Assembly: GCA_945869405.1 (NCBI GenBank)
Contig: CAMBPD010000004.1
Location: forward strand, 1-45,928
DNA: 45,928 bases
Reading direction: 5' to 3'
Source of the DNA: Chryseobacterium gleum
GTDB taxonomy: Bacteria; Bacteroidota; Bacteroidia; Flavobacteriales_D; Sanyastnellaceae
Below the pieces are notes generated by a model. It ran no database searches, was not told where the DNA came from, and worked only from the letters and a program-made list of their open reading frames with translations. Made by a program: the position numbers and the translations under genes. This document shows positions 1 through 45,928 of this stretch, one piece after another; the first letter of the stretch is position 1, and the number at the start of each line of letters is the position of its first letter.

Positions 1-2990
1 TCGCATACATTTATTGGAACATACATTTGTCCGCCAGGTATTTCGTCAAAAACAACTATCGCTACGGTTGCTATATCAGAGCACCCAAATTCATCACTGA
101 CCGTTACCGTGTACTCTACACTCGCTGAGGGGGTAGCAGTGGGAGTAGACGAGAGTGAGTTATCCAAAAAATCTGCGGGCGACCACACATACTCCACGCC
201 ACCGCCTGCCGATAAAACTGCGTTTTGACCATTGCAGAGGGTGACATCATCAGAAACCTCGGCATCCACAGCACTTACATCAACCACTACACTCAGTGTT
301 TCCGAATCGCATTCGTTTTCATCGACCACGAAATAGGTGGTAGAAACAGAAGGGCTTGCGATAGGGTTGGTGATATCCAATGCAGACAGCGTGATGTCAT
401 AGAGCCAATACAAATTATCTGTTCCTGTCGCGTTCAGTTGGGTCGTTTCATCTGCACACAACACGACATCATTTTGAATGGTTGGAGCTACATCCGGAAT
501 AATTATAACTTGTACCGAAGCGGTATCTGCCGTTGCACACAATGCGTTGTCGTAGCCCACAAGCTGTATGGTGTACTCACCACCCTCGCTAAACTGATGG
601 GTGGGTTCAAACTCAACACTTGAGTTTCCATCGCCAAAATCCCACATGTAATTTGATGCTCCAACCGTTGTATTGGTGAGTGCGACGACATCACTCACAC
701 AAACTTGCGCAGGGCCATCAATTGTAACCTCTGCCTGTATCGCGCTTAGATCGAACCGGAATACAGCCAAGTTACAACCTGTGCTTTCATTGGTATTGCT
801 CCATGCCCCGGGTGTTGTTGGGAAGTCATCATTGTTTTGACAGCCCGCGCACACCGCGTGGTAAACAGAACCGTTTTTATCGAACCGTGAAGTACCACCA
901 TCCACGTGTTCATTGCTTTCACTACCTCCTAAAAAAGAGCCGTAAAGCAGGTCTTGAGCATTTGGCGTAAGCACACACAAATAAAAATCACTTCCATCGG
1001 TGGTGCTTTGAAATGCATCTGGAGTTACGGGCAAGCCAAACGTTGTGCTTTGGTTAGCGTAGCAGTCGCCGCCCATGCCTGAGCAATTATTGGTGTTGAT
1101 GTCGCCACCCCAACCGCTGAAATAGATTTGCTCGCAATCACTTACTAAGAAAGCGGTAGGAGAAATATCAATGGCGCCGCTGCCATTACCCACCGTAGTA
1201 TTCCACTCCATGCTACTTAGGTCAGGGGTGAACTTGGTGATGAACTGGCCACTATTGGGCTGCCCATACAACCCTGGCGTGATGGGCATGTTGCCGGTAG
1301 ATTGGCCATAAGCATAAATGTTGCCTGCTGCATCGCTTTGCGCGAAATACACTTGATCGTAGGAAGGTGTGCCCACAAACGTGCCTGCCACCAATGCAAA
1401 GTTTTCGGGATTAATGACTGCGATGTATCCGTCTGTTTCTCCATTCCAAGTTGGGTCTGCAGCGGTTGGTGTTACCCAAGAAAAGTTTGCGCTTTGCGTG
1501 CCTCCTGCGATTATTAATTGGCCCGAGGAATTGAATTCGACGGCATAGCAAGCGTCACGACCACCACCACCAATGTATCTGCTCAAAAGAAGCGAGTTTA
1601 GGTTAGGAGATAGCTTGAAGAGAACACCATCAAAATTGCCACCACCGAAGCTACCCGAGGTCACCGGAAAGTCGTCGCTTCGTGTAATCGTTACCACGTA
1701 TACGTTGTCTTGTGCGTCCACATTCACTTGGCCTCTAAAAGGGTCGCCGTAGTTATACCACAGTTGATCTGCATTGTTCAGTCCATCGTTGTCGCTTCCC
1801 CCAATAAATGTAGACGCCAAGAGCGATCCATCGGTATTGAATTTGGCAATAAACAAATCTGATCCGTTGGGGTGTTCGCCCGTGAAAAAACCACTCATAG
1901 TCAATGGCGGACCGCCTACAAAGGCAGATTGAAACGCTCCAGATTGTATGGGAAAATCTGAGCTACCTGTAACCCCAAAAACGATAATTCTATCTTCACT
2001 ATCCACCACAACGCTGTGAGGTGTTTCCTGCCTCGATCCTCCCAAATAAGAACTGTACAACAACTGCGCTCCCTCCGAATTAAACTTTGAGATAGCGATA
2101 TCAAAATCATTGGTGCTAGCGGCATTAAAGGTTGTAGAAAATGCTCCTACTGTAGTCGGATATCCGGGAGCAAAAACAACCGACCCCGCTATGAGATTGC
2201 CCTCCGAGTCGTCGCACGCTGTAAAGCCCCAACTATTGGCTGGTGAGCCTATGAATGTCGAAAAAGCGATTTCCGGATCGATCACAAGAGGCAGCGTTCT
2301 ATCATAGCGACCCAATCGAAAACTCAGAACCTCGTCTTGCAGAACATAACTGCAGGAGATCTCCATCATTTTACCTTCAATAATTTGGTAGGCATACGGC
2401 TGCTTTTCAATGACCGTTTGAACAGTGGTGTGGATGAGAAGGTTGGTAGCATTATCGTGTGAAACGAGCGAGCACGAAGCCCCCTCGATGGCCACTTTAA
2501 CGAGCGAAGGATCTGCGCCCGCCTCAATGATCCAATCGTATTTCAGTTTGCCTTCGGCGGTATACATCAGCACATCAATACCCGGAAAAACCTCATGCAT
2601 GCGTGTTCGGCCAAAGACGGCGCAATGGTTTACCTGAGCCTCGGTCTGTGATGAGGTGTAATAATTGTAATAATGCTTCCCCGGTTGTTCTCCGGAAGTA
2701 GATTGAGCGCGGCCGTTCACAAAATTCACTCGATAGGTATGGCCATGAAGCGAGTCTGAGTCGGCCTTTCCATGTGTGTTATGCAACCGACTCAACTCCG
2801 AGGGCTCATACAGCTGATAGGTAAACCCCGTCGTTTCGGTCCAAAGAAACCCGGCGGTTAAGGGAGTTTGAAAAGCCACTTGCTCGGGCCACTGCCCTTG
2901 ATTCGCGATCCACTCGGGCTGGGCAAAAACTATAGTCCCCGCCAAACAAGCGAAACAAGTAAGAAAGATATAGGGCCGCAAGCATGACAT
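1..2990 (-). CDS. Large secreted protein with SBBP-like beta-propeller repeats followed by PKD-like domains; C-terminus runs off the window start
   Basis: Minus-strand reading from ATG at 2990 (MSCLRPYIFLTCFACLAGTIVFAQPEWIANQGQWPEQVAF...) stays open to position 1; repeated segments such as 'FIAKFNTDGSLLASTFIGGSDNDG' and 'LYSSYLGGSRQETPHSVVVDSEDRIIVFGVTGSSDFP', then PKD motif 'NYMWDFGDGNSSVEFEPTHQFSEGGEYTIQLVGYD'. Absent from the ORF track because the stop is outside the window. Confidence 0.85.
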   Translation of the reverse strand, partial: MSCLRPYIFLTCFACLAGTIVFAQPEWIANQGQWPEQVAFQTPLTAGFLWTETTGFTYQLYEPSELSRLHNTHGKADSDSLHGHTYRVNFVNGRAQSTSGEQPGKHYYNYYTSSQTEAQVNHCAVFGRTRMHEVFPGIDVLMYTAEGKLKYDWIIEAGADPSLVKVAIEGASCSLVSHDNATNLLIHTTVQTVIEKQPYAYQIIEGKMMEISCSYVLQDEVLSFRLGRYDRTLPLVIDPEIAFSTFIGSPANSWGFTACDDSEGNLIAGSVVFAPGYPTTVGAFSTTFNAASTNDFDIAISKFNSEGAQLLYSSYLGGSRQETPHSVVVDSEDRIIVFGVTGSSDFPIQSGAFQSAFVGGPPLTMSGFFTGEHPNGSDLFIAKFNTDGSLLASTFIGGSDNDGLNNADQLWYNYGDPFRGQVNVDAQDNVYVVTITRSDDFPVTSGSFGGGNFDGVLFKLSPNLNSLLLSRYIGGGGRDACYAVEFNSSGQLIIAGGTQSANFSWVTPTAADPTWNGETDGYIAVINPENFALVAGTFVGTPSYDQVYFAQSDAAGNIYAYGQSTGNMPITPGLYGQPNSGQFITKFTPDLSSMEWNTTVGNGSGAIDISPTAFLVSDCEQIYFSGWGGDINTNNCSGMGGDCYANQSTTFGLPVTPDAFQSTTDGSDFYLCVLTPNAQDLLYGSFLGGSESNEHVDGGTSRFDKNGSVYHAVCAGCQNNDDFPTTPGAWSNTNESTGCNLAVFRFDLSAIQAEVTIDGPAQVCVSDVVALTNTTVGASNYMWDFGDGNSSVEFEPTHQFSEGGEYTIQLVGYDNALCATADTASVQVIIIPDVAPTIQNDVVLCADETTQLNATGTDNLYWLYDITLSALDITNPIASPSVSTTYFVVDENECDSETLSVVVDVSAVDAEVSDDVTLCNGQNAVLSAGGGVEYVWSPADFLDNSLSSTPTATPSASVEYTVTVSDEFGCSDIATVAIVVFDEIPGGQMYVPINVC

Positions 2991-3086
2991 CCAAGATGAA
3001 GACTCAATAGGCACTCAGAAGGTTGAGCGACAATTATTCTTATACCAAATATCGATGACGTTTACAGTGAACTTAAAAAACGTTCA

Positions 3087-4070
3087 TTAAATAAGTGCAT
3101 GGATGACGCACCAAATGGAGGAAATAACCAAGGCATAAAAAAAGAAGGGCGCCACAAGCGATATTCGATAGTTTGCAAACCAATAGCCTAAGAGAAAAGC
3201 CACAGGGAGCAGCAGTGCCATTACAATCCACTTCCACACGAGCACGTAGGCAAGCAGGTAGGAGCCTCCAATAGAAAGAGCTACCACAAAGAAAATGGTG
3301 CGAACTGTTTTTGCCTTATTTGAAGATCTTTCGGATAGAAAAAGGTATCGCGGAATGGAAAACAAGAGCGACAACATTGCTATGAATCCGAATATGCGTT
3401 CTGATTTATTCCAACCCCCAAAAAAAGATTGGACATCAAAACTGACCCATTTATGGAACAAAACCATGCCCTTTATATCATCCTGGAAGTACAGCCATGA
3501 CACCCAGTATCCGAAGGGCACTGCGAAAGCAATAACCGGCAATATGTATTCGCGCCAATTGAATGAACGCGTCGCAGCAGTTCCGACCCAAATTCCCAAC
3601 ACCAAAATCAAATACGGAGGAAAGCACACGGCGCCCAAGCCATACCAAAATCCCGATTCAAAATACTCGGCCAACACGCGAGGTTGATTGAAGATCTTAA
3701 GGTGATTGTTTAACCCAAACAACACGAACAGATTCGCAAGTAACACAGGGACCGATAGCTGGATAATCGCCAGCGTGGTGGCCAAAAGTGAATACACCAA
3801 AGCGGGCACAAAAACAGGCACGTCAAAGAATTCGTGCTTATTGAACACACTATTGGTCAGGTAAGCGCCAACTAGAATTAGAAACGCACTCAAAGCTGCC
3901 AACGCCCATGAGTCCGTATACCATCCCAGTAAAAAACGATCGAGAGGAAAACCAGCGTCAAACGCAACAAGGCGCCCTCTTTCAGCCGCAAGGCACAAGA
4001 CGGTAATCGTTGTCAATGGCAACAAGGCCAGTGATAAGGGTTGGTTCGATGCGTAGCTGCGTAAAATCAT
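3087..4070 (-). CDS. Polytopic membrane protein, DUF6427-like
   Basis: 327 aa ORF, strongly hydrophobic with many TM segments; position next to a DUF6341-like gene and purD fits the Flavobacteriia family. Confidence 0.7.
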   Translation of the reverse strand: MILRSYASNQPLSLALLPLTTITVLCLAAERGRLVAFDAGFPLDRFLLGWYTDSWALAALSAFLILVGAYLTNSVFNKHEFFDVPVFVPALVYSLLATTLAIIQLSVPVLLANLFVLFGLNNHLKIFNQPRVLAEYFESGFWYGLGAVCFPPYLILVLGIWVGTAATRSFNWREYILPVIAFAVPFGYWVSWLYFQDDIKGMVLFHKWVSFDVQSFFGGWNKSERIFGFIAMLSLLFSIPRYLFLSERSSNKAKTVRTIFFVVALSIGGSYLLAYVLVWKWIVMALLLPVAFLLGYWFANYRISLVAPFFFYALVISSIWCVIHALI

Positions 4071-4157
4071 TTCGACAAAAGTGCGGCAACAAAAATGATG
4101 GTAACCGTAGGTGATTTGAACAACCTCGCTTAGATTTGCCGCACAAATTTTTCAACC

Positions 4158-4346
4158 ATGAATCTACAAAGTATCCTTAAGCCAATAGTTGACGGCTTTC
4201 AATGGACTTTCAAGAATGTAATAGAGCCAATAGGTCCTACGATGAATTGGATTTGTATTGTATTCGCATTCCTGGCTATCGCCTACTGGTTGAGACGTCA
4301 GAAAGCCTATACCGCTAAAGCAACAAAAGAAGGCACTACAGCCTAA
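4158..4346 (+). CDS. Small single-TM membrane protein, DUF6341-like
   Basis: 62 aa 'MNLQSILKPIVDGFQWTFKNVIEPIGPTMNWICIVFAFLAIAYWLRRQKAY...'; TAnnTTTG box upstream (4131-4138) and an intrinsic terminator just downstream support a real gene. Confidence 0.65.
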   Translation: MNLQSILKPIVDGFQWTFKNVIEPIGPTMNWICIVFAFLAIAYWLRRQKAYTAKATKEGTTA

Positions 4347-4370
4347 GAGGCAGTGGTTCAACATAGATTA

Positions 4371-4396
4371 CCCCACCCAAGTAAGGTGGGGTTTTT
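4371..4396 (+). terminator. Rho-independent terminator after the 62-aa gene
   Basis: CCCCACC-caagtaa-GGTGGGG followed by TTTTT. Confidence 0.85.
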
Positions 4397-4451
4397 AATG
4401 CGCTAACGCATACAAAAAAACGGAAAACTAGTAGTTAAAACGAGCGTTGAA

Positions 4452-5723
4452 TCACACCAAATCTTTCCCCAAATCTCTCCGGAAATATTTACCCTTCCAA
4501 TGAATAGCATCAGCATTTGCATAGGATGTATTCAACGCTTCATGGATGGTATTGCCGTAGGATGTTATGGCCAACACACGACCGCCATTGGTCTTCAGCA
4601 CATCGGATTCTAGCCTTGTTCCTGCGTGAAACACCAAGCTTCCGCTTACTTGTTCAAGGCCGGATATTTCATTTCCCTTTTCATACTCTTCGGGATAACC
4701 ACCCGCCACGAGCATGACAGTTGCTGCAGCTCGAGTATCAAACTCAATCGTCATCCCTTTCAAGTTGCGCGATCCTGCGGCATACAACAAAGGCAATATA
4801 TCGCTCGCTATCCGAGGCATGACCACCTCTGTTTCCGGGTCACCCATTCGGCAATTGTATTCGATCACAAATGGTTCGCCACCAACACTGATTAGACCAA
4901 AAAAAACAAACCCTGTGTATCGCATGCCTTCCTCGCGTATGCCGAGCATGGTTGGCTTAACGATGCGCTCCACGACCTTGTGCATGAACGATTCATCTGC
5001 AAATGGCACAGGGCTCACTGCGCCCATGCCACCAGTATTCAACCCAGTATCGCCCTCGCCAATTCGCTTGTAATCCTTTGCCTCGGGCAAAAGCACGAAA
5101 TCCAACCCATCGGTTAGTGCAAAAACAGAGAGTTCAATACCCGAAAGAAACTCCTCCACTACTACTCGTGAGCTCGACGCTCCAAACTGACCGCCTAGCA
5201 ACGTTTTAAGGGCCTGGTGAGCCTCGTCTAATGTGGATACAATGAGGACGCCCTTTCCTGCGGCCAGGCCATCCGCTTTGAGCACATACGGCCCCGGCAA
5301 TGAGTTCAGATAAGCGAGTCCCTGTTGTAATGTTTCTGGAGTAAACGTGGCATAGCCTGCGGTGGGTATGCCGTTACGTTGCATAAACTGCTTTGCAAAA
5401 TCTTTGCTCCCTTCCAACTGCGCCGCGAAGCGATCGGGCCCCACGAACTTCACGTTCTTCAATGACTCTGTTTCGTAGAAATAATCGGCCAACCCTTCAA
5501 CCAAAGGAACCTCGGGGCCCACAACCACTAGGGTTATGTGGTTTTGCAACACTAGGTCTCGAATGGAATCGAAATCACTCAACGAACAAGGGAGGTTCGT
5601 TGCAAAGTGAGCCGTTCCTGGATTACCAGGGGCGATAAACAATTGCTTCAATACAGGGCTTTTCGATACTTTCCAGCCCAACGCATGCTCACGACCGCCG
5701 GAGCCTAAAATCAATACATTCAT
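4452..5723 (-). CDS. purD: Phosphoribosylamine--glycine ligase
   Basis: MNVLILGSGGREHALGWK..., 'GPEVPLVEGLADYF', 'KADGLAAGKGV', 'GFVFFGLISVGGEPFVIEYNCRMGDPETE'. Start at 5723 preferred over the ORF-track start at 5744. Confidence 0.96.
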   Translation of the reverse strand: MNVLILGSGGREHALGWKVSKSPVLKQLFIAPGNPGTAHFATNLPCSLSDFDSIRDLVLQNHITLVVVGPEVPLVEGLADYFYETESLKNVKFVGPDRFAAQLEGSKDFAKQFMQRNGIPTAGYATFTPETLQQGLAYLNSLPGPYVLKADGLAAGKGVLIVSTLDEAHQALKTLLGGQFGASSSRVVVEEFLSGIELSVFALTDGLDFVLLPEAKDYKRIGEGDTGLNTGGMGAVSPVPFADESFMHKVVERIVKPTMLGIREEGMRYTGFVFFGLISVGGEPFVIEYNCRMGDPETEVVMPRIASDILPLLYAAGSRNLKGMTIEFDTRAAATVMLVAGGYPEEYEKGNEISGLEQVSGSLVFHAGTRLESDVLKTNGGRVLAITSYGNTIHEALNTSYANADAIHWKGKYFRRDLGKDLV

Positions 5724-5803
5724 GACAGGTTCTTTGGGGTGCAAATTTGAGCGGAAAGGCGGAAGTGATGGGGTTAATTTTTAAACATCCCCCACATAGC
5801 TTA

Positions 5804-6799
5804 TTAGACCAAGAAGTCCACACCGTCATACTTCGAGACGATGGCCTCAAGCTTTCGCAACACCACTTCTGCATCGTTGGAGGTCACGAGTTCCATGCGA
5901 TCCTCTTTAAAATGAGGAATACCTTTAAAATAGTTGCTGTAGTGCCGGCGCATTTCGAGCACCCCTAAGATTGGGCCCTTCCACTTCAACGAAAATTCAA
6001 AATGCCTTCTGCATGCCTCAACGCGCATGGAAATAGTTGGTGGTGGCAATTTCTCGCCTGTTCGCACGAAGTGCTTTATCTCGTTGAAAATCCATGGGTA
6101 ACCTATACTAGCCCTGCCAACCATAATTCCATCCACACCATACTTGCTTTTGTATTCCATTGCCTTTTCGGGTGAGTCAATGTCGCCATTGCCGAAAATT
6201 GGAATGCGCATGCGTGGGTTCTCTTTAATTTTTGAGATAAGCGTCCAATCTGCCGAGCCCTTATACATCTGCACACGTGTTCTACCGTGCACTGTAAGCG
6301 CCTGAATGCCTATGTCTTGCAACCGCTCGGCTACCTCCACGACATTCTTAGTGTCTTCATCCCAACCCAACCTTGTTTTCACAGTAACTGGTAGCTTAGT
6401 GGCTTTCACAATTGCCTCCGTCATCGCAACCATCTTGGGGATATCCTTCAATATACCTGCGCCCGCTCCCTTGCAAGTCACCTTGCTCACCGGACAGCCG
6501 TAATTGATGTCTAATAAATCGGGATTTGTTGACTCAATTATTTCCGCGCACTTCACCATTGTTTCTATGTCGCTTCCAAAAATTTGGACCCCGATTGGTC
6601 TTTCGTACTCAAAAATATCAAGCTTCATTCGGCTCTTGGCCGCATCTCGTATAAGGCCTTCACTGCTTATAAACTCAGTGTACATCATGTCCACGCCATT
6701 CTCTTTGCACACCAATCGAAACGGCGGATCACTAACGTCCTCCATGGGCGCGAGCAAGAGCGGGAAATCCGGCAATTCGATGTTACCAATTTTAATCAT
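5804..6799 (-). CDS. dusB: tRNA-dihydrouridine synthase, DusB type
   Basis: MIKIGNIELPDFPLLLAPMEDVSDPPFR..., 'DINYGCPVSKVTCKGAGAGIL', 'VKTRLGWDE', 'ALTVHGRTRVQMYKGSADW'. Start 6799 preferred over 6877. Confidence 0.94.
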   Translation of the reverse strand: MIKIGNIELPDFPLLLAPMEDVSDPPFRLVCKENGVDMMYTEFISSEGLIRDAAKSRMKLDIFEYERPIGVQIFGSDIETMVKCAEIIESTNPDLLDINYGCPVSKVTCKGAGAGILKDIPKMVAMTEAIVKATKLPVTVKTRLGWDEDTKNVVEVAERLQDIGIQALTVHGRTRVQMYKGSADWTLISKIKENPRMRIPIFGNGDIDSPEKAMEYKSKYGVDGIMVGRASIGYPWIFNEIKHFVRTGEKLPPPTISMRVEACRRHFEFSLKWKGPILGVLEMRRHYSNYFKGIPHFKEDRMELVTSNDAEVVLRKLEAIVSKYDGVDFLV

Positions 6800-6840
6800 T
6801 GCAAAAAGCGGATGCAAAGATACTTTGCTTCCTTTGTACC

Positions 6841-7797
6841 ATGAACTCATTATTAAAAAGCTTGAGTGCTTTACCACAACTAATTCTGTTCACCTCACTT
6901 ACACTAGCCTGCATCGGCTTGGGAACGATTGTGGCCATGGGGGTTGGCACCTCAGTATTTGGCATTCCGCTTGTCGATCTTCCGCTTGTATTGTCGCAGC
7001 CCGAGCCTCGCTATGCGCATGCCCTCATATGGATGAATAATGTTACCCAGTTAGTTGGTTTTGCATTGCCCGTTTTTCTCTACCTTATTCTTTTTGGGGG
7101 TTCTTCGGTTCACAACCTCATGCTCAGCAAACGGGGCGTACTTCTTTTGGTTGCCCCTGTGATTATTATCTGCGCAGCTCCACTAATCGATATTTCAGCA
7201 TTCATAAACAGCCTTCTCATTCCAGAAAATTCGTGGCTAGAGCGCACGTTCAAGCCAACGGAAGAACTTGCGGAACGCATTACGCGAATGTTTTTAGACC
7301 CCATGACGGGTGTGCCAACAGGGGTAGCATTTTTGAGCATTGCCATTATTCCAGCGGTATGCGAAGAATTGGTGTTTCGCGGAGTCATGCTGCCGCTTTT
7401 CGCTAAGATGACACGCAATATCCACGTTGCAATTTGGACCACGGCCTTTCTTTTCAGCTTAATACATGTACAGTTTTATGGCTTTCTGCCACGCATGTTT
7501 ATGGGGGCATTGTTGGGATACCTTGTTATTTGGAGTGGAAGTTTATGGAGCTCAATTCTCGCACACTTCGTCAATAACGCCTCTGCTTTTCTGATGTTTC
7601 AGCATTACGGAACACTCGAAACCCCTGAAAACAGTCTCTTTAGCCATTGGGGATTCTACGCTTTAGCAACCCTCATTTTCGCTGCGCTTGTGCGCTTCTC
7701 TCTTCAGAAAAGCTCTTGGCCGAGGAACAGTTTCAACTACTTGGGAATTCCTGATGAACAGGGAAGGCGACCAACGGCAGACCTATTAAACACTTAA
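6841..7797 (+). CDS. CPBP-family (Abi/CAAX protease-like) intramembrane metalloprotease
   Basis: 'AVCEELVFRGVMLPLF' (EExxxR), 'FLFSLIHVQFYGFLPRMFMGALLGYL' and 'ILAHFVNNASAF' (HxxxN) motifs in a multi-TM protein. Start 6841 preferred over 6799. Confidence 0.88.
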   Translation: MNSLLKSLSALPQLILFTSLTLACIGLGTIVAMGVGTSVFGIPLVDLPLVLSQPEPRYAHALIWMNNVTQLVGFALPVFLYLILFGGSSVHNLMLSKRGVLLLVAPVIIICAAPLIDISAFINSLLIPENSWLERTFKPTEELAERITRMFLDPMTGVPTGVAFLSIAIIPAVCEELVFRGVMLPLFAKMTRNIHVAIWTTAFLFSLIHVQFYGFLPRMFMGALLGYLVIWSGSLWSSILAHFVNNASAFLMFQHYGTLETPENSLFSHWGFYALATLIFAALVRFSLQKSSWPRNSFNYLGIPDEQGRRPTADLLNT

Positions 7798-8460
7798 CGT
7801 CCATTCGGCCCAACGCAAGTCTTCTGGAGTAGTTACTTTAATGTTTTCTCTATTGCCCTCTACGAGTAGAATGGAATAACCCGCTGATTCTACCACGGAA
7901 GCATCATCGGTAAAAGAGGGGCTATAAGGCTGGGTAAACGCTTTTCGTAATACAGCCAATTGAAAGCACTGAGGGGTTTGCACAATTCGAAGGTTCGAGC
8001 GTTCTGTTGCTCGATTAACTTCGCCTTGTACCTCCCGCACGCTGTCATTTACCGCGATCACAGGAACGGCGCTTCCGTGCTTCTCTGCCATTTCGAAGCA
8101 TCTCATCAGGGTATTCACATCTACAAATGGTCTAACACCGTCATGAATCCCGACCACAGCGTGCTCGCTTGTGATTGTGTCCAATGCACATTTTACAGAA
8201 TGGAAACGCTCTTCACCTCCACCGACAACTGTATGTGGAACATCAAAGGCAAACGCCTCGAGCTGCTCTTGCCAATATGCAAAATAGTCTGGATGCAAAA
8301 CCAATAACAAGCTCATTGAACGATCAAACGTATGCAGTCTGTGCAGGGTGTGCATGAGTATCGGCTTGCCCGCCACAACTAAGAACTGCTTGGGAAGGAC
8401 TGCGCCCATGCGCCTGCCGCTTCCCGCAGCAACAACTATGGTATACCGATTACTCTGCAT
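7786..8460 (-). CDS. ispD: 2-C-methyl-D-erythritol 4-phosphate cytidylyltransferase
   Basis: 'IVVAAGSGRRMGAVLPKQFLVVAGKPILMHTL', 'VGIHDGVRPFV', 'QTPQCFQLAVLRKAF', 'TDDASVVESAGYSILLVEGNRENIKVTTPEDL'. Confidence 0.96.
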   Translation of the reverse strand: MQSNRYTIVVAAGSGRRMGAVLPKQFLVVAGKPILMHTLHRLHTFDRSMSLLLVLHPDYFAYWQEQLEAFAFDVPHTVVGGGEERFHSVKCALDTITSEHAVVGIHDGVRPFVDVNTLMRCFEMAEKHGSAVPVIAVNDSVREVQGEVNRATERSNLRIVQTPQCFQLAVLRKAFTQPYSPSFTDDASVVESAGYSILLVEGNRENIKVTTPEDLRWAEWTLSV

Positions 8461-8528
8461 GACACAAGTAAACTACCAGCAACTTCGGAAGGGCATTCTC
8501 ATTTTCCATGCAATCCCCCGTCAGAAAA

Positions 8529-11500
8529 TCACTTGATAAACTTCTGAGTAAACACAGCATGGGTATCTGTGTTTAACACAAGGGTATAAACTCCAGCACT
8601 CAACTGTTGGGTAGTCCAAGCAAGACGTTGACCGCTCGCTGACACGTGCGATGAGGTCATGATCACTTTCCCAAGCGCATCGTATATACTTGCGTTTATT
8701 AACCCGTAGTCTCCCCCTGCAAACAACACCTCTATTTCGTCAACCTTTTGCATAAAGCTAATTTTGCTCGCGGCTATCATTTCTGTTTCCGATAGACTAA
8801 GTGCTTGTATTACCCCAGCTGCGGTAGCGTCACATACGCCATCACATGTAACGGTGTAATTCAATACTTCATTCGCTTGCACGAGCACCTCAACGGTGTT
8901 TCCTGAAAGCTGCAGTCCATTTGAGAAGTTCCATACGCACACACCAGGCTGAGTGTGCAGGGCACTGAGTTGCACCATCTGCTGTTCATCCGAATATGCG
9001 GAGCCAATTTGATCAACGACAAGGCTATTTGCTTGTGAATCGCGCAAATCAATTTCCAATATCTCTTGGCTACACGGCGTGTAAATGTGCAATGCATATA
9101 GACCTGCGGGCAAATGCTCAACCAATGCAGATGATCCTTCCACGTTTGCAGTGCGCACAATCTCATGTTGTTCGTTGCGCACTTCATAACTAAACCAACT
9201 CGCATTCTCAACATCAAATGTGAACATACCAGTACTACCGAGGTTACATTCAACGGGCTCTGAGCCTGTGAGAACCGAGCGAATTTCTTGGGGTTGTTCT
9301 ACAACGATAACTCGCGAAGACACTCCACATACATCTTGCTCTACCTGCAGCAAATATTCACCGGCAGCCAAGTGATCGAATGTGACAGAGCCTTGGGCCA
9401 TAAACTCATAGCCATTTGTTGCGCTCAGCGAAATGCTCCAGTCTTGCGAGGGCACATTTACATCGATTGATGCATCGGCCAATCCGAAGCAAGAACTACC
9501 TGTAACAATAGTTTGAGCAGACGGTGTTGCGCGAATAATAAGTCGCACGCCTTGAAAAGGTTCAGTAGCATGAAGTATAAGCTGTGTTCCTTGGGTAAGG
9601 GAGATAACCTCTCCTGTAAGTACATCTTCCGCTACAAGACATGCACCTAATGGGAGATTTTGAAGGTCGACAACAGTCAGCACATAGTCACCCGCCTCAG
9701 GCATATCAACCACAACGGGAATCTCAAGTTCAGCAGAGTATGGTCTTGCATCCTGCGCGAGCGAAGCCCCGTCGGTTGCATGCAAAGACATCTCCACGGC
9801 TTCCGCGATAGGGCTTTGCAAATCTGCTACATCGAAGAGGTCATAACTAGCCGAAGCACTTTCATCAAACACAATAATGCTCTCGTCGGACTGAGCACCT
9901 TTAGAAAGGCGAAGGGCTACAAACGCGTTACTCGCATCTTCACTGCGCTCGAATGCTGCGCCAGTGTTGGTCTTGTGTGTCTCTTGGAATACAAGGTTCT
10001 GCGCTGTTGTATTCACCTTCACCAAGAAGCCTTGGCTATGGGCAATATACCGAGAGGCCGTTCCTGTATTGGTTGTGGCATTTCGAAACTTATAGGAATT
10101 CGATTGAAAGTCGAACACATAGTACACCTTCGGTCCGGTGAGCGACGTTGATACAAGATTCCAGTCAACCTCTGACGGGTAAGGATTACCAACAAGGTTC
10201 CACCCATAATCGAAAATTCCTCCTGGGGATGTCACAGTATAACTCAAAGGAACCGTAACCTGTCCGCTCTGAATGAGCCCCGTGTTATCTAAGTTTTGAA
10301 CCGCACCAGCCAACCAAACATAATACCCTCTGTTGCTCAATATTGCGTTCGTCACGTTGGTGACACCGACATACCCGGTATTCATTGATCCGGCAGTTGG
10401 TTCATTATAAATCTGCACGTTGTTAAACCCATAGCTTGGGAAGTCGGAGCCTGGGAAGCCCGTCGTAACAATATCATCGTTCCAAGAGGCGACGGTCTGG
10501 CTTTGTATAGGACAGGCCAAGTTAAACCAATAGCCCTGTGAGCTTGGGATGGAGGGAATGTAGCGCTGAAGTTCCACGTTTCCTGAAATAGCAGCACCCG
10601 ACTTGATTTCGCCAATTGAGGCTGAGCCTGCAGAGTTCGAAATCAATCGCAAACCGCCTGTCGATGTTTGGAGTGTTCCTTCAAGCATAGAAACTACGCC
10701 TGAAACAGAAACCAACGAAGGGCTCAGTGTAACGTTGAATCCATCATTGTCTATTGTCAGATTATTAAAAGTGGTTAGCGAGGCGGCTCCAGCGAAACCA
10801 ATCGTTTGCGCAGCCTGACCCTTGAATACCGCAGTAGATGTCTCTGCGGTGAAAGTTCCCTCAGTAATCCAGTTACCGAACACTCGCATCTCTGCGCTGC
10901 TACCGAGCAGTGTTGCACCCGAATTAATTGAAAGGTCATTCATACTCCACGTGCCTGTTGCGGTAATGGTGTGTCCAGATTGAATTACGAAACGATCGTA
11001 ACGTCCGGCAACTACAGCCTGAGCGGTGCCCACTGCGGTAGGAGCCCATACCACTCCATTCGAATTGCCGGTGGCCTGACTATACCATAAACGCTTGCAT
11101 CCTGATTGCGTCATTGAAACAGCGTCTATTCGGAATACATCGGATGCCGCAGCTAAATACTTGAAGCGCACTCCAAAAAATTTCGCAATTGGGAACGTTA
11201 TCGCGCCTCCAGAAGCATCCGTGCCGCTTCCTAGCGACGACAGGTTATTGAAGCCTCCATTGTTGTCGACGCTCAAGGTCCATGTTCCTTCTTCATTCAA
11301 GGAAACACGAATACCCACACGCACTCCACCGTTCACGTTGTCTATCCAATCAGTGGTTGAGTTTATAATTGGTGTTGTACCGTACACTCCATCCGTCACG
11401 CGGTACAAGCGAATATAATCCGCTGTTCCGGCAGAAGGAAGCGAGCTTTGATCGATTACGACGGCATAGCCATCGACCCCAGTGCTGTAGAAATTCGAAT

Positions 11501-13442
11501 CATTTGCCGCAAGGAAAACCTGGAAATTATTGTTGGCGCTGGCATCGTTTGCAAAGGCTAATTCGAATTGCCACGTCGTTTCAACTCCAATTAAATTGGC
11601 ATCATCGATTGGGTAGGCCAGCGAGGATTGACCGGCTATGGCTTGCGTGCTATGGCGCGCTGAATGCGTCCCATCAATGGGAGAACCTGTGTTGGCGCTC
11701 CAAGCCGTGCCATTGGTTTTCCAACCTGAAAGATTACCCGCATCGAAGTTTTGGTCTACAAGAGTTTCATAGCCCGTATCGTCATCCACAAGTGACAACT
11801 CAAGCGAATCGGCATCGCCTATGAACGCATTTGTTCCGCCACTCACGCTTTGAAGGGAGAAAACGTACTGCGCTACATCATCACAAATTGCATTGTTTGC
11901 GGGATCGATGTAAATGTATTTGGTTCCAGTAGCACCAGCGGCCCACGTGAGCGTTTGCGTGGTATAGCTTGGCGCGTATGCTGTTGTCGGGTTGGGTCCA
12001 GCCCCAGCGCGAGTAGCATCGCCGGAAAGAACAATTTGAATGCTAGTGGCAGCAATGCTCGAAGGGTTGAAGATGTCGACTCCTATGGCGAAATTGTTTG
12101 CAAGCGTAGCGTCTTCACTCACTTGGCCAGTTACAGCTCCGTTCAGTACCACATAGGTATCGGGAGGCAAAGCGCGGAATCGGAAACTATCAAACTCAGC
12201 GGCAGCGCGACCTTCCGCGGTATTGTCGTGAACGACCAAAAAACCAAAGTAGCCATTGGCTGCTGGAGCATAGGTATTGTCTGTTACATCGCCATGGTTT
12301 ACTGAAGACAGCGCGTCAGGGCAGCTAAGCGGAGTGGGTGTGGATTGGGTTGTTGCACCGTTTGTGGGTAAGGTAGACGTGTTAATCGTCCATACGCCGA
12401 GCTGCGATCTCATGACTTTGAAGGTCACCCCATAGTCTGTCAATGCTGTTGGAATACCAGTGCTGGAAGTGAAGATGGTAGTAGCCACGCCATCATCGAT
12501 GCGCTGCAAGCGGATGAACGAAGTTCCCGTTTGGCCAAGTAAAATGCGGTAACCATCTAGAGCGCCTGATTCAAGATTGGAGTTGTTGGCATAGAGGTAT
12601 ACAGCCTGTTGGTTATTCGCATCTAAATCGGAAGGCGCTCCTCCCACACCATCACGACCAATCCAAAAGTACCATTCCTGCTGAGAGTCCCAAGTGGTTA
12701 TTTGCGTGCTGATGTATTGTGATCCGGAGCCCGTCGATACGCTCAGTTTTGGTGTTGAAGTACGGGTCGCTTCACTGCCTGTAAGACCCGATGCCGTTGA
12801 ATTGGAGGCAAGGGTAAAATTAGCCGCATCGCCACTCCATGCTGGGGTAGTGAAATTCGCATCGCCGAAATAATCATTCACATCGTATTCAAAATAGGCC
12901 CTGAAATTTGCCCCTCCGTTGCTAGAGTACTTGGTGTTTGTGCAACCACCAGAATCATCGCCCGTAGCTTCGAAGTACACCTCTACCACATAACTACCAG
13001 ATGCAGTAATGCCCGTGAGCAGGTTCAAGGTTGAAGAGGGCGCAACACGCCACTTTTGGTCTCCGGTATTTGTTACATCTGGGCCACAAGCACCGCCAGA
13101 ACAGTCGGTTCCTCCAAAATTACAACAGAACGATAGCGCAAGTGAACTGAAAGCTGGAGGAGTGTCGCATGTGCGGTAAACCCTGTAGCGCATGGTAGCT
13201 GTGCAGACATTGGAAGCCGCGTTTTTGAAGGTAAGTACCTCAGCAAAATTGATTTCTAGAGAACCACCCGAGGTGTAGCGACCAAAATAATTGTGCTGAA
13301 AATTTGGCGACAGACCGTCCAACTGGCAGTCGTAATAACCACCGTTTACGCTTAACCCGGACTTGTATATATCCCAAGCGGCGCTTGCATTTAATGTTGG
13401 TAGAGCAAGGCAGGCAACGAGGAACAACTTAATCGTTTTCAT
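8529..13442 (-). CDS. Very large secreted protein with Calx-beta-like and lectin/jelly-roll-like regions and a T9SS-type C-terminus
   Basis: Signal peptide MKTIKLFLVACLALPTLNASAA; C-terminus '...SASGQRLAWTTQQLSAGVYTLVLNTDTHAVFTQKFIK' resembles T9SS type A sorting domains; Calx-beta-like 'CDDVAQYVFSLQSVSGG...LSLVDDD'. Confidence 0.85.
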   Translation of the reverse strand: MKTIKLFLVACLALPTLNASAAWDIYKSGLSVNGGYYDCQLDGLSPNFQHNYFGRYTSGGSLEINFAEVLTFKNAASNVCTATMRYRVYRTCDTPPAFSSLALSFCCNFGGTDCSGGACGPDVTNTGDQKWRVAPSSTLNLLTGITASGSYVVEVYFEATGDDSGGCTNTKYSSNGGANFRAYFEYDVNDYFGDANFTTPAWSGDAANFTLASNSTASGLTGSEATRTSTPKLSVSTGSGSQYISTQITTWDSQQEWYFWIGRDGVGGAPSDLDANNQQAVYLYANNSNLESGALDGYRILLGQTGTSFIRLQRIDDGVATTIFTSSTGIPTALTDYGVTFKVMRSQLGVWTINTSTLPTNGATTQSTPTPLSCPDALSSVNHGDVTDNTYAPAANGYFGFLVVHDNTAEGRAAAEFDSFRFRALPPDTYVVLNGAVTGQVSEDATLANNFAIGVDIFNPSSIAATSIQIVLSGDATRAGAGPNPTTAYAPSYTTQTLTWAAGATGTKYIYIDPANNAICDDVAQYVFSLQSVSGGTNAFIGDADSLELSLVDDDTGYETLVDQNFDAGNLSGWKTNGTAWSANTGSPIDGTHSARHSTQAIAGQSSLAYPIDDANLIGVETTWQFELAFANDASANNNFQVFLAANDSNFYSTGVDGYAVVIDQSSLPSAGTADYIRLYRVTDGVYGTTPIINSTTDWIDNVNGGVRVGIRVSLNEEGTWTLSVDNNGGFNNLSSLGSGTDASGGAITFPIAKFFGVRFKYLAAASDVFRIDAVSMTQSGCKRLWYSQATGNSNGVVWAPTAVGTAQAVVAGRYDRFVIQSGHTITATGTWSMNDLSINSGATLLGSSAEMRVFGNWITEGTFTAETSTAVFKGQAAQTIGFAGAASLTTFNNLTIDNDGFNVTLSPSLVSVSGVVSMLEGTLQTSTGGLRLISNSAGSASIGEIKSGAAISGNVELQRYIPSIPSSQGYWFNLACPIQSQTVASWNDDIVTTGFPGSDFPSYGFNNVQIYNEPTAGSMNTGYVGVTNVTNAILSNRGYYVWLAGAVQNLDNTGLIQSGQVTVPLSYTVTSPGGIFDYGWNLVGNPYPSEVDWNLVSTSLTGPKVYYVFDFQSNSYKFRNATTNTGTASRYIAHSQGFLVKVNTTAQNLVFQETHKTNTGAAFERSEDASNAFVALRLSKGAQSDESIIVFDESASASYDLFDVADLQSPIAEAVEMSLHATDGASLAQDARPYSAELEIPVVVDMPEAGDYVLTVVDLQNLPLGACLVAEDVLTGEVISLTQGTQLILHATEPFQGVRLIIRATPSAQTIVTGSSCFGLADASIDVNVPSQDWSISLSATNGYEFMAQGSVTFDHLAAGEYLLQVEQDVCGVSSRVIVVEQPQEIRSVLTGSEPVECNLGSTGMFTFDVENASWFSYEVRNEQHEIVRTANVEGSSALVEHLPAGLYALHIYTPCSQEILEIDLRDSQANSLVVDQIGSAYSDEQQMVQLSALHTQPGVCVWNFSNGLQLSGNTVEVLVQANEVLNYTVTCDGVCDATAAGVIQALSLSETEMIAASKISFMQKVDEIEVLFAGGDYGLINASIYDALGKVIMTSSHVSASGQRLAWTTQQLSAGVYTLVLNTDTHAVFTQKFIK

Positions 13443-13661
13443 ATGCATAAAATTAAATGAGGTCTAATTCTGTTCTTAGTTTCAAGGGTCGCTAAGGTAA
13501 TGCTAAAAACAAGTACTCACAAGCAAAATATGCTATCTACAAACCAAACGGTGTTATTTATACCACAACTGACAATGAGTTGATTATGAAAAAAGACAGT
13601 TCGCCATTGTCGTCTAATTAATCCGGAACATCAAGTTTGCGTAAAGTTAAAAACCAAGCGC

Positions 13662-13691
13662 TTGACTTTTCTACACTTGTCCCTACTTTTG
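13662..13691 (+). promoter_or_regulatory. Bacteroidota-type promoter upstream of the LTD gene
   Basis: TTG (13662-13664), 19-nt spacer, TACTTTTG (13684-13691), matching TTG-N~19-TAnnTTTG; ATG at 13718. Confidence 0.7.
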
Positions 13692-13717
13692 GCCGCTTGC
13701 TTAATTTAAATGACTCT

Positions 13718-14638
13718 ATGAAAAAACTTTTACTCTTGGCAACTGTGGCCATATCCACTGGAGGACTAACCGCTCAAAACAACTGCTTTGATGTGTTCAT
13801 TTCAGAATACGTTGAAGGGTCGAACAACAATAAAGCAATTGAGCTCTACAACCCTACACCGAACCCAATCGTTTTGGATGGTTTGTATTCCATGGGACGC
13901 GATCGCGATGGAGCGGGAAACCCTATGCTACTTCCGATTACAGGGGTTATTTTGCCTCACCAAGTGCGCGTATTTGCGCTCGACAAGCGTGACCTAGCCG
14001 GCACCGGCACGGAAGTTCCTCTCGACGTCGAGCTGATTGCATTGGCCGATACGTTCCTCAACCCCGTTTATGTTCAATCGAACTCACCAATGTATTTCAA
14101 CGGTGACGATGCGTTTGTTCTGGTTAAAAACGGCAATCAGATTCTGGATATCGTTGGTAAAATCGGCGAAGATCCTGGAGGCGGATGGTGGGTACCGGGC
14201 GATCCGGCAACTCGTTGGTGGACGCAAGACAACACGATGATCCGCAAACCAAGTGTATTGAGCGGTGTTTCAACCAACCCTGATGTATTCGATCCTTCAT
14301 TGCAATGGGATAGTTTGCCATCCAACACTTACACTGAATTAGGTGAACACTTGTGCGATTGCGTCAACCTCAATCCGAATGCAATCAATGAGAACACCCT
14401 TTCGACCTTCAGCATTTTCCCTAACCCAGTATTGCAAGGTTCGTTTGCGCTGAAGAGCTCTTTGTCAATGGAGTCGGTATCGATTCTCTCTGCCGATGGC
14501 CGCTTGATCGACCGCCGCAGCCTGCAAGGCGTTACCTACACCAACATCACATTTCCACAAGCGGAGGCGGGTGTTTACTTCATTGAAATCGTTTACACCG
14601 ATGGTAAAAAAGCGATTCAGAAATTGTTAGCACGCTAA
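13718..14638 (+). CDS. Secreted lamin-tail-domain (LTD) protein with T9SS-type C-terminal sorting domain
   Basis: MKKLLLLATVAISTGGLTAQNNCFDVFISEYVEGSNNNKAIELYNPT... (LTD signature), 'FSIFPNPVLQGSFAL...AGVYFIEIVYTDGKKAIQKLLAR' (T9SS type A). Start 13718 preferred over the TTG at 13637, which lies upstream of the promoter. Confidence 0.9.
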   Translation: MKKLLLLATVAISTGGLTAQNNCFDVFISEYVEGSNNNKAIELYNPTPNPIVLDGLYSMGRDRDGAGNPMLLPITGVILPHQVRVFALDKRDLAGTGTEVPLDVELIALADTFLNPVYVQSNSPMYFNGDDAFVLVKNGNQILDIVGKIGEDPGGGWWVPGDPATRWWTQDNTMIRKPSVLSGVSTNPDVFDPSLQWDSLPSNTYTELGEHLCDCVNLNPNAINENTLSTFSIFPNPVLQGSFALKSSLSMESVSILSADGRLIDRRSLQGVTYTNITFPQAEAGVYFIEIVYTDGKKAIQKLLAR

Positions 14639-14661
14639 TTAAGAAATTGATCTATAACGAG

Positions 14662-14689
14662 AGAAAGGGGTTTTAAGCCCCTTTCTTTT
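14662..14689 (+). terminator. Intrinsic terminator between the LTD gene and the TonB-dependent receptor gene
   Basis: AGAAAGGGG-ttttaag-CCCCTTTCT followed by TTT. Confidence 0.8.
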
Positions 14690-14709
14690 GCTTCAAAAAT
14701 CAGGCTCAC

Positions 14710-17436
14710 ATGAAACAATTCCTTCTTTCCTTTCTAAGTGCACTACTCTCGATTTCAGCACTTTGCCAAGCCACAGTCAGTGGGCGCGTGGCCGACAGTG
14801 AAACGAACGAAGCCTTGCCTGGAGCAGTTGTAACCTTTGAAGATGGCGCGGGCACAACCACCGACTTGGACGGGAGTTACACCTTGAAACTGGAAAACGG
14901 ATCTTACGTGCTAAGTGCCGCTTTTGTCGGCATGGAACGCATGTCTATTCCGGTGGAAATAAACGGTGAAAATCAGACGGTCGATTTTCTGTTGAACTCC
15001 ACCTCTACCATGAGCGAAGTGAATGTGACAGCAGATATGGCTGTTGGACGCCGCACGCCCGTAGCATTTAGCGATATCTCCTCGCTCAAAATCAAAGAAG
15101 AGCTTGCCTCGCGCGACCTTCCGATGATTCTCAATACAACGCCCGGCGTATATGCTACTCAGTCGGGTGGGGGCGATGGCGATGCCCGTGTGAACATTCG
15201 TGGCTTCAGCCAACGCAACGTTTCCGTGATGGTCGATGGTATACCCATGAACGACATGGAAAACGGATGGGTGTATTGGAGCAATTGGTTCGGCCTGGAC
15301 AATGTGACGCAAAAAACCCAGGTACAGCGTGGTTTAGGAGCATCGAAGCTCGCTGTTCCGTCTATTGGTGGTAACATCAACATCCTGACGCAAGGCATGG
15401 AAGAGAAGTTCAATGTGAAGCTCTCGACCGAGCTGGGCAACAACAACAACATGCGCCAAGGTTTCGGAATTAACAGCGGCCGTTTACGCGGCGACTGGGC
15501 TGTTACAGCAGCCTTTTCATACAAGACCAACGATGGATGGGTAGAGCAACTCAGCTCAAAACAGATTTTTTACTTCCTCAAAGTTCAAAAGCAATTCGAG
15601 AAGCATGCGTTTTCATTTTCTGCAATGGGCAGCCCGCAAGAACACGAGCAGCGTCTAGGAAGAAACCGCATGTCGTTTTACGACGTTAATTACGCAGTTG
15701 CCAATGGTGCTGATACGGCCGGTTCTTTTGCACAACAAGTTCCCCTTGACCGTGGGTTACGCTACAACTCTGAATGGGGCTATCTCTCGCGCAACCGATA
15801 CGACGCAGAAGCTCCGGTTGAAACTCAATCAGGTCGTAACAACTACTACCACAAACCAATCGTAAACTTCAAGCACTTCTGGACACCCAGCGAAAAATTT
15901 GCGCTTTCCAATGTGCTCTACGCTTCATTTGGTAATGGAGGTGGCATGAGGCCCAACACCTCCATTCAGGACTCCACCGGACACATCGACTTTCAATACA
16001 TGTATGACAAGAACACCAAGACGTTTACCAACTTCCTGGGTGTTGTTATCAGTCCTGCAAATCTGAATTACATCAACAATCCGAATGCATACGCTGCATC
16101 TTACTTCATGCAGTCGAGCGTCAACAACCACCAATGGTATGGCTTGCTTTCCACTTTCAAATCGGAAATCAACAAGCAGCTAGAGCTCTCAGGTGGATTG
16201 GATGTTCGCTATTATACCGTAGACCGCTATCAAATAGTGTATGATTTGCTCGGAGCCGACTACGCGCTGATCGACAAGAAGAGCAGCTCTGAGAATCGAT
16301 ACATCCAGAATCAAAACATTGAGTCGGAATACAACAACACGCTTCTCGGCAAAGTGGTTCGCTACGAAGGAGATCGCATCAACTACAACATCACCAGCAA
16401 TGTGCTTCAGTCGGGCCTATTTATGCTGGCCGAGTATTCAGGTGAGAGCTATACTGCGTTCTTGAATGCAACCATGTCGAACAGCCGTTACAACCGCATC
16501 GATCACTTCGCGATGGGCGATTCAATGGGCAATGAAATCGAGAGTGGCTGGAAAAACTTCAACGGAGGAACCGTGAAGGCAGGCTTCAACTACCGTTTCA
16601 ACAAGCGCGCATCCGTATTCATGAATACCGGATTCCTTTCACGCGCCCCGATGTTGGCCAACACTTACTATAGCACTAGTCTGGAAACATTCGACAACCT
16701 GCGCAACGAAGAAATTTCTTCAGCTGAAGTGGGAGCCAACTACAACACGAAAGAATTCAAAGTAACCTTGAATGCCTACTACACTATATGGAATAACCGT
16801 CCTGTAACCGGCACACGCACCAACGGAACAGAAAACTATTATTACAACGTTCCAGGAATGCGCGCGCTCCACCAAGGCGTTGAGCTCGATGCAGAGTGGG
16901 TTGCCGACAAGCAACTTTCATTGGAAGGCGTGCTCTCTGTTGGTGACTGGCGTTGGAAATCGGCTGCTACTGCCTACGTGACCGATGAAAACGGAAACAC
17001 GGTTGGCGACCCTATTGAGTTTGACGCACGCAACATCAAAGTAGGTGATGCGGCACAATTTCAAACCAGCTTTGCGGTTCGCTACAGCCCTATCAAAGGA
17101 CTCTACTTCAAGCCACGCTTCACGCGTTTCGACAACAACTTCGCAGAGTTCAACCCAGATGGGTTGAGTGGTGAAAACGCCGGAAAACAGTCGTGGAAAA
17201 TGCCGGCATACAACATGCTCGATTTAAGTATGGGCTATGGCCGCGATATTTCCAAAGGCTATAACCTCGTGTTTCGCATCAACATCCTGAATGTGTTGGA
17301 TGAAGTATTCGTAACCGATGCGCTCAACAACGAGTTTAAACCTCAAAATAACCCAGGATTCAATGCATCATCCGCCGGAGTTTACTACGGCATGGGCTTG
17401 CGCTGGACAGTAGGTCTTACACTCACAATTCGATAA
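14710..17436 (+). CDS. TonB-dependent outer-membrane receptor with N-terminal carboxypeptidase-regulatory-like domain
   Basis: 'ATVSGRVADSETNEALPGAVVTFEDGAGTTTDLDGSYTL', plug 'LPMILNTTPGVYATQSGGGDGDARVNIRGFSQRNVSVMVDGIPMND', beta-barrel C-terminus 'YGMGLRWTVGLTLTIR'. No SusD-like gene adjacent. Confidence 0.95.
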   Translation: MKQFLLSFLSALLSISALCQATVSGRVADSETNEALPGAVVTFEDGAGTTTDLDGSYTLKLENGSYVLSAAFVGMERMSIPVEINGENQTVDFLLNSTSTMSEVNVTADMAVGRRTPVAFSDISSLKIKEELASRDLPMILNTTPGVYATQSGGGDGDARVNIRGFSQRNVSVMVDGIPMNDMENGWVYWSNWFGLDNVTQKTQVQRGLGASKLAVPSIGGNINILTQGMEEKFNVKLSTELGNNNNMRQGFGINSGRLRGDWAVTAAFSYKTNDGWVEQLSSKQIFYFLKVQKQFEKHAFSFSAMGSPQEHEQRLGRNRMSFYDVNYAVANGADTAGSFAQQVPLDRGLRYNSEWGYLSRNRYDAEAPVETQSGRNNYYHKPIVNFKHFWTPSEKFALSNVLYASFGNGGGMRPNTSIQDSTGHIDFQYMYDKNTKTFTNFLGVVISPANLNYINNPNAYAASYFMQSSVNNHQWYGLLSTFKSEINKQLELSGGLDVRYYTVDRYQIVYDLLGADYALIDKKSSSENRYIQNQNIESEYNNTLLGKVVRYEGDRINYNITSNVLQSGLFMLAEYSGESYTAFLNATMSNSRYNRIDHFAMGDSMGNEIESGWKNFNGGTVKAGFNYRFNKRASVFMNTGFLSRAPMLANTYYSTSLETFDNLRNEEISSAEVGANYNTKEFKVTLNAYYTIWNNRPVTGTRTNGTENYYYNVPGMRALHQGVELDAEWVADKQLSLEGVLSVGDWRWKSAATAYVTDENGNTVGDPIEFDARNIKVGDAAQFQTSFAVRYSPIKGLYFKPRFTRFDNNFAEFNPDGLSGENAGKQSWKMPAYNMLDLSMGYGRDISKGYNLVFRINILNVLDEVFVTDALNNEFKPQNNPGFNASSAGVYYGMGLRWTVGLTLTIR

Positions 17437-17458
17437 GCAATTAACCAAGCACACAATA

Positions 17459-19861
17459 ATGAAAAGTACACTTACCTTTATCTGCACTGCCCTGTTGGCA
17501 ATCTATTCAACCGTTGCCGGTGCGCAAGCAATTTTACCTTCCGCCTGGAATTTCGACGTGAACGCTCCAACCGGTTGGTCTGAATCTCTAGGTGCCAGCA
17601 ACACTCGCTATGCCAACGGTCAAAACGGACAGGCCTGTCGATTGGATGCAACCGGAGATTTGGTTCTTCTCGAGTTTGCCGAAGAACCCGGTGCGCTCAA
17701 CTACTATCTAAAAGGACAAAACAGCGGAGGTACATTTCAAGGCACCTTCACCATTCAGGAAAGTGTTGACGGAGTGAACTTCACTACGCTTCGCTCGCTT
17801 ATGGGCGGTGAACTTCCGGCTACTGCCTTTACAATGTTCACCGATAACCCTGCGGCAAGCACCCGTTACATCCGTTGGTTTTTCACCGAAAAGATATCTG
17901 GTCACAACGTGGCACTCGATGAGATTTCTCTGATTGCACCAACAGCGGGTACTGCGCAAGAAATCAATGTTACAGACGGCACCAATAACATCCCAAGCGG
18001 TTTCACCGTGTTCTTAGGCGATAATTTGGGACAACCTTTATTCATCGAAAACTTGGGCTCTGTCGCTTCGTTGGACATTACAAACATCGAAATATCCGGA
18101 ACGAATGCATCCGAATTCTCGGTTGCATTTGAGCCGTTTTCTGTTGCACCAAATGGCACAGGCATGGGCCTCGTATCTATCGATTTCACTCCTACTTTCA
18201 ACGGCTCACACTTTTGCACTGTAACCATCAGCAGCAACGACGTGAGCGAACCAACCTATGTGGTGAATTTGTATGCCATTTCGGGTGGGTTTGCAACTGA
18301 GCCTACTGCACAAGCCACATCGATCACATTCGACAACGTTCGTTCATGGGATTTCCAAACTACACTTGCCGCTGCTGCGCAACCCGCGGAAGGCTACATT
18401 GTGCTCCGCAAAAAAGGGTCACCTGTTAATGAATCACCTGTTGACGGCACAACGTATGTGCGAGGACAATGGATCGGCAATGCGCAAGTTGTATATGTTG
18501 GAGAGGCAGCTAGCTTTGATGCACGTGCCATCGAAGCAGGTTTTACTTACCACCTAGCAGCATTTGCATTCAATGGTCAGCTAGGATTCGAAAACTACCT
18601 GACTTCAAGCCCTACAACATCTACCGTCGACGCACCGGCATCAAATTTTGGTTCATTGTATAGCGCAATCAATGTGAGTAGTCCTTCATTGGTTACCGAT
18701 TTAACTGCGCTCATGAACCCGTCGAACTATTTCCAAGTGTATTACAGCAACTACATCAGCACGCTCGTAAACAATTTCTACGTGCGCGATACCGTGGTAA
18801 CAGGGGTTACACAAAGCATGGTTGAATGCCAGTATAGCGGTGTGCCTTATCTGTTTGAAGCGGGCTTCCAGTGGACCAGCCTCAGCCGCGAACACCACTA
18901 TCCGCAAAGCTGGATGCCAACCTACTTCGACGCTAGTTTCGATCAGTCTTTTGAAGTAAGCGACTTGCACAACCTGTCGCCTGTTTTTCAAAATGAAGTG
19001 AACGCTGTAAGAAGCAACAATCCTTACGGAGAAGTTGTAACACCTACCAGCACCTTTGAAGATTGCATGCTTGGAGCAAACAACCTCGGCCAAACAGTGT
19101 ATGAAATGCGGGAGAGTTATAAAGGAAATTCAGCTCGCGCTATCATGTACCAAGCAACCAAGAACAACACATCTACTGCAGACTTCAGTCTTCCAGAACA
19201 GATTTCTATCGTCATTCAATATGGACAGAGTGAACAACTGTTGAAGCAGTGGCATTTCCAAGACCTGCCAGACAGTTGGGAGATCACGCGCAACGAATAC
19301 ATTCAATACGAGCAGCACAACCGCAATGCGTTTATCGACCAGGTTAGCTACCCATGCTACATCCGCTTTGCAGATCTCACTCCTTTTAGCCCTGAATTTA
19401 TATTCAACAATACCACACTCACTTGCATTGACCCAGCACAGAGCTATCAGTGGTATTTGGATGGTAACCCAATTGAAGAAGCTACATCAGCCACTTACGA
19501 TTGGACAACCGCGGGTAACTACAGCGTAGAAATTCAGCAGTTCGATCAGTGCCCATCCTTCACTTCTAGCGCCTCATTGGTAGGCACTGCAGTAGAAGAA
19601 ACCATGGGCGTTCAATTCGATCTTTCTGTATTCCCAAATCCTTCCGAAGGCCGTGTGGTTGTGAAAACACATGCGTCACGTCCAACAACTGCACAAATGA
19701 ACGTGCTCGACATGACCGGTAAAGTTGTATTCACTTCCAATGAAAACCTGAATGGAGGATTGAATCTGATTGCCATCGACGAAGAAATCAGCGCCGGTGT
19801 TTATACAGTAGAAATTCGCAGTGGTGAGTCGGCTCAGACAACACGTCTCGTTATTCGTTAA
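17459..19861 (+). CDS. Secreted endonuclease I (EndA/NucM-like) with choice-of-anchor/Ig-like region and T9SS-type C-terminus
   Basis: 'SLSREHHYPQSWMPTYFD', 'SDLHNLSPVFQNEVNAVRSNNPYGEVV', 'KGNSARAIMYQ', 'EITRNEYIQYEQHNRNAFIDQVSYPCYIRF' match endonuclease I motifs; 'LSVFPNPSEGRVVV...SAGVYTVEIRSGESAQTTRLVIR' C-terminus. Confidence 0.92.
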   Translation: MKSTLTFICTALLAIYSTVAGAQAILPSAWNFDVNAPTGWSESLGASNTRYANGQNGQACRLDATGDLVLLEFAEEPGALNYYLKGQNSGGTFQGTFTIQESVDGVNFTTLRSLMGGELPATAFTMFTDNPAASTRYIRWFFTEKISGHNVALDEISLIAPTAGTAQEINVTDGTNNIPSGFTVFLGDNLGQPLFIENLGSVASLDITNIEISGTNASEFSVAFEPFSVAPNGTGMGLVSIDFTPTFNGSHFCTVTISSNDVSEPTYVVNLYAISGGFATEPTAQATSITFDNVRSWDFQTTLAAAAQPAEGYIVLRKKGSPVNESPVDGTTYVRGQWIGNAQVVYVGEAASFDARAIEAGFTYHLAAFAFNGQLGFENYLTSSPTTSTVDAPASNFGSLYSAINVSSPSLVTDLTALMNPSNYFQVYYSNYISTLVNNFYVRDTVVTGVTQSMVECQYSGVPYLFEAGFQWTSLSREHHYPQSWMPTYFDASFDQSFEVSDLHNLSPVFQNEVNAVRSNNPYGEVVTPTSTFEDCMLGANNLGQTVYEMRESYKGNSARAIMYQATKNNTSTADFSLPEQISIVIQYGQSEQLLKQWHFQDLPDSWEITRNEYIQYEQHNRNAFIDQVSYPCYIRFADLTPFSPEFIFNNTTLTCIDPAQSYQWYLDGNPIEEATSATYDWTTAGNYSVEIQQFDQCPSFTSSASLVGTAVEETMGVQFDLSVFPNPSEGRVVVKTHASRPTTAQMNVLDMTGKVVFTSNENLNGGLNLIAIDEEISAGVYTVEIRSGESAQTTRLVIR

Positions 19862-19878
19862 ACGAACTTTCACACTAT

Positions 19879-19917
19879 TAAAAAAAGCCGATTCCAAATG
19901 GAGGCGGCTTTTTTTAT
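19879..19917 (+). terminator. Intrinsic terminator after the endonuclease gene
   Basis: AAAAAAAGCCG...GGCGGCTTTTTTT hairpin with T tract. Confidence 0.85.
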
Positions 19918-19926
19918 TGGTCATAT

Positions 19927-19976
19927 GGACGCATTCCTATGCGTCCCTGTCCCGACAATCACATGGTGACCTGTCG
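19927..19976. repeat. Two adjacent inverted repeats in a convergent intergenic region
   Basis: GGACGCAT-tcct-ATGCGTCC (19927-19946, perfect) and CGACAaTCAC-atg-GTGAccTGTCG (19953-19976). Confidence 0.7.
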
Positions 19977-19992
19977 TAATAATCAGGACCCC

Positions 19993-20463
19993 TCAATCAT
20001 GATGATAACTCTCTCCCTTCAAAATCGTGTGCGCGCGATACAGCTGCTCCACGAGCAACAGACGGATCATCTCGTGCGAGAAGGTCATTTTCGAAAAAGA
20101 AATCTTACCATTGGCGCGCGCATACATTGCATCAGAAAACCCGAAGGCTCCACCGATGATGAGAACGAGTTGTTTCACACCACTGTTCATGCGGCGTTGC
20201 AGCATTTCGGCAAAACCACGTGAAGAAAAATGATCCCCGTTTTCATCGAGGAGCAACACGAAGTCATCCGACTTGATTTGCTTCATGAGCACTTCACCTT
20301 CGCGCTCCTTTAAGACTTCAGATGAAATTCCCTTTGCAGGAACGTCGGGCAACTCCTTGTATTCAACCTTTGCGTAATGCTTAAGTCGGTCTTGGTAAAT
20401 AGCGATGCCTTCGCGCAGATAAGACGCGCTGGTTTTACCCAATGTGAGAATAATAATCTTCAA
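19993..20463 (-). CDS. rlmH: 23S rRNA (pseudouridine1915-N3)-methyltransferase RlmH
   Basis: 'KIIILTLGKTSASYLREGIAIYQDRLKHYAKVEYKELPD', 'LIIGGAFGFSDAMYARANGKISFSKMTFSHEMIRLLLVEQLYRAHTILKGESYHHD'. Probable TTG start at 20463. Confidence 0.95.
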   Translation of the reverse strand: MKIIILTLGKTSASYLREGIAIYQDRLKHYAKVEYKELPDVPAKGISSEVLKEREGEVLMKQIKSDDFVLLLDENGDHFSSRGFAEMLQRRMNSGVKQLVLIIGGAFGFSDAMYARANGKISFSKMTFSHEMIRLLLVEQLYRAHTILKGESYHHD

Positions 20464-20479
20464 TGGATGAAGTGAAGGA

Positions 20480-21553
20480 TCATTCGCGTTGATCGTCTTT
20501 CGAATCTCGCACATCTTGCCGGCGCAGTGGATTCAAACCATAGTCGCGAAAGAGTTTGCGCTGCTTGTATACATCACATGCTGTGAAGATTGCGGCTCTT
20601 AGCGATGACTCATCGGCAACGCCTTGACCGGCAATGTCGAAGCACGTGCCATGATCTGGTGAGGTACGCACCACTGGCAAGCCGGCAGTGAAGTTCACTC
20701 CATTGTCGAAGGCCAAGGCTTTGAAGGGCGCCAATCCTTGATCGTGATACATTGCAAGCACAGCATCAAAGCGCTTGTAACCGCCACTACCAAAAAAGCC
20801 ATCGGCACCATAAGGTCCATACACCATCATTCCCTTATCGAATGCCTCGCGCACGGCAGGAATAATTACGTCTTTCTCTTCTGAGCCCAGCAGGCCATTG
20901 TCGCCAGCATGAGGGTTCAACCCAAGAACTGCAATACGCGGACGATTCATACCGAAGTCCTTCACCAACGATTCATTCATGAGCCTTAATTTCTCGTGAA
21001 TAAGCTCTTTAGTGATGTGCTGAGCCACATCCTTCAAGGGTACATGACCTGTAACAATTCCTACACGCAGGGTATCACTCACTAGAAACATCAACACCTT
21101 TTCTGTATTGGCAAACTTGGCGAGATACTCTGTGTGTCCCGGAAAATTGAAGCTTTCGCTTTGGATAGTGTCTTTATTGATGGGCGATGTAACGATTACA
21201 TCCACCTTGTTACTAGCCAAGTCATTTACTGCTGCCTCTAGACTTTTAAATGCAAACATTCCGGCGTCCTTAGTGGGTTTGCCAAACTCGACTTTACCAT
21301 TGAAGTCTTTCCAAATGTTCACCAGGTTGACCTTTTTAGCAATGGCTTCGGATGCACTCTCCACGGTATTGAATTGGAAGTCTTCAACGTTCACGCATTT
21401 ACGATGGGCTTTTACTACCTCTGGATGGGCATACAAAATGGGCGTAATTGATTCTACCATGCGCGGATCAGAAAAGACCTTGATTACGGTTTCCAATCCG
21501 ACACCATTTATGTCGCCGCTTGTTACGGCAACGCGTATTCTTTGCTCACTCAT
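20480..21553 (-). CDS. pdxA: 4-hydroxythreonine-4-phosphate dehydrogenase
   Basis: 'VAVTSGDINGVGLETVIKVF', 'VTSPINKDTIQ..FNFPGHTEYLA', 'VLGLNPHAGDNGLLGSEE', 'AMYHDQGLAPFKALAFDNGVNFTAGLPVVRTSPDHGTCFDIAGQG'. Confidence 0.96.
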   Translation of the reverse strand: MSEQRIRVAVTSGDINGVGLETVIKVFSDPRMVESITPILYAHPEVVKAHRKCVNVEDFQFNTVESASEAIAKKVNLVNIWKDFNGKVEFGKPTKDAGMFAFKSLEAAVNDLASNKVDVIVTSPINKDTIQSESFNFPGHTEYLAKFANTEKVLMFLVSDTLRVGIVTGHVPLKDVAQHITKELIHEKLRLMNESLVKDFGMNRPRIAVLGLNPHAGDNGLLGSEEKDVIIPAVREAFDKGMMVYGPYGADGFFGSGGYKRFDAVLAMYHDQGLAPFKALAFDNGVNFTAGLPVVRTSPDHGTCFDIAGQGVADESSLRAAIFTACDVYKQRKLFRDYGLNPLRRQDVRDSKDDQRE

Positions 21554-21566
21554 TCTATTGATTGGC

Positions 21567-23003
21567 TTAACAGTAATTCTTGTTTATGAAATCGTACAAC
21601 AAGCGCACACCTACGCCCGATCCGCCCTTGGTGCGATAAGCGCTTGCGCTGTTGCTGTATGCGGGTCCGGCAATGTCAATATGAATCCACGGATAATCCG
21701 TAAAATGTTCTAAAAACTTAGCTGCGGAAATTTGTCCGGCGTATGGCCCACCCAAATTTTTCAGGTCTGCAACATCACTCTTCATCTCGTCGCCATAATC
21801 CTTCCAAAGCGGAAACTGAACGGTGCGTTCCCACACTTGCATGCCGCTTTCAGCCAGCTGATCCATCACGTTGCGCTCGGCTGTGCCCATGACTGCGCTT
21901 GCATACGTACCGATAGCGCGCACTGCAGCACCCGTTAAGGTTGCCAAATCAATGCACACCTCAGGCTTGTATTGTTGCGCCCAAACAAGCGCATCGGCCA
22001 AGATGAGACGGCCTTCAGCGTCCGTATTTAATACTTCTACTGTTGTTCCATCGCTGATGGTAATTACATCTTGCGGACAAACGGCATTCATTCCGGGTCG
22101 GTTGTCGGTTGAGGGAACCAAACCAATAACGTGGACCGGCAACTGATTCTTCGCAATGGCCATCATTGCGCCTACTACCGCAGCACCGCCGCTCATATCG
22201 CACTTCATTTCATCCATGCTATTGGGTGTTGGCTTTAGGCTCAAGCCTCCAGTATCGAACACCACACCCTTACCAACAAGTACGATTGGTTTCTTGTTGC
22301 GAGCCTTCTCTGGCTTGTACTCCATGATAGTGAACGTTGGCGGATCAATACTTCCTGCGTTCACAGCAAGCAGACCACCCATCTTTTTAGCTTCAATTTC
22401 TTTCTTGCCAAGCACTTTCACACTGAAGCCGGACTCCTTTCCAACCTTCTGCATTTCTTTCGAAAACTGCACAGCCGTGAGAAAGGAAACAGGTTCATTG
22501 ATCAAGGTACGTGCTACCAAAGTAGCCTCTACCAAGTGCTGCAATGACTCAGCATCTTTGGCGGTTACATACTTGTCTGCGATATGAATTGTGCTGAGGG
22601 AATTCTGGCGCTTCTTTTTGTCTTTGAAATACTTCAAAAACTGATAATTAGCCAATGCAATTCCTTCGGCCAGTGCAAGCGACAATTCCTTTTCGCCTGT
22701 TAGGTTGTTGATGCACACTTCGACCGACTTTGCGGCATTCAATGCACTAAGCAGCGATGCTCCCTTCATGCGCAACTTCTCGAGTGCTTCGGGGGTTGCA
22801 GCTTCCTTTTTGATGGGTAAATAGTAATTGAACAAACCCAACTCCTGCAGGGTAATTACGTCCTTCTCGTGTTCAATTTCCTTTTTGAAAAACGATAGCT
22901 GCTGCTTGTCGAGATCCGTGAGCTTCGAAGGCTCATCGCTGTAGAAAATGGTAATGCCTGATGCATTGAGCAATGCGCTCTTGGCCGATTTTAACTGTGT
23001 CAT
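21567..23003 (-). CDS. Leucyl aminopeptidase family (M17) protein
   Basis: 'VGKGVVFDTGGLSLKPTPNSMDEMKCDMSGGAAV', 'VLNTDAEGRLILADAL' (NTDAEGRL). Confidence 0.95.
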   Translation of the reverse strand: MTQLKSAKSALLNASGITIFYSDEPSKLTDLDKQQLSFFKKEIEHEKDVITLQELGLFNYYLPIKKEAATPEALEKLRMKGASLLSALNAAKSVEVCINNLTGEKELSLALAEGIALANYQFLKYFKDKKKRQNSLSTIHIADKYVTAKDAESLQHLVEATLVARTLINEPVSFLTAVQFSKEMQKVGKESGFSVKVLGKKEIEAKKMGGLLAVNAGSIDPPTFTIMEYKPEKARNKKPIVLVGKGVVFDTGGLSLKPTPNSMDEMKCDMSGGAAVVGAMMAIAKNQLPVHVIGLVPSTDNRPGMNAVCPQDVITISDGTTVEVLNTDAEGRLILADALVWAQQYKPEVCIDLATLTGAAVRAIGTYASAVMGTAERNVMDQLAESGMQVWERTVQFPLWKDYGDEMKSDVADLKNLGGPYAGQISAAKFLEHFTDYPWIHIDIAGPAYSNSASAYRTKGGSGVGVRLLYDFINKNYC

Positions 23004-23026
23004 CCTTACTTGGTCAATTAACTGCT

Positions 23027-23034
23027 CAAAGGTA
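23027..23034 (-). promoter_or_regulatory. -7-like promoter box upstream of the aminopeptidase gene
   Basis: TACCTTTG on the minus strand, 24 nt upstream of the start; no clear -33 TTG. Confidence 0.45.
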
Positions 23035-23203
23035 ATTAGAGCAGCCTGCCATTCACGCTCCTTCGGTCATAGAGCGTGAAAATAAATATGATTTCTGAAA
23101 ATAACTCTTACACTTTTAGGGGTTAATTGCTCACCGCCCGCTCATTCAACCACCTTTCCTGTGCATTGAAAATATATTCTGACTAGATGACTGACCAATC
23201 AGA

Positions 23204-24166
23204 TTACGGTTCGTTTTTGGTGGGGGCCTTCATCAACGTAGCGTTTCTTCTCAACCCATCCATTCCCTTTCGCTTCAAGGGCGACCTGCGCGCAATGTTG
23301 GCAAACACTTCTTCAGACAAGTCGCGCCATTCCCCCGACGACATGTTGAGCAATTGCATGCGAGGTGTAAAGTGTTGTTCCGTATTCACAACTGAAAAGC
23401 GATTCCAGGGGCAAACATCCTGGCACACATCGCATCCGAAAAGCCAACCGTCCATCTTCGAAATCCATTCCGCAGGTAATTCCTTCTTCAACTCGATGGT
23501 GAAATACGAAATACACTTGCTTCCGTCCACCACGTATGGCTCTGTGATTGCTTCGGTTGGGCAGGCATCGATACACGCTCTGCACGTTCCACAGTGGTCT
23601 TGCACAGGCCCATCAACGGCTAATTCCAAGTCGATTATTAGTTCGGCGATAAAAAAAAACGACCCTTGCCGCTTGTTTATGAGGTTGGCATTTTTTCCGA
23701 CCCACCCCAAACCACTTCGCTTTGCCCAAGCCTTTTCTAACACTGGGGCGGAATCAACAAATGCCCTTCCGTCTACATCACCGATATGGGCGCGCATATC
23801 TTCTAGCAAGGTCTTTAAACGCTCCTTCACCACCAAGTGGTAATCGTCGCCCCAAGCATACTTTGAAATCTTCAGGGCGCCATCGGCAATTGCAGTGGAG
23901 GGATCGGGAAAGTAGTTGAATAGCAGAGAAACTACTGAGCGAGCGCCAGGCACGAGTATGCGAGGATCAAGGCGCATATCGAAATGATTCTGCATGTAAT
24001 TCATCTCACCTTGCATCCCTTTATTCAACCATGCCTCCAAGCGTGGAACTTCTTCGGTGAGCAATTCTGCCCTTGAAACTCCGCAGAACGAGAAACCAAG
24101 TTCCAACGCCCTTTGCTTTATCCAACTGGCGTTCTCGCTAGCTTGCAATTCAGAATGCGTGGCCAT
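23204..24166 (-). CDS. queG: Epoxyqueuosine reductase
   Basis: 'CGTCRACIDACPTEAI', 'GCDVCQDVCPWNRF', 'ISYFTIELKKELP', 'SGLGWVGKNANLI'. Confidence 0.95.
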   Translation of the reverse strand: MATHSELQASENASWIKQRALELGFSFCGVSRAELLTEEVPRLEAWLNKGMQGEMNYMQNHFDMRLDPRILVPGARSVVSLLFNYFPDPSTAIADGALKISKYAWGDDYHLVVKERLKTLLEDMRAHIGDVDGRAFVDSAPVLEKAWAKRSGLGWVGKNANLINKRQGSFFFIAELIIDLELAVDGPVQDHCGTCRACIDACPTEAITEPYVVDGSKCISYFTIELKKELPAEWISKMDGWLFGCDVCQDVCPWNRFSVVNTEQHFTPRMQLLNMSSGEWRDLSEEVFANIARRSPLKRKGMDGLRRNATLMKAPTKNEP

Positions 24167-25185
24167 TAAAACAATTCTCCTAAACGGTTTCCTTTGTTTC
24201 TTCCGAGGTGTTTATAGGCCAGCTCTGTGACTTGTCGGCCACGTGGAGTTCGCATAATAAACCCTTCCTGTATGAGATAGGGTTCATACACCTCTTCTAT
24301 TGTCCCTGAATCTTCCCCAACAGCCGTGGCCACGGTGGTCAGTCCTACGGGGCCACCATTGAACTTGTCCATTATGGTAAATAGAATTTTATGATCCATT
24401 TCATCGAGACCATGGGTATCGACGTTGAGTGCGTTCAGTGCAAACTGAGTAATGTCGAGGTCGCATTTTCCATTGCCTTTAATTTGCGCAAAGTCTCTTA
24501 CTCTTCTCAACAACGCATTCGCAATTCTTGGTGTACCCCTGCTTCTGCGCGCAACCTCGTATGCTGCATCTTCCAAGATTTCCATTTTCAAAATATCCGC
24601 GCTTCGTTGCACTATATCGGTCAGTGTGCGCGCATCATAATAGGATAGGCGGGCATTGATACCGAAACGCGCTCTCAACGGCGCTGTGAGTAGGCCGCTT
24701 CGCGTGGTAGCACCAATAAGCGTGAACGGATTGAGTTTGATCTGCACCGAGCGCGCATTGGGTCCTGTATCGATCATTAAATCGATACAATAATCTTCCA
24801 TTGCTGAATAAAGATATTCCTCCACAATCGGACTCAAGCGATGTATCTCATCAATGAACAAGATGTCGTTATTCTCGAGGTTTGTGAGCAAACCCGCTAG
24901 GTCGGCAGGCTTGTCGAGCACCGGACCAGAGGTGGTCTTAATGCTCACTCCCATTTCATTTGCGATAATATACCCCAGCGTTGTCTTACCCAAGCCAGGT
25001 GGGCCATGCAACAATACATGGTCCAATGCCTCCTCTCGCAATTTTGCTGCCTTTACAAATACCTCCAAATTCTCAAGCACTTGTCTTTGCCCTGTAAAGT
25101 CTTCGAACGATTTCGGTCGCAACACTTTTTCTAAGTCCTTCTCCGGACTGTCGGCTTCGTCACGAATATTAAAAGAATCGCTCAT
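24166..25185 (-). CDS. ruvB: Holliday junction branch-migration helicase RuvB
   Basis: '[12 protein letters not shown]', '[24 protein letters not shown]', '[25 protein letters not shown]', '[22 protein letters not shown]'. Confidence 0.97.
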
Positions 25186-25194
25186 AGATTATTC

Positions 25195-25842
25195 TTAATT
25201 GGTAATGTTGCTGCCTTCACTGCTCTTGTAGCGCCTATAAATTTCGTCAAATATCAGTCTCACACGCAATGCGTAGATAGGCGAAGTGAATTGCTGTTCA
25301 ATATCGCGGTTGTTTTTGAGCATAATTCTATAGCCCATGCCAGCACCAACTCCGATTAATTTCAGGATTTTAAACTCGAAGGCCATCCCGGGTTCATAGA
25401 CAACCACTGGGCCTTTGCTGAAATTGCGCCTTCCCGTCTCCGAATCATAACACAGAAAACTGTTTCCTATGCCAAACTGAATTGGGGTGGAAACAACCCA
25501 AGGACCACGCTGATAGAAACTATACTCTACGAATGGCGCGATGTAATTCATTCGGATGTCAGCCCGCACCAATTCACCCTCAAAGATGACTTCCTCGGTT
25601 AGCTCTGTCCCAATGAAATTATATCCCAAGCCAACACTGAGTCTTGTGCCGAAATTGACGCCCCCCTTAACGCCATATACGGTTGCAGTTGTCCCGGTAA
25701 TAAAGGAATTGCGGGTTTCGAATTTAATACTGGGTGATACTCGTTGTCTAAAAACAAATCGCAACGAATCGACAAGATTTATGGTTTGTGCATTCGTGCA
25801 ACAAAAAATCAATACGAACAACGCAAACAAAAAACCACGCAT
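25195..25842 (-). CDS. Putative outer-membrane beta-barrel protein
   Basis: Signal peptide MRGFLFALFVLIFCCTNAQ; alternating beta pattern 'GTRLSVGLGYNFIGTEL', 'GVGAGMGYRIML', 'YALRVRLIFDEIYRRYK'. Confidence 0.65.
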   Translation of the reverse strand: MRGFLFALFVLIFCCTNAQTINLVDSLRFVFRQRVSPSIKFETRNSFITGTTATVYGVKGGVNFGTRLSVGLGYNFIGTELTEEVIFEGELVRADIRMNYIAPFVEYSFYQRGPWVVSTPIQFGIGNSFLCYDSETGRRNFSKGPVVVYEPGMAFEFKILKLIGVGAGMGYRIMLKNNRDIEQQFTSPIYALRVRLIFDEIYRRYKSSEGSNITN

Positions 25843-25964
25843 GTATGCAAAGGTATAGAATGAAACCGCCCATGTTTAATATCCTTAAACCACCTCCATT
25901 TCATTTACGAGAATTAAGGAGAAATGGACTGCGCACAAAAGAAACACAAGCCCCTATTCTAAAC

Positions 25965-25994
25965 AAAAAAGACCCACCTTGAGGCGGGTCTTTT
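25965..25994 (-). terminator. Intrinsic terminator at the end of the act-cox cluster
   Basis: Plus-strand AAAAAAGACCCaCC-ttga-GGcGGGTCTTTT; on the minus strand the hairpin is followed by TTTTTT. Confidence 0.85.
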
Positions 25995-26010
25995 GTATTT
26001 ATTCGAGCTT

Positions 26011-27804
26011 TTAATGAGCGTGTTCTCCAGGCTTCATTGGGACCACCTGTGGCACAAAGTCTTCTTCATGTTCAGGATTGCTGTAATCATAGGCCCAACG
26101 ATGAACTTCCGGAATAGCCCCAGGCCAATTGCCGTGCATGTGTTTAACTGGAGTCGTCCACTCGAGAGTATTCGACGCCCAAGGATTTTGAACAGCTACT
26201 TGACCATAACGAATGCTATGAAAGAAGTTGAACAAAAACAATAGTTGTGCTGCTCCACCAACGATTGCAAAAATGGAGATGATTGGGTTCAAATCCATTA
26301 CCCAATCCAAAAATGGAACCTCAGAAAAGTCGTAATAACGACGAGGAGCACCGGCCATACCTACAAAGTGCATTGGGAAAAACACGCCAAACCCGCATAC
26401 CAAGGTGAACCAAAAGTGCACATAGCCGAGTTTGCTATTCATCATTTTTCCGAACATCTTAGGGAACCAGTGGTAAATACCTGCTAGCATTCCAAAAATG
26501 GCCGAAAGACCCATTACAATGTGGAAGTGAGCAACTACGAAGTACGTATCGTGAACGTTAATATCCAACGCTGAATCCGCAAGCACAATACCCGTCAAAC
26601 CGCCAGTAACAAAGGTCGAAACTAGTCCGATAGAGAACAACATCGCTGGAGTGAAGCGTATGTTTCCTTGATACAATGTTGTAATGTAATTGAACGCTTT
26701 AACGGCAGAAGGAATCGCGATAAGCAGTGTTGTGAACACGAACACCGATCCAAGGAATGGGTTCATGCCTGTAATGTACATGTGGTGACCCCAAACGATA
26801 AACGATAGAAATCCGATCGCCAAGATGGAACCAACCATTGCTTTGTAACCGAAAATTGGCTTACGCGAATTGGTTGATATAACCTCTGAAGAAATACCCA
26901 ACGCTGGAAGGAGAACGATATACACCTCCGGGTGACCAAGGAACCAGAACAAGTGTTGGAACAACAGCGGCGAACCACCGGTTACATCGAGCGCTTCCCC
27001 TTGAATGAAGATATCTGAAAGATAAAACGCTGTTCCGAAACTACGGTCCATGATTAGCAACACCACGGCTGACACCAGCACAGGGAACGACAACACTCCA
27101 AGAATTGCGGTTACGAAAAGCGCCCAGATCGTCAATGGCAGACGGGTCATTTTCATACCCTTTGTGCGAAGGTTGATGATGGTAACGATGTAGTTCAATC
27201 CACCAAGCAACGAAGACGCTACAAAGAACACCATTGAAATCAGCCAAAGCGTCATACCTGTTCCCGAACCCGGCATCGCCTGAGGCAATGCAGAAAGAGG
27301 AGGGTAAATTGTCCAACCGCCGCTTGCTGCTCCTCCCTCTACAAAGAGAGAGGAAATCATAATAAAACTCGACAACAAGAAGAACCAATAGGACAACATA
27401 TTCAAGAACCCGCTTGCCATGTCTCGTGCACCTATTTGTAATGGGATGAGAAGGTTTGCAAAAGTTCCAGACAAACCACCCGTCAACACGAAGAACACCA
27501 TGATGGTTCCGTGAATCGTAACCATTGCTAGGTATGCGTTTTTGTCTAGCAGTCCGTCTGGTGCCCACTTATCTCCAAGGAAGAAATTCAAAATCTGAAA
27601 TTTCTCACCAGGCCATCCAAGTTGCAATCGGAAAAAGATTGAAAGCAAGACCGCAATCACACCCATTACAATCGCTGTAATGAGGAACTGCTTAGAAATC
27701 ATCTTATGGTCTTGGGAAAATATATACTTAGAGACCCAAGATTCTTGGTGGTGGTGTGCATGGCTTTGGCTATGATCCTGAGCTGCGTGTTCTGCGTTTC
27801 CCAT
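26011..27804 (-). CDS. ctaD: Cytochrome c oxidase subunit I
   Basis: 'FWFLGHPEVYIVLLPALGISSEVIS', 'FIVWGHHMY', 'DTYFVVAHFHIVMG'; His-rich N-terminus. Confidence 0.97.
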   Translation of the reverse strand: MGNAEHAAQDHSQSHAHHHQESWVSKYIFSQDHKMISKQFLITAIVMGVIAVLLSIFFRLQLGWPGEKFQILNFFLGDKWAPDGLLDKNAYLAMVTIHGTIMVFFVLTGGLSGTFANLLIPLQIGARDMASGFLNMLSYWFFLLSSFIMISSLFVEGGAASGGWTIYPPLSALPQAMPGSGTGMTLWLISMVFFVASSLLGGLNYIVTIINLRTKGMKMTRLPLTIWALFVTAILGVLSFPVLVSAVVLLIMDRSFGTAFYLSDIFIQGEALDVTGGSPLLFQHLFWFLGHPEVYIVLLPALGISSEVISTNSRKPIFGYKAMVGSILAIGFLSFIVWGHHMYITGMNPFLGSVFVFTTLLIAIPSAVKAFNYITTLYQGNIRFTPAMLFSIGLVSTFVTGGLTGIVLADSALDINVHDTYFVVAHFHIVMGLSAIFGMLAGIYHWFPKMFGKMMNSKLGYVHFWFTLVCGFGVFFPMHFVGMAGAPRRYYDFSEVPFLDWVMDLNPIISIFAIVGGAAQLLFLFNFFHSIRYGQVAVQNPWASNTLEWTTPVKHMHGNWPGAIPEVHRWAYDYSNPEHEEDFVPQVVPMKPGEHAH

Positions 27805-27832
27805 CGTTCTTTTCTTTAACTATTTCTTTTGT

Positions 27833-29095
27833 TTAACGAGTCGTTTTTAGGCTAGCCTGTGCTGCAGGCATCATTGCGTTCTTCGTAGTATCAGCTGGCG
27901 CCTCTGTTCCTTCGGTTGGCGCGGCCTCCTTTGACGGTTCACCGGCAAACGTCTTTTGTTTTTCCAGCCATGCAAGGTATTCTTGTTCTGATTCAACAAC
28001 AATTTTCATCTGCATATTAAAGTGTGCATTTCCACAAACTTTGTTGCAAAGCAGAATATAGTCAAACTTATCATCATTCAATTTCCCACGCATCTCTTTG
28101 GTTGTGATCGATGGGGTCATCTTAAAGCGTGTCGGTACGCCGGGAACGCTATTCATCTGAGCGCGGAAGTGTGGCATGTAGGCCGAGTGAATAACGTCTT
28201 GAGAGCGGAACACAAATTCAATTTCCTTTCCTACAGGAATATGCATCTCTCCTTTAACGATTTGATCATCGAAACCGGTTTCCCAATTGCTCTTGCCGTT
28301 AGACTGTTTAAACTCACCCAAATCTAAGATTCGTTGCTTATGGCGTTCAAGACGATACACCTTGTCTTGCAGAGTTTCCACGTAACTTTCTGGCATTACA
28401 GGTAGCTTTTCGTTCGCTTCCAACTGATCTTTTAAGGCTTCTATGTCTTTATCCAGCCCATCAATTTTCGCTGCAATGTGGCTCTTCGACACCAGACCCA
28501 TTTCATTAGCGGTGCTTATCAAGTTGTAGTTTGCTGCTCCAAACTCTGCGTCTTGCCCCGGGTAGCGAGCAATCCATGCGAACTGCTTCGAATACAACTC
28601 TATCTGCAACGCATCCTCGGATGCTGGACCCGTGATCTTGTTCCAGGTTATCAATCCAAAAACGATAATGAATGCCATGAATACCCCGGGGACCAACGTC
28701 CATACCATCTCTAAACGGTTGTCATGGGCAAAGAAACGCGCCTTACGATCCTTCTTGTATTGGTATTTCCATGCCACAACAAACAACATCGCGTTCATGA
28801 TGAAGAACATAATGGTAATCATCCAAATGTTGACGTTCATCAACCAATCGACATCCTTTCCATGCTCCGATGCGGGCTCCGGAAGGTAATCTCGGTAACG
28901 CACGTAGAGGTATAATGTGCCAATGAAAAACACCAGCATCCAAACAATCATCAAATTCGCATTTAGCTTATTGTCTGCCGGAGTAGTATCCTCCTCTCTC
29001 GTCTTACGCAATGCGCGTGAAAACTCATAAACTTTGGTCAATTGCACAATGGCTATGATCGCTAAAACAATTACCAGTATGATCAGTAGTTTCAT
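27833..29095 (-). CDS. coxB: Cytochrome c oxidase subunit II with coiled-coil insertion
   Basis: Two TM helices, 'FRSQDVIHSAYMPHFRAQMNSVPG', CuA motif 'CNKVCGNAHFNMQMKIVV'. Confidence 0.96.
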   Translation of the reverse strand: MKLLIILVIVLAIIAIVQLTKVYEFSRALRKTREEDTTPADNKLNANLMIVWMLVFFIGTLYLYVRYRDYLPEPASEHGKDVDWLMNVNIWMITIMFFIMNAMLFVVAWKYQYKKDRKARFFAHDNRLEMVWTLVPGVFMAFIIVFGLITWNKITGPASEDALQIELYSKQFAWIARYPGQDAEFGAANYNLISTANEMGLVSKSHIAAKIDGLDKDIEALKDQLEANEKLPVMPESYVETLQDKVYRLERHKQRILDLGEFKQSNGKSNWETGFDDQIVKGEMHIPVGKEIEFVFRSQDVIHSAYMPHFRAQMNSVPGVPTRFKMTPSITTKEMRGKLNDDKFDYILLCNKVCGNAHFNMQMKIVVESEQEYLAWLEKQKTFAGEPSKEAAPTEGTEAPADTTKNAMMPAAQASLKTTR

Positions 29096-29137
29096 TTCTC
29101 TTCGTGTTTACTATCGTTCACTTAAAACAACAATTTC

Positions 29138-30382
29138 TTATATCTGATGGTTCTCACTTTCATTCAAATACGGATGATTCACGGGAACCAACGGGGCCTT
29201 GCTCAATGCCTTCATTACCACGCTCACAAACAATCCTAAGAACCCAAGGAACATTCCTATTTCAAACCACCAAGCGAAGGTGATGTGCTGCACATGTTCA
29301 CCCAGTCCCCATTCCAAATGACCGTGTACTGTTCCAGGCACTACTGCCATGTACAAATCGAGGAAGTGTGTGATAAAGATGATTATACCCACGCGTGTCA
29401 AATACTTCGGATTGCGTTTCGCATCGCGTGATGTAAGGGTGTAAAATGGTATGGCAAAATTGCAAAAGAAGATAGCCCACATCCCAATCATGTAATGGTC
29501 GTAACGCTCTTTGAAGTAGGTTACTTCTTCAGGAATATTCGAATACCAAATCAACATGTACTGGCAGAACCACAGGTAGCTCCAAAGCATACTTACCGCA
29601 AAAACCCATTTACCCATATCATGGATGTGGGAATCATTTACTCCTGGCATGTAGCCCTTTTTCTTCAACCAGATAAGCAGTAATGTGGCGAAAATCATCG
29701 TGGTTACCCACATGCCCGAAAAGATGTACCATCCGTACATTGTAGAAAACCAGTGCACATCAATACTCATCAACCAATCCCAAGACATTGTGCTAGAGAA
29801 CACAGCAAAAAAGACGAGAAATAGCGCGCTGCGCTTATACTGTTTTATGTGAAGATCCATACTTGGCGCCACGTCTTCTTGCAACGACCATTGGCGAAAT
29901 AAGCGGGCAAACACGACGAACACAACAGCATAGATTACAAATCTTAGCCAAAAAAACCAACTCGATAGGAACGGCATTTTGTTCGCAATCAACTTATCAA
30001 AAGAGGGACTGTTCGGATCGATGACCTCCGGATCCATCCAGTGGTAAAGGTGGTTTATATGAAGCTGCGCTGCGAGCAATACAACAAACACGACAGCGAG
30101 GCCAATAGGAAGATAGGACCACATCGCCTCAAAAATCCGTTTCAATTGGGCAGTCCATGCCACCTCAGCGGCATATTGCATAGCATAAAAGAACATTGCG
30201 CCAAGAGAAATGGCAAAAAAGAAGAACCCACAGATGAGCAAGTTTGCCCACCAGTATTGGTGATGATCCGTTTTATCGAAAAACCAACCGCCTACTGCGG
30301 CTAGAGCGCCGATAACCATAAAGATGGTCGACCAGGTTTTGGTTTTCGCTGGAATTTCGAAGTGTGTCATTGCGTTTTCCAT
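29138..30382 (-). CDS. actF: Alternative complex III subunit ActF (quinol:cytochrome c oxidoreductase membrane subunit)
   Basis: Ten-TM-like protein, 'STMSWDWLMSIDVHWFSTMYGWYIFSGMWVTT'; position in an actABCDEF order. Confidence 0.93.
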   Translation of the reverse strand: MENAMTHFEIPAKTKTWSTIFMVIGALAAVGGWFFDKTDHHQYWWANLLICGFFFFAISLGAMFFYAMQYAAEVAWTAQLKRIFEAMWSYLPIGLAVVFVVLLAAQLHINHLYHWMDPEVIDPNSPSFDKLIANKMPFLSSWFFWLRFVIYAVVFVVFARLFRQWSLQEDVAPSMDLHIKQYKRSALFLVFFAVFSSTMSWDWLMSIDVHWFSTMYGWYIFSGMWVTTMIFATLLLIWLKKKGYMPGVNDSHIHDMGKWVFAVSMLWSYLWFCQYMLIWYSNIPEEVTYFKERYDHYMIGMWAIFFCNFAIPFYTLTSRDAKRNPKYLTRVGIIIFITHFLDLYMAVVPGTVHGHLEWGLGEHVQHITFAWWFEIGMFLGFLGLFVSVVMKALSKAPLVPVNHPYLNESENHQI

Positions 30383-30410
30383 AGCTTATCTGTCGCGCAG
30401 TAGTTTCGTG

Positions 30411-31115
30411 TTATTTTTTTGTTGCTGAGCTGTCAGCTGCCGGAGCTTCAGCGGCTTGTGTTACAAGCATGTCATTCGCATCAAACTCTGGTTCTGTAAT
30501 GCCGTTCCGAAGGAGTTTTATATATTCAATGATCTGCCAACGCTCCAACTGATTTACCTGAGAAGCATGCTGACCCATCAACCCTTTACCGTAGGTTATA
30601 GAGTGATACATTTTACCCTCGGGAAGGTCTTTCAACTTTCCAGCGTAGTCTGGAATCCCCAGAATGTGGCCATTCTTAGAAATTGCACCGTCACCATGCC
30701 CCGCCTCTCCATGACAATGGGTACACATGTAGGTGTATATTTCTTTGCCTCTGAGAACATTCTTCTTGGTTGCCGTTAAGGGGCTATGAATTTCTGTGGC
30801 AGCGCGCTCATAATCTTCTGGAGTATTATTGAGTGGGTAGGGCATTACAAACTGCATCATTTCTGCCTTCATATAAGGAATCGTATTTGCAGCAGGAACG
30901 CGTGACTTAAGAGATACCAACCCTGCGGCATCTTTCATGTCCTGTGTCCAGTCCATCGTTTTGTTGGTGCCATAGTCAACGTAGGCCTCCAAAGCAGGCG
31001 AGCGATACATGTCGGGCATGTATTCTACACCAGGTGAGTTGGGGTCTTGACGGCACGATGACAGTGCGAATACAGCCACACAGGCTATCCCAAAGAGGGT
31101 TGTTGTACGCTTCAT
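30411..31115 (-). CDS. actE: Alternative complex III subunit ActE, monoheme cytochrome c lipoprotein
   Basis: Lipobox 'VFALSSC', 'DMYRSPALEAY', heme motif 'CTHCHGEAGHGDG'. Confidence 0.93.
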   Translation of the reverse strand: MKRTTTLFGIACVAVFALSSCRQDPNSPGVEYMPDMYRSPALEAYVDYGTNKTMDWTQDMKDAAGLVSLKSRVPAANTIPYMKAEMMQFVMPYPLNNTPEDYERAATEIHSPLTATKKNVLRGKEIYTYMCTHCHGEAGHGDGAISKNGHILGIPDYAGKLKDLPEGKMYHSITYGKGLMGQHASQVNQLERWQIIEYIKLLRNGITEPEFDANDMLVTQAAEAPAADSSATKK

Positions 31116-31116
31116 C

Positions 31117-31647
31117 TCAATAATCCTTTATGCTAAGTTCAAATACGTCGGTCGCGCGAATCTTGGCTTCAAGATCTGGAGCCGACATGTGATTATCCTC
31201 TGTAATAATTTCCATTACAAACTTGTCGTCCGTAGTGCGTGGATCGGGGTTGTCGGCGGGCATACCCGGCAAGGTTCCATTGCGCAGCAGGTAGGTCAAT
31301 ACCATGCCGTGAGCGCCGCAAAAGACAGAAAACTCAAACATTACTGGAACAAATGCTGGTGCATTCTCTATCCATGTAAAGTTTGGCTTGCCGCCGATGT
31401 TCCAATCCCAATCGCTCACCATGAAGTACCATGTTCCCAAAATGGACAAGGCCGTTCCGGTGCATGCATACATGAATGAACAGATGGCAAGACGCGTGCG
31501 CGTCACACCAATAATAGGATCCAATCCGTGAACAGGGAAGGGAGAAAACACTTCCTTCACACGGATACCCTGAGCAACGAGAGCGCGAGCAGCGTCCAGC
31601 AACTTCTGGTCGTCGTCGTACATCACGTGAAAAACTTTGTTGGCCAT
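31117..31647 (-). CDS. actD: Alternative complex III subunit ActD (DUF3341)
   Basis: 176 aa, 'VKEVFSPFPVHGLDPIIGV', two TM helices, 'GGKPNFTWIENAPAFVPVMFEF'. Confidence 0.93.
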   Translation of the reverse strand: MANKVFHVMYDDDQKLLDAARALVAQGIRVKEVFSPFPVHGLDPIIGVTRTRLAICSFMYACTGTALSILGTWYFMVSDWDWNIGGKPNFTWIENAPAFVPVMFEFSVFCGAHGMVLTYLLRNGTLPGMPADNPDPRTTDDKFVMEIITEDNHMSAPDLEAKIRATDVFELSIKDY

Positions 31648-31666
31648 AGGACTATAGCGTTATTGC

Positions 31667-33043
31667 TTAGTGTTTGTTTTCGTTTTTATAACTCTCACCG
31701 GAGGTCTTCAAAATCGTCTTGAGCTCGTTGAGCGCCAATACTGGGAAGTATCTTGCAAACAACAAGAAAAGAGTGAAGAAGATTCCAATAGTTCCGATGA
31801 ACATACCGATGTCTATCGGGCTAGCCTTGAACTCACCCCATGCAGAGGGTAAGTAGTCGCGGTGGATGGAGGTTACGATAATTACAAATCGCTCGAACCA
31901 CATACCGATGTTCACAATGATTGACATGAAAAAGGTAAAGCCAAGGTTGGTGCGCAGCTTCTTAAACCAGAACAACTGCGGAGAAATCACGTTGCACGTC
32001 ATCATGCACCAATACGCCCAAGAAAGTGGGCCGGAGAAACGGTTGATGAAAGCATACGACTCGTATTGCACCCCACTGTAGTCAGACATGAATAGCTCGG
32101 TTAAGTAGGCAACACCCACGATAGAACCCGTAACGATGATTACGATGTTCATGTACTCAATGTGCTTGACGTGGATGTAGGCCTCTAGTTTCATGGTCTT
32201 GCGCATGATTAGCAGGAGTGTTTGCACCATTGCAAAACCTGAGAAGATCGCTCCCGACACGAAATATGGAGGAAAGATGGTTGTATGCCATCCCGGAACA
32301 ATTGAAGTAGCGAAGTCCATGGATACGATGGAGTGCACAGAGAATACAAGTGGAGTAGCTATACCAGCGAGCACCAGCGATATTTCCTCGAAGCGTGTCC
32401 AATGTTTTGCCCTGCCTGACCAACCAAAACTAAGAATTCCATAAAACTTTTTCATCCATGGCTTGCTCACACGGTCGCGTATGGTCGCGAAGTCAGGAAT
32501 CAACCCGATGTACCAAAACACGAGTGACACAGAGAAGTAAGTCGAAATGGCAAATACGTCCCACATCAACGCAGAGTTGAAGTTGGGCCAAAGTGAACCA
32601 AATTGGTTCGGTAGCGGAAGCGTCCAATAGGCCAACCAAACACGACCCATGTGGAAAACGGGGAACAGAGCCGCCATGATTACCGCAAAAATGGTCATTG
32701 CCTCAGCAGAGCGGTTAATTGCCATGCGCCAGCGCTGACGGAAGAGTAAAAGCACTGCCGAAATAAGGGTTCCAGCGTGACCAATACCTACCCACCATAC
32801 GAAATTCGTGATATCCCATGCCCAACCCACGGTTTTATTAAGACCCCATGAGCCAATACCTACTCCTACTAAATAACTGATGCAACCAATTCCGTAAAGG
32901 GCGACAATTAGCGCAATGGTAAAAGCAATTTTCCATTGCTTAGACGCCGATCCTTCGATTGGTCCTACGATATCATTTGTGATGTCGTGGTACGTCTTAT
33001 GCCCTAGGATAAGCGGCTTTCTTATGTTGGATTCTTTGAACAT
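31667..33043 (-). CDS. actC: Alternative complex III subunit ActC (NrfD/PsrC-like)
   Basis: 'KTVGWAWDITNFVWWVGIGHAGTLISAVLLLFRQRWR', 'FGSLWPNFNSALMWDVFAISTYFSVSLVFWY'. Confidence 0.95.
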   Translation of the reverse strand: MFKESNIRKPLILGHKTYHDITNDIVGPIEGSASKQWKIAFTIALIVALYGIGCISYLVGVGIGSWGLNKTVGWAWDITNFVWWVGIGHAGTLISAVLLLFRQRWRMAINRSAEAMTIFAVIMAALFPVFHMGRVWLAYWTLPLPNQFGSLWPNFNSALMWDVFAISTYFSVSLVFWYIGLIPDFATIRDRVSKPWMKKFYGILSFGWSGRAKHWTRFEEISLVLAGIATPLVFSVHSIVSMDFATSIVPGWHTTIFPPYFVSGAIFSGFAMVQTLLLIMRKTMKLEAYIHVKHIEYMNIVIIVTGSIVGVAYLTELFMSDYSGVQYESYAFINRFSGPLSWAYWCMMTCNVISPQLFWFKKLRTNLGFTFFMSIIVNIGMWFERFVIIVTSIHRDYLPSAWGEFKASPIDIGMFIGTIGIFFTLFLLFARYFPVLALNELKTILKTSGESYKNENKH

Positions 33044-33064
33044 CTCGATTGGTTTCTTAGAGGT

Positions 33065-36000
33065 TTAAGCTTCGTTTGCTTCGATGTTGCGCACCTTAGT
33101 CATGTAATAAATATTCGGCTGAATACCTATCTCTTCGAGCGCGTGGTATGAGCGCACGCTGTTGGCTCGAAGGACGTTTTTCGAAGTCGAATCGTTCAAA
33201 TCTCCGAATACAATCGCGTTTGTTGGACAAGCTTCAGAACAAGCCGTTTGAATCATTCCATCGAGTACCGTTGTGCCGTTGCGTTTCGCTTCGGTTTTAC
33301 CCGCTTGGATTCGCTGCTGGCACATGCTGCATTTCTCCATAACACCTCGTGTACGCACGGTTACGTCGGGATTCAATACCATCCTCAACGTCTCATCTTG
33401 TGATGGGTTTACCATGGCAAACTTGTCGTTTGTTACATAGTTGAACCAGTTAAAGCGGCGCACTTTATAGGGACAGTTGTTCGCACAATAGCGAGTTCCA
33501 ATGCATCGGTTATATGCCATGTTGTTCAACCCTTCGTTGCTATGAACAGTTGCCGCAACCGGGCAAACTGTTTCGCAAGGCGCGTGGTTGCAATGCTGAC
33601 ACATCATCGGCATGTGAACCGTACGTGGGTTCTCTTCAGGGCTTTCCATTTCACGGTAAGCACCTATTGTACCCATTCCCGTTGCTTCCTTCGTGTTTGC
33701 CAAGGTGTCGCCTACTGCGATACTCTGATGCTCAGACGAGAAGTAACGGTCAATGCGCATCCAATGCATATCACGGTGACGAAGAACCTCGTCTTTACCC
33801 ACCACTGGGACGTTATTTTCTGAGTGACATGCGGTTATGCAAGCACCACAACCCAAGCAAGAGCTCAAATCGATGGTCATGCCCCAACGGTGACCAACAC
33901 CCTCCACCGGATGGTCGCGCCACAAGTCAGCCTCGCGTATGCCCTGACGATCGTTTACATCGATTTTTCCATCTTTGTTCACGTCTTCGTGCACTGGCAA
34001 GGTCACAGCCATATTGTATGAAGCCGTTCCACGTTTCGCGTCTTTTTCAGACAAAAACGTAGCAATAACAGTTTCTTTGATAACGGAGTCACGTCCCATA
34101 ACGGTAGCGTGCATCTGTGTTGTAGCGATCGCATAGGTTCCAGGAGCAGATGCAATTGTAACATCGCCACTCGTATACTGCACGTGGCCCGCAGACAGCG
34201 AAGTCATTGGGTAGGCATTTCCACCTATAGTTTGGCGCTTATCACCATCCATCAAGTGAACACCTGCCTTTCCGGTTTGATAAGCCGCTTTTCCAATCTC
34301 TTCATTTCCAGCACCGCGACCATAGCCCAATGCAATGCCAATTGTTTTGCGCTTCTGACCCGGAACAGGCATGGCGGGCAATGTAATTGACTTGCCGTTT
34401 ACCGTTACCGCAACAAGAGATGCACAATCACATTGACCTATATACGTCTCCAATCCCATCTCCTTCATATCGGCAGGAGCCATGGTTACGTAGTTGTCCC
34501 AGGTGACCTTAGTAATCGGATCGGGTGTTTCGTGCAACAACGCGTTGTTTGCGTGGTTACCTGCACCCATAGTTACTTTCTGATAGAATGTAACCTCCCA
34601 TTCACCTGCATTTGCAGTTGACAGGGCAGCCAATGCATCAGTAATATTGACAGTGGGAGTGCCACCCGTTGCCATAGCAGGCGCGGCCAATATCGAGGCT
34701 GCCGCATCGGTTGGAACCATCGGGGCTGCAACCGTGCTTGCAGCGAATGTTCCGTTGTGCACTGAAGTATTCCAATTGTTATCTGAGTTGAGCAATGCAG
34801 CAGTGTAACTGCCATTGTGTGTAGCCCGCAAATAATCGTAATAATTTGCTGGATTGTCGCTCCAACGCAAGAAAGATTCCTGGGCGTATCGGCTGCCGTA
34901 CAACGCATTGATTGTAGGTTGGGCCAAATCCGTGCGCCCTTTCATTGGGCTATAATCATTCCATGCCTCCAAGTAATGATGATCTGGGGCAATGTATGAG
35001 CAGCGTGTAGCTGTTTCATCAGCAAAATTGTTGAAGCAGATGGAGGTTTTCACCTTCTGCAAACCGCTATTGAATTTATCGGCACTAGTCCAGCTATAAG
35101 AAGGATTTACGCCGTAAACGATCAACACATCTACACTTCCCGCATTCATTTCTTCAACCAATGCAGCCATTTCTTCGTCGCTGCCTTGGAAAAGATTCGA
35201 TGGTTCTTTCACATCGATAGTATTGCCAATATTTGACAGGGCCGCGTTGATTGCGGCCACAATTACCTGAACATTCAAGTCATTCGATCCTGACACAACA
35301 ATTGATTCGCCTGCGTTGGCCTTCAAAGAGGCGGCCGCTGCAGCGATTGCGCTATCAGCGCCGTCTACAGCACCAGCCGATGAGCCCGTAATTGCAGCAT
35401 ATAAAGCTGCGGCCACGGCACCCTGCTGTGATGGTTTGATGGCAGTGCGCACATCGCTATTGGAACCCGTCAGCGACATGTTGCTTTCAAACTGATAATG
35501 CTTACCCATCCACTCACCTTCAGGTCTGCGTGTTTGAGCATATTGAGCAGTAAAGGCGGCGGGCATTAGCCATGTTCCAAGAAAATCTGCAGAAAGACTA
35601 ACAATAGTCTTGGCCTTACTGAAGTTGTAATTTGGAATCGAACCACCATTTGCTTTAGCCAGAGCGCTGTAAGAGACGGTGTCGTATTGAACGTGTTTGA
35701 CCTTACCAGCATATTTTGCGCTAAACTCGTTGATTGCGCGCTGCGTGCTTGGGCTTATGATTGTGTTGGATACAATTCGGATGCTATTCGCAGAGGCGAG
35801 CGCCGCTTTCATATCGCTATCCAACGAATTCCAATCGGTTTCGGTTCCTTGCTTGCGAGGACCCCGTAGTCGAGCACTGTCGTATAGACCGAGCACAGAG
35901 GCGTTCATGCGAGAGTTCAAACCACCACCCGCGAGCCCATGTTGTTTATTTCCTTTGATGTGAATTGGGCGACCCTCTCTGGTTTTCACCAATAGGTTAC

Positions 36001-36313
36001 CGTAATCATTTCCATCGTAGTAGGTTGACGCGTAATAATTCGCAACCCCGGGAGTGATTTCCTCAGGCTTGATTACATAGGGAATCGATTTAACCACAGG
36101 TGTTTCGCACGCCGCTAAAGTTGCAGCCGCTAAACCAAAGCCCATGAACTTCAAAAAGTCACGGCGTCCGGTATTCGATTCTCCGAGAGCATCATTACTC
36201 AGGAAGTCCTGAACACTTTGATCACCTTTGAACTCGTTTGTTAGTGCATCTTGGGCCGCTGCAGTGTTCTGCAACTCATCCAAGCTCGACCAGTATTTCT
36301 TAGTTATTCCCAT
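33065..36313 (-). CDS. actB: Alternative complex III subunit ActB (MopB-like plus Fe-S ferredoxin-like domains)
   Basis: Twin-arginine-like 'GRRDFLKFMGFGLAAATLAAC'; cysteine clusters 'CLGCGACITAC', 'CQHCNHAPCETVCP', 'CIGTRYCANNCP', 'CSMC...CSEACP'. Confidence 0.95.
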   Translation of the reverse strand: MGITKKYWSSLDELQNTAAAQDALTNEFKGDQSVQDFLSNDALGESNTGRRDFLKFMGFGLAAATLAACETPVVKSIPYVIKPEEITPGVANYYASTYYDGNDYGNLLVKTREGRPIHIKGNKQHGLAGGGLNSRMNASVLGLYDSARLRGPRKQGTETDWNSLDSDMKAALASANSIRIVSNTIISPSTQRAINEFSAKYAGKVKHVQYDTVSYSALAKANGGSIPNYNFSKAKTIVSLSADFLGTWLMPAAFTAQYAQTRRPEGEWMGKHYQFESNMSLTGSNSDVRTAIKPSQQGAVAAALYAAITGSSAGAVDGADSAIAAAAASLKANAGESIVVSGSNDLNVQVIVAAINAALSNIGNTIDVKEPSNLFQGSDEEMAALVEEMNAGSVDVLIVYGVNPSYSWTSADKFNSGLQKVKTSICFNNFADETATRCSYIAPDHHYLEAWNDYSPMKGRTDLAQPTINALYGSRYAQESFLRWSDNPANYYDYLRATHNGSYTAALLNSDNNWNTSVHNGTFAASTVAAPMVPTDAAASILAAPAMATGGTPTVNITDALAALSTANAGEWEVTFYQKVTMGAGNHANNALLHETPDPITKVTWDNYVTMAPADMKEMGLETYIGQCDCASLVAVTVNGKSITLPAMPVPGQKRKTIGIALGYGRGAGNEEIGKAAYQTGKAGVHLMDGDKRQTIGGNAYPMTSLSAGHVQYTSGDVTIASAPGTYAIATTQMHATVMGRDSVIKETVIATFLSEKDAKRGTASYNMAVTLPVHEDVNKDGKIDVNDRQGIREADLWRDHPVEGVGHRWGMTIDLSSCLGCGACITACHSENNVPVVGKDEVLRHRDMHWMRIDRYFSSEHQSIAVGDTLANTKEATGMGTIGAYREMESPEENPRTVHMPMMCQHCNHAPCETVCPVAATVHSNEGLNNMAYNRCIGTRYCANNCPYKVRRFNWFNYVTNDKFAMVNPSQDETLRMVLNPDVTVRTRGVMEKCSMCQQRIQAGKTEAKRNGTTVLDGMIQTACSEACPTNAIVFGDLNDSTSKNVLRANSVRSYHALEEIGIQPNIYYMTKVRNIEANEA

Positions 36314-36345
36314 GGAGGTTAATCCGTGTTATTCGGTTTTTACAA

Positions 36346-37734
36346 TTAATAGTGGCATTTGCCGCATTCCCAACCACCCAATTCACGCACTGTAGCTGAG
36401 CCATCTTCCATGATTTCACGCAATGTGCGTTGACCCACTTCAGACGCTTTGTAGCGTTCATGCATTTGCTGGTAATAGGCACTTCCTGCTAGATCCACTT
36501 CTTTCTTGTTGTGGCACTCTAGGCACCATCCCATTGTGAAAGGCGGCTTCTCTAATTTAACCAAACCCACTACATCTTCTTGCGAATTGATTTCATCTGC
36601 AGTTGGCACGTGACCAACTGTGTACATGTTTTGAGGACCATGACAATTTTTACAGTCCACCTTACCTACGCTGACGTGGGTTGAGTGATTGAAATAGACG
36701 TGATCGGGAAGGTTATTGACCTTGTTCCATACGATTGGCTTTTGATCGAAGCCCTGAATGTATGTCCCTGAAGCAGGGTCGAAGCCAATCGCATCGTAAA
36801 TCTTTTGAATTTCAGTTGTCCCTGTAATCGCGCCCTTCTTGATACCCTTGTGGCAGTTCATACAAACGTTCACTGAAGGAATTCCCGCATGCTTCGATTT
36901 CACCGCGCTGCTGTGGCAATAGTTACAATCAATTTCATTTTGGCAGTTGTGAATGGCGTGAGAGAACCACACGGGTTGCTCTGGCGTGTAGCCGTTGTAA
37001 ACGCCAATTCCCATCAGGCTCTTATAACCTACTACCGAGAAATAACACAGCATAAACAAACCAATGACCGCTACGAACTTTCTGTTAGACCACATCCAAA
37101 CCCTCGCCGACTGGCCATAGGATAGATCAGCCACTGGTGGCAAACCTTCACGCTCATTAATTGCACTCTTGAGCGACTTCGATATACTCGCTGCGGATAC
37201 TGCAATAATGGCCAAAATAGAACCAATGATTATGAACCAGACCGTACCGTCGCTTTCTTCATTCTTATCTTTCTCAGCCTTAATTTCATCTAGCGTCAAG
37301 CACTTGTTCACTCCTGCGGCACCTGCACCTGCTGGGGCGGCTGGTGTTGCTGTCTTAACGTAAGTCAAAATGTCTTTAATATCCACCTCGCTCACAGCTT
37401 GTGCAGCCATCCACCCGTAGGTTGCAACGTATTTTTCTACCAGACCCTTGATATAGGCGTCTCCGGTTGCCGCAGCACCCTGTGGGTTTTGAATCCATTT
37501 AACGATGAGGGCCTCTTTTCCCTTCCAACGAACGTCAATATCCTTAAGACCGGGAGCCGCCAAAACCTCCTCGGTGGTTCTGTGGCAAGATGCACAGTTT
37601 GCCTTAAATAATGCCTCCCCTTTGACAACATCTCCACCTTCGAAAACGCCTCCAAAAGCGTTGAAAGTGAGGAACATTGCTGTCGAAAAAGGAACCAGAA
37701 TTTTACTGATAAAACTTCTTGAAAGCCTCTTCAT
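36346..37734 (-). CDS. actA: Alternative complex III subunit ActA, multiheme cytochrome c with N-terminal class I-like cytochrome domain
   Basis: Six CxxCH motifs: CASCH, CNYCH, CMNCH, CKNCH, CLECH, CGKCH; first gene of the act cluster. Confidence 0.93.
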   Translation of the reverse strand: MKRLSRSFISKILVPFSTAMFLTFNAFGGVFEGGDVVKGEALFKANCASCHRTTEEVLAAPGLKDIDVRWKGKEALIVKWIQNPQGAAATGDAYIKGLVEKYVATYGWMAAQAVSEVDIKDILTYVKTATPAAPAGAGAAGVNKCLTLDEIKAEKDKNEESDGTVWFIIIGSILAIIAVSAASISKSLKSAINEREGLPPVADLSYGQSARVWMWSNRKFVAVIGLFMLCYFSVVGYKSLMGIGVYNGYTPEQPVWFSHAIHNCQNEIDCNYCHSSAVKSKHAGIPSVNVCMNCHKGIKKGAITGTTEIQKIYDAIGFDPASGTYIQGFDQKPIVWNKVNNLPDHVYFNHSTHVSVGKVDCKNCHGPQNMYTVGHVPTADEINSQEDVVGLVKLEKPPFTMGWCLECHNKKEVDLAGSAYYQQMHERYKASEVGQRTLREIMEDGSATVRELGGWECGKCHY

Positions 37735-37773
37735 TGCTGATAATTTATGCTATATGCAGGTTTAATCGCGGCG

Positions 37774-37781
37774 CAAATTTA
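37774..37781 (-). promoter_or_regulatory. -7-like promoter box for the act-cox cluster
   Basis: TAAATTTG on the minus strand, 40 nt upstream of the actA start. Confidence 0.45.
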
Positions 37782-38017
37782 TGCCCCACAAGGCATTGAC
37801 ATTGGTGTGACAAAAAGAATGTTAACAATTTAAACCGATTCTAAATAGGGTGTGTTGACACGGTTTTGACCATTGTTTTAGAGTGTATTAGCTGCATTTC
37901 CGCGAACAAATATGGGCTCACAATTCACAACCCTAGCCGTTCGCCCACACCACGCGTCGAATGCTAAGATCAATCTGGGTAAAATGTTCTGACCAAAATG
38001 CGTTGTACGTTTGCCCT

Positions 38018-38446
38018 ATGAAGCGATTACGTAACTCGTTGATAATCATTTTTACTTTGTTTGCTGTTCTCACTGGCTATTGCCAATCGGACAATCTAAA
38101 GGCCTTCAACGGAGACGTGGAAGTGATAGCCGATTCTTCAATCGTAAAACTCGAACGCAACGGGAGAAGGTTCAAAGAGGTAAAGGGTTACCGAGTTCAA
38201 TTGTTTAGTGGCCCACTTGAAGAGGCGAAAGCGGAGCGGAATAAATACCTCTCTTTAGGCCTACCCTACTCGGCCTACATGAAGCAAATTGTTCCAGATC
38301 ATGCATTGCAAGTGGGCGATTTCACAACGCGGCTCGAGCTCGACAAATGTTTGAGTGAATTAGAGGATTACTATCCGAAAGCATTTGCTGTTGTAACTAT
38401 TATTGAGACCTCCGGCACGTCCGGCAGTTCAAAAAATTCGCGCTAA
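38018..38446 (+). CDS. Secreted SPOR-domain protein
   Basis: Signal peptide MKRLRNSLIIIFTLFAVLTGYCQ; 'GYRVQLFSGPLEEAKAERNKYLSLGLPYSAYMKQIVPDHALQVGDFTTRLELDKCLSELEDYYPKAFAV'. Confidence 0.85.
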   Translation: MKRLRNSLIIIFTLFAVLTGYCQSDNLKAFNGDVEVIADSSIVKLERNGRRFKEVKGYRVQLFSGPLEEAKAERNKYLSLGLPYSAYMKQIVPDHALQVGDFTTRLELDKCLSELEDYYPKAFAVVTIIETSGTSGSSKNSR

Positions 38447-38490
38447 TTTCTCAACTGACAAAATTTCGTTTTTGCTTCGAAGAGGCCGTT

Positions 38491-38498
38491 TACATTTG
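38491..38498 (+). promoter_or_regulatory. -7-like promoter box for hmgA-hppD
   Basis: TACATTTG 20 nt upstream of the hmgA ATG; upstream TTTG at 38471-38474 with a somewhat short spacer. Confidence 0.5.
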
Positions 38499-38518
38499 CT
38501 ACTCTCAACACTACTCCG

Positions 38519-39676
38519 ATGCCTTTTTACCACCAACTAGGAAACATCCCCGCCAAGCGACACACAGTGCATGAAAAGCCAACTGGTGGCATGTACTACG
38601 AACAACTTTTCGGTACAGAGGGCTTTCACGGCATGAGCTCCCTGTTGTATCACGCGCATCGTCCTACGATGATAAAAGCAATTGGAGCCCCGATATTTTC
38701 CGGCCCAGTCGCCGCGGTGGATTACAACATCTCTCCCATGATGTTGCGTGGCTGGAACGTGGCACCCAAAGAAGACTTTCTCGAGAGTAGAACCTACATG
38801 CTCTTCAACAACGACTTGAGCATAGCGTTAGCGGCCCCATCGAAGAGCCTTAGAGAATACTTTTATAAAAACGCAGATGCAGACGAAATGATTTTCGTTC
38901 ATAAGGGATCAGGCACACTGCGAACTTTTCTCGGGAATCTTCCCTTCGGGTATGGGGATTACTTGATTGTTCCGCGCGGTATGATTTACCAAATTGAATT
39001 CGATACCACTGAAAATCGATTGTTCATTGTTGAATCAAATTCGCCCATAGTCACTCCGAAGCGCTACCGCAACAACTTCGGACAATTACTGGAGCATTCG
39101 CCATATTGTGAGCGTGACATTCGCCGACCCCAACAACTAGAAACCCATGATGTAAAAGGGGATTTCACAGTGAAGATTCGCAAACAACAACAGCTACACA
39201 CGTTGGTTTACGCCACGCATCCTTTTGATGTTATTGGCTGGGATGGCTACAACTATCCTTACGCATTTAGTATACATGATTTCGAGCCTATAACAGGGCG
39301 CATACATCAACCCCCGCCAGTGCACCAAACCTTTGAGGCGCACAATTTTGTGGTTTGCTCATTTTGTCCGAGGCTGTATGACTACCACCCCAAATCCATT
39401 CCGGCACCCTACAACCACAGCAACATCGACAGTGATGAAGTGCTTTACTACGTAGACGGTGATTTCATGAGTAGAAACCATGTAGAGAAAGGCTATATCT
39501 CTTTGCATCCTGGCGGCATACCACATGGCCCACATCCCGGAGCAGCAGAGCGCAGTATTGGACAGACGGAAACTGCAGAATTGGCTGTTATGGTGGATAC
39601 GTTCAAGCCCCTTAAAATCACTCGGGACGCAGTGATGCTCAACGACGAAACCTATGCCACCAGCTGGTTAGAATAA
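38519..39676 (+). CDS. hmgA: Homogentisate 1,2-dioxygenase
   Basis: 'MPFYHQLGNIPAKRHTVHEKP..GMYYEQLFGTEGFHGMSSLLYH', 'VHKGSGTLRTFLGNLPFGYGDYLIVPRGMIYQIEFD', 'SLHPGGIPHGPHPGAAERSIG'. Confidence 0.95.
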   Translation: MPFYHQLGNIPAKRHTVHEKPTGGMYYEQLFGTEGFHGMSSLLYHAHRPTMIKAIGAPIFSGPVAAVDYNISPMMLRGWNVAPKEDFLESRTYMLFNNDLSIALAAPSKSLREYFYKNADADEMIFVHKGSGTLRTFLGNLPFGYGDYLIVPRGMIYQIEFDTTENRLFIVESNSPIVTPKRYRNNFGQLLEHSPYCERDIRRPQQLETHDVKGDFTVKIRKQQQLHTLVYATHPFDVIGWDGYNYPYAFSIHDFEPITGRIHQPPPVHQTFEAHNFVVCSFCPRLYDYHPKSIPAPYNHSNIDSDEVLYYVDGDFMSRNHVEKGYISLHPGGIPHGPHPGAAERSIGQTETAELAVMVDTFKPLKITRDAVMLNDETYATSWLE

Positions 39677-39694
39677 CACATACTCATTTCATTT

Positions 39695-40834
39695 ATGAAC
39701 GCTGACAACAACTCTATGCAACTCGAAAAAACGGTTGCCAATGCAGAAGATTTTCTGCCACTTTTGGGAACCGACTATGTTGAGCTATACGTAGGAAACG
39801 CAAAGCAAGCCGCTTACTATTATATCTCCGCTTGGGGCTTTCAGCCTTTGGCCTACTGCGGGTTAGAAACAGGTGTAAAAGACCGCGTTTCCTACGTCTT
39901 ACATCAAGATAAAATCCGACTGGTACTTACCTCGTCTCTTCAGCCAGACGGCCCAATCAATGCGCATGTAAACGCTCACGGTGACGGAGTGAAAGTCATC
40001 GCGTTGTGGGTAGATGACGCTACAAAAAGCTGGGAGGAAACAACTTCACGCGGCGGTGAAAGTTGCATGAATCCGCAGACCCATGTAGATGAGCATGGAA
40101 GTGTCGTTCTTTCCGCTATTCACACCTACGGCGAAACGCTGCATGTGTTTGTGGAGCGTAAAAACTACACCGGTTTATTTCTACCGGGATACAAGGCTTG
40201 GAATCCGGAATACCGAGCCCCAGACGTTGGGTTGAAATTCATAGACCACATGGTGGGAAATGTCGGGTGGAATGAAATGAATAAGTGGTGTGAATTTTAT
40301 GCTAAAGTGATGGGTTTCGCGCAGCTTGTTTCCTTCGACGACAAAGACATCAGCACCGATTATACCGCACTCATGAGCAAAGTAATGAGCAACGGAAATG
40401 GGCGCATAAAGTTTCCCATCAACGAGCCTGCAAGTGGCAAGAAAAAATCGCAAATTGAAGAGTACATAGACTTCTACCATGGCGCCGGCGTTCAGCACAT
40501 TGCTTTGGCCACCGAGAACATTGTAGAAACCGTTACAGCGCTTAAGTCGAGAGGGGTCGAGTTTTTACGAGTTCCCGAAATCTATTACGACGATGTTTTG
40601 GATCGTGTAGGCAAAATCGACGAAGATCTAGCGCCGCTCAAAAAACTTGGTATTCTTATCGATCGTGACGACGAGGGATACTTGCTTCAACTGTTTACAA
40701 AGCCTGTACTGGACCGCCCCACGATGTTCTTCGAAATCATTCAAAGAAAAGGAGCCAAGAGCTTTGGAAAAGGTAACTTCAAGGCCTTGTTTGAAGCAAT
40801 CGAGCGGGAACAGGAGCTAAGAGGAACGCTTTAA
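39695..40834 (+). CDS. hppD: 4-hydroxyphenylpyruvate dioxygenase
   Basis: VOC-fold Fe ligand motifs 'FIDHMVGNV', 'GVQHIALATENI', 'MFFEIIQRKGAKSFGKGNFKALFEAIEREQ'. Confidence 0.96.
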   Translation: MNADNNSMQLEKTVANAEDFLPLLGTDYVELYVGNAKQAAYYYISAWGFQPLAYCGLETGVKDRVSYVLHQDKIRLVLTSSLQPDGPINAHVNAHGDGVKVIALWVDDATKSWEETTSRGGESCMNPQTHVDEHGSVVLSAIHTYGETLHVFVERKNYTGLFLPGYKAWNPEYRAPDVGLKFIDHMVGNVGWNEMNKWCEFYAKVMGFAQLVSFDDKDISTDYTALMSKVMSNGNGRIKFPINEPASGKKKSQIEEYIDFYHGAGVQHIALATENIVETVTALKSRGVEFLRVPEIYYDDVLDRVGKIDEDLAPLKKLGILIDRDDEGYLLQLFTKPVLDRPTMFFEIIQRKGAKSFGKGNFKALFEAIEREQELRGTL

Positions 40835-40950
40835 TAGTCAGCACAACATCTACATGTGGCGGTTGCAAATGCCGCTGCATTTTTTATTCACGCTCGAACG
40901 TTTGCGCGCCTCATCGGTACTAACCCATAACGTATTAATTTCGCCCCCGC

Positions 40951-41160
40951 ATGAACGCTACTATTTCCATGAGTTATGTAATGATTGCGGTAATGTTGTT
41001 GCTCGCCGTCGCGTGTCTTTTCACGGAGTCTGCTGTGCAATGGCTTCCCGGCAACAGGCGTTATGTGATGGCTGGCGTTTTGGTTCTCTATACAGCCATA
41101 CGATGGTATCGCTTGCAGGTTTATAAAAAAAGAATCTCCGAGGAGCATCATGCATCATAA
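40951..41160 (+). CDS. Small membrane protein with two predicted TM segments
   Basis: 69 aa, 'SYVMIAVMLLLAVACLF...YVMAGVLVLYTAIRWYRLQVYKKR'; overlaps the start of the next gene by 11 nt. Confidence 0.6.
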   Translation: MNATISMSYVMIAVMLLLAVACLFTESAVQWLPGNRRYVMAGVLVLYTAIRWYRLQVYKKRISEEHHAS

Positions 41161-42082
41161 CATCATCAGCATAATCGGCGCATGTATTTTTCTTCTTGGC
41201 TGCAACGTAGCCCAAGATAAGAATGCTGAAACCATCACATCGGGAACGCTCAAGCTCGGCGTAGATGAATCGTACTCCTTGCTGATGGACACCGAGGTGT
41301 TCACTTATACCCACCTCAACAAATACGCCCGCATTGAATCGACTATTGCTCCAGAAGCAGAAATTGTAAAGGCTCTTTTGGCGGATAGTATTCAAGCGGC
41401 TGTGATAGGTCGCGCCCTCACCGAGGAGGAACTCGCCTATTTCAAGAGCATCCAACGATTACCCGAAAGTTTTTTGATTGCCCGCGATGGCGTCGCGTTA
41501 ATTGTGCACCCAGAGCATGCTGATAGTGTCATTCACCTTGACAAGGTGCGAGGGTTGTTTTCAGGCACCGACAGTTTGTGGAGCCAACTGCAACCCGGCG
41601 GGAACAACAGCCGCGTACAGGTCGTTTTCGATCATCCTGGTTCGTGCAACTCACGGTCGCTGCGTGAAAAATTCGGGTTAACGCAATTTCCCTCGTGGTG
41701 CTTTTCACAACAAACTACCGAAAGTGTAATTCAGTTTGTGAGCAACAACCCCGGCAGCATCGGTGTTATTTCCTTGAGTTGGATAAGTGATGCGGACGAT
41801 AGCACGTGCGCGGCGTACCGCAAATTAATCCGTCCTTTGGGAATCGTGGACACCTCAAACATTGTGAAGCCAGACATGCCACGACGCCCATTCCAAGCAT
41901 ACGTTTTCGATAAAACATATCCTTTAAGGAGAGACGTGTATTACATCCGAACAGGCTTGAGAGGAACCCTTGGCACAGGCTTTGCCAATCACCTCGTGGG
42001 CGAGAAGGGTCAACTCATCATACACAAAATGGGAATGGTTGCCGCAAAAACTCCAAGCCGAACAGTCAAATTAGTAGACTAA
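41150..42082 (+). CDS. PstS-like substrate-binding lipoprotein
   Basis: Lipobox 'IFLLGCNVAQDK', 'SGTLKLGVDESYSLLMDTEVFTYT', 'VIGRALTEEELAYF', 'DHPGSCNSRSLREKFG', 'NNPGSIGVISLSWISD'. Confidence 0.85.
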   Translation: MHHNIISIIGACIFLLGCNVAQDKNAETITSGTLKLGVDESYSLLMDTEVFTYTHLNKYARIESTIAPEAEIVKALLADSIQAAVIGRALTEEELAYFKSIQRLPESFLIARDGVALIVHPEHADSVIHLDKVRGLFSGTDSLWSQLQPGGNNSRVQVVFDHPGSCNSRSLREKFGLTQFPSWCFSQQTTESVIQFVSNNPGSIGVISLSWISDADDSTCAAYRKLIRPLGIVDTSNIVKPDMPRRPFQAYVFDKTYPLRRDVYYIRTGLRGTLGTGFANHLVGEKGQLIIHKMGMVAAKTPSRTVKLVD

Positions 42083-43818
42083 TGAACCAGCATAATTCAA
42101 TCACTATGTATAAATCCTTGTTTATGATGGGAGCCTTTTTAGCGCTCTCTATTTTCAGCAATGCTCAAACACTTGCTGAAGCAACTCAAAAAACCCTCAG
42201 CGAGCGTTTTGAATCTGCTGAATCAGATCTCAACGCAATCATTGCAAAAGAGCCGACAGTTGCGGCCAACTATGCTGCTGCAGGGTACAACTATTTTTAT
42301 TGGGGCGTCAGCGATCAAGACGATGCCATTGAATTAGCGGAGAAAATGGAAGCGGCCGAAAAGCTCTTTCTCAAGGGTATGGATGTTGCGCCTACAGATC
42401 CGTTGTGTTTCGTGGGGTTGGGTCATTTAATGGCTTTCCGAAAAGACGTGAACGGCACCAATGGTCAATTCACAAAAGCGGAAGAAATCATGAAGACAAA
42501 ATCAAATAAGGTCGACAAATTGGTGAAGCAACAATCGTTGTTGAAAATGGCTGAGGGGTGTCTTATCGACAACAACGTGCAACTGGAAAAAGCACTTGTA
42601 TACCTGAACACCGCCCTCCCTTTTAACGATAAGAATCCAGAAGTTTACATTCAGCTTGGCGACTATTACCGACTTCGTGATGGTATAAATCAAAGCAATT
42701 CCATTGCGCAATACAACAAGGCTCTTGAGCTAGACTCTAAGTCGACGCGTGCAATCTTACGCAAGGGAATGCTCTACAAGCGCGTGCAGAACTGGGATGA
42801 GGGATTGAACTATTACAATGAGGCCATTGCTCTGGACCCAAGTTTTGCTCCCGCATATCGCGAAAAGGCAGAGTTGCTTAAAGACGCGGGGCGCTATACA
42901 CAAGCAATTGAAGCTTATGCCGGATACAAAGAACACAACCAAAACTGTCGTGTCAATCAGCGTTATGCGATGTTCGTTTACCTGGCAAAAGATTACAAAA
43001 ACGCCTTGATTGAATTGGAAAAGTCTCTTCCCTGCAACGATAAGAACGAATACGTTTACCGTGTGCTTGGATACACCTGTTATGAATCCGGTGAATACGC
43101 CAAAGGCTTGGATTATATGAATACCTATTTCAACCTCGCAAAAGAATCCGGCAAGGTGAAAATTTCCGGTGGCGACTATGGCCAGAAAGGGAAACTACTT
43201 TCAAAGACGGGTCAAGATTCGCTGGCCTTGGAAATGCTTAAGCAGGCTATTGCAGAAGACCCGACCTACGTTGAAGGATATAACGAAGTAGCGTCCATAT
43301 TGATGAAGCAAAAGAAATATGCTGATGCCGCAAACTATTACCAACAGAAAATCGATCATTCTGAAACTCCGGCACCTCTCGACTTCTATTATTTGGGTCA
43401 GTCACGCTACCGCAACAAGGAATACATTTTGGCCGACACGGCATTCGCACAAGCCGCATCGAAATATCCCGACGCAAACTTTTGGAGGGGTCGATGCAAA
43501 AACGGAATGGAGGCAAACCCCGATCAACCCGAAGCTGGTTTGGCAAAACCTTATCATGAGAAGTTTATTCAGCTCGTTGGTGGTGATGCTCGTTCGATTG
43601 AAGCCAACAAGAAAAACCTGATGGAGGCCTACAACTATCTCGGTATTTATTATTTGATCAAGAAAGACTACGACTGCAGTCGTGCGGCCATCAACAAAAC
43701 GCTGGAGCTTGATCCGGCAAATAAGATTGCCACTACTTTGTCGTCTGATGAAAACGTTTCAAAAGCCCTGGGCACCTGCGAATTGATACCTGCACAGCAG
43801 GGTGTGGGGGAGGAATAA
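42082..43818 (+). CDS. Secreted/periplasmic TPR protein
   Basis: Multiple TPR motifs ('PEVYIQLGDYYRLRDGINQSNSIAQYNKALELDSKS', 'WDEGLNYYNEAIALDPSFAPAYREKAELL'); TAATGA overlap with the upstream stop; alternative start at 42106. Confidence 0.9.
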   Translation: MNQHNSITMYKSLFMMGAFLALSIFSNAQTLAEATQKTLSERFESAESDLNAIIAKEPTVAANYAAAGYNYFYWGVSDQDDAIELAEKMEAAEKLFLKGMDVAPTDPLCFVGLGHLMAFRKDVNGTNGQFTKAEEIMKTKSNKVDKLVKQQSLLKMAEGCLIDNNVQLEKALVYLNTALPFNDKNPEVYIQLGDYYRLRDGINQSNSIAQYNKALELDSKSTRAILRKGMLYKRVQNWDEGLNYYNEAIALDPSFAPAYREKAELLKDAGRYTQAIEAYAGYKEHNQNCRVNQRYAMFVYLAKDYKNALIELEKSLPCNDKNEYVYRVLGYTCYESGEYAKGLDYMNTYFNLAKESGKVKISGGDYGQKGKLLSKTGQDSLALEMLKQAIAEDPTYVEGYNEVASILMKQKKYADAANYYQQKIDHSETPAPLDFYYLGQSRYRNKEYILADTAFAQAASKYPDANFWRGRCKNGMEANPDQPEAGLAKPYHEKFIQLVGGDARSIEANKKNLMEAYNYLGIYYLIKKDYDCSRAAINKTLELDPANKIATTLSSDENVSKALGTCELIPAQQGVGEE

Positions 43819-43838
43819 GAGCTTACCGAGCACGAATG

Positions 43839-43868
43839 AAAAACCGGATTTACTCCGGTTTTTTTATT
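43839..43868 (+). terminator. Intrinsic terminator after the TPR gene
   Basis: AAAAACCGGA-tttac-TCCGGTTTTTTT. Confidence 0.85.
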
Positions 43869-43944
43869 GCCCGAAAGGAAGTTCTTCCGCCTCGCAAGCG
43901 TCTTTTGGTACATTCGCTGTCCCGAATTCATACGAGCGACCCAC

Positions 43945-45678
43945 ATGGACATTTCCAGCATACAACAAAAAGCAGAAGCGTGGCTAACATCCGCGGCAAT
44001 TGACGAAGCAACAAAGCATGAAATTGAACGCATGATTGCTTCCGATGAAAAAGAACTTATCGAAAGCTTCTACAGCGACCTGGAATTTGGAACGGGCGGC
44101 TTACGCGGTATTATGGGCGTGGGAACCATGCGCATGAATGTGTACACCATAGGAATGGCCACACAAGGCCTCGCCAACTACATCTTGGCTCAATTCCCCG
44201 GTGCGACTTCACGTGTTGCCATTGCATACGACTCACGCAACAACTCTCCGCTCTTTGCTCAAACCGCTGCCAATGTGCTTTCTGCAAATGGCATAGACGT
44301 TCACCTGTTTAGCGAACTGCGTCCGACGCCACTGCTCTCCTATGCAGTTCGCAAATTGCACTGCCAAGCGGGTATCGTAATTACGGCTTCACACAATCCA
44401 AAAGAGTACAACGGCTATAAGGTTTATTGGGAAGATGGTGCACAAGTTTTGCCACCCCACGACAAAGGAATTATTGGCGAGGTAAGAAAAATAATGCGAC
44501 CCGATGACGTGAAGTTCACGGGTGATGCCTCACGCATACATAGCATTGGACCTGAAGTTGAAGAAGCCTATTTTTCTGAACTGCAGAGCATCATTCACTC
44601 ACCCGATGCAATCAAGCAAGCGCGTGATTTGAAAATTGTGTACACTTCCATTCATGGCGCAGGCATTACGATGGTGCCGCGTGCATTGGAGGCTTTGGGT
44701 TTTACGAACGTGTTCACGGTAGAACAACAAGCCACACCCGACGGCAATTTCAGCACGGTCCAATCGCCTAACCCGGAAGAGCGGGAAGCGCTGACACTGG
44801 CATTGCAACTAGCGGAAGAAAAACACGCCGATCTCGTAATTGGTACCGACCCTGATACGGATCGTGTGGGTATGGCCATTCGCGACAACAGCGGTAAAAT
44901 GGTTTTACTGAATGGCAATCAGGCGGCCTGTTTACTCGTGTACTATCAGTTGGAGCGCATGCACGAAAAGAACGCCATTCAATCCAATCACTACATCGCA
45001 AAAACAATTGTAACCACCGATTTACTCGAAGAGATAGCAAAGTTGCACGGTGTAAAATGGTACGACACGCTTACCGGTTTCAAGTACATAGCAGGAGTAA
45101 TTCGTGAAAAAGAGGGCAAGGAAATTTTCATTGCCGGCGGAGAAGAAAGCTATGGATACTCCGTAGGCGAATTTGTTCGTGATAAAGATGCCGTGCTTTC
45201 ATCTGTTGTACTGTGTGAAATTGCTGCGTGGTGCTCTGCCAATAATCGCTCCTTGTGGAGTTTACTCATGGAAATCTATGAGCGTTGCGGACTGTATCAT
45301 GAATCACTGCTTTCCGTTACGCTCAAGGGGCTCGACGGTCTGCAGCAAATACAATCCAAAATGGAGAACTTGCGAACCAACCCACCAAAGCAACTGGCCG
45401 GTTCGGAGGTGGTGGAACTTCGCGACATTCAACTGCAGCAATCCACCAATCTGCGCACAGGTGAAAGCGTGAAGCTTGACCTACCCGCTTCAAACGTGTT
45501 ACAGTTTGTATTGGCCGATGGCAGTAAAATATCTGCAAGGCCCAGCGGCACAGAGCCCAAAATAAAATTCTACTTCTCCATGAAGGCCACATTTAGCGGA
45601 CAAGATCATTACCGAGAGCAGGTTGCAGAAATGGAAGCTCGCATGGCGACCATACAATCAGCACTTGGAATGAAGTGA
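43945..45678 (+). CDS. Phospho-sugar mutase (phosphoglucomutase/phosphomannomutase family)
   Basis: 'FGTGGLRGIMGVGTMRMN', 'GIVITASHNPKEYNGYKVYWEDGAQVLPPHD', 'VIGTDPDTDRVGMAI', 'GGEESYGYSVGEFVRDKDAV', 'ARPSGTEPKIKFY'. Start 43945 preferred over 43867. Confidence 0.95.
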   Translation: MDISSIQQKAEAWLTSAAIDEATKHEIERMIASDEKELIESFYSDLEFGTGGLRGIMGVGTMRMNVYTIGMATQGLANYILAQFPGATSRVAIAYDSRNNSPLFAQTAANVLSANGIDVHLFSELRPTPLLSYAVRKLHCQAGIVITASHNPKEYNGYKVYWEDGAQVLPPHDKGIIGEVRKIMRPDDVKFTGDASRIHSIGPEVEEAYFSELQSIIHSPDAIKQARDLKIVYTSIHGAGITMVPRALEALGFTNVFTVEQQATPDGNFSTVQSPNPEEREALTLALQLAEEKHADLVIGTDPDTDRVGMAIRDNSGKMVLLNGNQAACLLVYYQLERMHEKNAIQSNHYIAKTIVTTDLLEEIAKLHGVKWYDTLTGFKYIAGVIREKEGKEIFIAGGEESYGYSVGEFVRDKDAVLSSVVLCEIAAWCSANNRSLWSLLMEIYERCGLYHESLLSVTLKGLDGLQQIQSKMENLRTNPPKQLAGSEVVELRDIQLQQSTNLRTGESVKLDLPASNVLQFVLADGSKISARPSGTEPKIKFYFSMKATFSGQDHYREQVAEMEARMATIQSALGMK

Positions 45679-45928
45679 TGCTACGATCACTTTCGGTTCA
45701 TACACGCTTTGTCATTGCATTCGTTGCGTTGATGTTTTTGGTGCGACTGTTTCACATCACGAACCCCCCCGTGGAAGTAGCGCACAATTGGCGACAAACA
45801 ACTTCGATGATGGTAGCACGTAACTTCCATCAGCTCGACAACAACATCCTCTACCCCACGATTGATGAAACAGGCGAAATGAGAGGAGTGGTTGGCATGG
45901 AGTTTCCGGCCATCCCGTATGCGATTCA
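45678..45928 (+). CDS. Membrane protein, possibly a GT39/ArnT-like glycosyltransferase; C-terminus off the window
   Basis: TGATG overlap with the upstream stop; 'MLRSLSVHTRFVIAFVALMFLVRLFHITNPPVEVAHNWRQTTSMMVARNFHQLDNNILYPTIDETGEMRGVVGMEFPAIPYAI' stays open to the end. Confidence 0.6.
   Translation, partial: MLRSLSVHTRFVIAFVALMFLVRLFHITNPPVEVAHNWRQTTSMMVARNFHQLDNNILYPTIDETGEMRGVVGMEFPAIPYAI

Follow-up and report, generated by a model that had tools for sequence, protein, structure and literature searches.

We conclude that three neighbouring genes in the window analysed here, a stretch of DNA of 45,928 nucleotides, probably constitute a locus for the acquisition of DNA at the outer membrane. 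This reading is based on sequence comparison, and its main foundation is that in related genomes the trio is exchanged in place with a second locus (system 2), whose relatives in Riemerella are natural transformation genes and whose job the trio would share. The three genes encode, in this order and in the same direction, an LTD protein, a TonB-dependent receptor and an endonuclease I, and are flanked and interrupted by the following elements.

13662 to 13691, + strand: promoter-like motif of the Bacteroidota type, TTG-N19-TAnnTTTG (exact match), enriched 5' of the LTD gene in relatives
13718 to 14638, + strand: secreted LTD protein of 306 aa (ATG at 13718), resembling the ExeM N-terminus and with a T9SS type A C-terminal domain
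14665 to 14684, + strand: terminator-like or attenuator-like hairpin in the gap between the LTD and receptor genes (fold −23 kcal/mol)
14710 to 17436, + strand: TonB-dependent receptor of 908 aa, clade T1, with CarbopepD_reg, Plug and a predicted beta barrel
17459 to 19861, + strand: secreted endonuclease I of 800 aa, with an N-terminal region, a choice-of-anchor D-like Ig domain, the nuclease domain and a T9SS tail
18881 to 19342, + strand: endonuclease I catalytic domain (REHHYP, DLHNL...N..RSNNP; PF04231, E 2.7e-21)
about 19880 to 19916, + strand: intrinsic terminator-like hairpin closing the trio, recognised from the sequence (fold −21.3 kcal/mol)

The original prediction had described three same-direction genes, a SusD-less receptor among them, lying between a promoter and a terminator, and this description was borne out, as no SusD was encountered among the surrounding open reading frames of the window by inspection and domain search. 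Counted across the window with up to one mismatch, the promoter motif occurs 15 times against 19 expected and is thus not above chance; 5' of the LTD gene, the strict motif is present in 5 of 89 relatives versus 0.8% of random windows, and a version with a spacer of 17–21 in 26 of 89 versus 1.9%. The hairpin at 14665–14684, which had been missed, was also found in all eight close relatives that were folded; it possibly effects attenuation within the operon and, with this conserved position after the first gene, the LTD gene may be expressed above the rest of the trio. Divergent from the trio, positions 8529–13448 encode a 1639-residue secreted protein with a T9SS tail, and several relatives harbour other large open reading frames at this location.

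The LTD protein was identified as claimed, its LTD match (Pfam; E 5.1e-8, 33.7 bits) falling just under the cut-off of 34.3 and its T9SS tail (Por_Secre_tail) just above (27.8 versus 27 bits), while the corresponding protein of a relative (L110) reaches 58 bits for LTD. It also aligns to the N-terminal stretch of NF033680, the ExeM model (E 2.7e-17), covering positions 3–185 of 884 and attaining 62 bits against a cut-off of 1300. The trio in this respect resembles the ExeM and EndA nucleases of Shewanella, EndA sharing the endonuclease I family (PMC6085458); unlike ExeM, the LTD and the nuclease of the trio are separate T9SS-type proteins linked to a receptor gene, and the LTD protein has neither a YhcR nor an EEP domain. 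The proposal that the LTD protein binds DNA did not find support, since these proteins are acidic (median pI 4.7; about 4.2 for the domain in the window) and the LTD of ExeM is dispensable for extracellular DNA degradation (PMC6085458). This is the part of the proposed uptake locus that is left unsupported, whereas conservation, receptor clade and nucleic acid as substrate are backed by the results below; the LTD protein may instead perhaps act as a scaffold or lid.

The nuclease scores 76.8 bits for Endonuclease_1 against a cut-off of 25 and 40.9 bits for the T9SS tail against 27, in agreement with the secretion signal that had been claimed. The catalytic REH and N..RSN residues of the predicted motifs are present, and all 52 family members compared keep R, E, H, N, R and N unchanged. 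The domain and its motif residues are shared with the Vibrio endonuclease I structures (PDB 1OUP, 2IVK), which differ in that the trio protein possesses a large N-terminal extension and a T9SS tail indicative of type IX secretion. Among relatives, the nuclease position is occupied either by endonuclease I, which in many cases carries DUF5689 at its N-terminus, or by an unrelated DUF5689-PLD protein in which both HxKx4D motifs are retained (32 of 32), meaning that the position alternates between unrelated folds with active sites intact in both. Apart from the trio, the genome from which the window derives contains an additional nuclease gene, of the DUF5689-PLD type and truncated at a contig end (L164:1-1262).

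Concerning the receptor, Pfam matches were obtained for Plug (47.8 bits, cut-off 23.9) and CarbopepD_reg, and its length and homology predict a beta barrel. Among solved structures, the receptor profile comes nearest to a chain of the TonB-linked receptor 9gbc, with the alignment confined to the N-terminal third, so that structures give no indication of the ligand. A receptor with an N-terminal carboxypeptidase-like domain beside a secreted depolymerase is also what is seen in SusCD loci; unlike these, the trio lacks SusD and glycan-active enzymes, and its depolymerase is a nuclease. The receptor weakly resembles BtuB and haem receptor models, which could be taken to indicate an ordinary vitamin or siderophore receptor that happens to lie beside unrelated secreted proteins. 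We regard this explanation, already disfavoured, as scarcely credible, given that the receptor reaches 42.5 bits for the vitamin B12 model TIGR01779 against a cut-off of 599.7 and falls within a clade of its own (T1) with full support. T1 is separate in the tree from clade T2, the receptor of system 2, both belonging to one larger receptor group. A third related clade, T3 (L061, L063, L064, L317, L318), has no nuclease neighbours, several of its loci adjoining a gene that resembles aspartate-semialdehyde dehydrogenase. An apparent second T1 receptor in genomes G279 and G272 was rejected, as locus inspection and the tree assigned it to T3 beside unrelated genes; the receptor matches of G278 and G269 were assigned to T3 by score.

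Conservation of the neighbourhood also argues against a chance association. The receptor was searched for in the family, order (246 genomes) and class (197 genomes), approximately 100 neighbourhoods were read, and 93 orthologous T1 loci were obtained from the order of the window and other families of its class. In 90 of these 93 the LTD gene is the immediate upstream neighbour of the receptor, and in 85 an identifiable secreted nuclease is encoded no more than three genes away; several of the exceptions are contig ends or shortened genes. The closest paralogous receptors (T3 and others like it) served as a control, and none of their 10 loci has an LTD or nuclease neighbour. Gene order and direction are kept throughout the class, with a median gap of 13 bases between the receptor and nuclease genes. 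The prediction of a trio conserved across Bacteroidota was thereby strongly upheld, and this linkage likewise speaks against the vitamin or siderophore explanation. Downstream of the trio in one family (f4) are two genes that together make up a split 5'-nucleotidase, one for a C-terminal domain lipoprotein and one for a metallophosphoesterase; another family (f64) has this pair upstream of the trio, in divergent orientation. We found no previous description of an LTD-receptor-nuclease locus in the open-access literature.

A search for DUF5689 uncovered proteins of about 420 residues in genomes without the trio, and these belong to system 2. Its loci comprise a T2 receptor, one or two DUF5689 lipoproteins and a T9SS-tailed surface protein, together with divergent Exo_endo_phos nucleases and sometimes the same 5'-nucleotidase pair as is found in T1 relatives. 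A DUF5689 lipoprotein gene directly follows the receptor in 21 of 21 T2 loci and in 0 of 93 T1 loci. System 2 thus differs from the trio in its receptor and in possessing a DUF5689 lipoprotein in place of the LTD-T9SS protein, while T1 loci have endonuclease I or a PLD nuclease as opposed to Exo_endo_phos. The two nevertheless have in common a TonB-receptor-like outer-membrane protein and a surface protein in a small operon, an extracellular nuclease gene nearby (in most T2 loci) and the same chromosomal places in alternative genomes.

T1 and T2 profile searches of the 246 genomes placed T2 in 43, T1 in about 184 and neither in about 19, with class limits set from scores and receptor fragments at contig ends counted as T1; the genome of the window is devoid of T2 by the T2 profile search. 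None of the 43 T2 genomes contains T1, compared to 184 of the 203 others (Fisher 2e-33, with related genomes counted individually). Both states occur within each of five genera (g40, g41, g46, g51 and g56). In g56, one genome carries T1 (L113) and another T2 (L310) between the same chromosomal flanks, of which one contributes five matching genes and the other six, at 87–97% protein identity, and the grouping of the L113 receptor with those of f4 in the tree suggests that this cassette was acquired from that family. In f4 itself both cassettes sit between citrate synthase-DPPIV genes and the 5'-nucleotidase pair, and the T1/T2 swaps L115/L311, L133/L312 and L131/L313 lie between these same neighbours. 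In families f5, f10 and f12 both cassettes recur in several genomes beside a common block of hydrolase, pyridoxine-synthesis, CBS-domain and NAD-kinase-like genes, named by sequence inspection. A hybrid locus (L309:8188-15718) combines T2, a DUF5689 lipoprotein and a T9SS protein with the DUF5689-PLD nuclease typical of T1 loci. In-place exchange combined with mutual exclusion is most simply read as a sign that both cassettes perform one and the same function.

The same results bear on the idea that the secreted proteins merely clear DNA from the cell surface, be it biofilm matrix, traps or the DNA of phages or competitors, while the receptor, specific for a metal or some other cofactor, shares the operon by chance. 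Divalent metals are cofactors of nucleases, which counts in favour of this idea, as does the effect of ExeM-type LTD nucleases on biofilms (PMC6085458). The T1 clade, however, remains associated with two unrelated nucleases, receptor and nuclease are exchanged as a unit, and the distance of the receptor from every named transporter model offers a cofactor receptor no encouragement; we judge this explanation to be very unlikely.

What system 2 may do is indicated by Riemerella. In a transposon screen of R. anatipestifer, RA0C_RS04915, an outer-membrane protein with CarboxypepD_reg, and the product of the downstream gene RA0C_RS04920, with DUF5689 and DUF5017, were essential for natural transformation, and the outer-membrane transformation genes of this species have no homologues in known uptake machinery (PMC8459023). 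Riemerella columbina is also naturally competent (PMC7965970). A search with a tonB primer sequence returned no Riemerella match; a 16S primer led to a Weeksellaceae sample of R. columbina and six other named genomes. Each of these seven genomes has a single DUF5689 gene, located directly after a T2 receptor. The R. columbina receptor matches CarboxypepD_reg, the next protein carries DUF5689 and a weak DUF5017 match, and the region upstream of the receptor encodes an Exo_endo_phos protein on the opposite strand. System 2 therefore appears to match the R. anatipestifer transformation pair domain for domain, the orthology being based on R. columbina, on domain make-up and on the uniqueness of DUF5689, and because the R. 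columbina pair fits the published description we infer that system 2 is a DNA uptake locus. That nucleic acid is the substrate of the trio, as originally proposed, is hence backed by three lines of evidence, namely the swapping of non-homologous nucleases, the linkage to 5'-nucleotidase genes and the exchange with a transformation-type locus.

Competence genes do not discriminate in this matter, as ComEC was found in 34 and DprA in all of 36 genomes, whether or not these carry one of the loci, and no co-loss of the loci with these genes was apparent; the genome of the window has both. As a separate observation, the ComEC frames of several genomes with neither locus (G125, G126, G128, G129 and G189) measure 566–599 aa, those of most other genomes being about 640–720 aa in length.

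Mechanistically, the LTD protein and the nuclease would be exported to the cell surface by the T9SS, where the nuclease would cleave extracellular DNA (or RNA), and the T1 receptor, powered by TonB, would move DNA or its fragments through the outer membrane; in many relatives the co-located 5'-nucleotidase pair may dephosphorylate the products. Both the surface location and the movement of DNA by the receptor are inferred. A narrower alternative is that the locus serves nutrition only, DNA being degraded outside the cell and the receptor importing oligonucleotides, nucleosides or phosphate in the manner of a polysaccharide utilization locus, with no intact DNA passing. Nucleosides and phosphate would normally pass through porins without a TonB receptor, which counts against this alternative, as does the presence of relatives of transformation-essential genes in the interchangeable T2 locus. 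On the other hand, a degrading nuclease accompanies the receptor at nearly every locus, many loci also have the 5'-nucleotidase pair, Bacteroidota degrade DNA in marine sediment (PMC8289736) and the endonuclease I EndA of Shewanella serves phosphorus acquisition (PMC6085458). On balance, we consider a purely nutritional role to be rather unlikely. Nutrition and transformation are compatible uses and not mutually exclusive, since transformation in both Riemerella species shifts with phosphate and peptone supply; tonB mutation also alters transformation in Riemerella (PMC8383284, PMC7965970), although some of the TonB and iron effects may be indirect (PMC8383284).

Returning to DNA acquisition as the preferred function, a bolder version would have the T1 and T2 receptors form an outer-membrane gate for double-stranded DNA, permitting pilus-independent import for both transformation and DNA feeding and passing from one species to another in whole cassettes that bring along surface nucleases of their own. 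This we put forward tentatively, as an idea that is somewhat more likely to fail than to hold.

Elsewhere in the window, a gene for a PBP_like_2 (PstS-type) lipoprotein-like product is followed by one for a TPR protein (41150–43818), with no recognised transporter genes adjoining in the window, and a run of genes at 26011–37734 resembles, on inspection, a respiratory cluster of cytochrome oxidase and alternative complex III, which is ordinary for the phylum.

The trio would thus represent a variant of a poorly understood kind of locus, a receptor-centred DNA acquisition cassette. It provides a functional context for DUF5689, a domain named in just one paper of the open-access literature searched. 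For the little-understood passage of DNA through the outer membrane of Bacteroidota, the trio names a small, testable set of proteins, in a phylum that matters for both phosphorus cycling and gene exchange.
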